A stretch of DNA of 64,000 bases from Pseudoduganella namucuonensis (GTDB taxonomy: Bacteria; Pseudomonadota; Gammaproteobacteria; Burkholderiales; Burkholderiaceae_D): the NCBI RefSeq assembly GCF_900116645.1, contig NZ_FPBO01000039.1:1-64000 (forward strand), given 5' to 3'. A program made the translations under genes and the position numbers. The notes beneath the pieces were generated by a model. The model had not been told where the DNA came from. It did not search any database and saw only the letters and a program-made list of their open reading frames with translations. Of this stretch, positions 1 through 64,000 are shown in pieces (position 1 is the first letter of the stretch; each line of letters opens with the position of its first letter).

Positions 1-1692
1 CAAGTCGCCGCGATCACCACCGCGTCGATGACCGCGCTGACCACCGACCAGATCGTCGCGCTGACCACCAACCAAGCCGCCGCCTTGAGCAGCGCCCAGG
101 TTGCAGGCCTGTCCACCAACGCCATCGTGGCGCTGCAAACGGACGACGTCGCGGCACTGAAGACCTCGGCCATCGCCGGCCTGTCGACCGCGCAAGCCAC
201 CGCGCTGACGTCCGACCAGCTGATCGCCCTGACCACGACCCAGGCCGCCACCCTGAGCAGCACCCAGGTGTCGACCCTGGCGACGGCCAGCCTGGCCGCG
301 ATGGAAACGGCGGACATCGCCTCGCTGAAGACCTCGGCGATCGCGGGCCTGTCGACCGGCCAGATGGCCGCGCTGACGACCGACCAGATCGGCGCGCTGA
401 AAACCGCGCAGATCGTGGCGCTGAGCACCAACGCGCTGGCCAACGGCCTGACCACCGACCAGGTGATCGCGCTGAGCACGCAGCAACTGGCGGCCCTGTC
501 GACCACGCAGATCACCAGCCTGTCGACGGCGCAACTGGTGGCGATGGAAACCGGCGACTTCGCGACGCTGAAAACCTCGCACATCGCCAGCCTGAAAACG
601 GCGCAGATCGCTTCGCTGACGACCGACCAGATCGTGGCGCTGACCACGATGCAGGTGGCCGCGCTGAGCAGCTCGCAGACCAACGCGCTGACGACCGACC
701 AGGCCGTGGCCCTGCAGACGGCCGACATCGTGGCCCTGAAAACGGCGGCCATCGCCGGCTTCTCGACCAACGCGATCGCCGCGCTGACGACCGACCAGAT
801 CCACGCGCTGACCACGGTGCAGATCCACGCGCTGACCACCGCGCAGCAGGACGCGCTGACGACCGACCAGATCGGCGCGCTGGTGAGCCTGACCCCGATC
901 GTGCTGGATCTGAACGGCGACGGCCAGATCAACACCCTCAGCCGTGAAAACGGCGTGGTGTTCGACCTGGCGGCGGACGGCAGCCCGGTGCAGACCGGCT
1001 GGACCACCGGCGGCGACGGCCTGCTGGCCCTGGACCGCAACGGCGACGGCGCCATCAACGACGGCTCCGAGCTGTTCGGTTCCGGCACCACGCTGGCCAA
1101 CGGCGCGAAAGCGGCCACCGGCTACGCGGCGATGGCCGAGCTGGACAGCAACGGCGACGGCGTGATCAACGGCGCGGACAGCAGCTTCGGCAAGCTCAGC
1201 GTCTGGGTCGACGGCAACGCCGACGGCGTCAGCCAGACCGGCGAGCTGAAGTCGATGGCCGACCTGCAGATCACCCAGCTGAACCTGGACGTGGTGGACG
1301 GCAGCGGCAGCAACAACGGCAACATCGTTGGCCTGCAATCGACTTACGGCACCGCCGACGGCGCGACCCACAAAGCGGCCGACGTGTGGTTCTCGGTCGG
1401 CCAGCCAGCCGACCTGCGCGGCAGCGTCAGCAGCCTGGTGTCGGCGATGTCCAGCTTCACCAGCGGTGCGGCGGGCGGCGGCAACGCGCCTAAACTGGAC
1501 GCCGGCGCGGCCCTGAACGGCGGCAACGTGGCGGCCAACGTGGCCGGCATGGCGGGCGCCCTGAGCCAGTTCGACAGCAACGGCAAGCCTCTGGGCAACG
1601 CCGAGGCGCTGGCGGCGACCGAGCAGAAACATCGCTTGAACGCGCTGTCGTCGTCCAGCAGCAACGGCTTCCTGGCCTCGCCCACGAAGTAA
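1..1692 (+). CDS. Octapeptide-repeat secreted protein, C-terminal part (5' end outside window)
   Basis: The frame is open from base 1, so the start lies upstream of the window. Residues up to about 295 are tandem octads of consensus [AG]-L-[ST]-T-x-Q-[IV]-x (24-bp period), about 37 copies in view. Every 7-10 octads an acidic octad (ETADIASL, QTDDVAAL) is followed by one beginning K-T. After the repeats comes a C-terminal module with EF-hand-like Asp/Asn/Gly loops (VLDLNGDG, LDRNGDGAIN, LDSNGDGVIN, DGNADGVSQ), of the type found at the end of RTX-like type I secretion substrates. It ends NGFLASPTK, close to the QGWLAMPDK end of the giant protein at 27066-36017. The exporter genes start 127 bases downstream, after a terminator. 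I infer a calcium-binding type I-secreted surface protein; the octad array itself matches no family I can name. Confidence 0.85.
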   Translation, partial: QVAAITTASMTALTTDQIVALTTNQAAALSSAQVAGLSTNAIVALQTDDVAALKTSAIAGLSTAQATALTSDQLIALTTTQAATLSSTQVSTLATASLAAMETADIASLKTSAIAGLSTGQMAALTTDQIGALKTAQIVALSTNALANGLTTDQVIALSTQQLAALSTTQITSLSTAQLVAMETGDFATLKTSHIASLKTAQIASLTTDQIVALTTMQVAALSSSQTNALTTDQAVALQTADIVALKTAAIAGFSTNAIAALTTDQIHALTTVQIHALTTAQQDALTTDQIGALVSLTPIVLDLNGDGQINTLSRENGVVFDLAADGSPVQTGWTTGGDGLLALDRNGDGAINDGSELFGSGTTLANGAKAATGYAAMAELDSNGDGVINGADSSFGKLSVWVDGNADGVSQTGELKSMADLQITQLNLDVVDGSGSNNGNIVGLQSTYGTADGATHKAADVWFSVGQPADLRGSVSSLVSAMSSFTSGAAGGGNAPKLDAGAALNGGNVAANVAGMAGALSQFDSNGKPLGNAEALAATEQKHRLNALSSSSSNGFLASPTK

Positions 1693-1732
1693 TCCGCACA
1701 GCGGGCGCGCATAGCGCCCGCCCCGGCAAAGC

Positions 1733-1767
1733 AAAAGCGGCAAGACATCCTGTCTTGCCGCTTTTTT
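1733..1767 (+). terminator. Intrinsic terminator after the repeat protein
   Basis: A perfect 15-bp stem (1733-1747 with 1751-1765) with a 3-base loop ends in a run of six T. It lies 41 bases after the stop codon of the repeat protein, and separates it from the secretion genes. A second short GC hairpin (1701-1721) precedes it. Confidence 0.9.
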
Positions 1768-1818
1768 CTTGGCTTTAAAAAAGCGCCTCCGGGCGCGAGC
1801 GTACGGTAGAATCTTTGA

Positions 1819-3963
1819 ATGCGAGATAAATTTCCCCACACCGCGATCCAATGCCTGACCGCGATCGCGCAGCACCACGGCTTGCAGATAAACCCCGAAC
1901 GACTGATCGACGACTATGCGCTGGGCGCGGAAGAGCCCGGCAACGGCGTGCTGCTGCGCATCGCGTCCGATATCGGCTTGAAAGCCAAGGCGACCAAACT
2001 CGGCTGGGAGGCGCTGCAGCAGCAGGGCGGCGTGTTCCCGCTGATGGCGCGCTTGAACGATGGCAACATGATCATCGTGGTCGGCGCCCAGGACGACGCG
2101 CACGGCGGCAAGCTGGCGGTGCTCAACCCGGTGGCCGACAACGCCCAGGTGGTGCTGGTCGAGCGCGCCGCGTTCGAGCAGCGCTGGAGCGGCGAGGTGC
2201 TGTTCCTCAAGCGCGAGCACAAGCTGAGCGACCCCAACCAGCCGTTCGGCCTGCGCTGGTTCATTCCGGAAATCCTGAAGCAGAAGGCGGCCTTCCGCGA
2301 CATCTTCATCGCCGCGCTGGCCATGCACTTCCTGACGCTGGCCTCGCCCGTGTTCTTCCAGCTGGTGATCGACAAGGTGCTGACGCACCAGAGCGTGACC
2401 ACCTTGTGGGTGCTGGCCGCCGGCATCGTCATCGCGCTGATCTTCGACGCCGCCTTCGGCTACCTGCGCCAGGTGCTGATCCTGGCCGCCTCCAACAAGA
2501 TCGACATGCGGCTCACGCGCCGCACCTTCAGCCACCTGCTGTCGCTGCCGATCGACTTCTTCGAGACCACCAGCGCCGGCGTCGTCACGCGCCACATGCA
2601 GCAGCTGGAGAAGATCCGCAACTTCCTCACCGGCCGCCTGTTCTTCACCGGCCTGGACCTGATCGCGCTGCTGGTGTTCCTGCCCATCCTGTTCGCCTAC
2701 TCGTTCAAGCTGGCGCTGGTGGTGCTGCTGTTCACGGCGCTGATCGGCGCCATCGTCATGGCCATGGTGCCGGCCTACCAGCGCCGCCTGAACGCGCTGT
2801 ACGCGGCCGAGGGCCAGCGCCAGGCCATGCTGGTGGAAACCATCCACGGCATGCGCACGGTGAAGGCGCTGGCGATCGAGCCGAGCCAGCGCCGCATCTG
2901 GGACCAGCGCTCGGCCGAGGCCATCACCATGCACTTCCGCGTCGGCCAGATCTCCATCACCGGCAACGCCATCACCGACTTCCTGGGCAAGCTGATGCCG
3001 GTCACCATCATCGTGCTGGGCGCGCAGGAGGTGTTCGACAACGCGCTGTCGGTCGGCGCGCTGATCGCCTTCCAGATGCTGTCGAGCCGCGTCACCCAGC
3101 CGCTGATCTCGGTGGTCGGCCTGGTCAACGAATACCAGGAGACCGCGCTGTCGGTGAAGATGCTGGGCGAGGTGATGAACCGCGCCCCCGAGGGCCGCGC
3201 CGGTGCCGGCGGCCTGCGTCCCGTGCTGAACGGCGAAATCAAGTTCGAGGACGTGACCTTCCGCTACCCGGGCAGCACCGTGTCCGCGCTGGACCGCACC
3301 AACTTCACCATCACCCCCGGCACCGTGGTCGGCATCGTCGGCCGCAGCGGCTCCGGCAAGACCACGCTGACCAAGGTGGTGCAGGGCCTGTACGGCGTGC
3401 AGGAGGGCATCATCCGCTTCGACGGCATCGACGCGCGCGAGATCGAGCTGTCGCACCTGCGGCGCCAGATCGGCGTCGTGCTGCAGGAAAACTTCCTGTT
3501 CCGCGGCACCGTGCGCGAGAACCTGATCGTCACCAAGCCGGACGCCACCTTCGAGGAGATCGCCGAGGCCACGGCGGCCGCCGGCGCCGACGAGTTCATC
3601 GAGCGCCTGCCGATGGGCTATGACACCTTGCTGGAGGAAAACGCCTCCAACCTGTCCGGCGGCCAGAAGCAGCGGCTGTCGATCGCGCGCTCGCTGCTGG
3701 CCAAGCCGCGTATCCTGATCCTCGACGAGGCCGCCTCGGCGCTGGACCCGGAAAGCGAAGCCATCTTTATCAACAACCTGTCGCGCATCGCGGTCGGCCG
3801 CACGGTGATCATGATCTCGCACCGCCTGTCGACCCTGGTCAACGCCGACGCCATCCTGGTCATGCAGCGCGGCCGCCTGGTCGACGCCGGCCGCCACGAA
3901 GAACTGCTTACCCGAAGCGACACCTACCAGCATCTATGGAACCAGCAAACAAGCCATCTGTAA
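1819..3963 (+). CDS. Type I secretion ABC transporter (HlyB/LapB-like)
   Basis: A 714-residue inner-membrane exporter ATPase that would energise one-step export of unfolded substrates, probably the adjacent repeat proteins. Residues about 1-130 are a C39-peptidase-like domain. The motif QCLTAIAQHHG aligns with the second Cys of the usual DCGxxC signature and the catalytic Cys is missing, so it is probably a non-cleaving substrate-recognition domain as in HlyB. Residues about 150-440 carry the transmembrane segments. The nucleotide-binding domain has Walker A GRSGSGKTT (near 508), signature LSGGQKQR, Walker B ILILDEAAS and H-loop SHRL. The length is typical of HlyB. The adaptor gene overlaps its 3' end by 28 bases, so the two are co-transcribed. 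No TolC-type outer membrane gene is in view. Confidence 0.93.
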   Translation: MRDKFPHTAIQCLTAIAQHHGLQINPERLIDDYALGAEEPGNGVLLRIASDIGLKAKATKLGWEALQQQGGVFPLMARLNDGNMIIVVGAQDDAHGGKLAVLNPVADNAQVVLVERAAFEQRWSGEVLFLKREHKLSDPNQPFGLRWFIPEILKQKAAFRDIFIAALAMHFLTLASPVFFQLVIDKVLTHQSVTTLWVLAAGIVIALIFDAAFGYLRQVLILAASNKIDMRLTRRTFSHLLSLPIDFFETTSAGVVTRHMQQLEKIRNFLTGRLFFTGLDLIALLVFLPILFAYSFKLALVVLLFTALIGAIVMAMVPAYQRRLNALYAAEGQRQAMLVETIHGMRTVKALAIEPSQRRIWDQRSAEAITMHFRVGQISITGNAITDFLGKLMPVTIIVLGAQEVFDNALSVGALIAFQMLSSRVTQPLISVVGLVNEYQETALSVKMLGEVMNRAPEGRAGAGGLRPVLNGEIKFEDVTFRYPGSTVSALDRTNFTITPGTVVGIVGRSGSGKTTLTKVVQGLYGVQEGIIRFDGIDAREIELSHLRRQIGVVLQENFLFRGTVRENLIVTKPDATFEEIAEATAAAGADEFIERLPMGYDTLLEENASNLSGGQKQRLSIARSLLAKPRILILDEAASALDPESEAIFINNLSRIAVGRTVIMISHRLSTLVNADAILVMQRGRLVDAGRHEELLTRSDTYQHLWNQQTSHL

Positions 3964-5297
3964 GCAAGCGCCCCGGCAAGGACCAGACCGAGATCGATTT
4001 CCTGCCCGACGCGGACGCCATCGAGCGCAATCCGCTGCCGCGCTACGTGCGCCTCACGCTGCACGTGCTGATCGGCGCCTTCGTCGCCTTCATCCTGTGG
4101 GCCAACTTCTCGCAGGTCGAGCAGGTGGTGACGGCGCACGGCAAGCTGGTCAATCCGCTGCCCAACATCGTGGTGCAACCGCTGGAAACGTCCATCGTGC
4201 AGCGCATCGAGGTGCGCGCCGGGCAGGTCGTCAAGAAGGGGCAGGTGCTGGCCACGCTGGACCCGACCTTCACCCAGGCCGACGAGGCGCAGCTGCGCAA
4301 CCGCGTGCGCAGCCTCGACACGCAGACCGAGAGCCTGCGGGCCGAGCTGTCCGGCAAGCCGGTGCCGGCGCGCGCCGCCAGCGACGCCGACCAGCTGCTG
4401 CAAGCCCAGCTGTCGAGCGAGCGCCAGGCCAACTACGAGGCGCAGAAGCGCCGCATGGACGAGAACATCGAGCGCCTCAAGGCCAGCATGGAAACGAGCA
4501 AGCGCGACCAGGCGGTGCTGGCGCAGCGCGTGAAATCGCTGGCCGAGATCGAATCGATGCAGGAGCGCCTGATGGCGGAGAACTTCGGCGCCAAGATGCA
4601 CCTGCTGGAGGCGCGCGACCGCCGCCTGGAGGTCGAGCGTTCGATGGTGATGGGCCGCAACAAGGACATCGAGCTGCAGCGCGAGCTGGCCGCCGCCGAG
4701 GCCGAGCGCTCCGCCTTCAACAAGAGCTGGCGCCAGAAGACCATGGAAGACCTGCTGGCGGCTTCCCGCGAGCGCGACAGCATGGGCGAGCAGCTGGCCA
4801 AGGCCGACAAGCGCTACAAGCTGATCCAGCTGACGGCGCCGGCCGACGCGGTGGTGCTGGAAGTGGCCAAGCTGTCGCAGGGCTCCATCGTGCGCGAGGC
4901 GGAAACGTTGTTCACCCTGGTGCCGCTGGGCGGCAGCATGGAGGTCGAGGCGCAGATCGACTCGGCCGACATCGGCTACATCAAGCAGGGCGACCCGGTG
5001 CACGTGAAGGTGGACGCCTTCCCCTACCAGAAGCACGGCTTGCTGGACGGAAAACTGCGCGTGGTCAGCCAGGACGCCTTCAAGCGCGAGCAGGTGGCGC
5101 CGGGCATGGGCACGGACGCCTATTACCTGGGACGGGTCGACATCGGCAAGGGCGAGTTGCGCCAGATGGACGCGGGCAAGCGCTTGCTGCCCGGCATGAC
5201 GGTGACGGCCGAGATCGTGGTCGGCAAGCGCTCGGTGATGTCCTACCTGCTGTGGCCGCTCACCAAGGCCATGGATGAATCGATCCGCGAGCCTTGA
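3936..5297 (+). CDS. Type I secretion membrane fusion protein (HlyD family)
   Basis: A 453-residue periplasmic adaptor linking the ABC exporter to an outer-membrane channel. There is a short cytoplasmic N-terminus, one transmembrane helix at about 30-50 (LHVLIGAFVAFILW), a biotinyl-lipoyl-like half motif (IVQRIEVRAGQVVKKGQVLA), and a long coiled-coil region at about 120-300 rich in Glu, Arg, Gln and Ala. The C-terminal beta-barrel has the family ending GMTVTAEIVVGKRSVMSYLL. The start codon lies inside the end of the ABC gene (28-base overlap), which indicates translational coupling. A strong palindrome follows within 20 bases and may end the transcript. Confidence 0.93.
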   Translation: MEPANKPSVSKRPGKDQTEIDFLPDADAIERNPLPRYVRLTLHVLIGAFVAFILWANFSQVEQVVTAHGKLVNPLPNIVVQPLETSIVQRIEVRAGQVVKKGQVLATLDPTFTQADEAQLRNRVRSLDTQTESLRAELSGKPVPARAASDADQLLQAQLSSERQANYEAQKRRMDENIERLKASMETSKRDQAVLAQRVKSLAEIESMQERLMAENFGAKMHLLEARDRRLEVERSMVMGRNKDIELQRELAAAEAERSAFNKSWRQKTMEDLLAASRERDSMGEQLAKADKRYKLIQLTAPADAVVLEVAKLSQGSIVREAETLFTLVPLGGSMEVEAQIDSADIGYIKQGDPVHVKVDAFPYQKHGLLDGKLRVVSQDAFKREQVAPGMGTDAYYLGRVDIGKGELRQMDAGKRLLPGMTVTAEIVVGKRSVMSYLLWPLTKAMDESIREP

Positions 5298-5312
5298 TGA
5301 GTGACCTCCCGC

Positions 5313-5384
5313 GTAGGGCGGACTCTTAGTCCGCCGCACGCATGCAGGCCCGCACGCATCCGGCGGACTAAGAGTCCGCCCTAC
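5313..5384. repeat. Palindromic repeat between convergent genes
   Basis: Two 24-base arms (5313-5336 and 5361-5384) are perfect inverted copies separated by 24 bases. Each arm is itself a hairpin, gcggact-ctt-agtccgc. It lies between the HlyD-like gene and a gene on the opposite strand, so it could serve as a bidirectional terminator. It looks like a dispersed REP/BIME-type element, though only this copy is visible in the window. Confidence 0.8.
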
Positions 5385-5399
5385 GGGGGAAGCTGGTGT

Positions 5400-6707
5400 T
5401 TAGATGACGGTGTTGACGATCCTCAGCACTTCCGGCAGGTAGAGGTCGGGTTCGCGCAGCAGGGTGAAGCGGCGCGTGCCGATGATTTCCAGGAAGCTCT
5501 TGCCGCTCAGCCAATCCGCCGAGGCCACCTGGTCCAGCGCGAAGCGGTGGCGCGGCCGCGCCGTGTTGAACTCCTCCACCTGGCGGGCGCGCTTGCTCAG
5601 CAGGTCGATCTCGAAGCGCAGCGGCGCGCCCTGGTATTCCAGCTGGAACTGCAGCACGTTGTCGTGCGTTTCGTCCACCTGTTCCAAACGCTTGTTCAGC
5701 AGGGCCACGAAGGCGTCCAGGTCCACCGCGCGGAAGTCGCCCTGCACCGTCTTTTGCGGACGCGCGCTGAGGAATTCATGGGCCGCGTCGCGGTAGGACG
5801 CGGCGTCGTAGGCGTGGCTGATATCCACCTTGAGCGGGCCGTCCGGGCCGTCGGGCTTGCCGCAGAAGTCGCCGGCCAGCATCGGCAGCACCACGTTGCC
5901 GAGGTCGGGCCGCTTCGCGTGGGCGTAATTGGCCAGCTCGATCGGCGTGCGCACCGACATGTTGATGGTCGAGCGGGCGTTGCCGTCGTCGATCAGCAGG
6001 TTGGCGCCGAAGGGGATCGCGACCCGCGGCTTGAGCACGTCGACCATGGCCAGGAAGTCGTCCATGTAGTGGTTGACCAGGCGGTCGCTCTCGGCGTCCT
6101 TCTCGTGCAGGCGCTCGTCCGGGTATTCCATCAGGAACGGGTACCAGTGGATGTAGGCGTAGGGGATGCAGGCGACGTCGATGCGCGGATTGACGCGCGG
6201 GAATTTCGCCATCGATTCCGGCTTCAGGTAGTTGTCGTTGCCGTGGTACACGCACAGCTCTTTCGTGTACGCGATCACCGACGAGTCGATGCCGTTCGAC
6301 TCGTGGTTGACGCCGTACATGAAGACGCCGTCCATCACTTCGGTCACGGTCTCGGGCGGAATCACGGTGATCTCGCGCCCAAGCTTGCCGGCGATGTCGG
6401 CCTCGAACGAGGGACGCTGGCCGACAATGATGATCTTCACCTCCGGCCGCAGGCCCTTCAGGAACTTGAGGTCGTAGTGGTCCTGGTGGATGTGGGAGAC
6501 CAGCACCGCGTCCACGTCGTACAGGCTGTCGTGGTCGACCTGGGGCGGGAAGAACACCCAGGCGTCGTCGTAGGGTTGCGACTCGACGATGGGATCGAAC
6601 AGGATCTTCTTGCCATTCAAGACCGCCATGATGGCGGCATGGCCCAGGTAGAACACGCCGTTGGTGTCGCCGTATTGATCCAGGAAACGCTTCAACTGTT
6701 GACTCAT
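5400..6707 (-). CDS. Metallo-beta-lactamase-fold hydrolase (UlaG-like)
   Basis: A 435-residue MBL-fold protein. The metal motif SHIHQDHYD (HxHxDH) is at about residues 72-80, after a strand (DAVLVSHI) typical of the fold. An upstream motif, [20 protein letters not shown], resembles the UlaG-like branch (lactonases and related hydrolases). The second half carries further His and Asp residues ([21 protein letters not shown]) and an extra C-terminal region of about 130 residues. No signal peptide is seen. It stands alone, convergent with the secretion operon. The substrate is unknown. Confidence 0.8.
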
Positions 6708-6855
6708 AGAATATAGCCGTGAATGGTGGAGGGAATGTCGTTGCCATTATGAGCTTTTTCCGCCGCAATCCAAAGGACAAGCACAAGGGAAAATCCCCCT
6801 CTGCCGCCAAGCGTGGGCAATTTCGCACAGTGCCGCTTTGGGTTATGATCGCGGC

Positions 6856-7377
6856 ATGCCATTTCGGCCTGATTGCAGAGAAAGCGAGTCCCTCTTGACG
6901 CAGCGACCCTTCCGGATACTGGGCATCCAGCAAATCGCCATCGGCGGCGCCTCGCGCGATCCGCTGCGGCGCCTGTGGGTGGACATGCTGGGCCTGCGCC
7001 TGGCGGGCGAGTTCCGCAGCGAGCGGGAGAACGTGGAGGAGGACATCGCCGTGCTGGGCGAGGGCCCGCACCAGGTGGAGGTGGACCTGATGCAACCCAT
7101 CGATCCCGCGCGCAGCCCGCGCGTGGACCAGCCCGCGCTGAACCATGTCGGCCTGTGGGTGGACGACCTGCCGGTGGCGGTCGCGTGGCTGCAGGCGCAG
7201 GGCGTGCGGATGGCGCCGGGCGGCATCCGCAAGGGCGCGTCGGGGCACGACATCACCTTCCTGCACCCCAAGGCCAGCGAAGAGTTCCCCATCGCCGGCG
7301 CCGGCGTGCTGATCGAGCTGGTGCAAGCCCCGCCGGACGTCATCGCCGCGCTGGGCGGCGGAACCACCCCCGCCTGA
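6856..7377 (+). CDS. VOC-family protein, probable methylmalonyl-CoA epimerase
   Basis: About 173 residues with two beta-alpha-beta-beta-beta modules. The second half carries methylmalonyl-CoA epimerase-like motifs: [11 protein letters not shown] with a metal-ligand-type His, FLHPKA, and [10 protein letters not shown] with the metal-ligand Glu. The first ligand position, normally His in LDHIGIAV, is Gln here (IQQIAIG). Epimerase converts (2S)- to (2R)-methylmalonyl-CoA for the mutase, and meaB and the mutase lie next door on the other strand, which supports the call. The start is uncertain. I used ATG 6856, but a -10-like TTATGAT at 6843 would put the transcript start close to it, so the TTG at 6895 is also possible. 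Another glyoxalase-family activity cannot be excluded. Confidence 0.65.
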
Positions 7378-7390
7378 CCCGATTACTTTC

Positions 7391-7433
7391 CGTCCCGAAG
7401 CGGCGTCAGCGGGACGTTGGGGTCTGACCCCAA
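7391..7433. repeat. Palindromic element between convergent genes
   Basis: Two hairpins in a row: cgtcccg (7391-7397) with cgggacg (7410-7416), then ttgggg-tctga-ccccaa (7417-7433). The second has the ggggtctgacccc core related to the GGGGACAGACCC elements seen elsewhere in the window. It lies between the convergent epimerase-like gene and meaB, and could act as a terminator. Confidence 0.6.
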
Positions 7434-7473
7434 AGCGGCGCCGACAGTAAAACGGGGGGCGGCGCGCATGCCG

Positions 7474-8589
7474 TCAGCGGTGGTAGACGTCCAGCAGCAG
7501 GCTGGCGGCGGCGGCGGGGCTCAGTGTTCCGGCCGCGACTCGCGCTTGTAGCTCCGGCAACGCCAGCGCCACCTCGGCGTGCGCGTGGAAGCGTTCCCGC
7601 AAGCCATGCTCCACCAGCCGCCCCATCCATTCCAGCGCCTGCCTTTGCCGCCGCGCCTCGAACTCGCTTGCATCCCGCATGGCGCGACGGTGACGCTGTA
7701 TCGTTTCCCACACCTCGGCGATGCCGTCGCCGCTGGCGGCGCTGCATTGCAGGACCGCCACCTCCCAGTGCGGCGACGCGTGGCGCAGCATGTGCAAGGC
7801 CGCGCGCATTTGCCCGCAGGCCACGTCGGCGGCGCGCTGGTCGAGGTCGGCCTTGTTGTAGACCACCAGCTCGGCCAGCTCCAGTATGCCTTTCTTGATG
7901 CCTTGCAATTCGTCGCCCGCGTTCGGCAGTTGCAGCAGCACGAACACGTCCGTCATGCCGGCGACCGCGCTTTCGCTCTGGCCCACGCCCACGGTTTCCA
8001 CGATCACCACGTCGTAGCCGGCCGCCTCGCAGGCCAGCAGCGCCTCGCGCGTCTGGTGGCCGACGCCGCCCAGGGCGCCGCGCGCGGGGGAGGGGCGGAT
8101 GAAGGCGGCGGCCTGCTGGGACAGGGTTTCCATGCGGGTCTTGTCGCCCAGCAGCGAGCCGCCCGTGACGGCGGACGAGGGATCGACCGCCAGCACCGCC
8201 ACCGTCAGCCCCTGCCGGACCAGGTGCATGCCGAACGCCTCGATGAAAGTGGATTTGCCGACCCCTGGCACGCCGCTGATGCCGATGCGCAATGCGCCGC
8301 CGGCGTGGGGCGCCAGCGCGTCCAGCAGCGCCTGAGCGCGGGCGCGGTGGGCGGGCAGGGCGGATTCGATCAGGGTGATGGTCTTGGCCAGCGCGCGGCG
8401 CTGGCGCGCCAGCACGCCCGCCGCCAGCGCCGCGTCCTCGGGCGTTAAACCAGGGGACAGTCCCTTCGGGATCGGAGGTAGCCCCACTGGGGCTCCCTCC
8501 CCCTCCGCGCCAAACGCCGTCGCAGTGGCATGGGGCTGGGAACGCGGGTCTGTCCCCGGTGGACGCGGCGCTGGTCCCTCGTGGCTCAT
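7474..8589 (-). CDS. meaB: Methylmalonyl-CoA mutase-associated GTPase MeaB
   Basis: A 371-residue G3E-type GTPase chaperone that guards and reloads the B12 cofactor of methylmalonyl-CoA mutase. Homology to MeaB/ArgK begins near residue 47 ([20 protein letters not shown]). It continues with the P-loop [10 protein letters not shown] (near 105), [18 protein letters not shown] and the guanine-specificity motif VYNKADLD. The ATG overlaps the mutase stop codon as ATGA, so it is translationally coupled to the gene it serves. Residues about 10-46 (Gly/Pro-rich) are encoded by a palindromic repeat (8453-8557) and have no counterpart in usual MeaB proteins. No in-frame ATG lies after the insertion, so the extension is probably translated. 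Confidence 0.93.
8453..8557. repeat. GGGGACAG..CTGTCCCC repeat inserted in the meaB 5' end
   Basis: ggggacag at 8453-8460 and gggtctgtcccc at 8546-8557 bracket about 85 bases of less symmetric sequence. This is the same end-to-end design as the intergenic element at 19976-20041 and the compact one at 57489-57515. Here the element is read in frame as part of MeaB. Confidence 0.65.
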
Positions 8590-10790
8590 GGCATCCCGGC
8601 ACCGCCAGCCACCGCCGCGATCCGGTCCAGCACGTCGGACGCGGACTGCGGGATCGGCGTGCCGGGCCCGAAGATGCCTTGCACGCCCGCCTGGTACAGG
8701 AAGCCGTGGTCCTGCGCCGGCACCACGCCGCCCACGAACACCACGATGTCGTCCGCCCCCTCGGCGCGCAAGGCGTCGATCAGCGCCGGCACCAGCGTCT
8801 TGTGGCCGGCCGCCAGGGTCGATACGCCCACCGCGTGCACGTCGTTCTCGATGGCCTGCCGCGCCGCCTCCTCGGGCGTCTGGAACAGCGGCCCCAGGTC
8901 GACATCGAAGCCCAGGTCGGCGAAGGCCGAGGCCACCACCTTGGCGCCGCGGTCGTGCCCGTCCTGCCCCAGCTTGGCCACCATGATGCGGGGACGGCGC
9001 CCATGCTCGGCGGCGAAGGCCCGCACGCGCTCCTGCAGGCCTTCCCAGCCCTGGTCGCCCGCCAGCCCGGCGCCGTACACGCCGGACACGTTCTGGTTGC
9101 TGGCGCGGTGCCGGCCCCAGGCCAGCTCCAGCGCGTCCGACACCTCGCCCACGGTGGCGCGCAGCCGCGTGGCGCGCACCGCCAGTTCCAGCAGGTTGCC
9201 CTTGCCGTCGCAGGCGCAATCGGTCAGCGCCATCAGCGCCGCGCCCACCGCGTCCTGGTCGCGCCCGGCCCGTATGCGCGCCAGCCGCGCCACCTGCGAC
9301 GCCCGCACCGCCGTGTTGTCGATGGCGCGCGCCTCCACCGCGTCCTCGTTGTTTGCGCCTTCCTTGCTCTTGTATTTGTTGACGCCCACAATCACATCCT
9401 GCCCGCTGTCAATGCGTGCCTGCTTGGCGGCGGCGGCGGCCTCGATCTTCAGCTTGGCCCAGCCGCTGCCCACCGCCTTGGTCATGCCTCCCATCGCCTC
9501 CACCTCGGCGATGATGGCCCAGGCCGCGTCGGCCATGTCCTGCGTCAGCTTCTCCATCATGTAGGAGCCGGCCCAGGGATCGATCACCTTGCCGATCTGG
9601 GTCTCCTCCTGCAGGATCAGCTGCGTGTTGCGGGCGATGCGCGCGGCCGATTCGCTGGGCAGGGCGATGGCCTCGTCCAGCGAGTTGGTGTGCAGCGACT
9701 GCGTGCCGCCGAACACCGCCGCCATCGCCTCGATGGTGGTGCGCACCACGTTGTTGTACGGGTCTTGCACCGTCAGCGACCAGCCCGAGGTCTGGCAGTG
9801 GGTGCGCAGCATCAGCGACTTGGGCGACTTGGCGCCGAAGTCCTGCATCACGCGGCACCACAGCAGGCGCGCGGCGCGCAGCTTGGCCACTTCCTGGTAG
9901 AAATTCATGCCCACGCCGAAGAAGAACGACAGCCGCCCGGCGAAATCGTCGACGTCCATGCCGCTGGCGATGGCGGTGCGCACATACTCCATGCCGTCGG
10001 CCAGCGTGAAGGCCAGCTCCAGCGCCGGCGTCGCGCCGGCCTCCTGCATGTGGTAGCCGGAGATCGACACCGAATTGAATTTCGGCATGTGCCGCGCGGT
10101 GTAGGCGATGATGTCGGCCACCACGCGCATCGACGGCTCGGGCGGGTAGATATAGGTGTTGCGGACCATGAACTCCTTGAGGATGTCGTTCTGGATGGTC
10201 CCGGACAGTTGCGCCAAAGGCACACCCTGTTCCTCCGCCGCCACAATGTAGCCGGCCAGCACGGGCAGCACGGCGCCGTTCATGGTCATCGAGACGGACA
10301 CCTTGTCGAGCGCGATGCCGTCGAACAGGATCTTCATGTCCTCCACGGAATCGACCGCCACGCCGGCCTTGCCGACGTCGCCGGTCACGCGCGGGTGGTC
10401 GGAATCGTAGCCGCGGTGGGTGGCGAGGTCGAAGGCGACCGACACGCCCTGGCCGCCGCCGGCCAGCGTGCGGCGGTAGAAGGCGTTCGACTCCTCGGCG
10501 GTGGAAAAGCCCGCGTACTGCCGTATCGTCCAGGGCCGCGCGGCGTACATGCTGGCCTGCGGACCCCGTACGTACGGGGCGAAACCGGGCAGGGTGTCGG
10601 TAAAAGGCAACTCGGCCGTATCGGCGGCGGTGTACAGCGCCTGCAGGCGGATGCCGTCCGGCGTCACCGTGTCCAGCCCCGCCGCGTCCTGCCCGGGGGC
10701 CGACTTGGCGGCGGCGCGGCGCCAGTCGTCCAGGGTGGCCGCGGTGGCCGGTGCGGCTCCGGTGGCGGGCGCGGCGCGGTGTGTCGTCAT
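8586..10790 (-). CDS. Methylmalonyl-CoA mutase, B12-dependent
   Basis: A single-chain mutase of 734 residues interconverting (2R)-methylmalonyl-CoA and succinyl-CoA. An N-terminal TIM-barrel substrate domain (about 50-560) is recognised by [30 protein letters not shown] and [13 protein letters not shown]. The C-terminal cobalamin domain (about 600-734) has the base-off motif DGHDRG ([10 protein letters not shown]) and [16 protein letters not shown]. The length matches bacterial alpha subunits (ScpA/McmA) that work as homodimers. No beta subunit is nearby. It is followed by meaB with an ATGA overlap and faces the probable epimerase, which makes a compact propionyl-CoA/methylmalonyl-CoA module. 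Confidence 0.96.
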
Positions 10791-10990
10791 GGCTGGGCTT
10801 TCCGAGGCTGTCAGGTTGAGCCGATTGTACCGTGCAGGCAGGGCGTTTCCTACCCCAAGTTACCGCGAGTTGCCGCCGAGCTGGCCCGGTTTACGGTCCC
10901 TTTTCCCAGTACCAAAAGGCCTGCCGCCTATGTTAGAGTCTAGCCTTCCCCCGTGCCAGCGGCCGGGTCTTTCGACTATCGTTCAACTCA

Positions 10991-11929
10991 ATGGCAGATA
11001 ACCAACCGTTCCAACCGTTCCAGCTGGACCGCAGCCGCTATCCCGGCCTGACCCGCATGGCCGACACGCTGCGCGCCAAGCACCGTTTCGCCGCCGACAT
11101 CGTCGACCGCGGCGCCGCCCTGTTCGGCGCGCCCTGGGCCGACGAGTTCGAGCCCGTGCTCAACGCGCTGTTCCCGACGGAGGAAGCGGTGGCCGCCGCC
11201 TGCAAGGGCTACGCCTCGTTCGCCATGCAGTCGATGCGCCTGCAGGCCGCCTTCGAGCGCGACCGCGCCTACAAGGCCAAGACCCACGAGCAGGCCTCCA
11301 GCGAGGTGTACTTCAACGAAGAACACATGATGCAGGAGTACCTGCCCGGCCTGTTGCTGTCGCACTTCCTGTGGCCGCACCACTACCGCCAGCTGCAGTT
11401 CTTCGACAGCGCCTTCGTGCAGGCCATGCGCGTGGCCGGCGCCCGCTCCTTCATGGAGGTGGGCATCGGCACCGGCCTGTATTCCGGCCTGCTGCTGCGC
11501 AAGCTGCCCGGCATCACCGGCGTCGGCCTGGACATCAGCCCCTCGTCGCAGCGCTTCACCGAGACGCAGCTGGGCGCGCTGGGCGTGGCCGACCGCTACC
11601 GCACCGAGCTGCGCGACGTGACCGCCGAGCCGCTCGAGCCCAAGGCCGACTGGCTGGTCTGCGTGGAGGTGCTGGAGCACCTGGACGATCCGGTGGCCTT
11701 CCTGCGCGGCCTGCGCCGCAACATGGCGCCCGGCGCCAAGGCCTTCATCACGGCCGCGCTGAACGCGGCCCACGCCGACCACATCTACCTGTACCGCAAT
11801 GGCGACGAGGTGCTGGCCCACCTGCTGGAGGCCGGCTTCACGCTGGAGCAGTCCTTCATCGGCTCGGCCTACAAGCCGTCCGCGGCCGGCGTGCCGGTGC
11901 CGGAGGCGGCCGCCTTCGTGGTGTTCTGA
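10991..11929 (+). CDS. SAM-dependent methyltransferase (class I)
   Basis: A 312-residue protein with a class I Rossmann methyltransferase core at about 145-260: motif I FMEVGIGTGLYSG, the acidic strand VGLDISPSS, and the post-motif CVEVLEHLDDP. The first 140 residues are a helical region I cannot assign. It is the first gene of the ten-gene + strand acyl-pathway cluster, and starts about 200 bases from the divergent mutase gene. It might methylate the acyl chain or the sugar made by the cluster, but its substrate is unknown. Confidence 0.8.
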   Translation: MADNQPFQPFQLDRSRYPGLTRMADTLRAKHRFAADIVDRGAALFGAPWADEFEPVLNALFPTEEAVAAACKGYASFAMQSMRLQAAFERDRAYKAKTHEQASSEVYFNEEHMMQEYLPGLLLSHFLWPHHYRQLQFFDSAFVQAMRVAGARSFMEVGIGTGLYSGLLLRKLPGITGVGLDISPSSQRFTETQLGALGVADRYRTELRDVTAEPLEPKADWLVCVEVLEHLDDPVAFLRGLRRNMAPGAKAFITAALNAAHADHIYLYRNGDEVLAHLLEAGFTLEQSFIGSAYKPSAAGVPVPEAAAFVVF

Positions 11930-11973
11930 CGCGCGTTTGCGCATCGGCTTGTGTATCGATTGAACGAGGTGCT

Positions 11974-12549
11974 ATGACTACCCTGGAAGGCGAATTCGTC
12001 AACCTGCGTCCGCTGCGAGTGGCGGACGCCGAGATCACGCTGTCCTGGCGCCGGGCCCAGCGTGCCCGCTTCCTCAACGCCGGCGCCGCCAGCGTCGAGC
12101 AGCAGGCGGCCTGGATCGCCGGCCGTCCGGCCTCCGAATACAACTTCATCATCGAGTTGAAAAACGGCAGGCCGATCGGCATGCTGTCGCTGACCGGCAT
12201 CGACCTGGCCAACCGCCACGGCGAACCCGGACGCTTCCTGATCGGCGACGAGGAGGGCGCCAAGGGCGTGCCGGCCGCCGTCGAGGCCATGAAGCTGCTG
12301 TACAAGCTGGCCTTCGAGGACTTGGGCCTGGTGCGCGTGTGCGGCATCATCGCCGCCAACAACACGCTGATGGTCAAGTGGCAGAAATACCTGGGCATGA
12401 AGGAAGAGGGGCGCCTGCGCAACCACCTGTGCCAGGACGGCGAGTTCCAGGACGCCGTCTACCTCGCCCTGCTGGTGGAGGACTACCGCAAGACCTCGCT
12501 GCCCCGCATGAACGTATTGATCAACGCCGCGCGCCCGCGCGCCGCGTAA
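11974..12549 (+). CDS. GNAT-family N-acyltransferase
   Basis: 191 residues with the RimJ/PseH-like GNAT pattern: start VNLRPLRVADAEITLSWRR, core RFLIGDEEGAKGVPAAVEAM and acceptor segment AANNTLMVKWQKYLGM. GNAT enzymes related to PseH and WecD acylate the amino group of nucleotide-linked amino sugars. With FdtA/FdtB-type genes converging on this cluster, I infer it may attach the cluster's acyl group to the 3-amino sugar. The start ATG at 11974 follows an upstream gaacgaggt that can serve as ribosome binding site. Acetyl transfer to another substrate remains possible. Confidence 0.75.
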   Translation: MTTLEGEFVNLRPLRVADAEITLSWRRAQRARFLNAGAASVEQQAAWIAGRPASEYNFIIELKNGRPIGMLSLTGIDLANRHGEPGRFLIGDEEGAKGVPAAVEAMKLLYKLAFEDLGLVRVCGIIAANNTLMVKWQKYLGMKEEGRLRNHLCQDGEFQDAVYLALLVEDYRKTSLPRMNVLINAARPRAA

Positions 12550-12575
12550 GAAGAACCAACCAACAAGGAACCACC

Positions 12576-12872
12576 ATGCTGACCCAAGACGCCATCCACG
12601 GCATCATCCTGCAAGCCCTGAACAACATCAACGACGAGCGCGGCCCCGACGAGCAGCTGGTGGTCGGCCTGGACACGCGCCTGTTCGGTGCGGATGCGGT
12701 GCTGGACTCGCTGTCGCTGGTGTCCGTCATCGTCGACGTGGAAGCCGCCGTTTCGGACGCCTCCGGCCGCGAAATCAGCCTCACCGACGACCGCGCCATG
12801 AGCCAGCCGGTGTCGCCGTTCACCGACGTCAACGCGCTGACCGCCTACATCCAGCAACTGCTGTCGGAATGA
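12576..12872 (+). CDS. Acyl carrier protein
   Basis: A 98-residue acidic protein with the carrier signature VLDSLSLV, where Ser in DSL is the phosphopantetheine site (near residue 46). It is slightly longer than fatty-acid AcpP. A purine-rich ribosome site (aacaaggaa) precedes the ATG. The next gene, a reductase, starts within its stop codon (ATGA). It probably carries the acyl intermediate in this cluster together with the second carrier at 18378-18620. Confidence 0.88.
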   Translation: MLTQDAIHGIILQALNNINDERGPDEQLVVGLDTRLFGADAVLDSLSLVSVIVDVEAAVSDASGREISLTDDRAMSQPVSPFTDVNALTAYIQQLLSE

Positions 12873-13609
12873 GCGCAGGCATCGACGCCGGCGCGGGCGG
12901 TGGCGCCTACGCCGGCAAGCTGGCGCTGGTCACCGGCAGCCGGCGCGGCGTGGGCCTGCTGATCGCCGAGCATATCCTGAAGCACGGCGGCCGCGTGGCC
13001 GGCTTCGCGCGCGGCGAGTCGACGATAGACCATCCGGACTACCACCACTTCCAGGTCGACGTGGGCGATCCCGCCTCCGTGCAGCAAGGCTTCGCCGCGC
13101 TGAAGAAGGTGACGGACGCGGTGCACATCGTGGTCAACAACGCGGCCGTGCTGACGTCGCAGTATTCGATGATCATGCCGCCCGCCGCCGCGCAGGCCAT
13201 GCTGAACACCAACCTGATGGGCGCCTTCATGGTCTCGCGCGAGGCGTCGAAGATGATGCGCAAGGGGAAATGGGGCCGCATCATCAACATCAGCTCCATG
13301 GCCGTCAGCCTGGAGCCGATCGGCGATTCGGTGTACGCCGCCAGCAAGGCCGGCCTCACCACGCTGGCCAATGTGATGGCCAAGGAACTGGCGCCGCTGA
13401 ACATCACCTGCAATTCGCTGGCCGTCAGCGCCATCAAGACCGACATGCTGTCCCAGCTCCCGCAGGACAAGATCGCGCAGGTGATCGCCGGCCTGCCCAT
13501 CCCGCGCTTCGCGGAAGCGGACGACATCCTCAACGTGCTGGACTTCCTGGCCTCCGAGCGCAGCTCCTACATCACCGCGCAGACCATCTACCTGGGCGGA
13601 GTGAACTGA
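12869..13609 (+). CDS. Short-chain dehydrogenase/reductase (FabG-like)
   Basis: 246 residues of SDR fold: cofactor motif TGSRRGVG (near residue 22), NNAAV, catalytic Ser in INISSMAV, and YAASK. The C-terminal YITAQTIYLGG resembles the end of FabG-type beta-ketoacyl-ACP reductases. It overlaps the carrier-protein gene by four bases. The likely role is NAD(P)H reduction of a ketoacyl-ACP made by the ketoacyl synthase downstream. Confidence 0.85.
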   Translation: MSAGIDAGAGGGAYAGKLALVTGSRRGVGLLIAEHILKHGGRVAGFARGESTIDHPDYHHFQVDVGDPASVQQGFAALKKVTDAVHIVVNNAAVLTSQYSMIMPPAAAQAMLNTNLMGAFMVSREASKMMRKGKWGRIINISSMAVSLEPIGDSVYAASKAGLTTLANVMAKELAPLNITCNSLAVSAIKTDMLSQLPQDKIAQVIAGLPIPRFAEADDILNVLDFLASERSSYITAQTIYLGGVN

Positions 13610-13610
13610 C

Positions 13611-14285
13611 ATGGCCACCGTAGTCGGCAACTGGGGCGGCGGCAATGTCTGGCGCGTCACCAGCGGCGTGTTCCCGTCCAACGCCTATTTCTGCGAGGCC
13701 GACGTGCCGGGCGGCGGCATCCTGATCGACGCCGGACTGGATGGCGCCACCATCGACGCCGAACTGTCCGAGCATGGCCTGCGGCCGCACGCGGTGTACT
13801 GCACCCATGGCCATTTCGACCACGCCGGCAGCGCCTCGCATTTCCAGAACAAGTACGGATGTGAAGTCTTTATCCACAAGGCGGACACGCGCATCCTGAA
13901 AGCGTCGAATTTCATGCTGATGGCCATCAAGATTCCCGCCAAAGTGACGTTGCCGCAGGTGACCTGGGTGGAATCGGGCTTCACCGCCGACATCGCGGGC
14001 CACACGCTGCGCTACGTGTCCGCGCCGGGCCACACGCCCGGCTCCTGCGTGCTGGAGATCGGCGACGCCTGGTTCACGGGCGACACGCTGTATGCCAAAG
14101 GCGTAGGCTTGTCCCACCTGCCGGGCGAGGACCACGAGCTGCTCAAGGAAAGCATCACGGCGCTGTGGCCGGATTTGATCGCCGGCCGCACCATCTACCC
14201 GGGCCACGGCGACACCGCCGACGGCGTCGCCGTACGAACGCTCAACGGCGCATTACTAACATTCATGGGGCTTGCCGCATCGTGA
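13611..14285 (+). CDS. MBL-fold hydrolase (glyoxalase II-like)
   Basis: 224 residues with the metal motif THGHFDHAGS (HxHxDH), then SAPGHTPGSCVLEIGD with the third His, FTGDTLY, and IYPGHGD with the fourth. The pattern is that of glyoxalase II-like thioesterases. It starts two bases after the reductase stop. In this cluster it could release or proofread acyl thioesters on the carrier protein. That role is inferred from context only. Confidence 0.8.
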   Translation: MATVVGNWGGGNVWRVTSGVFPSNAYFCEADVPGGGILIDAGLDGATIDAELSEHGLRPHAVYCTHGHFDHAGSASHFQNKYGCEVFIHKADTRILKASNFMLMAIKIPAKVTLPQVTWVESGFTADIAGHTLRYVSAPGHTPGSCVLEIGDAWFTGDTLYAKGVGLSHLPGEDHELLKESITALWPDLIAGRTIYPGHGDTADGVAVRTLNGALLTFMGLAAS

Positions 14286-15307
14286 GCAATTTCGTTTTAC
14301 CCGCCATCACCATTTCAGGCGTCGGCCACCACCTGCCCACGCAGGCCGAGGACAACGCCACCCTGTGCCGCAACCTGGAGGTGACGCCCGAGTGGATCGT
14401 CGAGAAGACCGGCATCGAGCAGCGCTACATCGCCGGTCCGGACGAAAGCGCGTCCGGCTACGCCGTGCTGGCGGCCCAGCGCGCGCTGGACATGGCGGGC
14501 GTGCAGGCTTCCGAGGTGGACCTGATCATCGCCTGCACCTTCTCCGGCGACTACATCTTCCCGCCGCTGTCGGCCAAGGTGCAGCATGACTTGAAGGCGG
14601 CCAACGCGCAGATCTTCGACCTGCAGGCCAATTGCACCGGCTTCGTCACCGGCCTCACGGTGGCCAGCGACCGCATGCGGGTCGACCCGAGCGTGCGCCA
14701 CGCGCTGGTGATCGGCGTCGAGTTCCTGTCGCGCTATATCGACCGCGGCGACGTCAACACCGCCATCTACCTGAGCGACGGCGCGGGCGCGGCGGTGCTG
14801 AGCCGCGCCGACGACCCGGCCGACGGCATCAAGTCCTCCGCCTTCCACACCGACAGCTCGAACTACGAATCGGTGCGCATGCGCGGCGGCGGCTCCAGCC
14901 ACCCGCTGCAAAAGCGCGAATACGATCCCGCCATCGACCTGATGGAGATGAACGGCATCGCCACCTGGAAGCAGGCCATCACCCACTTGCCGCGCGTGGT
15001 GCGCAAGGCCTGCGAGAAGAGCGCGGTGGAGCTGGCCTCCGTCGATTTCCTGCTGTTCCACCAGGCGAACCTGCGCATGATCGAATACATCGTGCGCAAG
15101 ATGGGCTTCGACCTGTCCAAGACCTACACCAACGTGGCGCGGGTCGGCAACACCGGCTCGGCCTCGCTGGCCATCGCGATGAGCGAGGCGGTGGAGAAGG
15201 GCTTGCTGAAGAATGGCGACACGGTGGTGCTGGCGGCGGTGGGCGCCGGCTTCAACTTCGGCGCCTCCGTGTGGCGCTGGGCCATGCCCGCGAAGAAAGG
15301 CGGCTGA
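14282..15307 (+). CDS. 3-oxoacyl-ACP synthase III (FabH-like)
   Basis: 341 residues from GTG 14282, chosen because it overlaps the previous stop codon and gives the family N-terminus (ITISGVGHHLPT). The catalytic triad is visible: Cys near 118 (QANCTGFVTG), His near 260 (LFHQANLRMI) and Asn near 290 (VGNTGSAS). FabH-type enzymes condense an acyl-CoA or acyl starter with malonyl-ACP. This copy lies among acyl-pathway genes rather than in a fab operon, which suggests it builds a dedicated short acyl group. Similar enzymes occur in flagellin glycosylation islands of Pseudomonas that make acylated amino sugars. Confidence 0.88.
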   Translation: MSNFVLPAITISGVGHHLPTQAEDNATLCRNLEVTPEWIVEKTGIEQRYIAGPDESASGYAVLAAQRALDMAGVQASEVDLIIACTFSGDYIFPPLSAKVQHDLKAANAQIFDLQANCTGFVTGLTVASDRMRVDPSVRHALVIGVEFLSRYIDRGDVNTAIYLSDGAGAAVLSRADDPADGIKSSAFHTDSSNYESVRMRGGGSSHPLQKREYDPAIDLMEMNGIATWKQAITHLPRVVRKACEKSAVELASVDFLLFHQANLRMIEYIVRKMGFDLSKTYTNVARVGNTGSASLAIAMSEAVEKGLLKNGDTVVLAAVGAGFNFGASVWRWAMPAKKGG

Positions 15308-15308
15308 C

Positions 15309-16502
15309 ATGTTCAAGGATTACGACGCGATCCAGGTGGGCGAGACCCACTCGCTGGAAAAGACCATCACCGAAGCCGACGTGCGCAAGTTCGTCGAGAT
15401 GACGGGCGACGACAACCCGCTGCACGTGGACCGCGCCTACGCAGAGACCACGGCCTTCAAGGACATCGTGGTGCACGGCATGCTGGGCGCCTCCTTCATC
15501 TCCACCGTGATCGGCACCAAGCTGCCCGGCACGGGCGCGCTGTGGGTGTCGCAGAACATCGAATTCCTGCTGCCGGTGCGCCTGGGCGACGTGCTGACCG
15601 TCAGCTGCACGGTGCTCAAGAAGCACGACCGCGAGCGCTTGCTGGAACTGGACACGCGCATCGTCAACCAGCACAAGCAGCTGATCCTCACCGGCACCGG
15701 CAAGGTCAAGGTCTTGACCACGGCGGCGCCGGAAGCGCCGGCGGCGCAGGAGGCGCGTCCGCGCGCGGCCATCGTCACCGGCGGCGCCGGCGGCATCGGC
15801 AAGGCTATCTGCCTGCGCCTGGCGAGGGACGGCTACAACGTGGTGGTGAACTACCGCGGCCAGGCCGACCGCGCCAAGCGGATCGTCGAGGAAATCAACG
15901 CGGGCGAGGGCGGCCGCGCCGTCGCCGTGCAGGCGGACATCGCCACCGAGGCGGGCGCGCAGGCGCTGTACCAGGCGGCGGTGCGCGCCTTCGGCGAAGT
16001 GAGCGTGCTGGTGAACAACGCCTCGCCGCACATCAATCCCAAGCCCTTCGGCGCGACCGAATGGAGCGACGTGCAGCAGCAGATCGACGTGCAGGTCAAG
16101 GGCGCGTTCCTGATGACCGGCGCGGTGGTGCCGGAAATGAGCGCCCGCAAGTTCGGCCGCATTGTCAACATCACCTCGCAGGTGCTGGACGGGCAGCCTT
16201 CCGTCAGCTGGACCGGCTACGCCATGGCCAAGGGCGCGCTGGCGGTGTTCTCGAACTATATGGCCGCCGAGCTGGGGCCGCAGGGCATCACGGTGAACTG
16301 CGTGTCGCCGGGCATGTGCGAGACCACGCTGATCGGCGACATCTCGGAAAAGGCGCAGCTGATGATCGCGCGCCAGACCCCGCTGCGCCGCCTGGCCAAG
16401 CCGGCCGACGTGGCCGCCGCCGTGGCCTACCTGGTGTCCGACGACGCCGGCTTCGTCACCGGCGACACCGTCGCCGTCAACGGCGGGATGGCGATCCGAT
16501 GA
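15309..16502 (+). CDS. MaoC dehydratase-SDR reductase fusion
   Basis: A 397-residue two-domain enzyme. Residues 1-140 are a MaoC/PhaJ hot-dog domain with the hydratase motif GDDNPLHVDRAYAE (Asp and His catalytic positions) and VVHGML. After an Ala/Pro/Glu linker, residues about 150-397 are an SDR reductase with TGGAGGIG, NNAS, ITSQ and YAMAK. The fusion would carry hydration/dehydration and reduction of a carrier-bound acyl chain in one polypeptide. It starts one base after the ketoacyl synthase stop, and the next gene starts inside its stop codon. Confidence 0.87.
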   Translation: MFKDYDAIQVGETHSLEKTITEADVRKFVEMTGDDNPLHVDRAYAETTAFKDIVVHGMLGASFISTVIGTKLPGTGALWVSQNIEFLLPVRLGDVLTVSCTVLKKHDRERLLELDTRIVNQHKQLILTGTGKVKVLTTAAPEAPAAQEARPRAAIVTGGAGGIGKAICLRLARDGYNVVVNYRGQADRAKRIVEEINAGEGGRAVAVQADIATEAGAQALYQAAVRAFGEVSVLVNNASPHINPKPFGATEWSDVQQQIDVQVKGAFLMTGAVVPEMSARKFGRIVNITSQVLDGQPSVSWTGYAMAKGALAVFSNYMAAELGPQGITVNCVSPGMCETTLIGDISEKAQLMIARQTPLRRLAKPADVAAAVAYLVSDDAGFVTGDTVAVNGGMAIR

Positions 16503-18388
16503 GCGAGGCATTGAACGACAAAGGCGGCGTGCCGCCAGGCGTGGCCGCCACCGCCGGCGCCGCGGCGTCGAGCCCGGCGCTGGCCGAACGTGAAGCCGCG
16601 CTGGCCGTGCTGGCCAAGGCCGACAGCACCATGACGCAGCTGCTGCAGGCCATCGCCACGCTGGAGAAAGGCGAAGGTCCGGGCGCGCCCGCCCGCCGCC
16701 TGACCATCGGCCTGTCCTCGTCGGCGACGATAGACCTGCTGGGCACCTACCTGCGCAAGCATGGCCTGCTGGCCGGGGCCCGCGTCGACATCGTGCCGGG
16801 CAATTACGACGACCCCATCGGCGACGTCGAGCGCTTCACGGCGCAGGGCGTGCGGCACATGGTGATGCTGCCCTTCTTCGACACCCTGCTGCCCGCCTTC
16901 GAGTCGCAGCTGGACGGCATGGCGCCGGACGCCATCGCCGCCAAGGAATTCGAGATCCGCTCGCGCTACCGCCTGGCCTTCGAGAACGCCAAGGGCATGG
17001 ACAGCGTCTGGCTGGCGACCTTCCACCGCATGACGCCCCCCGCCTCGCCCGATGGCCGCGACAGCGTGGCGGCCGTCCTGGAGCGCTTCAACGCGGCCTT
17101 GCGCGACGAGGCCGGCCAGCACGCCAACATCCGCGTCATCGACAGCGATGAGGTCCTGCGCGCGGTCGGCCAGGCCGCCGCCTTCGACACGCGCTTCTAC
17201 TACCGTAACAAGGCCCCCTACACCGGCGCCTACATGAACGAGTTGGCGCGCCGCATCGCCGCCAGCGCGCGCGGCTTCGGCGCCCACTTCCACAAGGTGC
17301 TGGCGCTGGATTGCGACAACACGCTGTGGGGCGGCGTGATCGGCGAGGATCTGCTGAACGGCATCAAGCTCGGTCCCCACGACTACCCCGGCAACATCTA
17401 TTGGCGCGTGCAGCAGGAAATCGCCGCGCTGGAGCGCAGCGGCATCCTGCTCTGCCTGTGCACCAAGAACAACCCGGCCGACGTCGAGGAAGTGCTGCGC
17501 GACCATCCGGACATGGTGCTGCGCGAACGGCACATCGTGGCGCGCAAGGTGAACTGGGAAGACAAGGCCTCCAACCTGCGCGCGCTGGCGCGGGAACTGA
17601 ACGTGGGCCTGGACAGCATCGTGTTCCTGGACGACTCGTCCTTCGAATGCGAGGCCGTGCGCCAGCAACTGCCGATGGTGAAGACGGTGCAGGTGCCCGC
17701 CACGTTGTCCGAGTATCCGCGCGTGGTGGCGCAGCTGAAGGAACTGTTCCTGGCCGGCGGCATCTCCGCCGACAGCAAGGGCAAGACGGAACAGTACCGC
17801 CAGCGCGCCAGCGCCGAGGAGCTGAAGGCGCAATTCGGCACGCAGGAGGACTACCTGGCCTCGCTGCAACTGACCGTGCAGCTGAGCCGCAACGCCCGCG
17901 CCAGCGCCGCCCGCATCAGCGAACTGTCGCAGAAATCCAACCAGTTCAACCTCACCACGCGGCGCTACAGCGTGGCCGAGATCGAGCGGATGATGGACGA
18001 CCATGGCGGCGACCATGGCCACGCCGTCTATTCGCTGGTGGTCGGCGACAAGTTCGGCAGCGCCGGCCTGACCGGCGTGGCCACCTTGCGCTACGAGGGC
18101 GAGGTGGCCCACGTCGACAACTTCTTCATGAGCTGCCGCGTGATCGGGCGCGGCGTCGAGACGGGCATCTGGTCCCGCATTCTCGACGACGCCGTCGCGC
18201 GCGGCTGCACCGAACTGCGCGCGGAATACATCCCCAGCGCGAAAAACGCCCAGGTGGCGGACTTTTACGACCGCCTGGGCCTGCCCTTACTGGCCGAAAC
18301 CGCCGAAGGTGTGCGACGATACGGTATCGCCGCGGCCGGTTTCGCCGCTCCCGCCAATCCCTGGATAGAGATGACTTATGTTGAATGA
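16499..18388 (+). CDS. FkbH-like HAD-IIIC protein (glyceryl-ACP loading type)
   Basis: 629 residues. Residues about 60-240 resemble the SGNH-like N-terminal region of FkbH proteins. Residues 265-420 are the HAD domain with LALDCDNTLWGGVIGEDL (Asp near 271 nucleophile), LCTKNN and FLDDSSFE. The C-terminal 450-620 is GNAT-like (SCRVIGRGVETGIWSRIL, YIPSAKNAQVADFY). Characterised FkbH/OzmB-type enzymes take glycerate from 1,3-bisphosphoglycerate, dephosphorylate it and load it on a carrier protein. The next gene, a carrier protein, overlaps it by 11 bases, which fits that pairing. An N-terminal Ala-rich stretch of 45 residues is low complexity. Confidence 0.88.
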   Translation: MSEALNDKGGVPPGVAATAGAAASSPALAEREAALAVLAKADSTMTQLLQAIATLEKGEGPGAPARRLTIGLSSSATIDLLGTYLRKHGLLAGARVDIVPGNYDDPIGDVERFTAQGVRHMVMLPFFDTLLPAFESQLDGMAPDAIAAKEFEIRSRYRLAFENAKGMDSVWLATFHRMTPPASPDGRDSVAAVLERFNAALRDEAGQHANIRVIDSDEVLRAVGQAAAFDTRFYYRNKAPYTGAYMNELARRIAASARGFGAHFHKVLALDCDNTLWGGVIGEDLLNGIKLGPHDYPGNIYWRVQQEIAALERSGILLCLCTKNNPADVEEVLRDHPDMVLRERHIVARKVNWEDKASNLRALARELNVGLDSIVFLDDSSFECEAVRQQLPMVKTVQVPATLSEYPRVVAQLKELFLAGGISADSKGKTEQYRQRASAEELKAQFGTQEDYLASLQLTVQLSRNARASAARISELSQKSNQFNLTTRRYSVAEIERMMDDHGGDHGHAVYSLVVGDKFGSAGLTGVATLRYEGEVAHVDNFFMSCRVIGRGVETGIWSRILDDAVARGCTELRAEYIPSAKNAQVADFYDRLGLPLLAETAEGVRRYGIAAAGFAAPANPWIEMTYVE

Positions 18389-18620
18389 AGACGCACTGAA
18401 ACAAGTAATGGGCACCCTGCTGAACGTGGACCCGGCCAGCATCGGCCCGGACGCCAGCATGGACACCATCGAGAGCTGGGATTCGCTGCGCCATATGAAC
18501 CTGGTGCTGGCGCTGGAGGAGGAATTCAAGGTCTCGATTCCGGACGAGGACGCGGGCAACATCACCTCCTACCAGCTGATCAAGCTGGTGCTGGAAGACC
18601 TGCTCAAGGCCAAGGGCTGA
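18378..18620 (+). CDS. Acyl carrier protein paired with the FkbH-like enzyme
   Basis: 80 residues with the carrier signature ESWDSLRHMNLVLALEEEF; Ser of DSL (near 36) is the phosphopantetheine site. It overlaps the FkbH-like gene and is followed after seven bases by an AMP-dependent ligase. Small carriers beside FkbH genes receive the glyceryl unit, so this one is the likely partner, while the 98-residue carrier upstream may serve chain elongation. Confidence 0.9.
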   Translation: MLNEDALKQVMGTLLNVDPASIGPDASMDTIESWDSLRHMNLVLALEEEFKVSIPDEDAGNITSYQLIKLVLEDLLKAKG

Positions 18621-18627
18621 GGCGCAT

Positions 18628-19968
18628 ATGGACTGGCTGATCGAGCGGTTCGGCAGCGCCCCCGAGCGCATCGCCTTCATCCACGAGGGCCGCGAGGTCA
18701 GCTACGGCGCCGTGGTGGCGACGGTGGCGTCCTTCCGCGAGCGCGTCAAGGCCGCCAACGTGGCGCGCGGCGAGACAGTGGTGGTGCTCGGCGACTATTC
18801 GCCCGAGGTGTTCTGCACCATGCTGGCGCTGGCCCAGGAGGGCGCCATCGTCATCCCGCTGACGCGCCAGTCCGTGATCGAGGAATCGGTCGCGCTGGGC
18901 GTGTCTGGCTGCGACTGGTACATGGAATTCGACGCGGCGGGCCGCGACTTCACGCTGACCCACCGGGGCCTGGCCACGGACAACGCGCTGCTCAACGAGT
19001 TCCGCCCGCGCGGCACGCCGGGGCTGGTGCTGTTCTCGTCCGGCTCCACCGGCAAGCCGAAAGGCATCCTGCACGATTTCAACCAGGTGGCCGAGAAGTT
19101 CCGCAAGCAGCGCGCGCCCGTGGTGGCGATCCCCTTCCTGATGATCGACCACTTCGGCGGCATCAACACCATCCTGGCCATCACGGCCAGCCTGGGCACG
19201 GTGGTGACCGTGGCGGACCGCTCGGTGGCCGACATCTGCGGCGCCATCGCGCGCTACAAGGTGGAGCTGCTGCCGGCCACGCCGTCCTTCCTCACGCTGC
19301 TGATGGCGTCCGGCCTGCACACGCAGTATGACCTGTCCTCGCTCAAGCGCATCACCTACGGCACCGAGGTGATGCCGCAGTCCACGCTGGACCGCGTGCG
19401 CGCGGCCTTCCCGGGCGTGAACCTGCTGCAGACCTACGGCCTGTCCGAGGTGGGCGTGCTGCGCTCGCAGTCGCGCGACGACGGCTCGCTGTGGGTGCGC
19501 GTGGGCGGCGAGGGCTTCCAGACCAAGATCGTCAACGGCGTGCTGTGGATCAAGTCCGAGTACGCGATGGTGGGCTACCTGAACGCGCCGTCGGAGTTCG
19601 ACGCCGAGGGCTGGTTCAACACGCAGGACCAGGTGGAGGTGGACGGCGACTACTTCCGCATCCTGGGGCGGGTGACGGACCTGATCAACGTCGGCGGGCA
19701 GAAGGTGTATCCGGCCGAGGTGGAGAGCGTGATCCTGGAGCTGGACAACGTGCAGGACGTGGCGGTGTTCGGCGAGAAGCACAACCTGCTGGGGCAGATC
19801 GTCGTGGCCAAGATCGTGCTGGACGCGCCGGAGCCGGTGGAAAGCGTGAAGAAGCGCGTGCGGCAGGCCTGCCTGGCGCAGCTGGCGTCGTTCAAGGTGC
19901 CGGCCAAGGTGGTGCTGGCCGAGGGCGTGCTGCACAGCGCGCGGCAGAAGAAGATCCGCAGGGAGTAG
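18628..19968 (+). CDS. AMP-dependent acyl ligase (adenylate-forming)
   Basis: 446 residues, short for the family, with the core motifs LVLFSSGSTGKPKGILH (A3), YGTEVMPQS, LQTYGLSEVG (A5), GWFNTQDQVEVDG (A7) and ILGRVTDLINVGGQKV (A8). Near the end, SARQKKIRRE has the Lys of motif A10. It would activate a carboxylic acid as acyl-AMP and pass it to a carrier protein or CoA. The N-terminus is about 60 residues shorter than acyl-CoA synthetases. It is the last gene of the + strand acyl cluster, and a palindromic repeat follows after seven bases. Confidence 0.87.
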   Translation: MDWLIERFGSAPERIAFIHEGREVSYGAVVATVASFRERVKAANVARGETVVVLGDYSPEVFCTMLALAQEGAIVIPLTRQSVIEESVALGVSGCDWYMEFDAAGRDFTLTHRGLATDNALLNEFRPRGTPGLVLFSSGSTGKPKGILHDFNQVAEKFRKQRAPVVAIPFLMIDHFGGINTILAITASLGTVVTVADRSVADICGAIARYKVELLPATPSFLTLLMASGLHTQYDLSSLKRITYGTEVMPQSTLDRVRAAFPGVNLLQTYGLSEVGVLRSQSRDDGSLWVRVGGEGFQTKIVNGVLWIKSEYAMVGYLNAPSEFDAEGWFNTQDQVEVDGDYFRILGRVTDLINVGGQKVYPAEVESVILELDNVQDVAVFGEKHNLLGQIVVAKIVLDAPEPVESVKKRVRQACLAQLASFKVPAKVVLAEGVLHSARQKKIRRE

Positions 19969-19975
19969 CGGCTAA

Positions 19976-20041
19976 GGGGACAGACCCGCGGTCCGGGTCC
20001 TGGGCCTCTGCGACGACGTGTGGCGCGGAGGGTCTGTCCCC
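19976..20041. repeat. GGGGACAGACCC..GGGTCTGTCCCC repeat
   Basis: Perfect 12-base inverted ends (19976-19987 and 20030-20041) flank 42 bases. It lies between the ends of the acyl cluster and the opposite-strand sugar cluster. Related copies sit inside meaB (8453-8557) and the cytochrome gene (57489-57515). It could act as a bidirectional terminator. Confidence 0.75.
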
Positions 20042-20062
20042 GGTTTTGCGCCGCCGGTTATG

Positions 20063-21163
20063 CTATAGGGCGGCGCGCACCGCGCGCGCCACTTCCTCCG
20101 CCTGTTCCAGCGTCATCACCGGGGATATCGGCAAACTCAGCACCTCGCGGTGGATCGCCTCCGAGATCGGGAAGTCGCCCTCCTTGTAGCCCATGTGCGC
20201 GTAGGCCGGCTGCAGGTGCGGCGGAATGGGATAGTGCACGATGGTGCCTATGCCCTGGTCGGCCAGCTTCTTCGCCAGCGCGTCGCGTTGCGGATGGCGG
20301 ATCACGTACAGGTGCCACACCGGATCGGCCCACTCGGGCACCACCGGCAACACCAGGCCCGGAATGCCGGCCAGCCGCTGGTCGTACACGGCGGCGATGG
20401 CGCGGCGTTGGGCGTTGCCCTGGTCCAGCGTCTTCAGCTTCACGCTCAGCAGCGCCGCTTGCAGCTCGTCCAGGCGCGAATTGTAGCCCGCCACCTCGTT
20501 GTGGTACTTCACCTTGGAGCCGTAGTTGCGGTAGGTGCGGATCACGTCCGCCAGCTGGTCGTCGCTGGTGGTGACGGCGCCGCCGTCGCCCAGCGCGCCC
20601 AGGTTCTTGCCGGGGTAGAAGCTGAACGCGGCCGCGTCGCCCAGGCTGCCGGCCACCTTGCCGCGGCAGGTGGAGCCGTGCGCCTGCGCCGAGTCCTCGA
20701 TCACCTTCAGACCGTGGCGCCCGGCTATGGCGTTGATGGCGTCCATGTCGGCCGGCTGGCCGTACAGGTGCACCGGGATGATGGCCCTGGTGCGCGGCGT
20801 GATGGCCGCCTCGATCAGCGCCGGGTCGATATTGTAGGTCGCTTCCACCGGCTCCACCGGCACCGGCGTGGCGCCGCAGTGGCTCACCGCCAGCCAGGTG
20901 GCGACGAAGGTGTTGGACGGCACGATGACCTCGTCGCCGGGGCCGATGCCGTAGCCCTTCAGGATCAGGAAGATGGCGTCCAGGCCGTTGGCCACGCCGA
21001 TGCCGTGCTTGCTGCCGCTGTAGGCGGCGAATTCCGTTTCGAAGGCGGCGGTGGCGCCGCCCAGGATGTACCAGCCCGACTCCAGCACGCGCTTGAACGC
21101 GGCCTGCAGCTCGTCGGCTTGGCTCAGGTTGATGGCTTTGAGGTCGAGGAAGGGGACGGTCAT
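20063..21163 (-). CDS. DegT/DnrJ-family nucleotide-sugar aminotransferase (FdtB/QdtB-like)
   Basis: 366 residues of a PLP-dependent sugar transaminase. Recognised by the start [50 protein letters not shown], and [18 protein letters not shown] with the PLP-binding Lys, then [12 protein letters not shown]. It would convert a dTDP-3-keto-6-deoxyhexose into the 3-amino sugar (Fuc3N or Qui3N). I chose ATG 21163 because it overlaps the FdtA-like stop codon (ATGA) and gives the family N-terminus. Which isomer is made cannot be read from sequence. The dTDP-glucose synthesis genes (rmlA, rmlB) are not in the window. Confidence 0.9.
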
Positions 21164-21585
21164 GACTGGTCCTGGTCGTGTATCTTGTGGGCCGCGGCCA
21201 CGAATTCGTCGTAGTCGTGGTAGTAGTCGTTGGGGTCGTACATGGTCGAGGCCAGCACCAGGCACACGGCGCCGGACGAGAAGTTCTCCACCTCGCGCCA
21301 GGTCATGCCCGGCACGTACAGGCCGTAGTAGGAGCGGTTCAGCGAAATCTTCTTGCGGCCGTAGCCGTCGTCGACGATCACGTCGAAGCTGCCGGACATG
21401 GCGATGAACAGCTGCTGCAGCTCGATGTGGCCGTGGCCGGCGCGCGAGGAGCCGCCCGGCACGTCGTACAGGTAGTAGACGCGCTTGATGTCGAACGGCA
21501 CCTGCACCCCGCCCTCGATCACGGACAGGTTGCCGCGCGGGTCGCTGTATTTGGGCAGGTCGATCAGTTTGCAGGCGTCGAGCAT
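21160..21585 (-). CDS. dTDP-3,4-ketohexulose isomerase (FdtA/QdtA-like, WxcM family)
   Basis: A 141-residue cupin. The FdtA pattern is clear: [27 protein letters not shown], the paired His of [40 protein letters not shown] and [11 protein letters not shown]. FdtA/QdtA move the keto group of dTDP-4-keto-6-deoxyglucose from C4 to C3, just before the transaminase encoded next. The 4-base overlap with the transaminase gene supports a two-step pathway to a dTDP-3-amino-3,6-dideoxyhexose. Confidence 0.92.
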
Positions 21586-21595
21586 GGTCGCGTCC

Positions 21596-22477
21596 TTAGT
21601 TGGATTTCAGGGTCCGGGCGTAATCCTGGAAACGGGCTTGCGCCGGCGCCATCTGGGTGAACACCCCGGTCAGGCGCGCCGTCACGGCCACCACCTGCTC
21701 CTCCATGCCGCGCAGTTCGTCGTCGGTGATCATGCCCTCCTTGTGCGTCACCACCAGCAGGTCGATGTAGTCGGAGAAGCAGTTGCCGAAGTTCGGGTTG
21801 GAGGCCGGGTTGGAGTTCGACATCAGGCGCTGGTCGCGGCGGAAGTAGGTCAGTTCCTCGTCCACGTAGAAGGCGGCGCCGTCCTTCACCAGGTTGCAAT
21901 AGGCGATCACGTCGGCCAGGCCGAAGGTGAAGTCGTGGCCGCCCATGCAGAACAGGTCCTTCCAGCCGATGTCCCACAGCTTGTCGCGGCGGAACATGAT
22001 GGAGGTGAACTCGCCGATGAAGTTGCGCATGCCCAGCGCCATCGAGCGCTGCACCTGCAGGCCGGGCAGGCTGCCGCTGACGGTGTAGGGGCGGCGCGTC
22101 TCGATGCGCAGGTTGTCGGCGTCGATCACCTGGCTGGCCGAGAACACCAGCTGGATGGCCGGGTCCATGCTCATGCTGGCCACCATGCGCTCCACGCAGA
22201 ACGGGTGCAGGATGTCGTCGTCGTACAGCGGCTTGATGAAGTGGCCCTTGCCGGAGTAGAAGGCCGACATGACGTTCTTGTCGTTCATGTGCGGATTGCG
22301 CTGGTAGATCACCTGCGGGTACTTGGCGCAGATTTCCTTGATGGCCTCGGTCGGGCAGTTGTCGCTGACCAGGATCTCCAGGTGGGGGTACGATTGGCCG
22401 ATGGCCGACTTCACGCACTGCTCGAAGTGGCCGGGCTTGTACGACGGGATCACGATGCTGACGAGTGGGAAGGACAT
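21596..22477 (-). CDS. GT2-family glycosyltransferase
   Basis: 293 residues with the GT-A fold start PLVSIVIPSYKPGHFEQCV, LEILVSDNCPTE and a DxD-type metal motif in KPLYDDDILHP. A central acceptor region contains FRRDKLWDIGWKD and GGHDFTFGLAD. No membrane segment is apparent, so it is a cytosolic transferase. It lies ten bases before fdtA-like in transcription order and 16 bases after the SGNH gene. It probably adds a sugar to the glycan built by this cluster. Confidence 0.85.
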   Translation of the reverse strand: MSFPLVSIVIPSYKPGHFEQCVKSAIGQSYPHLEILVSDNCPTEAIKEICAKYPQVIYQRNPHMNDKNVMSAFYSGKGHFIKPLYDDDILHPFCVERMVASMSMDPAIQLVFSASQVIDADNLRIETRRPYTVSGSLPGLQVQRSMALGMRNFIGEFTSIMFRRDKLWDIGWKDLFCMGGHDFTFGLADVIAYCNLVKDGAAFYVDEELTYFRRDQRLMSNSNPASNPNFGNCFSDYIDLLVVTHKEGMITDDELRGMEEQVVAVTARLTGVFTQMAPAQARFQDYARTLKSN

Positions 22478-22493
22478 GGTTTTCCAGTGAGTT

Positions 22494-23630
22494 TTATCGG
22501 GTGGCGGCGTCCGCCGTGTCTTTTTTTCCGACCACGAACAGCAGGCCGACCAGGTCCAGCCGCGGTTCCGGCACGGGCGCGGGCGCCTGGCTGAAGCAGT
22601 CGAAGCTGGCCACCGGGCCGGCCGGGGCGGCCGGCGCCGGCACCGCCACCTCGAAGGCGGTGGGGCCGAAGTCGCGCACCAGCGCGTGGCTGAACAGCAG
22701 CGGCAGCGGCACGCAGGAATAGATGAAGGGCAGCGTGGCGGTGTCGGCGTGGCGCGTGCCCACCTCCACCGTGGCCGCGATGCCGGCGCCGGACAGCGTC
22801 AGCCGCAGGCGGTCGTGCTGGCGGTCCGACTTCAGGAACAGCGCCAGCGGGAACATCTCGCTGCTCAGCGCCAGGCTGGCGCCCGGATGCATGCGCAGGC
22901 AGTCCAGCTGCATCAGGCGGTTGCCCACGCGGGCCGGTTCGGCCGGTCCCTTGGCGAATTGCGCCAGGTTGGCGGCCGGCACGTACACCAGTTCCATGCC
23001 GGCGTGCGGCGACGACGCCAGCAGCCGTTGCGCGGTGACGGCCAGCGTCTCGGCCGGCGCGCCGCCGTTCCCCCGCGCCAGTTCCAGCAGGCGCGCGGCG
23101 ATGGCGGCGCCCACCAGCGCGGTGGCGTGCGGCGCGGCGTAGTGGGCCTCGTCGCGGTACAGCCAGGCCGGCTTGTTGCCCAGGAAGAGCGCCGCCAGCC
23201 ACTGGCGGATGTCGATCGCGTGCAGCCCCAGCGCGCGGAAGGCGGCGATCTGCATGTCGTAGAAGGGGCTGGGCTGGGCCGGCGAGAAATGGCGCTCCAT
23301 CGCGAACACCAGCGGCACCAGCACCGCGTTGGGATAGAGCTGCGCGGCGGCCTTGATCAGCAGGTACAGGCAAAGTTGCCAGGACTGGTCGCCCCGCGGG
23401 CGCGGCGCGAAGTGGCCGGCGTCGTTGATCGAGTACTCGTACAGGATGAAATCGTACTGGCCGGCGCGGTAGGTGTCGAACAGGCGGCCGATGGCGGCCA
23501 GGCTGGTGGTCGCGCCCACAGAGGCCTGGTCGACGTGGACCTCGGTGTGGCCTTGCAGCGACTGCTGCAGGTGGCTCACGTAGCCGTCCTTGAGCAGCGA
23601 GTTCGAACCGCCGATGATCAGTATTCTCAT
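22494..23630 (-). CDS. SGNH/GDSL-type esterase or acyltransferase
   Basis: 378 residues. The N-terminal half resembles SGNH hydrolases: block I GGSNSLLKDGYV, a SIND motif with the block III Asn-Asp (YEYSINDAGHF), and a block V-type RDEAHYA with Asp and His. The C-terminal 180 residues are beta-rich and unassigned. There is no signal peptide, so it is likely cytosolic. In glycan clusters such enzymes add or remove O-acyl groups, and here it sits between two glycosyltransferase genes. The nucleophile is Ser in GGSNS rather than GDS, so activity is plausible but not certain. Confidence 0.65.
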   Translation of the reverse strand: MRILIIGGSNSLLKDGYVSHLQQSLQGHTEVHVDQASVGATTSLAAIGRLFDTYRAGQYDFILYEYSINDAGHFAPRPRGDQSWQLCLYLLIKAAAQLYPNAVLVPLVFAMERHFSPAQPSPFYDMQIAAFRALGLHAIDIRQWLAALFLGNKPAWLYRDEAHYAAPHATALVGAAIAARLLELARGNGGAPAETLAVTAQRLLASSPHAGMELVYVPAANLAQFAKGPAEPARVGNRLMQLDCLRMHPGASLALSSEMFPLALFLKSDRQHDRLRLTLSGAGIAATVEVGTRHADTATLPFIYSCVPLPLLFSHALVRDFGPTAFEVAVPAPAAPAGPVASFDCFSQAPAPVPEPRLDLVGLLFVVGKKDTADAATR

Positions 23631-23650
23631 CAGTTACACAGCCTCCGCGC

Positions 23651-26600
23651 TCACGCCGACCGGGCGGCGATCAGGTATTGGCGCGGCAGCGCGTCCTCCA
23701 CCGCGACCTCGGGGTCGATGCCGGTGGCCTGCGCCATCAGGCGCAGCGCCGGCAGGTAGCGTTCGCGTTCCGGCTCGTCCAGGATGATGGAGGCGCCGCC
23801 GTGGATGGCGAAGCCGGCCTGCTGGAACATCTGCAGCATGGTGCCGCGGGTGAACAGGTGGCGGTCGCCCGGCGCCAAGGTGGTGCCGGTCTGGTAGCGC
23901 ATGTCGCCCGAGTTGATGCGCACTTGCGTGCTCCAGTGCTGGAAGTTGCGCACCGAGGCCACCACCATCGCGCCCGGCGGGCTGGCGGCGCGGATGCGTT
24001 GCAGCAGGGCCAGCGGGTCTTCCAGCTTTTCCAGCACGCCGTCCATCACCCACAGGTCGGCGCCGGCCGTGTGCGCGTCGCGCTGGGCGTCCGGCGCGGC
24101 GATGTCCTGCTGGTAGACGAAGTCGCAATGGGGGCGGGCCTGGTTGGCCAGCGCCAGGTCGCGCTCGACGCCGATGTAGTCGCAGATCGGGTTGCGCTCC
24201 TTGTAGGCCTTGGCGAAGGAACCGTCGCCGCAGCCCACCTCCACCACCTTCACGGCGCCGGCCGGCATCAGCGCCAGCAGCTGCTCGTTGACGTGGGTGG
24301 CCGCCGGCGCGTGGTAGTGGTAGCCGCCGGTGCGGATCACGGTGCCCTGCCAGTCGTGCTTGATGAACACGCGCTGCGAGCTCGATCCGAAATCATTCTT
24401 CACCCATTCCACGTGGCCCAGCAGGTCGCCGGAGCCGGCGTTCTGCAGCGCGATCATGGTCGGCAGCATGGGCGCGCCGTGCTTGATGGGGCGCGGCCAC
24501 TGGCGCATCACGTCGATGTTGCACAGCATGCAGGCCGGATGCAGGTAGCGGTAGCCGCCCACGTCCAGCGGCTGGCCCAGCTCGTTGACCTGCTGCACCC
24601 CGCCCACGCCGTACTGGCGCGGCCCCAGCGCCTCGTACAGCGACTCCAGGAAACCGCGGCGCAGGATCTCGACGTCGGAGTCCAGGAACAGCACGGGGCC
24701 GGTCAGGCCCAGGTTGTTGATGGCCCAGTTCATGCCGGGACCGTGGTGGATGTTGTAGCCGAAGGGGATGAACTGCACGTTGTCGTACTTGGCCACCACC
24801 TGGCCCACCTGCTCGGCCTGCGCCGGGTGCGAGCCGTCGATCACGTACACCGGGTTCGGGTAATGCTCGCGGAAGGTGCGCAGCAGCGCGTCGATCAGGT
24901 CGGGCGCGTTGTAGGAGACGGTGACGACGGGGATCTGCTCTATCTGCATGGGCTGGCCCTGGGGCGACGGGGTGGGGGCGCGCAGCTGCGGCCGCGCGGG
25001 TTTGACGACGGTTTCCAGCAGCGCCTCCATGTTGCGCACGAAGCGCGGGCTGTCGAACAGCGCGCAGGTGTAGCGGTTGTCCACCAGTTGCTGTTTCATC
25101 GCGGCGATGCGTTCCGGCGCGTTGGCCAGCTCCACCGCCTTGTCCTCGTAGTCCTGGAAATTGAAGGTCACCAGTTCCGGCAGGTTCACCGCGCGCAGCA
25201 GGCTGCCCGCCATGCGCGCCGAGAAGGTGTGGCCGGCGCAGGTCAGCAGCGGCAGGCCGGCCCACAGCGCGTCGCTGGCGGTGGTGCCGGCGTTGAACGG
25301 ATAGGTGTCCAGGAACAGGTCGGCCAGCTGGTAGCGCGCCAGGTATTCGTGCGGCACGGCGCGTCCGGCGAAGATCAGCCGCTCGCGCGCCACGCCCGCC
25401 TCCTCGGCGTAGCGCCACAGGTTGTCGCGCACCTCGTCGTAGTCCGCCACCAGCCACAGCACGCTGTTCGGCACGCGGCGCAGGATGTTCATCCACACGC
25501 CGAACACCTCGGGCGTGAACTTGAAGTTGTTGTTGAAGGAGCAGAACACGAAGGCGTCCGGCGGCAGCTTCACGCTGTCGCGCGTGGGGCAGGTGCCGAT
25601 GGCGCGCCGGCGGTCGTTGATCTGGAAGGTCTCCGGCAGGTGCAGCGGCTTTTCCGTGAAGTGCGCGGCCAGCTCCGGCGGAATCAGGAACTCGTCGGCC
25701 AGCACGTAGTCCACGCCGGGCAGGGCGGTGCTGCCGGGGAAGCCCAGGTAGGTCAGCTGCACGGGCGCCGAGCGGCAGGCCAGGATGTTGGGGCGCGCGC
25801 CCAGGGTCAGGCCGTGCAGGTCGACCAGGATGTCGATCTCCAGGCTGCGGATGGTGTGCGCGGCCTGCTCGTCGGTCATGCCGTCGATGCGGATGTAGTG
25901 GTCCATCGCCTTGACCACGCGGGCGCGGATGGGCGAGCCGTCCTCGCGGCTCCAGCTGAAGGCGTACACCTCGAACCTGGCGCGGTCGTGCAGCTCGTAC
26001 AGCTCGGCGGTGAGGATGGACACGGCGTGCGAGCAGAAGTCCGACGACAGGTAGCCGATGCGGATGCGCTCGTGGCCGTAGCCGAATTCGCCGGTCAGCG
26101 GCGCCACGTTGGCCTCGACCTTTTCCTCGACGAAGCGGCGCGCGGCGGCCAGCTGCTGGGCCGGATCGTCGGACGCGCTCAGCATCGCCAGCGCGGACGT
26201 GCCCTCCATCATCTTGGCCAGCGGGATGTGGGGCAGGCCCGCGTACACCGGCCATTTGCACTGCTTCTGGCGCAGGTGCACCCAGTGCGTCATCACGTTC
26301 GGCTGCTCGGGATCGATCATCAGGCTGCGCGCCAGGTAGTCCTCGGCGGCGGGGTACTGCTTGCGGATCTCGAGCAGGCGGCCCAGGTTGTTCAGGGTTT
26401 GCAGGTACAGCGGCTTGTTGCTGTCCGGCGCCGGCAGCACGGCCGGCGTCAGGATGTCGCGCCAGGTGGCCAGGGCCTCGTCCGGGCGGCCCAGCCGCTC
26501 CAGCAGGGTGCCCAGGTTCAGGCGCGCCTCGACGAAGCCGGGGTGCTGCGCGCTGGCGGCGCGGTACATCTCCTCGGCGCCCGCGTCGTCGCCCACGGCG

Positions 26601-26845
26601 GACAGGGTGACCGCCAGGTTGAACCGGGCCGCGTAGGCCAGCGGGCTCGGACTTTGTTCCAACCAAAGACGGTACAGCGCGACCGCCCCCTTGGCGTTGC
26701 CGGCGCCCTGCAACTGCGCGGCGGCGTTGAACAGGTCGGTGATCGGCATGTCGCCGCGCGCGGCCCAGGCCAGCGCGGCCGCCGCATCAGGCGCGGCCGC
26801 TGCCGGCGCGGAAGGGGCTGACGGAAGTTTTGCTTGAACGGTCAT
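23651..26845 (-). CDS. TPR-GT41 (SPINDLY/OGT-like)-GT2-methyltransferase fusion
   Basis: A 1064-residue multidomain enzyme. Residues about 30-210 are TPR-like repeats (YAARFNLAVTLSAVGDDAGA, EARLNLGTLLERLGRPDEAL). About 250-610 is the GT41 O-GlcNAc-transferase-like domain (RIGYLSSDFCSHAV, VDLHGLTLGARPNI, QLTYLGFPGSTALPGVDY, DLFLDTYPFNAGTTASDALW). About 630-850 is a GT2-like domain (VVTVSYNAPDLIDALL, FLDSDVEIL with DxD). About 865-1040 is a class I methyltransferase (VVEVGCGDGSFAKAY). GT41 enzymes transfer sugar to Ser/Thr of proteins. It lies 220 bases downstream of the giant Thr/Ser repeat gene in the same direction, which makes that protein the obvious candidate substrate. Flagellin is the main alternative. 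Confidence 0.9.
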   Translation of the reverse strand: MTVQAKLPSAPSAPAAAAPDAAAALAWAARGDMPITDLFNAAAQLQGAGNAKGAVALYRLWLEQSPSPLAYAARFNLAVTLSAVGDDAGAEEMYRAASAQHPGFVEARLNLGTLLERLGRPDEALATWRDILTPAVLPAPDSNKPLYLQTLNNLGRLLEIRKQYPAAEDYLARSLMIDPEQPNVMTHWVHLRQKQCKWPVYAGLPHIPLAKMMEGTSALAMLSASDDPAQQLAAARRFVEEKVEANVAPLTGEFGYGHERIRIGYLSSDFCSHAVSILTAELYELHDRARFEVYAFSWSREDGSPIRARVVKAMDHYIRIDGMTDEQAAHTIRSLEIDILVDLHGLTLGARPNILACRSAPVQLTYLGFPGSTALPGVDYVLADEFLIPPELAAHFTEKPLHLPETFQINDRRRAIGTCPTRDSVKLPPDAFVFCSFNNNFKFTPEVFGVWMNILRRVPNSVLWLVADYDEVRDNLWRYAEEAGVARERLIFAGRAVPHEYLARYQLADLFLDTYPFNAGTTASDALWAGLPLLTCAGHTFSARMAGSLLRAVNLPELVTFNFQDYEDKAVELANAPERIAAMKQQLVDNRYTCALFDSPRFVRNMEALLETVVKPARPQLRAPTPSPQGQPMQIEQIPVVTVSYNAPDLIDALLRTFREHYPNPVYVIDGSHPAQAEQVGQVVAKYDNVQFIPFGYNIHHGPGMNWAINNLGLTGPVLFLDSDVEILRRGFLESLYEALGPRQYGVGGVQQVNELGQPLDVGGYRYLHPACMLCNIDVMRQWPRPIKHGAPMLPTMIALQNAGSGDLLGHVEWVKNDFGSSSQRVFIKHDWQGTVIRTGGYHYHAPAATHVNEQLLALMPAGAVKVVEVGCGDGSFAKAYKERNPICDYIGVERDLALANQARPHCDFVYQQDIAAPDAQRDAHTAGADLWVMDGVLEKLEDPLALLQRIRAASPPGAMVVASVRNFQHWSTQVRINSGDMRYQTGTTLAPGDRHLFTRGTMLQMFQQAGFAIHGGASIILDEPERERYLPALRLMAQATGIDPEVAVEDALPRQYLIAARSA

Positions 26846-26999
26846 GGCTTTTCATTCGGTATGGTCGATCCGATGGGCAAGCGGTTCTGCCCGTCGGAAA
26901 GACGGTTCAGTCGGCCATAAGGGCAGGCGTTATCATACCTTCTTGTCGCGAAAGCGGGGGCAACAAATGCTGCGCTCATAGGGGAGCGCGACGGGCAAA

Positions 27000-27062
27000 C
27001 AACGGCGGCGCGGACGACGGCGCACGGCGGCGGGACCGTCGGCCCCGCGCCGTCCGCCGTCG
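27000..27062 (-). terminator. Possible GC-rich hairpin after the giant gene
   Basis: An imperfect GC-rich inverted repeat lies just past the stop codon in the 220-base gap before the GT41 fusion gene, followed on the - strand by ttgttt. The pairing is imperfect and the T-run weak, so partial read-through into the glycosylation genes is possible. Confidence 0.3.
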
Positions 27063-27065
27063 GTG

Positions 27066-30000
27066 TCACTTGTCCGGCATCGCCAGCCAGCCCTGCTGGC
27101 GCTGGCCCGCGTTGCGCCAGCGGTCGGCCGGGTCGGCCGCGCCGTCGGAACCGCCCAGCGGCGCGTTGGCGTTGTAGCGGTTCAGCTCGGTGGCCAGCGC
27201 TTGCGCCTGTTGCGGCAGGGCCGTCCGGCCCGGCGCGTCCGGCAGCGCGGCGCCGCCGGCCGTGGCCGCGCCGTCGCCGGCGTAGCTGGCCAGTGCCTGG
27301 CTCAGTCCGCCAACTCGCTGCTGCAGCGTGGGCGCCTTGCCGTGCACCGCGAACCAGACGTCGGCGCTGGCGTGCGTGCCGCCGGCGGTGTCGGTCCAGG
27401 TCGAGGACAGGCCGATCCTGTTGCCGTTCTGTACCGCGTCGCTGGCGCTGGCGCCGGTGGCGATCGAGGCGATGCCCAGCGCGTCCAGCGTGTTCAGCTC
27501 GCCGTCCTGGCTGACGCCGTCGCTATTGCCGTCCACCCACACGCGCAGCTGGCCGAAGGCCTCGTCGGCGGCGTTGATGCGGCCGTCGCCGTTGCTGTCG
27601 AGTTGGGCCAGCGCGGCGTAGCCGTCCGCCGCCTTGGCGCCGCCGCCCAGTTCCGTCGCACCGCCGAACAGCTCGCCGCCGTCGTTGATGCGGCCGTCGC
27701 CGTTGCGGTCCAGGGCCAGCAGGCCGTCGGTCGGCGCCACCCAGCCGGTGTGCACCGCCGCGCCGCGCGCGTCGATGTCGAAGGCGACGCCGTCGCGCAT
27801 CGACAGCGTCGAGACGCCGTCGCCGTTCAAGTCCAGCACCAGCGGCGTCGCGTAGTACAGCGAGCCCGGATCCAGCGCCATGGTCTGGTCGACCGACAGC
27901 GCCGCCGCCTGCGACGCGCTGAAGGCGGCCACCTGGGCCACGCTCAGCGCGGCCAGGTCGGCCGTTTCCAGCGCGGCCATCTGCGTGGTGCTCAGCGCCG
28001 CCAGGCCGGCCGTGCTCAGCACCGGCATCTGGGTTTCCGTCAGCGCGGCGATCTGGGTGGCGCTCAGCGCCACCACCAGGCTGGTCTTCAGGTTGCCGAC
28101 CTGGGTGTTGGTGAGGTTCGCGATCTGGTCCGCCGTCAGGTAGCCGATCTGCGTGGCGCTGAAGGCGTTCAACTGGCTGGTCGACAGCGCGCCCAGCTGG
28201 TCGGTGGTGAAGGACGGGATGTGGTCCACCGTCAGCGCGGCGATCTGCGAGTTCTTCAGCGCGGCGACCTGCGTGTCGAGCAAGGTCGCGGCCTGCGTGG
28301 CCGACAGCGCGTCGATCTGCGTGTTGCTCAGCGCCTGGATCTGCGCGGTGGTCAGCGCCACCAGTTGTTCGGTCAGCAGCACGGCCAACTGGTCGACGCT
28401 GATCGAGGTGATCTGGCTCAGCTTGATGGCGGCGACCTGGTCCACGGTCAGCGCCTGCAGCTGGGCGTTGCTCAGCGCCGGCAGTTGCGCCGTGCTCAGG
28501 TAGCCGATCTGGGCCGTCGTCAGCGAGGCGATCTGGGTGGTGCCCAGGGCCAGCATCTGGTCGGCCGTCATCGCGTTGATCTGGCTGTTGGTCAGCGCCG
28601 CCACCTGCACGGTGGCCAGCGCCGGCACCTGGCTCAGCGCCAGGCCCTGGATCTGGGCCGTGGTCAGGTAGGCCACCGATTGCGTGCTCAGCGCCACCAA
28701 CTGGTCGGTGCTGAGCGCGGCCAGGGTGTCGAGCGTGATGGCGCGGGTCTGCGCGGTGGTCAGCGCGGCCAGTTGCGTGGTGGTCACGGCGGCGATGCGG
28801 GCCGTGTCCAGCGCGGCGATGCCGGCCGTGCCGATGGCGCGGAACTGGTCGGTGCCCATCGCGGCGGCCTGTTCGGTCGTGAACGCGATGTAGGCGCCGC
28901 TGCTCAGTTGCGAGATCTGGCGCGTGGTCAAGGCCGCCACGTCCGCCGTTTCCAGCGCCGCCTGCTGGCTGGCGCTCAGGTTGTTGAGCTGGTTCGAGGT
29001 CAGCGCCGCGGCCTGGGTGGTGGTCAGCGCGGCGATGTGGTCGGAGCTCAGGCCGGAATTGATCTGGTCCAGGCTGAGCGCGGCCACGCCGGCGGTCGAC
29101 AGCGCGGCGAACTGGTCGGTGCCCAGCGCGGCCAGCTGGTCGTTGGCCAGGGCCGCGACCTGCTGGGTGGCCAGCGCGGCCACGTCGGCCGTTTCCAGCG
29201 CCGCCACCTGGGCCGTGGCCAGGCTGCTCAGCTGGGCGGTGCCCAGCGCGCGCACTTGCGCCGTGGTCAGCGCGGCGATATGGTCGAGCGTCAGGCCGGT
29301 GGACAGCTGATCGACGGTCAGGGCCGAGATGGCCGAGGTCGACAGCGCGCCCACCTGCGCCGTGGTCAGGCCGGCCAGCTGCTCACTGCCCAGCGCGGTG
29401 ATCTGGTTCGAGCGCAGCGCGTTCAGGTCGGCCGTTTCCAGCACGCCCAGCTGGGCGGCGCTCAGCGCCGCCAGTTGCGCCGTGGTCAGCACGGTCATCT
29501 GGTGGGTGGTCAGCGAGGTCAACTGGTCGTCGGTCAGCGCCGCGATCTGGTCGCTGTTCAGCCCTGGCAGCTGCGCGCTGCCGAGCGCGGCGATCAGGGT
29601 GGTGCTGAGGCCGGCGAACACGGCGGCGTTCAGGCCGCCGATCTGCGCGCTCTTCAGCGCGCGGAAGTCGGCCGTGTCCAGCGCGTTCAGCTGGTCGTTG
29701 TCGAAGGCGCCCAGCTGGTCGGAGCTCAGCGCCATCACCTGGTTGCTGGTGAGGGCGGCGATCTGGGTGGTGGCCAGGGTGGCCACGCGCTCGGTGGCCA
29801 GCGTCGACACCTGGGCCGTGGTCAGCGCGGCCACGTCCTCGGTGGCCAGCGCGTTCAGCTGGCTGCCCAGCAGGTAGGAGGTCTGCAGCGTGCTCAGCGC
29901 GGCGATCTGCTGCGTGGTCAGCGCCACCAGCTGGTCGTCGCCCAGCGCGGCGATCTGGTCGCTGTTCAGGCCCGGCAGCTGGCTGGTGGTCAGCGCGGCG

Positions 30001-33000
30001 ACCAGGGCGGTGCCCAGCGCGCCGACGCGGGTGGCGCTCAGCGCGGCCAGCTGGCTGCTCTTGAGCGCGCGGAAGTCGGCGCTGCCGATGGCCTCCACCT
30101 GCGCGTCGTCCAGCGCGGCGATCTGCGCCGTGGCGAGGGCGGCCACGTGGTTGCTGGTCAGCGCGGCCATCTGGTCGGTGGTCAGCCAGCCGATGGCGTC
30201 GGTGCCGATGGCGGCCAGCTGCGCGGTGCCCAGAGCGGCGATGTCGGCGGTTTCGATGGCGGCCAGCTGGTTGCCCAGCAGGTAGCCGATCTGCGCCGTG
30301 CCCAGGCTGGCGACCTGGCTGGTGGACAGCGCCACCAACTGGTCGTCGCCCAGCGCCTGCAGTTGCTCGCTGTTCAGGCCGGACAACTGGCTGGTGGACA
30401 GCGCGGCGATCAGGTCCGAGCTCAGCGCGGTGATGACGGCGCCCGGCAGCACGGCGATCTGGGTGGCTTTCAGCGCGCGGAAGTCGGCGGTCTCGATCGC
30501 GTTCAGCTGCGACACGTCCATCTGCGAAATCTGCGTCGTGGTCAGCGCGGCGACCTGGTTGCTGCTCAGCGCGATGACCTGGTCGGTGGTCAGGTAGCCG
30601 ATGCGGTCGGTGGCGATGGCGGCGATCTGCTGCGTGCCCATCACGGCGATGTCGTCGGTTTCCAGCGCGATCAGCTGGTTGGCGTCCAGGGAGCCCATCT
30701 GCGCGGTGGTCAGCGCGGCGGCCTGGGCCGTCGTGAGCGCCACCACGTGGTCGGTGGTCAGCGCCAGGATCTGGTCGCTATTGAAGTAGGACAGTTGCAG
30801 CGCGCCCAGGTTTTGCAGCTGGTTGGTGCTCAGCGCGGTGATCTGGGACACGCTCAGCGAGGAGCTGGCGCCGGTGCGCAGCACCAGCAGGTCGTCCAGT
30901 TCCATGGCCTCGAGCTGCTCGTCGGTCAGGGCCTGCACTTGCGCGGTGGTCAGCGCGGCGGCCTGCGCCGTGGTCAGCGCGATCACGTGGTCCGTGCTCA
31001 GCAGCGGGATCTGGTCCAGCGACAGGCCGGCGATCTGGCTGGTGCGCAACTCGGCGAAGTCGGCGGTTTCGATGGCGGCCAGCTGGTTGGCGCTCAGCGC
31101 GTTCAGCTGGAACGCGCCCAGCACCGAGAACTGGTCGGACGTCAGCGCGACGATCTGGTCGGTGGTGAGCGCGGCCATGTGGTCGGTGGACAGCGCCGGG
31201 ATCTGCGCGCTGGTCAGGCTGGCGATCTGGTCGGTGGTGAAGGCGGCCACCTGGTCGTCGTTCAGCCAGGCGATCTGGCCGGCGCGCAGGCCCGCCAGGT
31301 CGTCCGTCTGCAGCGCCTGGATCTGCGTGGTGGTCAGCGCGCCCAGCTGGAGGCTGGACAGCGCGGCGAACTGTACGCTGGTGAGCGCGCCCAGCTGGTC
31401 GCTGTTCAGGCTGGCCATCTGGTCCACCGTCAGTGCGGAGATCTGGCGCGTCTTCAGCGCGGCCAGATCGGCCGTTTCCATCGCGGCCAGCTGGTCGGTG
31501 CTGAGCGTGGCCATCTGCGCCACGGTCAGGCTGTTGAGCTGGTCGCTGCCCAGCGCGACGATCTGGTCGGTGGTCAGGCTCGGCAACTGGGCCGTGGTCA
31601 GCGCGGCCAGCTGGCTGGTTTTCATCGTGCCCAGCTGGTCGGTGGTGATGGCGGCCAGTTGGTTGCCGTCCAGTACCACCAGCTGGGTGTTCTTCAGCGC
31701 GGCCAGGTCGGCCGTTTCCAGCGCGGCGATCTGGTCGGTGGTGAGCGCGGCGATCTGCAGGGTGGCCAGGCCGGCGGCCTGGGCCGTCGTCAGCGCCATG
31801 ATCTGGTCGGTGCTCAATTGCGCGAACTGGCCGGCGTCCAGCGCGGCCAGGGTGGCCACTTTCAGGGCCGCCAGGTCGTCGGTCTGCAGTGCGGCCAGTT
31901 GGCCGGCAGAGAGGTTGCCCAGCTGGCTGGCGGTCAGCGCGCTGGCTTGCAGCGTGGTCAGCGCGATGATGTGGTCGGTGCTCAGTTGGCCCAGCTGGTC
32001 GACCGTGAAGGCCGCCACCTGGCGCGTGCTCAGCGTGACGAAGTCGTCCGTTTCCAGCGCGGCCAGTTGCGCGTCGGTCAGCGCGCGGATCTGGCGCGTG
32101 CCCAGGCCGGCCACTTGCAGCGTGGTCAGCGCCACGATGTGGTCGGTGCTCAGGTTGGACACCTGGTCGCTGGTGAGCGCGGCCAGCTGCGCCGTTTTCA
32201 GGGTCTGCCACTGGTCGGTGGTCAGCGCGGCGAGCTGGTCGGTGCCCAGCGCGGTGATCTGGTTGGTCTTCAGCGCGCCCAGGTCGTCCGTTTCCAGCGC
32301 CTGCAGCTGCGCGGTGCCCAGCGCGGCGATCTGGCGCGAGGTCAGCGCGGCGATCTGGGTGGTGGTCAGCGCCACCAGGTGGGCCGTGTCCAGGTTGGCG
32401 ATCTGCAGCGTGGTCAGCGCGGTGATGTGGCGGGTCTGCAGCGTGGCGAACTGGGCGGTGTCCATCGCCGCCAGCTGCGCCGTGCCCAGGTAGGGGATTT
32501 GCGCCAGCGTCAGGCCGTTCAGCTGGCGCGACGTGATGGCGACCACCTGGTCCGAGCCCAGCGCGGCCAGATGGTCGCTGTTCAGGGCGGCGAACTGCAC
32601 CGAGGTCAGCGCCTGCAGCTGGTCGGTGTTGACGGCGGCCAGCTGCGCGGTGGTCAGCGCGGCGATCTGGTTGGTTTTCAGCGCGGCCACGTCGGCCGTC
32701 TCCAGCGCCAGCACCTGGTCGGTGGTCAGCGCCACCAGCTGGCGGGTGGTCAGCGCCATCGCCTGGGCGCTGGTCAGCGCGGCGATGTGGTCGGTGCTCA
32801 GCTGCGACACCTGCTCGGTGGTGAGCGCGGTGATCTGCTGGGTTTTGAGGCTGGCGAAGTCGCCCGTCTCGAGCGCGGCCAGCTGCGCGCTCGTCAGCGC
32901 GGCGATCTGCTGGCTGCGCAGGTTGCTCGCTTGCAGCGTGCCCAGCGCGACGATCTGGTCGGTGGTCAGCGCGCGCACCTGGGCGCTGTTCAAGGCGCCC

Positions 33001-36000
33001 AGTTGCAGCGTGCTCAGCGCCTGCAGCTGGTCGGTGTTCAGGGCGGCCACGTTGTCGCTGGCCAGCGCCGCGAAGTGCTGGGTGCGCATGGCGGCCAGGT
33101 CGGCCGTTTCCAGCGCCAGCACCTGGGTGCTGGTCAGGGCGGCCACGTGGCGCGTGCCCAGCAGCGAGGCCTGGGACGTGGTCAGCGCCACGATCTGGTC
33201 GGTGGTGACGGCGGCGATCTGCTCGTTGGTCAGCGCGGCCAGCTGGTTGGAGCGCAGCGCGGCGAAGTCGTCGGTTTCCAGCGCGGCCACCTGGCCGGTC
33301 AGCAGGGCGGCGATCTGGTGGCTGCGCAGGCCGCCGATCTGCAGCGTGGTCAGCGCGGCGACCTGGTCGGTGGTGAGCGCGCGCAGCTGGTCGGTCAGCA
33401 GGGCGCCGACCTGCTGGGTGGTGAACGCCTGCAGCTGGTCGGTGTTCAGGGCGGCCAGGTTGGCGGTGGTGAAGGCGGTGACGTGGTGGGTGCGCAGCGC
33501 GGCCAGGTCGGCCGTCTCCAGCGCGCGCGCCTGGTCGCTGCCCAGGGCGGCGATGTGGCGCGTGGCCAGTTGCGAGGCCTGGGAGGTGGTCAGCGCGACG
33601 ATCTGGTCGGTGGTCAGCACGGCCACCTGCTCGCTGGCCAGCGCGTTCAACTGGTGGGTGCGCAGCACGGCGAAGTCGTCCGTCTCCAGCACGACCAGCT
33701 GGCTGGTGGTCAGCGAGGAAACCTGGCGCGTGTTCAAGCCGATGATCTGCTGCGTCGTCAGCGCCACGATCTGGTCCGTGGTGAGCGCGGCGATCTGCAG
33801 CGTGGCCAGCTGGTTCAGCTGGCCGGACGACAGCGCCGTCAACTGGCTGGAGCTCAGCGTGGCGATGACGTTGCTGCCCAGCGCGTTGATTTGATGGCTC
33901 TTCAGCGCGGCGAAGTCCACGCTTTCCATCGCGGCCAGCTGCTGGATGCTGAACGCGCCCAGTTGCAGCGTGGTCAGCGCGCCGGTCTGGGCGGTGGTCA
34001 ACGCGACGATCTGGTCGGTGCTCAGGTTGGCGATCTGGGTGGTGGACAGCGCGGCGATCTGCGCGGTGCGCAGCGAGGCGAAGTCCAGCGTTTCCAGCGC
34101 GTTGACCTGCTCGGTGAGCAGGGCGTTGATCTGGTTGGTTTTCAGCGCGGCCAGTTGCAGCGTGCTGAGCGACACCAGCTGGTCGCTGGTGAGGGCGTTC
34201 AGCTGCGCCGAGTTCAGCGCGGTCATTTGCAGCGTGCTCAGCAGCGCGAGCTGGTCGGTGCTCATGGCGGCGATGGCGGCGCTGGTGAGGTTGCCGATTT
34301 GCTGGGTCTTCAGTCCGCCGACGGTGCCGGTGGACAGCGCGTTCAGCTGGGCGCTGCCCAGCGCGGCGATCTGCGCGCTGCTCAGCGCGATGGTCTGGCT
34401 GGATTTCAGCGCGGCGATCTGCGTGGTGGACAGCGCCAGCAGCTGGGCCGTGCCGAGGGCGCCGACCTGGGTCGATTTCAGCGCGGCCAGGTCCTCGGTC
34501 TCCAGCGCGGCGATCTGGGCGGTGGAGAGCGAGGCGAGCTGGCGCGTGGACAGGCTGTAGGCTTGCAGCGTGCTCAGCGCGGCGATCTGGGTGCTGTCCA
34601 GCGCGCCCAGCTGGGCGGTGGTCAGCGCGCCCACTTGCAGCGTGGTCAGCAGGGCCAGCTGGGTGGTGCCCAGCGAGGCGATGTTGGCGGTCGCCAGCGC
34701 GGCGATCTGGTGCGTCTTCAGCGTGGCCTGCGTGGCGGCCGACAGCGCGGCCAGCTGGGCCGAGGTGAGCGCGGCGATCTGCGCGGTGCCCAGGCCCACG
34801 GCCTGGGCGCTCTTCAGCGCGGCCAGCTGGGCGGTGCCCAACGTGGCGACCTGGGCGGTGCCCAGCGCGGCCACCTGGTTCGATTTCAGCGCGGCGAAGT
34901 CGGCCGTTTCCAGGCCGTCCAGCTGGCTGCTGCTCAGCAGCGAGATCTGGCGCGAGGTCAGCGCCATCACTTGCGCGCTGCTCAGGTTGGCGATCTGGGT
35001 GGTGCTCAGCGCGGCCAGCTGGCGCGTGGCCAGGTTGGCGATGTGCAAGGTGGTCAGCGCGGCCACGTGGGCGGCGTCCAGCGTGGCCAGGGCGGCGGTG
35101 CCGATGGCGGCCACCTGGCTGGTCTTCATCGCGGCCAGGTCGGCCGTGTCCAGCGCGGCCAGCTGCGCCGAGTTCAGCGCGGCCACCTGGTTGCTCGTCA
35201 TGTTGGCGGCCTGGGCGGCCGTCAGCGCGGCGATCTGGGCGGTGCCCAGCAGGGCCACCTGGGCGGTCGCGATGGCGGCGATCTGGTTGGTTTTCAGCGC
35301 CACGAAATGGGCGGTGTCCAGCGCGGCGATCTGGTCGCTGCCCAGCGCGGCCATCTGGGCGCTGGTCAGGGCCTGGGTTTGCGCGGTGGTCAGCGCGGCG
35401 ATCTGGGCGGTCGACAGCCGGCTCAGCTGGGCGGTGGCGAGCTGGGCGATCTGCGCGGTGCGCAGCGCGGCCACGTCGGCCGTTTCCAGCGCGTTGAGCT
35501 GCTCGCTGCCCATGGCGTTCAGTTGGCGCGAGCTCAGCGCGGCGGCCTGCTGGGTGGTCAGCGCGGCCAGCTGGGCGGCGCCCAGGCTGGTCAGCAGCGC
35601 CGTGCTCAGCGTGGACACCTGCAGCGTGGTCAGCGCGGCCAGGTCGTTGGTCTGCAGCGAGGCCAGCTGGCTGGTGCTCAGGTAGCCCAATTGCGCGGTG
35701 GTCAGCGCGGCGATCTGCGCCGAGCCCAGGCCCAGGTCGATCTGCGCCGTCGTCAGCGACGGGATTTGCCCGCTGTTGAGCGCCTGCACCTGGCGCGTGG
35801 TCAGGCCCGCCACCTGGTTGGTGGTCATGACGGGCACCATCGCCGTGCTCAGCGCGCGGATATGCTGGGTGCCGAGCGCGGCGATCTGCGAGGCCGTGAA
35901 TGCCCTCAACTGTTCGCTGGTGATGGACGCGATCTCCGCTGTTGTCAGCGAAGCAATTTGCGCCGTCGAGAGCGAGGCGATTTGAGTGGTCGAAAGGCTT

Positions 36001-36017
36001 GGTAGTATAGAGGGCAT
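27066..36017 (-). CDS. Giant octapeptide-repeat surface protein with calcium-binding C-terminus
   Basis: 2983 residues from ATG 36017 (ribosome site caggaga nine bases upstream). The N-terminus MPSILPSLSTTQ enters the repeats at once, with no Sec signal peptide. About 340 octads of consensus [AG]-L-[ST]-[ST]-x-[QD]-[ILV]-x run to about residue 2715. Acidic octads such as ETADVAAL followed by K/R-T recur every 7 or 10 octads. The C-terminal 270 residues carry EF-hand-like loops (DLNGDGVSTL, DRNGDGRIND, DSNGDGRINA, DGNSDGVSQD) and end QGWLAMPDK. Lack of a signal peptide, a calcium-loop module and a C-terminal end motif point to type I secretion. Thr and Ser make up about a quarter of the array, giving several hundred hydroxyl sites. 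The GT41 fusion gene follows. The octad array matches no family I recognise; adhesin function is inferred. Confidence 0.88.
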   Translation of the reverse strand: MPSILPSLSTTQIASLSTAQIASLTTAEIASITSEQLRAFTASQIAALGTQHIRALSTAMVPVMTTNQVAGLTTRQVQALNSGQIPSLTTAQIDLGLGSAQIAALTTAQLGYLSTSQLASLQTNDLAALTTLQVSTLSTALLTSLGAAQLAALTTQQAAALSSRQLNAMGSEQLNALETADVAALRTAQIAQLATAQLSRLSTAQIAALTTAQTQALTSAQMAALGSDQIAALDTAHFVALKTNQIAAIATAQVALLGTAQIAALTAAQAANMTSNQVAALNSAQLAALDTADLAAMKTSQVAAIGTAALATLDAAHVAALTTLHIANLATRQLAALSTTQIANLSSAQVMALTSRQISLLSSSQLDGLETADFAALKSNQVAALGTAQVATLGTAQLAALKSAQAVGLGTAQIAALTSAQLAALSAATQATLKTHQIAALATANIASLGTTQLALLTTLQVGALTTAQLGALDSTQIAALSTLQAYSLSTRQLASLSTAQIAALETEDLAALKSTQVGALGTAQLLALSTTQIAALKSSQTIALSSAQIAALGSAQLNALSTGTVGGLKTQQIGNLTSAAIAAMSTDQLALLSTLQMTALNSAQLNALTSDQLVSLSTLQLAALKTNQINALLTEQVNALETLDFASLRTAQIAALSTTQIANLSTDQIVALTTAQTGALTTLQLGAFSIQQLAAMESVDFAALKSHQINALGSNVIATLSSSQLTALSSGQLNQLATLQIAALTTDQIVALTTQQIIGLNTRQVSSLTTSQLVVLETDDFAVLRTHQLNALASEQVAVLTTDQIVALTTSQASQLATRHIAALGSDQARALETADLAALRTHHVTAFTTANLAALNTDQLQAFTTQQVGALLTDQLRALTTDQVAALTTLQIGGLRSHQIAALLTGQVAALETDDFAALRSNQLAALTNEQIAAVTTDQIVALTTSQASLLGTRHVAALTSTQVLALETADLAAMRTQHFAALASDNVAALNTDQLQALSTLQLGALNSAQVRALTTDQIVALGTLQASNLRSQQIAALTSAQLAALETGDFASLKTQQITALTTEQVSQLSTDHIAALTSAQAMALTTRQLVALTTDQVLALETADVAALKTNQIAALTTAQLAAVNTDQLQALTSVQFAALNSDHLAALGSDQVVAITSRQLNGLTLAQIPYLGTAQLAAMDTAQFATLQTRHITALTTLQIANLDTAHLVALTTTQIAALTSRQIAALGTAQLQALETDDLGALKTNQITALGTDQLAALTTDQWQTLKTAQLAALTSDQVSNLSTDHIVALTTLQVAGLGTRQIRALTDAQLAALETDDFVTLSTRQVAAFTVDQLGQLSTDHIIALTTLQASALTASQLGNLSAGQLAALQTDDLAALKVATLAALDAGQFAQLSTDQIMALTTAQAAGLATLQIAALTTDQIAALETADLAALKNTQLVVLDGNQLAAITTDQLGTMKTSQLAALTTAQLPSLTTDQIVALGSDQLNSLTVAQMATLSTDQLAAMETADLAALKTRQISALTVDQMASLNSDQLGALTSVQFAALSSLQLGALTTTQIQALQTDDLAGLRAGQIAWLNDDQVAAFTTDQIASLTSAQIPALSTDHMAALTTDQIVALTSDQFSVLGAFQLNALSANQLAAIETADFAELRTSQIAGLSLDQIPLLSTDHVIALTTAQAAALTTAQVQALTDEQLEAMELDDLLVLRTGASSSLSVSQITALSTNQLQNLGALQLSYFNSDQILALTTDHVVALTTAQAAALTTAQMGSLDANQLIALETDDIAVMGTQQIAAIATDRIGYLTTDQVIALSSNQVAALTTTQISQMDVSQLNAIETADFRALKATQIAVLPGAVITALSSDLIAALSTSQLSGLNSEQLQALGDDQLVALSTSQVASLGTAQIGYLLGNQLAAIETADIAALGTAQLAAIGTDAIGWLTTDQMAALTSNHVAALATAQIAALDDAQVEAIGSADFRALKSSQLAALSATRVGALGTALVAALTTSQLPGLNSDQIAALGDDQLVALTTQQIAALSTLQTSYLLGSQLNALATEDVAALTTAQVSTLATERVATLATTQIAALTSNQVMALSSDQLGAFDNDQLNALDTADFRALKSAQIGGLNAAVFAGLSTTLIAALGSAQLPGLNSDQIAALTDDQLTSLTTHQMTVLTTAQLAALSAAQLGVLETADLNALRSNQITALGSEQLAGLTTAQVGALSTSAISALTVDQLSTGLTLDHIAALTTAQVRALGTAQLSSLATAQVAALETADVAALATQQVAALANDQLAALGTDQFAALSTAGVAALSLDQINSGLSSDHIAALTTTQAAALTSNQLNNLSASQQAALETADVAALTTRQISQLSSGAYIAFTTEQAAAMGTDQFRAIGTAGIAALDTARIAAVTTTQLAALTTAQTRAITLDTLAALSTDQLVALSTQSVAYLTTAQIQGLALSQVPALATVQVAALTNSQINAMTADQMLALGTTQIASLTTAQIGYLSTAQLPALSNAQLQALTVDQVAAIKLSQITSISVDQLAVLLTEQLVALTTAQIQALSNTQIDALSATQAATLLDTQVAALKNSQIAALTVDHIPSFTTDQLGALSTSQLNAFSATQIGYLTADQIANLTNTQVGNLKTSLVVALSATQIAALTETQMPVLSTAGLAALSTTQMAALETADLAALSVAQVAAFSASQAAALSVDQTMALDPGSLYYATPLVLDLNGDGVSTLSMRDGVAFDIDARGAAVHTGWVAPTDGLLALDRNGDGRINDGGELFGGATELGGGAKAADGYAALAQLDSNGDGRINAADEAFGQLRVWVDGNSDGVSQDGELNTLDALGIASIATGASASDAVQNGNRIGLSSTWTDTAGGTHASADVWFAVHGKAPTLQQRVGGLSQALASYAGDGAATAGGAALPDAPGRTALPQQAQALATELNRYNANAPLGGSDGAADPADRWRNAGQRQQGWLAMPDK
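27870..35999. repeat. About 8.1 kb array of 24-bp coding repeats
   Basis: The DNA repeats with a strict 24-base period over about 340 units, diverged in sequence but conserved in register, with a few insertions (for example the TGLTLDHI and NSGLSSDHI segments, where two extra residues shift phase). A superimposed period of 168 or 240 bases comes from the acidic octads. Because the unit is a multiple of three and GC-rich, other frames and the opposite strand also stay open over many kilobases. Confidence 0.9.
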
Positions 36018-36204
36018 TTTTAGAATCTCCTGGCAGCAATATATCTTACATGCAATTTCCTGGAAGTTGAGAGCAGGGCGGTAAAAACCCCTTAAATCTT
36101 GGTAGCAAAACAAAGACTTAGCGGCGAATTTGCGTCACTCATTGCAATAATGTTTAGAATTTGTTTTAAAAATTGTCGTTTTACTTTTTAACGAAGATAT
36201 AAAA
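36018..36204. promoter_or_regulatory. AT-rich divergent promoter region of the giant gene and nudC
   Basis: 187 bases, clearly more AT-rich than the surroundings, between the divergent starts of the giant repeat gene and nudC. On the - strand a -10-like TAAGATAT lies about 25 bases before the giant gene's ribosome site. On the + strand T-rich and A-rich tracts precede nudC. Exact promoters cannot be fixed by eye. Confidence 0.4.
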
Positions 36205-37020
36205 ATGCTTAAAACTCCAGCCGCTTTTAATCCGCTATTAACTCCCCGCGACGATGTCGATCCGCTCACCTTCTTATTCCATGGCGGCCGCGTATTATTA
36301 CGTCTGTCGGATCTGGCGCTGCCCGAAAAGGAGGCAATGGTTGCGTTTGAGCAACATCGCGTCCATCCGTTGGGCGAGTGGAACGGCCGCTATTGCCAGG
36401 TGGCGTGGACCGACAGCGAGGCCGTGCCCCACCCGGATTACGGCTGGCACGGCCTGCGCGCGCTGTTCGGCGTGCTGGACGATGAATTCGTGGGATTGGC
36501 CGGCCGCGCCTGCCAATTGGCCGAATGGGCGCGGACCCACCGTTATTGCGGCGCCTGCGCCACGCCCATGGAATTGGGAAAGGGCGACCGCAGTTTCAAA
36601 TGCGCGGCCTGCGGCCACACCGCCTATCCGCGTATTTCCCCGGCCATGATGGTGTTGATACGCAAGGGCGACGCCGTGCTGCTGGCCATGCACACCCAGT
36701 CGCCCTACAAGCGCCACACGGCGCTGGCCGGTTTCCTGGAGGCGGGCGAGTCGGTGGAGGAGGCCATCCACCGCGAGGTGCACGAGGAGGTGGGCTTGCG
36801 CGTGCACAACATCCGCTATTTCGGCAGCCAGTCCTGGCCCTTCCCCCATTCGCTGATGCTGGCCTTCACGGCCGACTACCTGGACGGCGAGATCCGCGTC
36901 GACCAGGCCGAGATCGCCGAGGCGCGCTGGTTCGGGCCGGACGACGAGTGGCCGGAGCGGCCGGTGTCGGTGTCGATCGCGGCCGAGTTGGTGAACGCCC
37001 ACAGGCCCCCGGGCAAATAG
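36205..37020 (+). CDS. nudC: NAD+ diphosphatase / RNA decapping enzyme NudC
   Basis: 271 residues with the NudC layout: N-terminal domain, a zinc ribbon YCGACATPM..KCAACGHTAYPR (four Cys), the Nudix box GFLEAGESVEEAIHREVHEE and the NudC-specific SQSWPFPHSLM. It hydrolyses NADH/NAD+ to NMN and AMP and removes NAD caps from RNA. The length is normal. It stands at the head of a short + strand run with folE and a thioredoxin-domain gene. Confidence 0.93.
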   Translation: MLKTPAAFNPLLTPRDDVDPLTFLFHGGRVLLRLSDLALPEKEAMVAFEQHRVHPLGEWNGRYCQVAWTDSEAVPHPDYGWHGLRALFGVLDDEFVGLAGRACQLAEWARTHRYCGACATPMELGKGDRSFKCAACGHTAYPRISPAMMVLIRKGDAVLLAMHTQSPYKRHTALAGFLEAGESVEEAIHREVHEEVGLRVHNIRYFGSQSWPFPHSLMLAFTADYLDGEIRVDQAEIAEARWFGPDDEWPERPVSVSIAAELVNAHRPPGK

Positions 37021-37102
37021 CCCTGATATGGTGTGGTGTCCGGTGCCGCGCCGCCGTTTTCTATATACTGACGGCAATCGCATTTTTTATGGCACGAAGA
37101 TT

Positions 37103-37672
37103 ATGAGCAAAGAAGAGGCATTTTCCGAACACGACTGGCGCCGCCTGCTGAGCAGCCTGGGCGAGGATCCCAATCGTCCGGGCCTGCTGGAGACGCCGCA
37201 CCGCGTGTCCAAGGCCTGGAAGCACTGGACCTCGGGCTACGAGCAGGACCCGGTCGAGTTGCTGAAAGTGTTCGAGGACGGCGCCGAGCAGTACAACGAG
37301 CTGATCGTTGTGAAGGGCATTCCCGTCTACAGCCATTGCGAGCACCACCTGGCGCCGTTCTTCGGCACGGCCACGGTGGGCTACGTGCCCAACGGCAAAA
37401 TCGTCGGCCTGTCGAAACTGACCCGCCTGGTCGATTGCTTCGCCAAGCGCCTGCAGGTGCAGGAGCGGCTGACGCAGCAGGTCGCCAACGCGCTGATGGA
37501 CGCGCTCGATCCGAAGGCGGTCGGCGTGGTCGTCAAGTGCCGCCACCTGTGCATGGAAAGCCGCGGCATCCGCACGCCGGGCGAGGAAACCATCACCTCG
37601 GCCATGCTGGGCGAACTGCAGCCCAACCTGGCGCTGCGAACCGAATTCCTGGCGCTGGCCAGGGGGAGTTAA
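37103..37672 (+). CDS. folE: GTP cyclohydrolase I FolE
   Basis: 189 residues from ATG 37103. It converts GTP to 7,8-dihydroneopterin triphosphate for folate and related pterins. Zinc and catalytic residues are visible in YSHCEHHLAPFFG and VKCRHLCMESRGIR, with PNGKIVGLSKLTRLVDCFA typical of the family. An in-frame start 75 bases upstream would add a non-conserved Arg-rich extension and was rejected. Confidence 0.96.
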   Translation: MSKEEAFSEHDWRRLLSSLGEDPNRPGLLETPHRVSKAWKHWTSGYEQDPVELLKVFEDGAEQYNELIVVKGIPVYSHCEHHLAPFFGTATVGYVPNGKIVGLSKLTRLVDCFAKRLQVQERLTQQVANALMDALDPKAVGVVVKCRHLCMESRGIRTPGEETITSAMLGELQPNLALRTEFLALARGS

Positions 37673-37677
37673 GCATC

Positions 37678-39087
37678 ATGGGCGCGACGATCGAATGGCA
37701 AAGCGGCGATCTGGGCGCCGCCTTCAAGCTGGCCGCTTCGTCCGGGCGGCCCTTGTTCCTGTACTGGGGCGCCGGCTGGTGCCCGCCGTGCAACCGCGTC
37801 AAGGCGGACATTTTCGGCCAGCCCGTGTTCGCGCAGCGCATGCGCAGCCTGCTGCCGTTCTGGCTGGACGGCGACGCCGAGGGCGCGCAGGCGCTGGCCG
37901 CGCAATACAAGCTGCGCGCCTATCCGACGCTGGTGCTGTACGCGCCGGACGGCCGCGAGCTGACCCGCTTGCCGAGCGAGCTGGACGGTGAATTGTTCAT
38001 AGAAGCGTTGGACCTGGCGCTGGCCGCAACCCATACCGCCGCCGAATCGCTGCAGGCCGCGCTGCAGGCGGGGCAGGCCGGCGCCCGCCCGTTGGAGCCG
38101 GCCGAGTGGTCGCTGCTGAGCCTGTATTCCTGGGACACCGACGAGGGTAAATTGCTGCCCGCCGCCGAGCTGCCGGCCGTGCTGGCGCGGCTGGCGCAAG
38201 CCTGCCCGGCGGGCGACGCCTGCGCGCGGCTGCACCTGCACGCGCAGGTGGCCGCCGCCGGCCGCATCGACACCGGCGCGGCCGGCGGCAACGCCGCCGC
38301 CAGCGCGGCGCAGGCCGCCGCCGCCATCGCCGCCGCCGCCGACCGCCTGCTGGCGGTGTTCGGCGACGCCAAGCTGGCGCGCGCCAACATGGACATCCTG
38401 GTCAACAACGGCTTCAACCTGGTGAAATGGTCGGGCGCCCGGCAGACCGAGCTGGTGCAGGCGCTGGACCAGGCCGCGCGCCGTTTCGCCACCGACACCT
38501 GGCTGCCGCTGGCCGACCGCCTGATCGCCGTGCGCCTGCGCATGCGGTTGACGCGCATCGGCGCGCCGGCCGCCGGCATCGCCGAGCTGGTGCGGGAAAC
38601 CGTGGCGGTGGCGCTGGCCGAGGTGCAGGAACCGTCCGCGCGCCACGCGCTGGTCAACACCGCCGCCAGCGCGCTGAACGAGGCCGGGCTGGCGGACGAG
38701 GCCGACGCGCTGCTGCTGGCCGAGCTGGGTGCGTCGCACGCGCCGTATTACTTCATGCTGAGCCTGGCCGCCGCCGCGCGCCGCCGCGGCGACATTCCCG
38801 GCACGCTGGGCTGGTACGAGAAGGCCTGGCAGGCGTCGGCGGGCAGCGCCACGCGGCTCCAATGGGGCACGACCTACCTGGTCAGCGTGATCGACCTGAC
38901 GCCGGAGGACCAGCCCCGCATCGAGGCGGCGGCGCAAGCCATGGCGCAGGAAATCGCCGCCACGGCGGACGCCTACCAGCAGCGCAACCGCAACCAGTTG
39001 CAGCGCCTGGCCGGCAAGCTGGCCATGCTGACCGTGCCCGGCCCCCACGCCGGCGCGCTGCTGCGCGGCCTCAACGCCAATCTGTGA
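37678..39087 (+). CDS. Thioredoxin-domain protein with helical C-terminal region
   Basis: 469 residues. The first 120 form a thioredoxin fold with the redox motif GAGWCPPCNRVK and the cis-Pro region LRAYPTLVLY. The rest is Ala-rich and helical, with an Ala-only tract near 205-220 and repeats that resemble TPR-like hairpins (AASALNEAGLADEADALLLAEL). There is no signal peptide, so it is probably cytoplasmic. A good ribosome site (agggggag) lies nine bases upstream of the ATG, five bases after the folE stop. It may reduce or scavenge for a specific partner bound by the C-terminal region; the partner is unknown. Confidence 0.8.
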   Translation: MGATIEWQSGDLGAAFKLAASSGRPLFLYWGAGWCPPCNRVKADIFGQPVFAQRMRSLLPFWLDGDAEGAQALAAQYKLRAYPTLVLYAPDGRELTRLPSELDGELFIEALDLALAATHTAAESLQAALQAGQAGARPLEPAEWSLLSLYSWDTDEGKLLPAAELPAVLARLAQACPAGDACARLHLHAQVAAAGRIDTGAAGGNAAASAAQAAAAIAAAADRLLAVFGDAKLARANMDILVNNGFNLVKWSGARQTELVQALDQAARRFATDTWLPLADRLIAVRLRMRLTRIGAPAAGIAELVRETVAVALAEVQEPSARHALVNTAASALNEAGLADEADALLLAELGASHAPYYFMLSLAAAARRRGDIPGTLGWYEKAWQASAGSATRLQWGTTYLVSVIDLTPEDQPRIEAAAQAMAQEIAATADAYQQRNRNQLQRLAGKLAMLTVPGPHAGALLRGLNANL

Positions 39088-39096
39088 GGCGTCGTT

Positions 39097-40749
39097 TTAT
39101 TTCGCGGGCGGCGCCTCGCGCACGCCCTTGAACTCCGCCCCCGGCAGCCAGCGCGGCGCGGCGGCGTCCTGCGCCGCCTGGTAGCCCGCCTGGTACAGCA
39201 GCGCGATGTCCTGCGCCGCCCCGGCCATGTCCCAGCCCGGCTGCACCACGTCGTTGACCGTGTGGTAGTGCTGCGCCGTGTACTGGTCCTGCCTGCCCGC
39301 GCCATAGCCCTGCGGCTTGCCGATGTAGTCGCGCCCGGCCAGCATGTACACCACCGGCACGCCGGCCCGCGCGAACTCGAACTGGTCGCTGCGGTAGAAC
39401 GCGCCGGCCTCGGGATTGCCCTCCGGCCGCGCGACGCGGCCCTGCCGCTTCGCCGCCGCCTCCACCAGCGCGTCCGCCGTCGACTTGCCGTGGCCGGCCA
39501 GCTCCACGTCGCGCGTCCTGCCCCACAGGTTCAGGCCGTCCACGTTGATGTTGAGCACGGTCTTGGCCAGCGGATACAGCGGATGGCGGACGTAGTACTG
39601 CGCGCCCAGCAGGCCGCGCTCCTCGGCCGTCGTCAGCAGGAACAGCACGCTGCGCCGCGGCGCCTTGGGCAGCGCCTTGTAGGCCCTGGCGATCTCCAGC
39701 AGCGCCGCGACGCCCGAGGCGTTGTCCACCGCGCCGTGGAAGATCTGGCGGCCGCGCGGACCCGGCAGCGATTCGTCGATGCCGAAATGGTCCCAGTGCG
39801 CGGTGTAGACCACGTACTCGTCCTTGAGCCCGGGATCGGAGCCCTCGATTTTCGCCACCACGTTGTGCGAGGCCGTCTCGTTCCAGCCGTTGGCGACCGT
39901 GATGTTGGCCAGCGCGCCCAGCGGCACCGGTTTGAAGTCGCGCGACAGGGCCGCCTTCTTCAGCGCGTCGAAGTCGTGTCCGCCCGCCTTGAACAGCGCC
40001 TTCGCGCTCTCCAGCCGCAGCCAGCCGTTGACGGCCGGATAGCCCGGCGTGTCGCCCTTGTGCTTGACGCCGTAGTTGCTGCGCGCCCAGCTGTTGCGCA
40101 CCACGTCCCAGGGATAGCCGGCCGGCTTGGTCTCGTGCACGATCAGCGCGCCGGCCGCGCCCAGCCTGGCGGCGATGTCGAACTTGTAGGCCCAGCGGCC
40201 GTACCACGTCATGGCCGCGCCGCCGAACGCGGCCGCGTCCAGCTGGCCGCGCCGCTTCGGGTCCGGCAGCGGCGGGTCGTTGATCAGCATCACCAGCGTC
40301 TTGCCGCGCAGGTCCACGCCCTTGTAGTCGTCCCATTTGAATTCGGGCGCGGCCACGCCGTAGCCGACGAACACCAGCTCGGAATTGGCGACCGCCACTC
40401 TTTTGTCGGCGCGCATGGACCAGGCCACCACGTCGTCCGGGAAGGCCAGCGGCGTGGCCTTGCCCGCCACCGTGTAGCCCACGGCCGGCACCGATTGCAG
40501 ATGCAGCAGCGGCACGGTTTGCAGGAAGGTGCCGTCCGGATTGCCGGGCAGCAGGCCCAGCTTCCTGAACTCGTCCTGCAGGTAGGCGATGGTGAGGGTC
40601 TCGCCGCGGGTGCCGGGCGCGCGGCCCTCGAATTCATCGGAGGCCAGCGCGGTGATGTGCTTGAGCACGTTCGCGCCGTCGATCTGGTGGGGGGCCGCCG
40701 AGGCCGTCGCGGCGCTCGCCGCCAGCGCCAGGCTGAGGAGGATTTTCAT
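39097..40749 (-). CDS. Secreted M28-family zinc aminopeptidase
   Basis: 550 residues with a Sec signal peptide (MKILLSLALAASAATASA, cleavage near 19). A PA-like insert at about 120-250 (VFVGYGVAAPEFKWDDYKG) splits the peptidase. M28 zinc ligands and catalytic residues are visible in YTAHWDHFG (near 316), VDNASGVAALL, LTTAEERGLLGA with the catalytic Glu, and QHYHTVND with the last His. It is an exported aminopeptidase for periplasmic or extracellular peptides. It converges with the thioredoxin-domain gene, leaving a 9-base gap. Confidence 0.92.
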   Translation of the reverse strand: MKILLSLALAASAATASAAPHQIDGANVLKHITALASDEFEGRAPGTRGETLTIAYLQDEFRKLGLLPGNPDGTFLQTVPLLHLQSVPAVGYTVAGKATPLAFPDDVVAWSMRADKRVAVANSELVFVGYGVAAPEFKWDDYKGVDLRGKTLVMLINDPPLPDPKRRGQLDAAAFGGAAMTWYGRWAYKFDIAARLGAAGALIVHETKPAGYPWDVVRNSWARSNYGVKHKGDTPGYPAVNGWLRLESAKALFKAGGHDFDALKKAALSRDFKPVPLGALANITVANGWNETASHNVVAKIEGSDPGLKDEYVVYTAHWDHFGIDESLPGPRGRQIFHGAVDNASGVAALLEIARAYKALPKAPRRSVLFLLTTAEERGLLGAQYYVRHPLYPLAKTVLNINVDGLNLWGRTRDVELAGHGKSTADALVEAAAKRQGRVARPEGNPEAGAFYRSDQFEFARAGVPVVYMLAGRDYIGKPQGYGAGRQDQYTAQHYHTVNDVVQPGWDMAGAAQDIALLYQAGYQAAQDAAAPRWLPGAEFKGVREAPPAK

Positions 40750-40791
40750 GTTTGGTGATGCGGGGAACTTGGAGGGTGCATTGTGTCACAT

Positions 40792-41688
40792 TCACGCCAG
40801 CCGCATCACCTCGGCCAGCCAATCGACGAAGACGCGCACCCGCGGCGACAGGTGGCGGTTGTGCGAGTAGATGATGGACACCGGCAGCGGCGCCGGCCGC
40901 CACCGCGGCAGCACCTCTTCCAGCTCGCCGCTGGCCAGTAGCTCCTCCAGGCCGGCGCGCGGCGCCTGGATCAGGCCCAGCCCCGCGCGGCAGGAGGCCA
41001 GGTAGGCCTCGGTGCTGGTGACCGAGACGCGGCTGGGCATGGCCAGCGTGCGCGGCGCGCCGTCCTCGTCCAGGTACTCCCACGGCAGGTCGCGCCCGGC
41101 CTGGCTGGAAAAGTAACTGACGGCCACGTGGCGCTGCAGATCCTCCAGCGTCCGGGGCCGGCCGTGCCGCTCCAGGTAGGCGCGCGAAGCCAGGTTCGCC
41201 TGCTCCATGTCGCCCATGCGGCGCGCGATCAGCGACGAGTCGCGCAGCGCCCCCACGCGCACCGCGCAATCGATGCCTTCGCCCACCAGGTCGGCGAAGC
41301 GGTCGTTCGCGCCCAGCCGCACGTCGATGTCCGGATAGCGGCGCAGGAAATCGGGCAGCGCCGGGATCACCACGCGGTGCGCCAGGCGCTCCGGCAAGTC
41401 CACCCGCACCGTCCCGCCCGGCGGCCGGCCGCTGCCGTGGAACAGGCCGTTCAGGTCCTCCAGGTCGTTCAGCAGCGCCGCGCAGCGGTCCAGGTAGACC
41501 ATGCCCTCCACCGTCAGGCTGACCTTGCGCGTGGTGCGTTGCAGCAGGCGCACGCCCAGTTGCTGCTCGATGGCCTGCACCGCGTTGGTGACGGTGGAGC
41601 GCGGCAAGTCCAGCTGCTCGGCGGCCAGGGTGAAGCTTTTCGCCTCGGCCACGGCCTTGAAGATCTGCATGGTGCGGAACTGGTCCAT
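40792..41688 (-). CDS. LysR-family transcriptional regulator
   Basis: 298 residues: N-terminal winged helix (MQIFKAVAEAKSFTLAAEQL, LPRSTVTNAVQAIEQQLG), then the effector-binding domain (GGTVRVDLPERLAHRVVIPA, DIDVRLGANDRFADLVGEG). It resembles the large DsdC/CrgA-like branch common in Burkholderiales. A perfect palindrome lies two bases upstream of its start codon and may be an autoregulatory operator. Target genes are unknown; the M28 peptidase downstream and the divergent DUF4148 gene are the neighbours. Confidence 0.9.
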   Translation of the reverse strand: MDQFRTMQIFKAVAEAKSFTLAAEQLDLPRSTVTNAVQAIEQQLGVRLLQRTTRKVSLTVEGMVYLDRCAALLNDLEDLNGLFHGSGRPPGGTVRVDLPERLAHRVVIPALPDFLRRYPDIDVRLGANDRFADLVGEGIDCAVRVGALRDSSLIARRMGDMEQANLASRAYLERHGRPRTLEDLQRHVAVSYFSSQAGRDLPWEYLDEDGAPRTLAMPSRVSVTSTEAYLASCRAGLGLIQAPRAGLEELLASGELEEVLPRWRPAPLPVSIIYSHNRHLSPRVRVFVDWLAEVMRLA

Positions 41689-41690
41689 TG

Positions 41691-41705
41691 TTCGTCCTAG
41701 ACGAA
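41691..41705. promoter_or_regulatory. Palindromic operator candidate for the LysR regulator
   Basis: TTCGTC-CTA-GACGAA is a perfect inverted repeat that contains the T-N11-A LysR box pattern. It sits directly upstream of the lysR start codon, where binding would block its own expression. Confidence 0.5.
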
Positions 41706-41909
41706 TAAATATGTGGTGATTCAGTGATTTATTGCCGGATTCAACAATAGCACAATGTTCCCCATGCCTGTGCCGCGAAGAGACACAGGCGGATGCAATC
41801 CGATTATCCGATGAGTTTGAACGGAATATTGCGCTTTTCTATCGCCAAATTAAATCATAAGATGAATCCATCAAAACCTCGCATCCCAACATCTGACAGG
41901 AGCCACATC

Positions 41910-42284
41910 ATGAACGCCAAACACCTCATCGCCACTGTTTCGCTGGTCCTCGCCGCCGGCGCCGCGCTTGCCCAGCCGGCCGACCTCAACTACCCGCAAT
42001 ACAGCGGCCAGCAAAAATCGGGCGTGACGCGGGAACAGGTGAAAGCCGAAGTCCTGCGCGCCCGCGCCGCCGGCGAGCTCGACTTCAGCGAAGCGAACTA
42101 CCTGCCGCCCCAGCTGGCCAAATCGACGCTGACGCGCGAGCAAGTCAAAGCCGAAGTGATCGCCGCGCGCGCATCCGGCGCGCTCGACGTGAACGAAACC
42201 AACTACCCCACGTACACGGACACCCGCGCCCAGCGCGCCCCCGCCACGGTGACGGCCTCCGCCCAAACCCAACCCCGCCACTAA
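41910..42284 (+). CDS. DUF4148 domain-containing periplasmic protein
   Basis: 124 residues from ATG 41910 (ribosome site acagga). It has a Sec signal peptide (MNAKHLIATVSLVLAAGAALA) and two copies of the DUF4148 motif, LTREQVKAEVxxARAxGxLD, at about 35-60 and 75-100. Small proteins of this type are abundant in Burkholderiales; their function is unknown. An upstream in-frame start would bury the signal peptide, so I rejected it. Confidence 0.88.
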   Translation: MNAKHLIATVSLVLAAGAALAQPADLNYPQYSGQQKSGVTREQVKAEVLRARAAGELDFSEANYLPPQLAKSTLTREQVKAEVIAARASGALDVNETNYPTYTDTRAQRAPATVTASAQTQPRH

Positions 42285-42302
42285 CCCGAAGTTGTCAAAA
42301 CA

Positions 42303-42374
42303 ACATCGGTGTCAGGCGCGACATTCGGACATTTCCGATAGGAAATGTCCGAATGTCGCGCCTGACACCGATGT
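42303..42374. repeat. Long palindromic repeat, copy A
   Basis: Perfect 34-base arms (42303-42336 and 42341-42374) around a gata loop. The outer 29 bases of each arm are the same as those of the element at 63231-63290. It lies between the convergent DUF4148 and lipoprotein genes and could also terminate transcription. Confidence 0.85.
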
Positions 42375-42388
42375 GAATGGGGAAACTT

Positions 42389-42877
42389 TTAGTTGGCGGG
42401 AGGGGCGGTCGGGGCGGGGGCGGGCTCCACCGGCGGCGCGGGCTCGGCGCCCGCGGCGGCAGGGCCGGCGCCGGGCGCCTTGGGCGCCTCTTCGAATAAC
42501 AGCTTGTTGTCGGCGTTCACCTTGAAGGTGCCGACCTTGGCGCCGGCCACCGGGCCGCTCTCGCCCACCAGCGCGCAGCTTTGCGTCTGCACTTGCCACA
42601 CCTGGTCGCCGGAGCGCAGGCTCCACTGGAATTCGCCGCCGGAGAACACTTCGATGTCGACCTCGTCCCGCAGCATTTCGCCCAGCGGTATCTGGCGCTG
42701 GCATTCCGGCAGCCGCGTCGCCACCAGCGTGATGCGGCTGTTGTCGTTCCAGAAGTAGTCCTGCTGGCGCCGCAGCGACAGGGTGTGCTGGTTGGTGCCG
42801 TCCACATAATAGGTGGCGCTGTCGTTGACGCAGGCGGTCAGCAGCAGGGGAAGCGTGGCGAGCAGGAGTCGGCGCAT
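42389..42877 (-). CDS. Small lipoprotein of unknown function
   Basis: 162 residues. A lipoprotein signal peptide ends in the lipobox LLTAC (Cys near 16), so it should be anchored to a membrane, probably the outer one. The mature part has a beta-rich region of about 110 residues with two further Cys (ECQ, SCA) and a Pro/Ala-rich tail of about 35 residues. I do not recognise the family. It lies alone between a palindromic repeat and the hybrid kinase operon. Confidence 0.8.
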   Translation of the reverse strand: MRRLLLATLPLLLTACVNDSATYYVDGTNQHTLSLRRQQDYFWNDNSRITLVATRLPECQRQIPLGEMLRDEVDIEVFSGGEFQWSLRSGDQVWQVQTQSCALVGESGPVAGAKVGTFKVNADNKLLFEEAPKAPGAGPAAAGAEPAPPVEPAPAPTAPPAN

Positions 42878-43025
42878 GGCGGGTCGGGTCCGTGGATATT
42901 CGGCCCATTATAGCGGCGCCCATGGCCCGCGGCACGCGCGGCGCACGATTGCCCGCAGCTCATCTTTACGCGCTTGCATTTGGGCTAAACTTGCATTCTC
43001 TTAGCCATCTTGCCCCGCCTATCAC

Positions 43026-46628
<3,603 letters not shown>

Positions 46629-46640
46629 GGACGACGCGAT

Positions 46641-47486
46641 ATGCAAGCCCCCGGCAAACCGCGCACCCTCCATAGCAGCGCCGACATCGAACTGTCCATG
46701 CTGGTGGAGGCCATCTACCTCAAATACAGCTACGACTTCCGCGACTACACCGGCGCCTCGCAGAAGCGCCGCGTACTGCACGCCATGCGCGAAATGGGCT
46801 GCGACACCATCTCGACGCTGCAATCGCGGGTGCTGCACGAGCCGGCCGCGTTCTCGCAACTGCTGCAATACCTCACCATCCCCGTCACCGAGATGTTCCG
46901 CGACCCGGGCTACTACGCCGCGCTGCGCGAGCACGTGATGCCGGTGCTGTCCACCTACCCGTCGCTGAAGATCTGGGTGGCGGGCTGCAGCACCGGCGAG
47001 GAGGTGTATTCGCTGGCCATCCTGCTGAAGGAGGAGGGGCTGCTGGAGCGCAGCATCATCTACGCCACCGACATCAACCCGGCATCGCTGGAAAAGGCGA
47101 AGAAGGGCGTGTACCCGCTGGAGAGCATGCGCGAGTACACGGCCAATTACCAGGCCGCCGGCGGCAAGCGCGCGTTCTCGGACTACTACACGGCCGCCTA
47201 CAACGCGGCGCTGTTCGACCGCTCGCTGAGCGAGAACGTCACGTTCGCGGACCACAGCCTGGCCACCGACAGCGTGTTCGCCGAGACGCAGCTGATCAGC
47301 TGCCGCAACGTGATGATCTACTTTAAGAAGAAGCTGCAGGAGCGCGCCTTCGGCCTGTTCCACGAGTCCCTGTGCCACCGCGGCTTCCTGGGCCTGGGCA
47401 GCAAGGAGAGCATCGACTTCTCCGCCTACGGTCCGCGCTTCGAGCCGGTGGTCAAGCGCGAGCGCCTGTTCAGGAAACTGTCATGA
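46641..47486 (+). CDS. CheR-type protein-glutamate methyltransferase
   Basis: 281 residues. CheR family features: TEMFRDPGYYAALREHV, the SAM site KIWVAGCSTGEEVYSLAI, YATDINPASLEKA and LISCRNVMIYF. It methylates glutamates on chemoreceptor-type helices. It starts 12 bases after the hybrid kinase and overlaps the CheB-type gene by four bases. In such kinase-CheR-CheB clusters the substrate may be the kinase coiled coil or a nearby chemoreceptor rather than the main chemotaxis array. Confidence 0.92.
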   Translation: MQAPGKPRTLHSSADIELSMLVEAIYLKYSYDFRDYTGASQKRRVLHAMREMGCDTISTLQSRVLHEPAAFSQLLQYLTIPVTEMFRDPGYYAALREHVMPVLSTYPSLKIWVAGCSTGEEVYSLAILLKEEGLLERSIIYATDINPASLEKAKKGVYPLESMREYTANYQAAGGKRAFSDYYTAAYNAALFDRSLSENVTFADHSLATDSVFAETQLISCRNVMIYFKKKLQERAFGLFHESLCHRGFLGLGSKESIDFSAYGPRFEPVVKRERLFRKLS

Positions 47487-48088
47487 GCGTGCTCACCTCC
47501 CTGGGCGATGTGCTGGATGGACGCACCTTCGAGGCGGTGGTGATCGGCGCCTCGGCCGGCGGCGTGTCGGCGCTGCTGGAAATCCTGCCCGGCCTGCCCC
47601 GGGACGTGCCGGTGCCCGTGGTGGTGGTGGTGCACATGCTGCGCGGGCGGCCCAGCCAGCTGGCCGAGCTGTTCGCCGCGCGCCTGGACGCGCCGGTGCG
47701 CGAGGCCATGGACAAGGACGAGGTGGCGCCGGGCAGCGTGTACTTCGCGCCGGCCGACTACCACCTGTCGCTGGAGGCCGACGCGACGTTCTCGCTGAGC
47801 TGCGAGCCGCTGCACATCTTCACCCGGCCCGCCATCGACTACGCGATGCAGTCGGCCGCCGACGTGTACGGCGACGCGCTGGTCGGCATCCTGCTCACGG
47901 GCGCCAACCACGACGGCGCGGCCGGCCTGGCGGCGATCGGCGCGGCCGGCGGGCTGACGGTGGTGCAGGACCCGCACGAGGCGCAGGTGCCGGTGATGCC
48001 GAGGGAGGCCATCAAGCTGCGCGCGCCGGACCTGATCCTGCCGCTGCGCGAGATACGCGGTTTATTGACGATGCTGGAGACGCGCTGA
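47483..48088 (+). CDS. CheB-type methylesterase, catalytic domain only
   Basis: 201 residues that contain only the methylesterase domain, without the N-terminal receiver of chemotaxis CheB. Catalytic residues are visible: Ser in VIGASAGGVSAL, His in VVVVVHMLRG and Asp in LTGANHDGAAGL. It removes methyl groups placed by CheR. Absence of a receiver means it is not controlled by direct phosphorylation. It overlaps both neighbours (ATGA and TGATG). Confidence 0.92.
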   Translation: MSVLTSLGDVLDGRTFEAVVIGASAGGVSALLEILPGLPRDVPVPVVVVVHMLRGRPSQLAELFAARLDAPVREAMDKDEVAPGSVYFAPADYHLSLEADATFSLSCEPLHIFTRPAIDYAMQSAADVYGDALVGILLTGANHDGAAGLAAIGAAGGLTVVQDPHEAQVPVMPREAIKLRAPDLILPLREIRGLLTMLETR

Positions 48089-49278
48089 TGCCGGACCGTA
48101 GCAAGCTGCTGATCGTGGACGACCTGCCGGAAAACCTGCGGGCGCTGAACGCCGTCATCCGCGACGACGAGCGGGTGGTGTACCAGGCCGCCTCCGGCGA
48201 GGAGGCGCTGGCGCTGCTGCTCGAGCACGACTTCGCACTGGCCATCCTGGACGTGCAGATGCCCGGCATGGACGGATTCGAGCTGGCGGAGCTGATGCGC
48301 GGCACGGAGAAGACGCGGCACATCCCCATCGTCTTCGTCAGCGCGGCGGGCAAGGAGCTCAATTACGCCTTCAAGGGCTACGAGGCGGGCGCGGTGGACT
48401 TCCTCTACAAGCCGCTGGACACGGACATGGTCAAGAGCAAGGTCAACGTGTTCGTGGCGCTGCACCGGCAGCGGCAGGAGACGCAGCGCCAGGTGGAGGC
48501 GCTGGAACAGGCGCGCCGGGAGCAGGAGGCCACGCTGCGCGCGCTGAACGAGGCGCAGGAGGATTTGCGCCGCGCGCTGCGCATGCGGGACGAGTTCATG
48601 TCCATGGTGGCGCACGAGCTGCGCACGCCGCTCAACACGCTGTTCCTGGAAACGCAGATGCGCAAGATGCAGATCGAGCGCGGCCAGCAGGGCGTGTTCC
48701 CGCCCGAGGTGTGGAAGAAAATGGTGGCGCGCGACGACCGCCAGATCCAGAGCATGATCAGGCTGATCGACGACATGCTCGACGTCTCGCGCATCCGCAG
48801 CGGCAAGCTGTCGATACGGCTGGGGTGGACGGAGCTGGGCGAGCTGCTGCGGCGCGTGGTGGGCGACCTGTCGCGGCAGGCGGACGACGCGGGCTGCCGG
48901 ATATCGCTGGAGGTGGCGGGGGCGGCCGGCGGCTGGTGGGACGAGTTCCGCATCGAGCAGGTGATCGTCAACCTGCTGACCAACGCGCTGCGCTACGGGG
49001 CCGGCAAGCCGGTGGCGGTGGCGATGGAGGCGGACCAGCGCGAGGCGCGGATCACGGTGCGCGACCATGGCGACGGCGTGAGCGCCGAACTGGCCGAGCG
49101 CATCTTCGAGCCCTTCGAGCGCGGCGTGGACAAGCACATGCCGCAGGGCCTGGGCCTGGGCCTGTACATCTCGCGCCAGCTGGCCGAGGCGCACCAGGGG
49201 ACGCTGACGGTGGCCGGCGCGCCGGACGGCGGCGCGGTGTTCACCCTGGCCCTGCCGCGCCTTCCCGCGCCCGTGTGA
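48088..49278 (+). CDS. Receiver-histidine kinase
   Basis: 396 residues: an N-terminal receiver with phospho-Asp near 55 ([15 protein letters not shown]), a coiled coil at about 125-165, HisKA with phospho-His near 176 ([13 protein letters not shown]) and an ATPase domain ([36 protein letters not shown]). It is soluble, with the receiver as its input, so it probably takes phosphate from the hybrid kinase that heads the operon. It starts within the CheB stop codon. Confidence 0.92.
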
Positions 49279-49304
49279 CGTCGTAAAACCGTGGTTCGGC
49301 AGGG

Positions 49305-50972
49305 TTAAAACTCTTCCCACTCCTCCTCGACGGCCTGCGTCCTGGGCGCCACCGCCACCACCGTGCGCGCCGGCCTGGCTGCGGCCACGGGGCGCCGCGC
49401 CGGCGCGGGCGCTTGCGCCGGCGTCCACCCGCCCGTCTTGAAGAAGCCCACCACCTTCTCCAGGTTCGCCGCCTGCTCCTGCATGCTCTGCGACGCGGCC
49501 GCCGCCTGTTCCACCAGCGTCGCGTTCTGCTGCGTCACCGCGTCCATCTGCGAGATAGCCGTGTTGATCCGCCCGATGCCCTCCGTCTGTTCCTGGCTGG
49601 CCGAAGTGATCTCGCCCATGATGTCGGTCACGCGGCGGATGCTGTCCACGATGTCGCCCATGGTCTGTCCGGCGTCGTTCACCAGCTTGGAGCCCGCGTC
49701 CACATTGGCCACGGAGGCGTCGATCAGCGTCTTGATCTCCTTGGCGGCCGAGGCCGAGCGCTGCGCCAGGTTGCGCACCTCGGAGGCCACCACGGCGAAG
49801 CCGCGGCCCTGCTCGCCGGCGCGCGCCGCCTCCACCGCCGCGTTCAGCGCCAGGATATTGGTCTGGAAGGCGATGCCGTCGATGACGCCGATGATGTCCG
49901 ATATCCTGCCGGACGAATGGTTGATGGCGCCCATGGTGTCCACCACCCGCGCCACCAGCGCGCCGCCCTTGCCCGCCACCTCGGACGCCGACACGGCCAG
50001 CGTGTTGGCCTGGCGCGCGTTGTCCGCGTTTTGCTTGACGGTGGCCGTGAGTTCCTCCATCGACGACACGGTCTCCTCCAGCGAGCCGGCCTGCTGCTCG
50101 GTGCGCGAGGACAGGTCCATGTTGCCGGCGGCGATCTCGCCGGACGAGGTGGTGATCGCGTCCGAACCCGTGCGCACCTGGCCGACCACGTCGAGCAGGC
50201 TGTCGTTCATCCGTTTCAGCGCCTGCAGCAGGCGGGCCGTTTCATCCGTGCCGCCGGTGTCGATATGGGAAGTGAGGTCGCCGGAGGCCACCGTCTCGGC
50301 CACCGCCACCGCGCGGTTCAGCGGGGTGGTGATGGAGCGCGTGATGAACCACGCCACGCCGATGCCCATGCCCATGGCGATGGTGCCCAGGGTCAGCTGC
50401 ATCCACAGCGCGTGGTCGTACACCTCGTCCACGTCGCGGCCCGCGTCCGTGGCCAGCTTGTTCTCGTAGGCGACGAAGTCCTCCAGCGCCTTCAGCACCG
50501 CCGCCAGCGCCGGGCCGCTTTCCTTCAGCAGGTACTCGGTCGCGTCCTGCACCTCGCCGTCCTGGCGCAGCTTGACCAGCGCGTCGTTCTTGGCCGCGCC
50601 GGCCTTCAGCGCCGCGTCCACCGCCGCCAGCAGCTGTTTTTCCCTGTCGTCGGAGAGCTTCTTCGTCAACAGCTCCTTGGCCGCGCCATAGCGCTTGCGG
50701 GCCTCGGCGATCTTCGCCAGTTCCGCGTTCACCTGCGGCGTGCTTGGCACCACCACCATGGTGGTGAGCGCCAGCGAGATGGCGCTCACGTTGTCCACCA
50801 TGGTGTTGGCCGCCGCGATCTTGACGTTCTTGTCCCCGATGACGTCCTGCGCGCGGTTGCCGATGCGCGCCATGGAGCCCAGGCCCAGCAACATCATCGC
50901 CGTCAGCAGCGTCAGCACGATTCCGAAGCCCAGTCCCAGCCGGGCGCCTATTCTTATATTCGCAAGTGCCAT
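49305..50972 (-). CDS. Methyl-accepting chemotaxis protein
   Basis: 555 residues: TM1 at about 10-32, a periplasmic four-helix-bundle sensor at about 35-188, TM2 at about 190-212, HAMP, then the signalling domain with the hairpin tip [29 protein letters not shown]. After a Pro/Ala/Arg linker it ends EEEWEEF, which resembles the NWETF-type pentapeptide used by chemoreceptors to tether CheR. It converges with the CheR/CheB-containing operon (26-base gap), so that CheR could act on it. Confidence 0.94.
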
Positions 50973-51134
50973 GTTTTCCCCATCGATGGTGTTTTATTGG
51001 TGGCCATTGTTCCGCAAAACCCAACATGGTCGGCGCATTTGGTCGCGCCGGCTATTGGGGATATGCGCATTGTCGCGGTGTAGCAACGCGGCGGGCCGGG
51101 GCGGCTGTAAAATGGTTTGAAGGGAGGACACGGC

Positions 51135-51596
51135 GTGCAGCGCGATATCGATAAACGCGAGTGGATATTACGGCGTAACTGTTCACTGTCGCCACGCCAG
51201 ACGGCGGTGGCGTACGCGCTGCTGTGCGCGCTGTCCTTCACGGTCGCCGCCGTGTTCCTGCTGCAGGGCGTGTGGCAGGTGCTGTTCTTCACCGCCGTCG
51301 AGATGGCGGCCGTCACCTTCGCCTTCCTCTACTACGCGCGCCACGCCACCGACTACGAACACGTGGTGCTGACGCGCGGCTGCCTGCTGGTGGAGCGGGT
51401 TTGCGCCGGCAAGGTGGTCCAGACCGAGCTCGATCCCTACTTCACCCGCGTGGCGGTGCCGCGGCGGGGCGGGGAATTGATCGGCCTGGAGGCCAGGGGC
51501 GTGAAGCTGGAAATCGGCTGCTACGCGATGGAGGCCCAGCGCCGCCAGTTCGCCCGCGAGCTGCAGGGCGAGCTGCGCGGCGGCATGTTCAGTTGA
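51135..51596 (+). CDS. DUF2244-family membrane protein
   Basis: About 153 residues starting at GTG 51135, chosen because gggagga lies a few bases upstream; an in-frame TTG at 51117 is the alternative. Conserved beginning RREWILRRNCSLSP-like (KREWILRRNCSLSP), two membrane helices at about 25-70 (AVAYALLCALSFTVAAVFLL, VLFFTAVEMAAVTFAFLYYA), then a soluble C-terminus. The family often neighbours cytochrome oxidase genes, though none are seen here. Function is unknown. Confidence 0.75.
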   Translation: MQRDIDKREWILRRNCSLSPRQTAVAYALLCALSFTVAAVFLLQGVWQVLFFTAVEMAAVTFAFLYYARHATDYEHVVLTRGCLLVERVCAGKVVQTELDPYFTRVAVPRRGGELIGLEARGVKLEIGCYAMEAQRRQFARELQGELRGGMFS

Positions 51597-51597
51597 T

Positions 51598-52209
51598 TCA
51601 GAAGCGGTAGCCCGCGCCCAGCGCGATCAGCACCGGATCGACCCTGGCGCGGCTGGCCTTTGCGCCGCCGATCAGCACGTCGCTGCGGAGCCGCAGTTTC
51701 TTCACGTCGAAGTTCAGCGACCAGTTCCCGTCCAGCTTGTAGTCCGCGCCCGCCTGCAGCGCCAGGCCGAGGCTGTCATGCTCCAGGCTGGCGCCGCCGT
51801 TCAGCAGGCGGTTGCTGGAGAACGTGGTCCAGTTCACGCCCGCGCCCAGGTAAGGGCTGAACGCCGCGCCGGGCGCGAAATGGTATTGCGCCAGCAGCGT
51901 GGGCGGCAGGTGGCGGAAGGTGCCGATCGATTTGCCATCCAGATAGACCGTGTGCCGCTGCGGATAGGTCAGCACCAGTTCGGCCGCCAGGGACGGCGTG
52001 AGGAAGTAGGAGACGTCCACCTCGGGGATGACCTTGTCGCTGACGGCGATGCGGTCCGCCGCGCCAGCGCCGCCCACCGGATCGGACTTGTCGGCCGGGT
52101 CGATGTGCACCGCGCGCACCCGCAGCAGCCAGGGCGTGGACTGCGCGTACGCGATGGTGGAGAACAGACCGGCGGTGGCCAGGATGGCGGCGGCGATTGG
52201 ATGCTTCAT
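51598..52209 (-). CDS. OmpW-family outer membrane protein
   Basis: 203 residues from ATG 52209 (ribosome site gaggaag). It has a Sec signal peptide ending AYAQ, then the eight-stranded barrel pattern of OmpW: WLLRVRAVHIDPADKS, PEVDVSYFLTPSLAAELVLT, FRHLPPTLLAQYHF, PYLGAGVNWTTF, and the C-terminal aromatic LGAGYRF. OmpW barrels admit small hydrophobic molecules. An FNR-like box 65 bases upstream suggests oxygen-dependent control. Confidence 0.93.
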   Translation of the reverse strand: MKHPIAAAILATAGLFSTIAYAQSTPWLLRVRAVHIDPADKSDPVGGAGAADRIAVSDKVIPEVDVSYFLTPSLAAELVLTYPQRHTVYLDGKSIGTFRHLPPTLLAQYHFAPGAAFSPYLGAGVNWTTFSSNRLLNGGASLEHDSLGLALQAGADYKLDGNWSLNFDVKKLRLRSDVLIGGAKASRARVDPVLIALGAGYRF

Positions 52210-52273
52210 ACACTTCCTCTTTGCTTGTCGTTGTCGAATGAGGGCAGTGTATTGAGGGGGATCAAGAAAAACT

Positions 52274-52287
52274 TTGATACAAGTCAA
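52274..52287 (-). promoter_or_regulatory. FNR/Anr-like box upstream of ompW
   Basis: TTGAT-ACAA-GTCAA differs at one base from the FNR/Anr consensus TTGAT-N4-ATCAA. It lies 65 bases upstream of the ompW start codon and 76 bases before the molybdenum hydroxylase gene, so either could be controlled. FNR control of ompW is known in other proteobacteria. Confidence 0.6.
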
Positions 52288-52362
52288 AAGTTTCAGAATG
52301 ACCACAAGAGGTGTAACATGATCCGCGCTTGACCCCGGTAAATCCCACTCTCAGGAGACAGC

Positions 52363-52875
52363 ATGGCTCAGCTTCACGTCAATGGTTCGGTTTTGGAATT
52401 CGAGGCGGAGGGCGACACGCCGCTGCTATGGGTGCTGCGCGAGCAGCTGGGACTGACGGGCACCAAGTACGGCTGCGGCGTCGCGCAATGCGGCGCCTGC
52501 ACGGTGCACATCGACGGCGAGGCCACGCGCAGCTGCGTGATGCCCATCTCGGCGCTCACCGCCAAGCAGAAGATCACCACCATCGAGGGCCTGTCCAAGG
52601 ACGGCTCGCACCCGGTGCAGAAGGCCTGGGCGGCGCTGGACGTGCCGCAGTGCGGCTTTTGCCAGTCCGGCATGATCATGGCGGCCGCCGCGCTGCTCAA
52701 GCGGAAGCCGAAGGCCACCGATGCCGACATCGACGCGGCCATGACCAACATCTGCCGATGCGGCACCTACAACCGCGTGCGCGCCGCCATCAAGGTGGTG
52801 GCCAAGGGCGGCGATCCGAAATCGGCCGGCCTGGCCATCCAGCACGTGAACCCGCAGACCGGGAGCAAGGCATGA
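52363..52875 (+). CDS. [2Fe-2S] subunit of a molybdenum hydroxylase (IorA-like)
   Basis: 170 residues with both iron-sulfur clusters of the xanthine oxidase family small subunit: the plant-type motif [20 protein letters not shown] (about 42-63) and the alpha-helical motif QCGFCQSGM with [10 protein letters not shown] (about 104-145). It transfers electrons from the molybdenum centre in the next subunit. The ATG follows a caggagac ribosome site. It overlaps the large-subunit gene by four bases. The substrate cannot be read from sequence; isoquinoline 1-oxidoreductase is the nearest characterised type. Confidence 0.92.
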
Positions 52876-55046
52876 GCCGCGTAGAGACCTCGGCCTCGCG
52901 CCGCTCCTTCCTCAAGGGTTCCACGCTGGCGTTGGGCGGCCTGGTGGTGCCGTTCGCGATTCCCTTCGAGGCGCTGGCGCAGGACGGCATCCCGCCCGAG
53001 GTCAACGCCTGGGTGGTGGTGAAGCCGGACGACACCGTCGTGATTCGCATCGCCCGCTCCGAGATGGGGCAGGGCACGCTGACCGGCCTGGCGCAGCTGG
53101 TGGCCGAGGAGCTGGATGCGGATTGGGCCAAAGTGAAGACCGAGTACCCGTCGCCCGGCCAGAACCTGGCGCGCAAGCGCGTGTGGGGCAGCTTCTCCAC
53201 CGGCGGCAGCCGGGGCATACGCGAGTCCAACGAATACGTGCGCAAGGGCGGCGCCACCGCGCGCATGATGCTGGTGCAGGCCGCCGCCGATGAATGGAAG
53301 GTGCCCGCCGCCGAGTGCCGCGCCGCGAACAGCGTGATCACGCACACGCCGTCCGGCCGCACGGTCACCTATGGCAAGGTGGCCGCCGCCGCCGGCAAGC
53401 TGACGCCGCCCGCCGAGGTGGCGCTGAAGGACCCGAAGGACTGGAAGCTGGCCGGCAAGCGCCTGGCGCGCCTGGACACGGTGGACAAGACCACCGGCGC
53501 GCAGGTGTACGGCATGGACATCAAGATGCCCGGCATGCTGAACGCGGCGATCAAGGATTGCCCGGTCTTCGGCGGCAAGGTGAAGAGCTTCGACGCCGCC
53601 GCCATCGCCGGCAAGCCGGGCGTGAAAAAGGTGGTGCAGGTGGGCGACAGCGCCGTGGCCGTGGTGGCGGACACCTGGTGGCGCGCGCGCACCGCGCTCG
53701 ACGCGTTGCCCATCGTGTGGGACGAGGGCCCGAACGCCAAGCTCTCCAGCGCGGACATCGCGGCCATGCTGAAGGAGGGGCTGGACGCGCCCGAGGGCGT
53801 GGTGGGCAACAGCAACGGCGACGCCAGGGCGGCCATCGCCTCGTCCAGGCGCAAGGTGGAGGCGGTGTATTCCTATCCCTACCAGAACCACGCGACCATG
53901 GAGGTCTGCAACGCCACCGTGAAGTGGACGCCGGAGCGCTGTGAAGTCTGGACGCCGACGCAGAACGGCGAGGCGGCGCTGGCCGCCGCGTCCGAGGCGG
54001 CCGGCCTGCCGCCGGCCAAGTGCGAGGTGTACAAGATGCACCTGGGCGGCGGCTTCGGCCGGCGCGGCGCCACGCACGATTGGGTGCGCCAGGCGGTGGC
54101 CATCGCCAAGGAGATGCCGGGCGTCCCGGTCAAGCTGCTGTGGACCCGGGAGGAGGACATGCAGCATGGCCGCTACCATCCCGTCACGCAGTGCAAGCTG
54201 ACGGCGGGGCTGGACGAGAAGGGCGAAATCACCGGCCTGCACATGCGCATCTCGGGGCAGTCCATCCTGGCGTCGCTGGGGCAGACGCTCAAGGACGGCA
54301 AGGACCCGGCCGTGTTCCAGGGCCTGAACGCGCCGGGACCGGAGGCGTCGATAGGCTACAGCTTCCCCAACCTGCTGATCGACCACGCCATGCGCAATCC
54401 GCCGGTGCCGGCGGGCTTCTGGCGCGGCGTGAACCTGAACCAGAACACGATCTACCTGGAGTGCTTCCTGGACGAGGTGGCGCACGCCACCAAGCAGGAC
54501 CCGCTGGCCCTGCGCCGCAAGCTGATGGTCAATCATCCCAAGCACCTGGCCGTGCTGAACGCGGTGGCCGCGAAGGCGGGATGGGGCAAGCCGGCGCCCA
54601 AGGGCGTGTTCCGCGGGCTGGCGCAGACCATGGGCTTCGGCAGCTATGTGGCGGCTTGCGCGGAGGTTTCCGTCAGCAAGACGGGCAAGCTGAAGATCCA
54701 CCGCATTGTCGCGGCCACGGACCCGGGACATGCGGTGAATCCGCAGCAGATCGAGGCGCAGGTGGAGGGGTCGTTTGTTTATGGCCTGTCCGCCGCGCTG
54801 CACGGCGAGTGCACGCTCAAGGACGGCCGCGTCGAGCAGACCAACTTCGACACCTATGTGCCGCTGAAGATGGACGAGATGCCGAAGGTGGAGACCATCG
54901 TCGTGGCGTCCGGCGGCTTCTGGGGCGGGGTGGGCGAGCCGACCATCGCGGTGGCCGCGCCGGCGGTGCTGAACGCGATCTTCGCCGCCACCGGCAAGCG
55001 CATACGGAACTTGCCGTTGAAGGATCAGAGCCTGAAGAAGGCGTAG
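52872..55046 (+). CDS. Molybdopterin-binding subunit of a molybdenum hydroxylase (IorB-like)
   Basis: 724 residues. A twin-arginine signal (ASRRSFLKG) implies export of the folded, cofactor-loaded enzyme to the periplasm with its small subunit. Family motifs include [20 protein letters not shown], the cofactor region [21 protein letters not shown] and the C-terminal active-site FWGGVGEPT with the conserved Glu. Such enzymes pass electrons to a cytochrome c, and soxX follows after 14 bases, so the two may share a transcript. It may be an aldehyde or N-heterocycle oxidase. Confidence 0.92.
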
Positions 55047-55060
55047 AGCGGGAGACCGTC

Positions 55061-55528
55061 ATGCGCAAGTGGCTGGTCTGGCTGACTTGGATTCCCGCCA
55101 GCGCGGGAATGACGTTGGTAGCGCAGGCGGCGCAGGTCCGGGCGGCCGATGGCGGGGCGATGTCGGTGCCGCTGCCCGGCGCGGCGGCGGGCGACGCGGC
55201 GCGGGGACGCGCCATCGTCGCGAACCGGCAGGTGGGCCTGTGCCTGCTGTGCCACACCGGCCCGATTCCGGAGGAGCGCTTCCAGGGCGACCTGGCGCCG
55301 GACTTGGCCGGGGCGGGTGACCGCTCCACCGCCGCGCAGTTGCGCCAGCGCCTGGTGGACGCCGGCAGCATGAACCCCGCCACCATCATGCCGTCCTACT
55401 ACAAGACCGACGGCCTGGAAAAAGTGGGCGCCAACTTTAAAGGCAAGACCATCCTCACCGCGCAGCAGATCGAGGACGTGGTCGCCTATCTGCAAACCCT
55501 GCGCGCACAACCGGGAGCGGCGCCATGA
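55061..55528 (+). CDS. soxX: Sulfur-oxidation cytochrome SoxX
   Basis: 155 residues of monohaem cytochrome c: heme site CLLCH, the SoxX pattern GDLAPDLAGAGDR, the distal Met region NPATIMPSYY and ILTAQQIEDVVAYLQTL. With SoxA it forms the haem enzyme that attaches thiosulfate to SoxY in the periplasm. The signal region contains WIPASAGMT, which is the translation of a dispersed ATTCCCGC-type palindrome (55091-55110), an unusual origin for part of a leader peptide. It overlaps soxY by four bases. Confidence 0.93.
   Translation: MRKWLVWLTWIPASAGMTLVAQAAQVRAADGGAMSVPLPGAAAGDAARGRAIVANRQVGLCLLCHTGPIPEERFQGDLAPDLAGAGDRSTAAQLRQRLVDAGSMNPATIMPSYYKTDGLEKVGANFKGKTILTAQQIEDVVAYLQTLRAQPGAAP
55091..55110. 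repeat. ATTCCCGC-CAGC-GCGGGAAT palindrome within soxX
   Basis: An 8-base inverted repeat with 4-base spacer, of the dispersed type (dRS3-like in Neisseria) whose usual translation is WIPASAGMT. Here it is read in frame and forms part of the SoxX leader. Confidence 0.7.
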
Positions 55529-56058
55529 AAACCAGTGTGGATGATAGTCCGGCCCCGCGAGCGGCCCGCAGGCGCGGCGTGGATGGCGCTGATGGCGGCG
55601 GCGGCGCGGCCAAGCGGCGTGGCCTGCTGCGCGCGGCGGCGGCGCTGCCGTTGCTGGCGCTGGTCCGCCCCGCCTCCGCCACGCCGGAGGAGCTGCGCGC
55701 CGCCATCGCCGCCTTCACCGGCGGCGACTCGCCGAAAACCGGCAAAGTCACCTTCGACATCGCCAAACTGATCGACAACGGCAACGCCGTCCCCGTCACC
55801 ATCCGCGTCGAGAGCCCGATGACCGCCGCCGACCACGTGACGGCCATCGCCATCTTCAACGAGCGCAACCCGGAAACCGACATCGCGCGCTTCACGCTGA
55901 CGGCGCGCAGCGGCAAGGCGGAAGTGTCCACCCGCATCCGGCTCGCCACGTCGCAGAAGCTGGTCGCCATCGCGCGCCTGAGCGACGGCAGCCACTGGCA
56001 GCAGACGGCGGACGTGATCGTCGCGCTGGCGGCCTGCATCGAAGGGGAGGCCATGTGA
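55525..56058 (+). CDS. soxY: Sulfur carrier protein SoxY (variant C-terminus)
   Basis: 177 residues with a twin-arginine-type leader (AKRRGLLRAAAALP) after a low-complexity Gly/Ala/Asp N-terminus. The SoxY core is clear: FTGGDSPKTGKVTFDIAKL, NGNAVPVTIRVESPMTAADH, EVSTRIRLATSQKLVAIARL. SoxY usually ends GGCGG with a penultimate-region Cys that carries the sulfur chain. Here the end is VALAACIEGEAM, so the Cys is kept but the glycines are lost and six residues follow it. It overlaps soxX and soxZ. Confidence 0.88.
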   Translation: MKTSVDDSPAPRAARRRGVDGADGGGGAAKRRGLLRAAAALPLLALVRPASATPEELRAAIAAFTGGDSPKTGKVTFDIAKLIDNGNAVPVTIRVESPMTAADHVTAIAIFNERNPETDIARFTLTARSGKAEVSTRIRLATSQKLVAIARLSDGSHWQQTADVIVALAACIEGEAM

Positions 56059-56384
56059 TGGCGCGGGCGCTGATACACATGCCGGCCACGGCGCGCAAGG
56101 GCGAGGTGATCGAGATCCGCGCGCTGATCGGGCATCCGATGGAAACCGGCTACCGCCCCGGCGCGGACGGCAAGCTGCTGCCGCGCGACATCCTCACGCG
56201 GTTCACCTGCCGCTACAACGGCGAGGTGGTGTTCAGCGCCGAATTGCATCCGGCGGTTTCCGCCAACCCCTACATCGCGTTCCACACCGTGGCCACGGAG
56301 AGCGGCACGCTGGAATTCAGCTGGCAGGGCGACAGCGGCTTCGCGCAGACGGAGAAGATGCCGATCGCGGTGGACGCGCCATGA
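56058..56384 (+). CDS. soxZ: Sulfur-oxidation partner protein SoxZ
   Basis: 108 residues. The SoxZ pattern is clear: ALIHMPATARKGEVIEIRALIGHPMETGYR, FTCRYNGEVVFSAELHPAVSANPY and SGTLEFSWQGDSG. It forms the SoxYZ heterodimer that presents the carrier Cys to the Sox enzymes. It has no leader and is expected to be exported with SoxY. ATG 56058 overlaps the soxY stop (TGATG); a GTG three bases earlier is also possible. Confidence 0.93.
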   Translation: MARALIHMPATARKGEVIEIRALIGHPMETGYRPGADGKLLPRDILTRFTCRYNGEVVFSAELHPAVSANPYIAFHTVATESGTLEFSWQGDSGFAQTEKMPIAVDAP

Positions 56385-57148
56385 GGCGCCTCTCGGCCGC
56401 CGCGCTGATAGGCGTCCTTGCCGGCGCCGTCCACGGCGCGGAACCATCACCCCGCAAATCCGGCGCGGACTTCATGAGCCCCTCCACCCAGGCCATGCAG
56501 CGCGACGACACGCAAAACCCCGCCATGCTGTGGATACAGGGCGGCGAGGCCCTGTGGAACGCCAAGGCCGGCAAGGCCGACCGCTCCTGCGCCAGCTGCC
56601 ACGGCGACGCCAGGACCAGCATGCGCGGCGTGGCGGCGCGCTATCCCGCCTTCGACCGCGCCGCCGGCAAGGCCATCACGCTGGGCCAGCGCATCGACAT
56701 GTGCCGCCAGGGCGCGCAGCAGGCGCCCGCGCTCAAACCCGAGAGCGACGACCTGCTCAGCCTCGAAAGCCACGTGGCCATGCAGTCGCGCGGCATGCCC
56801 ATGGCGCCGCCCCGCGACCCCGGCACCAGGGCGGCCGCCGAGCGGGGCCGCCAGCTGTACACGCGGCGAATAGGCCAGCTGAATTTGTCCTGCGCCCAGT
56901 GCCACGACGACAACTGGGGCCGCAAGCTGGCCGGCGCCACCATCCCCCAGGGGCATGCGAACGCCTATCCGATCTACCGCCTGGAATGGCAGGCCATGGG
57001 ATCGCTGCAGCGGCGCCTGCGCAACTGCATGAGCGGCGTGCGCGCGGAGGTGCCGGCTTTCGGCGCGCAGGAACTGGTGGACCTGGAAGCTTATCTCGCC
57101 CTGCGCGCCCACGGCATGCCGCTGGAAACGCCGGGCGTCCGTCCTTGA
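56381..57148 (+). CDS. soxA: Sulfur-oxidation dihaem cytochrome SoxA
   Basis: 255 residues with a Sec leader (MRRLSAAALIGVLAGAVHG), two haem sites (CASCH near 66 and CAQCH near 168) and the active-site Cys in RLRNCMSGVRAE, which becomes a cysteine persulfide ligand in SoxAX. It overlaps soxZ by four bases. SoxB and SoxCD are not found next to it. Confidence 0.94.
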   Translation: MRRLSAAALIGVLAGAVHGAEPSPRKSGADFMSPSTQAMQRDDTQNPAMLWIQGGEALWNAKAGKADRSCASCHGDARTSMRGVAARYPAFDRAAGKAITLGQRIDMCRQGAQQAPALKPESDDLLSLESHVAMQSRGMPMAPPRDPGTRAAAERGRQLYTRRIGQLNLSCAQCHDDNWGRKLAGATIPQGHANAYPIYRLEWQAMGSLQRRLRNCMSGVRAEVPAFGAQELVDLEAYLALRAHGMPLETPGVRP

Positions 57149-57158
57149 GGGAGGCGAT

Positions 57159-57560
57159 ATGCAAGCAAGATTGTTGATTTCGTTGCTGGCGCTGGCGTGC
57201 GCCGCGCAGGTTGGCGCCGCCGAGACCCCGCCGCCGGGCGCGCGGCTCGCGGCCAATTGCGCGGCGTGCCACGGCACCAACGGCGCCACGCTGGGCAACG
57301 CGCTGCCGCCGCTGGCGGGGCAGCCGAAGGAGACGCTGCTCGCGTCGCTGCTGGCCTACAAGGCCGGCACCCGCAGCGCGACCATCATGACGCAGATCGC
57401 CAAGGGGTACACGGACGAGCAGCTGGCGCAGCTGGCGGCCTTCTTCGCCGGACAACCGGTCCCATCCATCAAACCAACGGCAGATGCCGGGGACAGACCC
57501 GTTGGGTCTGTCCCCAGGGGTACGCCTCTGGTTTTGGTCAGCGCAGGGAGCCAGCCATGA
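57159..57560 (+). CDS. Monohaem cytochrome c (FccA/SoxE-like)
   Basis: 133 residues: leader MQARLLISLLALACAAQVGA, haem site CAACH, a class I pattern (GNALPPLAGQPKETLLASLLAYKAGTR) and distal Met in ATIMTQIAKGY. It is the likely electron-accepting partner of the flavoprotein encoded next (ATGA overlap), as in flavocytochrome c sulfide dehydrogenase. Residues about 110-133 follow the normal end of the domain and are encoded by and around a GGGGACAGACCC palindrome, so the tail is probably a recent, unstructured addition. Confidence 0.88.
   Translation: MQARLLISLLALACAAQVGAAETPPPGARLAANCAACHGTNGATLGNALPPLAGQPKETLLASLLAYKAGTRSATIMTQIAKGYTDEQLAQLAAFFAGQPVPSIKPTADAGDRPVGSVPRGTPLVLVSAGSQP
57489..57515. 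repeat. GGGGACAGACCC-GTT-GGGTCTGTCCCC palindrome in a cytochrome gene
   Basis: A perfect 12-base inverted repeat with a 3-base loop, read in frame as DRPVGSVP near the cytochrome C-terminus. The arms are identical to those of the intergenic element at 19976-20041. Confidence 0.85.
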
Positions 57561-58831
57561 AGCGCCGCCAGTTCCTGCAAACGGCCGGCGGCGGCATCGC
57601 GCTCGCCTCGCTCGGCGGCTGCGCCTCCTTCACCGGCCAGGCCAGGCCGCGGGTGGTTGTGGTGGGCGGCGGCTACGGCGGCGCCACGGCCGCGAAATAC
57701 GTCCGCATGTGGAGCGACGGCGGCATCGACGTCACGCTGGTCGACCCCAACCCCAGCTTCATCTCCTGCCCGCTCTCCAACCTCGTGCTGGGCGGCTCCA
57801 TGCAACTGGCCGACCTCACGCTCGGCCACGACGGCCTCGCGCGCAAGCACGGCGTGCGCCTGCTGCGCGACACGGCGGTCGCCATCGACGCCGAAAAGCG
57901 CACCGTCAAGCTGGCCAGCGGCGCCACGCTCCCCTACGACCGCCTGATCCTCTCCCCCGGCATCGAATTCCTGTGGAACCAGCTCCCCGGCATGCGGGCG
58001 CCCGGCGCGCGCGACCGTATCCTGCACGCCTGGAAGGCCGGTCCGCAGACCACCGCCCTGCGCGCGCAACTGGAGGCCATGCCGGACGGCGGCGTCTACG
58101 CCATGACGGTGCCCCCGGCGCCATACCGCTGCCCTCCCGGCCCCTATGAACGCGCATGCCAGGTGGCCCACTACTTCAGCCGCAGCAAGCCGAAATCCAA
58201 GGTGCTGCTGCTGGACGCCAACGAGGACGTGGTCTCCAAGGGCGCGCTGTTCAAGAAGATCTGGAAGGACCGCTACGCCGGCATCATCGACTACCGCCCC
58301 AGCTTCCGCACGGCGGACATCGACGCCGGCGCCAACACCGCCATCTCCGAACTGGGCGACCGCGTGCGGGCCGACGTGCTGAACGTGGTGCCGCCGCAGG
58401 GCGCGGGCGCCATCGCCGTGGACGCCGGCCTGGCCAACGCCAACGGCCGCTGGTGCGGGGTGGACTTCGTCACCTTCGAATCCACCGCCGCGAGGCACAT
58501 CCACGTGCTGGGCGACGCCATCCAGGTTTCGCCGCTGATGCCCAAGTCGGCCCACATGGCCAACCAGCACGCCAAGGTGTGCGCCGCCGCCGTGGTGGAC
58601 CTGCTGTCCGGCCGCGCGCCGGAACCCAAGCCCATGCTGACCAACACCTGCTACAGCTTCGTCTCCGACCGCGACGTGATCCACGTCGCCTCGGTGCACG
58701 CCTACGACGCGGACAGGAAGACGCTGCTGGTGGTGCCCGGCTCAGGAGGCGTATCGGCCGCCGCGAACGAAACGGAGGGCGTGTACGCGATGAGCTGGGC
58801 GCGCAATATTTGGGCCGACACGCTGGCCTGA
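57557..58831 (+). CDS. Flavocytochrome c sulfide dehydrogenase flavoprotein (FccB/SoxF-like)
   Basis: 424 residues. A twin-arginine leader (MKRRQFLQTAGGGIALASLGG) precedes an FAD-binding Rossmann motif (VVVVGGGYGGATAAKYV). The redox Cys pair typical of FccB is visible in SFISCPLSN and YRCPPGPYERAC, and FAD-contact GDAIQVSPLMPKSAHMANQHA is near the end. It oxidises sulfide in the periplasm and passes electrons to the cytochrome encoded before it. The last 90 bases overlap the patatin-like gene on the other strand. Confidence 0.92.
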   Translation: MKRRQFLQTAGGGIALASLGGCASFTGQARPRVVVVGGGYGGATAAKYVRMWSDGGIDVTLVDPNPSFISCPLSNLVLGGSMQLADLTLGHDGLARKHGVRLLRDTAVAIDAEKRTVKLASGATLPYDRLILSPGIEFLWNQLPGMRAPGARDRILHAWKAGPQTTALRAQLEAMPDGGVYAMTVPPAPYRCPPGPYERACQVAHYFSRSKPKSKVLLLDANEDVVSKGALFKKIWKDRYAGIIDYRPSFRTADIDAGANTAISELGDRVRADVLNVVPPQGAGAIAVDAGLANANGRWCGVDFVTFESTAARHIHVLGDAIQVSPLMPKSAHMANQHAKVCAAAVVDLLSGRAPEPKPMLTNTCYSFVSDRDVIHVASVHAYDADRKTLLVVPGSGGVSAAANETEGVYAMSWARNIWADTLA

Positions 58832-61800
58832 CGACGGCGCGGGCGGCTGCTGCCCGTGCGTGTGGTACTTGCGCTGCAGCGCCTCGGCGGCCGCCACCAG
58901 GCCGCGGTATTGCGCCACCTCGCCGAACAGCGAGCGCGCGATGTCGCGGCCCAGGTGGCGGTAGCTCTCGAACTGGTCCTCGCCGTAAAACTGGTCGCCG
59001 GTGGGCTCGTGCGGGAAGGCCTCGTGCAGCGATTTGTACTGCAGCACCGAGGTCTCCTCCTTGCCTGTCATGGAGGCCTTCAGGTAGATGAACACGCCGA
59101 AATGGCCGTCGCCGTAGTCGATCCTGCCGACGGCGAAGCGGCGCCGCCCCCAGCGCGAGGCGTTGTCGCCGATGACCTCGCTCACGTCCAACTCCAGCTT
59201 CACGCCGAAGTCGATCTCGCACATGCGTATCAGCCGGCCCAGGCCCTCGAAGCGGAAGTAGCGGTCGCACTCGGCGTCGCTGACGATGACGACGCGGCAC
59301 TTGCGCCGTATCAGCTCGTACGCGGCCAGGTTCTCGAAGTGGCCGCCGTCCGAGATCATCAGGTAGTTGGACTTGGCCTCGGCCGCGCCGAACAGCTCCT
59401 TCACCAGGTAGCGCACGCTGAACTGCGGCGAGGGCCGCGTGATGTGGGCCAGCTTGGGATTGGGGAACCACCATCCCAGCCGCACGTTGAACATGGTGAG
59501 CAGGAAGGCGGTGCCGGGCGAGGTGTGGTAGCCCATGTTGGGGCTGGCCGCCGCGCCGGACACGGAGATCGCCTGCGCCAAGGTGGGCCGCGCCTTGCTG
59601 CCGCAATAGTGCGCCATGGCGCGGTAGCCCAGCGGCTGGTAGCCGCCGCAGTCGGTGCGGATGTAGTAGCCGCTGCCGGCCTGGTAGGGCGTCATCGAGA
59701 ACGAGGCCGCGTGGCGCGCGTGCAGCGACAGGTCGCTCGATCCGCCCAGGTTCAGCGCGCAGCTGACGATGTGCAGCGGCCCGGCCGGTGCCCGCTGCGG
59801 CCCGGTGGTGGGCGTGAGCCCCTCGCCGGCCAGCGCCGGCATCGGCAGGTCGTCCTCGTCGTCGAACAGCGTGAAGCGCTGCGGCGAGCGCTCGCGCGGC
59901 ACGAAGCGCGAGGCGCCCAGGTAGCAGCGCGACAGCCGGCCGCGGTAGAAGGAATTGAGGTTGAAGACGTTGATGTCCACCCGCCAGCCGAACACGGCGG
60001 CGGCGGCCAGCACGCCCGCCAGGATGCCCTGCACCATCGCCGCGCGCGGATACTCCATGTCCAGCCAGTAGTAGCGCTGGATGTCCCTCAGCGAGCAGCA
60101 GCTGTCGTAGGCGACGTGCAGCAGGATCAGGTGCAGCAGCGCGGAAATGCCGACCACCAGCCCGCCGATGAACACATACGGGCCGACGATGGCGACCGCG
60201 TTCAGCGCCTTGCCCTTGTTGGTGATCTCGCCCTCCGTGCCCTTCAGGGTGCGGGTGCTGGCCGCGTTCCCCGCCAGCAGGCCGGCCAGCGTGCCGCTGA
60301 CCCAGGTGCCGAGGGCGGACCAGCTCAGCCAGTTGCTGTCCAGCGCCATGGCCAGCCACAGCGGGCCGAAGATGGCGGCCACCGCCACCAGCATCCACGC
60401 CGCGCCGTACACCAGCATCCACGCGCCCAGGCGCGACCACCATTCGCGTATGCCCTCGGGCGAGCGGCGGCCCATCATCCCCATCTGCACCACGATGGTC
60501 AGCGAGAACGCGTACAGCACCAGCGCCGGCCCCCACACCACCGCGTAGTGCGCGCCCTGGTTGAAGCCGCCCTGGTCCGGCAGCGCGGCCCACTTGTGCA
60601 TCAACAGCATGATGGCGCTGAGCAGCGCGTGCAGCACCAGCATGGCGGGAATCGGCGCCAGCAGCGCCGCCCACAGGCTGCGCTTTTGCGGAATGCGGGA
60701 AAAGTAGGACAGCGGCCACAGCGCCACGAAGGTGATGGCCAGCGGGAACGGCCAGTAGCGCCAGCCCTGGGTGAGGAACTGGCCGAAGGTGGCAAAGCCG
60801 CGCAGCGCCGTGGCCTGGTGCGCGCCCGTGGTGAGGCCCCACATGACGGCGGCCAGGAAGTAGGAGGTGAGCATCAGCGGCACGATCACCAGCGCCTGCG
60901 TCAGGCCCTGGCCGTAGTCGATGCGGCGCGGCGTGCGGGTGGTGATCCAGCCCGGGATGATGTGGCGCGCCGCGTGCATCAGCGGCCCGGCCAGCCGCAC
61001 CCCCACCGGCAGCATGAACAGTCCCGCGAACACGGCCGGTATGGCCGCCAGCACGGACACCCACAGGCTGTTCACCCGGTCCTCGAATGGATCGTAGCCG
61101 TACAGCGCGCAGATGAAGCCCAGCGCCACCAGGCAAAGGTAGGAGCAGGTGAGCCCCAGCGCCCATTCGCGGGCGCGCAGGTAGCTGACGTCGCGCCGCG
61201 TGGTCAGGCGCCAGTGGTTGGCGGCGATGCCGGAAACGGCGGTCACGAACAGCACCACCGTGACCCAGCGCCACGGACCCACGGTGGGCCAGGCCAGGAA
61301 GGGCTCGTGCAGCAGGCGCGGCAGCAACAGCAGCGCGGCGATGCACAGGATGACGGTGACCTGCACCAGCAGCGCGTTGCGGATCCAGGTGGTCAGCATG
61401 GTCCACGAGTCCGCGCTGAAGATGCCGAAATTGGGCGACAGGTAGTTGGAGTAGCTGCGCAGGTGGGCCACCGATTCGCGCCAGTTGGCGGCCTTGGAGA
61501 GCCAGTCCATGCCGGCCTCCACGTAGGCCTGGCGGTAGATGCGGTTGCCGGCGATGCGGGTGGGGATCTCGTTGTTCTCGGCGGCCGCCTTGCGGTCCGC
61601 AGCGCGCTGGCAGTTCGCGCTCAGCCAGGCGCCGATGTAGCCGCCGCCGGACACGGTGGACAGGTAGTCGACGCCGTGCAGCCGGTCCTGCTCCTTGAGC
61701 GCCTCCAGCACGCCCAGGCCGAAGGTGGCGCTGCGGATGCCGCCGCCGGACAGCGCCAGGCCCACCAGGCTGTCCTCCACCGCCGCGCGGCCGGGCTGCG

Positions 61801-61897
61801 GCTCGCCGTCCTTGAGCTGCATGGCGCGGCGCAGGGCGACGTTGCGCAACTCCTCGTCCAGCACGTGCGGCGGTATCCAGTCGAAGTCGATGGCCAT
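58742..61897 (-). CDS. Membrane-embedded patatin-like phospholipase
   Basis: 1051 residues from ATG 61897 (ribosome site ggaga). The N-terminal patatin part has LALSGGGIRSATFGLGVLEAL (oxyanion Gly-rich loop) and the nucleophile Ser in YLSTVSGGGYIGAW. The catalytic Asp of DGG is far downstream in ISDGGHFENLAAYELIRR, near 860. Between them lies an insert of about 500 residues with roughly ten hydrophobic segments (VTVILCIAALLLLPRL, WVTVVLFVTAVSGIAAN, ALVIVPLMLTSYFLAAVMWG). So the catalytic fold is split around a polytopic membrane domain. The last 30 residues overlap fccB antisense. The lipid substrate is unknown. Confidence 0.85.
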   Translation of the reverse strand: MAIDFDWIPPHVLDEELRNVALRRAMQLKDGEPQPGRAAVEDSLVGLALSGGGIRSATFGLGVLEALKEQDRLHGVDYLSTVSGGGYIGAWLSANCQRAADRKAAAENNEIPTRIAGNRIYRQAYVEAGMDWLSKAANWRESVAHLRSYSNYLSPNFGIFSADSWTMLTTWIRNALLVQVTVILCIAALLLLPRLLHEPFLAWPTVGPWRWVTVVLFVTAVSGIAANHWRLTTRRDVSYLRAREWALGLTCSYLCLVALGFICALYGYDPFEDRVNSLWVSVLAAIPAVFAGLFMLPVGVRLAGPLMHAARHIIPGWITTRTPRRIDYGQGLTQALVIVPLMLTSYFLAAVMWGLTTGAHQATALRGFATFGQFLTQGWRYWPFPLAITFVALWPLSYFSRIPQKRSLWAALLAPIPAMLVLHALLSAIMLLMHKWAALPDQGGFNQGAHYAVVWGPALVLYAFSLTIVVQMGMMGRRSPEGIREWWSRLGAWMLVYGAAWMLVAVAAIFGPLWLAMALDSNWLSWSALGTWVSGTLAGLLAGNAASTRTLKGTEGEITNKGKALNAVAIVGPYVFIGGLVVGISALLHLILLHVAYDSCCSLRDIQRYYWLDMEYPRAAMVQGILAGVLAAAAVFGWRVDINVFNLNSFYRGRLSRCYLGASRFVPRERSPQRFTLFDDEDDLPMPALAGEGLTPTTGPQRAPAGPLHIVSCALNLGGSSDLSLHARHAASFSMTPYQAGSGYYIRTDCGGYQPLGYRAMAHYCGSKARPTLAQAISVSGAAASPNMGYHTSPGTAFLLTMFNVRLGWWFPNPKLAHITRPSPQFSVRYLVKELFGAAEAKSNYLMISDGGHFENLAAYELIRRKCRVVIVSDAECDRYFRFEGLGRLIRMCEIDFGVKLELDVSEVIGDNASRWGRRRFAVGRIDYGDGHFGVFIYLKASMTGKEETSVLQYKSLHEAFPHEPTGDQFYGEDQFESYRHLGRDIARSLFGEVAQYRGLVAAAEALQRKYHTHGQQPPAPSSGQRVGPNIARPAHRVHALRFVRGGRYAS

Positions 61898-62169
61898 GGC
61901 GTCTCCAGGCGGGGCGGCAGTTTTCAAGTTAGTGCGGATTTGTTAAATGGATATACACACATTGTCACAAAGCCCAACTATTCGACCAATCGCCGCGCGC
62001 GGAGTTCCGGTTGTGGCGTATCGTCCACGCCGGCGGCGGCGGTCTCTTTCGCCAGCGCAATACGGGTCGGGTCCGCCGCGCCATGGGAACGCCGTGTCCC
62101 GCGTTGTTGAGCGTATCCTGAGCGCGATGGCGTGCGCACCGGAGAGCGCGCCGAAACAGGATCACGACC

Positions 62170-63213
62170 ATGACAGACACCCGCCCCGACCTCCAGCTCG
62201 CCGTCCTGATCGGCCGCTTCCAGCCCTTCCACAACGGCCACGCCGCGCTGCTGCGCAAGGCCCTGGCCAGCGCGCCCAGGGCGGCCATCGTGCTCGGCTC
62301 GTCGTTCCACGCGCGCAGCGCGAAGAACCCTTTCACCGCCGACGAGCGCGCCGCGATGATAGGCGTGACGCTGAGCGAAGAGGAGCGCGGGCGCGTGACC
62401 TTCCTGCCCATCCGCGACTACTACGACGACCAGAAATGGAGCGCCGCCGTGCAACTGCGGGTGGAGGCGCTGGCGGGCGAGGGCGCGCAGATCGCGCTGG
62501 TCGGCCACTTCAAGGACGACTCCAGCTACTACCTCAACCACTTCCCGCAATGGCACCTGGTCGCCGTGGCGCGCGACGACAGCGCCGACGCCACCGCGCT
62601 GCGCCGCGCGCTGTTCGAGACCGAGGACATGGCGGTGACGCTGGAAGCCATCGCCAGCGAAGTGCCGCTCGCGGTGCGCCACTACCTGAAGGCGTGGACG
62701 CTGCTGCCGCACCACGCGCGGCTGGCCGAGGAACACGCCGCCATCGCCAAATACAAGGCCGAGTGGGCCCGCGCGCCATATCCGCCCATCTTCAGCACGG
62801 TGGACGCGGTGGTGGAGACGGCCGGCCACGTGCTGCTGGTGCAGCGCGGCGCGGCGCCCGGCAAGGGCCTGTGGGCGATCCCCGGCGGCTACCTCGAGCA
62901 GCGCGAGCGCGTGCTGGCCGGGGCGATCCGCGAGCTGCAAGAGGAAACCGGCCTATCGCTGCTGACGTCCACGCTGGAGGACGCGCTGGAGGACGTGCGG
63001 GTGTTCGACCACCCCGACCGCAGCCAGCGCGGCCGCACCATCACGCACGCCCACCACTTCAACCTGCGGCTCGACCACCTGCCCGAAGTGAAAGGCGCCG
63101 ACGACGCCGCGCTGGCGGCATGGGTGCCGGTCGCGCAGCTGGCGTCGCTGGAAGACCGTCTCTACGACGACCACTTCCACATCCTCGCCCACTTCCTGCG
63201 CCTGCCCGAGTAA
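62170..63213 (+). CDS. Nicotinamide-nucleotide adenylyltransferase-Nudix fusion (NadM-Nudix)
   Basis: 347 residues. Residues 1-180 are the adenylyltransferase with IGRFQPFHNGHAALL (HxGH) and HARSAKNPFTADERAAM. Residues about 200-347 are a Nudix hydrolase with GGYLEQRERVLAGAIRELQEE. NadM makes NAD+ from NMN and ATP. The Nudix half in related proteins hydrolyses ADP-ribose, so the enzyme links NAD synthesis to recycling. The gene is monocistronic and ends 17 bases before a palindromic repeat. Confidence 0.94.
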   Translation: MTDTRPDLQLAVLIGRFQPFHNGHAALLRKALASAPRAAIVLGSSFHARSAKNPFTADERAAMIGVTLSEEERGRVTFLPIRDYYDDQKWSAAVQLRVEALAGEGAQIALVGHFKDDSSYYLNHFPQWHLVAVARDDSADATALRRALFETEDMAVTLEAIASEVPLAVRHYLKAWTLLPHHARLAEEHAAIAKYKAEWARAPYPPIFSTVDAVVETAGHVLLVQRGAAPGKGLWAIPGGYLEQRERVLAGAIRELQEETGLSLLTSTLEDALEDVRVFDHPDRSQRGRTITHAHHFNLRLDHLPEVKGADDAALAAWVPVAQLASLEDRLYDDHFHILAHFLRLPE

Positions 63214-63230
63214 AGATAGTTGCCACAATA

Positions 63231-63290
63231 ACATCGGTGTCAGGCGCGACATTCGGACATTTGTCCGAATGTCGCGCCTGACACCGATGT
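63231..63290. repeat. Long palindromic repeat, copy B
   Basis: Perfect 29-base arms (63231-63259 and 63262-63290) with a 2-base centre, identical to the outer arms of the element at 42303-42374, which has five extra bases per arm. It lies between nadM and the truncated end of the JetD remnant on the opposite strand. Confidence 0.88.
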
Positions 63291-63302
63291 TTGTTTGATA
63301 AG

Positions 63303-63668
63303 TTATGTAGCGTGCAGGGCTTGCTCGAGCCAGCCGTAGCCGGCGCCGAACACGACCAGGCTGCCCGCCACCGGCGGGAACGCGAGGAAGTTGATTTCGT
63401 TTTCGGTGATGAACACTTGCGTGGCCGCCGGCGATAGCGCGGCGAAACTGGCGGCGTCGAGGGCGATGTCGGCCTGCCGCGCGCCGGGCAGGATGGCGAG
63501 GGCGTCGTCCAGCACGCGGAAGCGGATGCGCGCCGGCTTGTCGCGGAAGCCGTAGCGGGCGTTGAACTGGCCGGCGCCGGCGAACTCGGCTTCAACGGCG
63601 GACGGTTCCAGCGCCAGGTCCAGCAATTCGGCCTCAGCGGCTCCTTTGTTGCCCCGGTCCGATACCAT
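63303..63668 (-). pseudogene. JetD (Wadjet, DUF3322/DUF2220) remnant
   Basis: A 121-residue open frame that matches only the middle of JetD-type proteins: AELLDLALEP, FNARYGFRDKPARIRFRVLD, ADIALDAASFAAL, VFITENEINFLAFPP and SLVVFGAGYGWLEQ. Full-length JetD is about 380-400 residues. The N-terminal DUF3322 part is missing and the frame stops just before the expected nuclease core (usually WLH..YWGDIDTHGFAIL). In Wadjet, JetD is the nuclease subunit that cleaves plasmids. No jetA, jetB or jetC is seen, so this is an inactive relic. A stop codon lies 69 bases upstream in the same frame. Confidence 0.72.
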
Positions 63669-63737
63669 GCCGGCCCGGTCCCTATGCGCGCGGAGCAGCG
63701 TGACGCGGATTTCCAGCGCGCACTGGCGCGGCTGCTG

Positions 63738-64000
63738 TCATCGCACGGTGCCGGTCCGGCCTGGATCGCCAGGTTCACCAGGGCCGGGCTGGTCCAAGTC
63801 CGCGCGGCGGTACAGCGGCACGCCCTTGTCCTGGATGTTTTGTTTCAGCGCCGGCCTGGTCACCTGTTCGAACAGCACCACATCCAGTTTGAACAGGATG
63901 GGCAGGTCATCCAGCATGTTCCACAGGCGCGAGAACTCGCGCTCCGTCATGGCCGGCGCGATGACGGCCAGGTCTATGTCGGAGTGCGGTTTATAGCCAC
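63738..64000 (-). CDS. MNT-type nucleotidyltransferase, C-terminal part (5' end outside window)
   Basis: The frame is open to the window edge. The first visible residues, GYKPHSDIDLAVIAPA, contain the metal-binding SDIDLAV of minimal nucleotidyltransferases. They are followed by LWNMLDDLPILFKLDVVLF and the family end LKQNIQDKGVPLYRR. About 20 extra Gly/Pro/Asp-rich residues trail to the stop. Proteins of this kind act as antitoxins that modify a HEPN toxin (MntA-type); a HEPN partner might lie outside the window. It is next to the JetD remnant in the same frame and orientation. Confidence 0.7.
   Translation of the reverse strand, partial: GYKPHSDIDLAVIAPAMTEREFSRLWNMLDDLPILFKLDVVLFEQVTRPALKQNIQDKGVPLYRRADLDQPGPGEPGDPGRTGTVR

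Follow-up and report, generated by a model that had tools for sequence, protein, structure and literature searches.

A 64,000-nucleotide stretch of the Pseudoduganella namucuonensis genome (the window; contig NZ_FPBO01000039.1, positions 1 to 64,000) encodes, side by side and in the same orientation, a giant protein built of eight-residue repeats rich in Thr and Ser and a multidomain protein that contains a GT41-type glycosyltransferase, which raises the question whether this enzyme modifies its giant neighbour. Our comparison of the sequences makes it fairly probable that the GT41 protein is the partner glycosyltransferase of the octad protein and would O-glycosylate the octads before export.

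The six-gene set on the minus strand that was delineated in the first-pass annotation was recovered at the same coordinates, and the recomputed intergenic distances, 220, 20, 16, 10 and -4 bases, are those originally reported, the last one reflecting the start of FdtB at 21163 and its 4-base overlap with FdtA. The 220-base gap between the octad protein gene and the GT41 fusion gene includes a terminator-like hairpin (26989-26972), a type of element that is barely more frequent than in shuffled sequences (10 found versus a mean of 7.2, sd 2.7). The features of the window that are relevant here are the following.

27066..36017, minus strand: ALT2, ALTTAQ octad protein, 2983 aa (PF20080, 1657 bits)
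27066..27845, minus strand: FrpC self-processing-module (SPM)-like Ca2+ domain, C-terminal region of ALT2 (6sjw, E 3e-37)
23651..26845, minus strand: TPR-GT41-GT2-like-methyltransferase fusion, 1064 aa (PF13844, TPR, Methyltransf_23)
22494..23630, minus strand: SGNH/GDSL-like protein, 378 aa, weak assignment (PF13472, 20.9 bits, cut-off 32.9)
21596..22477, minus strand: GT2 glycosyltransferase, 293 aa (PF00535, 46.7 bits)
21160..21585, minus strand: FdtA-type sugar 3,4-ketoisomerase, 141 aa (PF05523, 179 bits)
20063..21163, minus strand: FdtB-type sugar aminotransferase (DegT/DnrJ), 366 aa (PF01041, 426 bits)
10991..19968, plus strand: acyl-sugar cassette candidate (gene content resembling that of the viosamine island of P. 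syringae)
3936..5297, plus strand: HlyD-type type I secretion system (T1SS) adaptor (TIGR01843, 336.8 bits, cut-off 208.65)
1819..3963, plus strand: HlyB-type T1SS permease/ATPase with a C39-like domain (TIGR01846, 629 bits)
28..1692, plus strand: ALT1, another ALTTAQ protein, C-terminal 554 aa, cut by the contig edge (PF20080, 239 bits; SPM-like motif)

The octad protein

The reported length of ALT2 was reproduced (ATG at 36017 to 27066), and its score against the Pfam family PF20080 (ALTTAQ) far exceeds the curated cut-off of 26.4 bits. The octad fit yields 360 segments of eight residues, the last 21 of which fall in the non-repeat C-terminus, with 339 successive spacings of exactly 8; the strongest period is 136 aa, that is, 17 octads. 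A chance repeat is ruled out by this fit together with the count of octad pairs, 124 compared to 0 in one composition shuffle. The several hundred Thr/Ser residues attributed to this protein at the outset amount to 389 Thr and 233 Ser, and Cys is absent. The octads extend from residue 7 to about residue 2720 and, therefore, leave no space for a classical signal peptide.

Each octad is predicted to form one short helix, as seen in an AF2 model of residues 671-942 (272 aa; pLDDT 94.7). The repeat matches the solved structure of HeliScrew4 (PDB 9zem; profile E 2e-26), which similarly consists of octads of the LTxxQIAA type and shares Thr/Ser at position 3 but has mostly Pro at position 4, where the natural proteins have Thr/Ser. 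A fold search retrieved nothing beyond a weak, local resemblance to mesothelin (best E 2.9e-5, TM 0.28).

The C-terminal match to 6sjw covers residues 66-231 of the last 324 residues of ALT2. The module of FrpC contains a scissile Asp before a conserved Pro (6sjw; PMC7078468), whereas the similar domain in the C-terminal region of ALT2 lacks this Asp. In ALT2 and ALT1, this position is occupied by Thr, and in all 30 proteins in which the site was inspected, by Thr or Ser, so the clip-and-link reaction is not expected. Neither of these two proteins has RTX-type GGxGxD nonapeptide repeats at its C-terminus: ALT2 and ALT1 each contain none there.

The HlyB and HlyD genes (1819-5297) adjoin ALT1, the N-terminal part of which is possibly encoded at the end of another contig (C63), and are located about 22 kb from ALT2; TIGR01846 is the best model for the HlyB-type protein, yet the score is below the cut-off of 725.55. 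The proposal that ALT2 forms a surface fibre, made in the first-pass annotation, fits both these T1SS genes and the SPM-like domain.

The glycosyltransferase and the sugar genes

The fusion protein belongs to the GT41 (OGT-type) family, as indicated by the PF13844 match (274 bits) and by retention of the key His and Lys: H273 and K442 align with H218 and K388 of xcOGT, which we take to be the catalytic residues, and are invariant in a nine-row alignment. Apart from the TPR, the fusion includes a methyltransferase domain (Methyltransf_23, 49.7 bits) and a GT2-like part that scores 20.0 bits, under the cut-off of 23.3, and 27.1 bits in one relative. N-glycosylation of the type catalysed by HMW1C, presumably a member of the same GT41 family, was considered and rejected, given that the match to the NCBIfam N-glucosyltransferase model NF049992, the cut-off of which is 1000 bits, reached 24.2 bits. 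To our knowledge, GT41 enzymes with an established function act on proteins, and few acceptors are known for the bacterial ones.

The juxtaposition of an FdtA family protein and a DegT-type aminotransferase points to a dTDP-3-amino-3,6-dideoxyhexose pathway. The adjacent cassette encodes a methyltransferase, a FabG-like SDR, an MBL protein, KAS III, MaoC-SDR, an unassigned ORF (16499-18388), ACP (18378-18620) and an AMP-ligase; Duganella flavida and D. sacchari have, next to GT41 genes, a block that is 73-90% identical. The viosamine island of Pseudomonas syringae, which is responsible for the synthesis of an acylated amino sugar (mVio on flagellin), likewise comprises genes for a methyltransferase, KAS III, ketoacyl reductase, ACP and aminotransferase (PMC3927599). 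The likeness is one of gene set; the cassette described here differs in the additional MBL, MaoC-SDR and ligase genes and in its position beside FdtA/FdtB and the ALTTAQ-GT41 pair.

Recurrence of the pair

In a family sample of 145 genomes that included the window's own genome, GT41 (E <= 1e-50) was present in all 20 genomes with ALTTAQ compared to 46 of the 145 overall (hypergeometric probability 3e-12, calculated irrespective of kinship), and in a phylum-wide draw, in 18 of 20 compared to 129 of 398 (p 7e-8). The two genes were located at most 6 kb apart in 13 of the 20 family genomes, and in the family denoted f51, they are adjacent in 24 or more of the 48 genomes with ALTTAQ. The gaps are often operon-like; one, in a single-contig genome from the same class, measures 84 bases. 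Reciprocally, 35 of the 79 named GT41 loci (34 under a stricter rule) contain an ALTTAQ gene, the baseline being the approximately 1.2% of the window's genome that lies within 10 kb of any ALTTAQ gene. Such loci are found in beta-, gamma- and alphaproteobacteria and in some Geobacteraceae-type MAGs.

The association is not universal. Among 49 ALTTAQ genomes of f51, 14 (G337 included) lack GT41, and a single-contig genome of the same genus as the window's (G106) has a 60%-identical GT41 next to a NUDIX gene and lacks ALTTAQ (at E <= 1e-6). The window's genome encodes four or five ALTTAQ proteins, one of which adjoins the only GT41 found. In the Roseateles/Rubrivivax group, no ALTTAQ gene was detected within about 10 kb of the GT41-ABC-HlyD operons, and HlyD homologues, the presence of which in 25 of 134 ALTTAQ loci speaks for the partnership, are commoner still in loci with GT41 only (23 of 71). 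No ALTTAQ-GT41 fusion was identified among 172 GT41 ORFs, so proof of partnership by fusion falls. In a FastTree built from 155 GT41s, adjacency is clustered, its label changing 22 times compared to 52 in shuffles, yet 16 or more changes are forced. No single ALTTAQ-specific clade was seen, and the turnover of adjacency is overstated because contig ends were scored as negative. A different giant repeat protein does not appear to replace ALTTAQ beside the ALTTAQ-less GT41s: a screen of 32 loci for self-repetition produced hardly any, namely, a different long repeat protein with an 80-residue period (L166) and a short minus-strand one (L207), the protein found in L184 being its ALTTAQ. Thus, the check proposed in the first-pass annotation, repeated adjacency of the octad gene, GT41 and FdtA/FdtB, holds for ALTTAQ and GT41 by genome and more weakly per gene, but not for the Fdt genes: FdtA occurs in 8 of the 35 ALTTAQ-bearing named GT41 loci, and FdtA/FdtB are an optional part of the system.

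Additional evidence comes from octad position 4, where the Thr/Ser fraction is 0.80 in ALTTAQ proteins encoded within 6 kb of GT41, 0.68 in other ALTTAQ proteins of GT41-bearing genomes and 0.46 in those f51 genomes that lack GT41, whereas position 3 is flat (0.78, 0.80 and 0.78, respectively). The difference is significant per protein (p 1e-6) and for genus means (p 1e-4); in PGLS, it is significant at lambda 0 (p 0.008) but not at the fitted lambda of 1 (p 0.17) and is, therefore, a lead rather than proof of the acceptor site. Within genomes, 7 of 9 pairs follow the trend (p 0.16). The signal stems mostly from one clade, and GT41-near proteins with low fractions exist in G492 (0.36) and G261 (0.44). 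The idea arose from 9zem and from early data that included the GT41-less locus L105, which stays in the later counts. We fetched 11 of the 14 GT41-less and 31 of the 35 GT41-bearing ALTTAQ genomes of f51; a qualifying repeat ORF was absent from L104 (G337), L256 and L258, which left 10 and 30 genomes, respectively, and G802, without an rpoB match, was left out of the tree.

Acceptors, export and known systems

If GT41 is, indeed, the partner of ALTTAQ, the TPR arm would bind the newly made octad chain in the cytoplasm, the GT41 domain would add sugars to Thr/Ser of the octads, and the glycan would be extended or capped by the GT2 and methyltransferase parts, both those in the fusion and those encoded nearby. 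In this lineage, FdtA/FdtB together with the KAS III/ACP/reductase/methyltransferase cassette would supply an acylated 3-amino-3,6-dideoxyhexose donor. Export would most likely proceed via the HlyB/HlyD type I system at the start of the window, followed by Ca2+-dependent folding outside the cell via the SPM-like domain, to give a rod to which each octad contributes one short helix and which would serve as a surface or flagellum-associated fibre. What the comparison itself shows are the genes, their domains, the conservation of key residues, the predicted fold and the recurring linkage; the acceptor, sugar, export route, location and role of the octad glycoprotein are what we infer.

An unlikely alternative is that GT41 is a FlmG-like flagellin glycosyltransferase and that ALTTAQ only shares flagellar and secretion neighbourhoods with it. 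Each of the 40 genomes checked, of which 38 have ALTTAQ and two have GT41 only, encodes flagellin, one GT41 gene (L047) is 0.7 kb from flagellin, and the acyl-sugar cassette resembles the flagellin mVio set (PMC3927599). According to PMC7591256, FlmG of Caulobacter crescentus, which combines TPR with a GT-B domain, O-glycosylates flagellin in the cytoplasm before export. However, ALTTAQ is found near GT41 far more often (35 of 79) than are flagellar genes (6 of 71 GT41-only and 16 of 134 ALTTAQ loci), none of the eight flagellin-domain matches in the window's genome is on the contig that carries ALT2 and GT41, and all 20 family genomes with ALTTAQ have GT41. Less likely still, a single GT41 would serve flagellins and ALTTAQ alike, acting in the cytoplasm as an O-glycosyltransferase of general scope on surface proteins bound for export. 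Such a double role would account for the one GT41 against several ALTTAQ and several flagellin-domain genes in the window's genome; second GT41s in some relatives (L041, L042) argue against it. Some ALTTAQ genes are, in fact, inside flagellar operons, one in the window's genome directly follows FliR, and L226 shows the order flagellin-ALTTAQ-GT41-GLF-flagellin, a UDP-galactopyranose mutase gene being present in two f51 loci. That a polysaccharide or part of LPS is the product of the glycan genes, with ALTTAQ an unmodified fibre and the linkage a reflection of a shared surface island, is very improbable: FdtA/FdtB, GT2 and SGNH genes are frequent in polysaccharide loci and FdtA is also present in 5 of the 44 named GT41 loci without ALTTAQ, but the linkage of ALTTAQ is to GT41 itself, whether or not other sugar genes are present, and GT41s of known function glycosylate proteins.

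Returning to the partnership of GT41 and ALTTAQ, the recurring pair suggests a widespread type of sugar-coated fibre, surface-exposed or flagellum-linked. More tentatively, the ALTTAQ proteins in general may be a widespread class of periodic glycoprotein rods in which every eight-residue helical turn presents one or two Ser/Thr on its outer side; GT41 would coat these rods in the cytoplasm, mainly at position 4, ahead of export by the type I or the flagellar route. Some of them, with genes immediately behind FliR or flanked by flagellin genes, would be part of the flagellum proper, a glycosylated flagellum-associated structure so far undescribed. Given that GT41 is frequent in bacteria (129 of 398 genomes in the phylum draw), a recurrent ALTTAQ partner would provide a testable substrate for many orphan enzymes, the regular eight-residue acceptor lattice would be a simple peptide system for the reading of repeats by TPR-GT41, and the ALTTAQ family would gain a possible function.

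The first-pass annotation knew of no described system with this gene set. We found no paper on the pair in the open-licence PMC literature, nor any there on the ALTTAQ repeat family or on HeliScrew, but the repeat family and its fold (PF20080, 9zem) and the GT41 family are known; a literature look-up of a magnetotactic sheath glycoprotein as a parallel revealed no link. Serine-rich repeat adhesins (the subject of PMC6973325, among others) are Gram-positive proteins with a different export route and different enzymes, and, unlike in these adhesins, the ALTTAQ octads are predicted to fold into helices. Nevertheless, the adhesins, exported by the accessory Sec system, similarly combine Ser/Thr-rich repeats with O-glycosylation. 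HMW1C (PMC3012730, PMC3983070) also is a glycosyltransferase for a giant secreted adhesin, HMW1, although the glycans are N-linked and the adhesin is exported by two-partner secretion. FlmG, like the fusion described here, joins TPR and glycosyltransferase domains in a soluble protein; it transfers pseudaminic acid, however, and does so to flagellin (PMC7591256), whereas the GT41 fusion is encoded next to an ALTTAQ giant and Fdt-type donor genes.

Gene row and predicted fold of the octad protein

The six-gene, same-strand order described in the first-pass annotation is borne out by recomputed coordinates, with successive intergenic gaps of 220, 20, 16, 10 and -4 bases. Two assignments score under the Pfam cut-offs: the SGNH-like protein and the GT2-like portion of the fusion.

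Genes of the row, in order
36017-27066, minus strand: ALT2, octad protein of 2983 residues, first
second, after ALT2, minus strand: TPR-GT41-GT2-like-methyltransferase fusion, 1064 residues
third, after the fusion, minus strand: SGNH-like protein (Pfam score under the cut-off)
fourth, after the SGNH-like gene, minus strand: GT2
fifth, after GT2, minus strand: FdtA
sixth, after FdtA, minus strand: FdtB

ALT2 matches the Pfam family PF20080 ('ALTTAQ repeat') with 1657 bits and has the octad consensus A-L-x-T-x-Q-x-A, in which, over 360 fitted segments (21 of them inside the non-repeat C-terminus), Ser or Thr makes up 50% of the residues at position 3 and 78% of those at position 4. The spacing is exactly eight residues in 339 successive steps, overlain by a super-period of 136 residues, equal to 17 octads. 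For residues 671-942, AlphaFold2, given an alignment of 14 rows (A2), predicts 33 short helices, one per octad (pLDDT 94.7); by fold, mesothelins were the top PDB matches, with low TM scores. By sequence, the profile matches HeliScrew4 (PDB 9zem; E 2e-26), which retains Thr/Ser at octad position 3 but has mostly Pro at position 4. At its C-terminus, ALT2 matches the self-processing module of FrpC (E 3e-37), a domain that folds with Ca2+ and belongs to type I-secreted proteins (PMC7078468), but all 30 proteins inspected have Thr or Ser in place of the cleavable Asp. In other groups, many ALTTAQ proteins lack the FrpC-type motif, their sequences finishing within or close to the octads.

Linkage of ALTTAQ and GT41 genes

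The ALTTAQ-GT41 pair is real and recurrent. Of 145 genomes of the family, including the source genome, 20 carry ALTTAQ and 46 carry GT41 (E <= 1e-50), and every one of the 20 belongs to the 46 (hypergeometric 3e-12, uncorrected for kinship). The repeated adjacency of GT41 to octad genes, which the first-pass annotation put forward for testing, was observed, the two lying within 6 kb in 13 of these 20 genomes (G000, G144, G089, G133, G058, G134, G069, G037, G087, G047, G081, G108 and G122; in G087 this rests on a short fragment located where a contig ends). Such adjacency was not seen in G040, G113, G120, G001, G019, G027 and G065, several of them highly fragmented; in G001, a single contig, the distance is 0.5 Mb. 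A draw of 398 genomes from the phylum gave 20 with ALTTAQ and 129 with GT41; 18 of those 20 ALTTAQ genomes also carry GT41. In one genome of the same class, assembled as a single contig, the two genes are direct neighbors, 84 bases apart, and they also adjoin directly in more distant genomes of the phylum.

A GT41-alignment scan gave 79 named loci, 35 of which (34 under a stricter rule) carry an ALTTAQ gene, including those of Duganella, Noviherbaspirillum, Sapientia, Pseudomonas, Azospirillum, Roseomonas, Rhodobacter and a Geobacteraceae MAG; because these loci were selected via GT41 and partly overlap the family genomes, they give no estimate of how frequently GT41 accompanies ALTTAQ genes. 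That frequency was estimated instead from family f51, where ALTTAQ occurs in 48 of 297 genomes, GT41 in 35 of 49 ALTTAQ genomes tested (G337 being added to the set), and the two lie within 6 kb in at least 24 of the 48. FdtA and FdtB are optional neighbors, FdtA being found in 8 of the 35 ALTTAQ-bearing named GT41 loci, compared with 5 of the 44 others. HlyD homologs were found in 25 of 134 ALTTAQ loci versus 23 of 71 GT41-only loci, partly overlapping and non-independent sets.

GT41-ABC-HlyD operons of the Roseateles/Rubrivivax type (L165-L168, L170, L176, L180, L186-L188, L190, L191, L196) have no ALTTAQ within about 10 kb. In the genome family f47, near ALTTAQ giants, a 3767-residue protein (L093:251-11554) contains several GT41 domains amid TPR arrays, and a 2505-residue protein (L102:161-7678) has several GT41 matches.

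Octads and flagellin as candidate acceptors

The best explanation, which we consider fairly probable, is that the octads are the acceptor of GT41. If so, Ser/Thr would be expected to be kept wherever GT41 is present. In f51, the Ser/Thr share at position 4 is 0.80 with GT41 within 6 kb (28 proteins, 12 genera), 0.68 with GT41 elsewhere in the genome (15 proteins, 7 genera) and 0.46 in genomes without GT41 (12 proteins, 6 genera), whereas the respective values at position 3 are 0.78, 0.80 and 0.78. On these values, position 3 looks structural and position 4 looks like the acceptor. The signal has its limits, however: an rpoB tree covering 29 of these genomes needs only two changes of GT41 state, and the position-4 effect, +0.24 when phylogeny is ignored (p 0.008), is +0.18 once the fitted lambda is applied (p 0.17). 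Within genomes, 7 of 9 protein pairs agree with the signal (p 0.16), and G492 (0.36) and G261 (0.44), with GT41 nearby, are counter-examples.

That flagellin alone is the acceptor appears unlikely. Each of the 40 genomes checked (38 ALTTAQ carriers and 2 GT41-only) encodes flagellin, so genome content gives no ground for excluding it. Flagellar genes occur in 16 of the 134 ALTTAQ loci. In the source genome (G000, contig C64; L077:10023-18591 and L079:4813-8073), a 2543-residue ALTTAQ gene begins 77 bases past FliR (Bac_export_1), convergent with a flagellin-N-domain gene (FlgL, judged by position) and FlgK; ALTTAQ likewise follows FliR in L118 and L119. Two f51 loci have the orders flagellin-ALTTAQ-GT41-UDP-galactopyranose mutase-flagellin (L226) and FlgI...FliP-ALTTAQ-GT41-mutase-flagellin (L224). 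The mutase adjoining the pair (L226:9591-10781, L224:14589-15815) suggests a galactofuranose donor in f51. Modification of both octads and flagellin by GT41 seems to us unlikely too.

Surroundings and known systems

The window opens on the C-terminal 554 residues of a further ALTTAQ protein, after which come HlyB- and HlyD-type genes. ALTTAQ fragments at two contig ends (window 28-1692 and C63:142964-144401, on another contig of the source genome) read toward and away from the gap and are probably one gene split by the assembly. Between the HlyB/HlyD genes and the octad-GT41 row, 10991-19968 encodes a methyltransferase, a ketoacyl reductase, an MBL hydrolase and KAS III, together with MaoC-SDR, an unassigned gene at 16499-18388, ACP and an AMP ligase; the 629-residue open stretch at 16499-18388 (plus strand, MaoC-SDR to ACP) has no Pfam match at E <= 1e-4. 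Duganella flavida and D. sacchari (L133, L135) have blocks of 73-90% identity next to GT41 genes, and the best named GT41 relatives are mostly from Duganella, which places the source lineage near Duganella/Massilia.

The viosamine island of P. syringae likewise contains genes for a methyltransferase, KAS III, a ketoacyl reductase and ACP, which serve for an acylated amino sugar that decorates flagellin (PMC3927599). Searches of open-licence PMC papers turned up no description of a GT41 partnered with a helical octad rod; the parts themselves are of already known kinds, namely, a GT41 enzyme, a Pfam repeat whose fold has been solved, and a T1SS.
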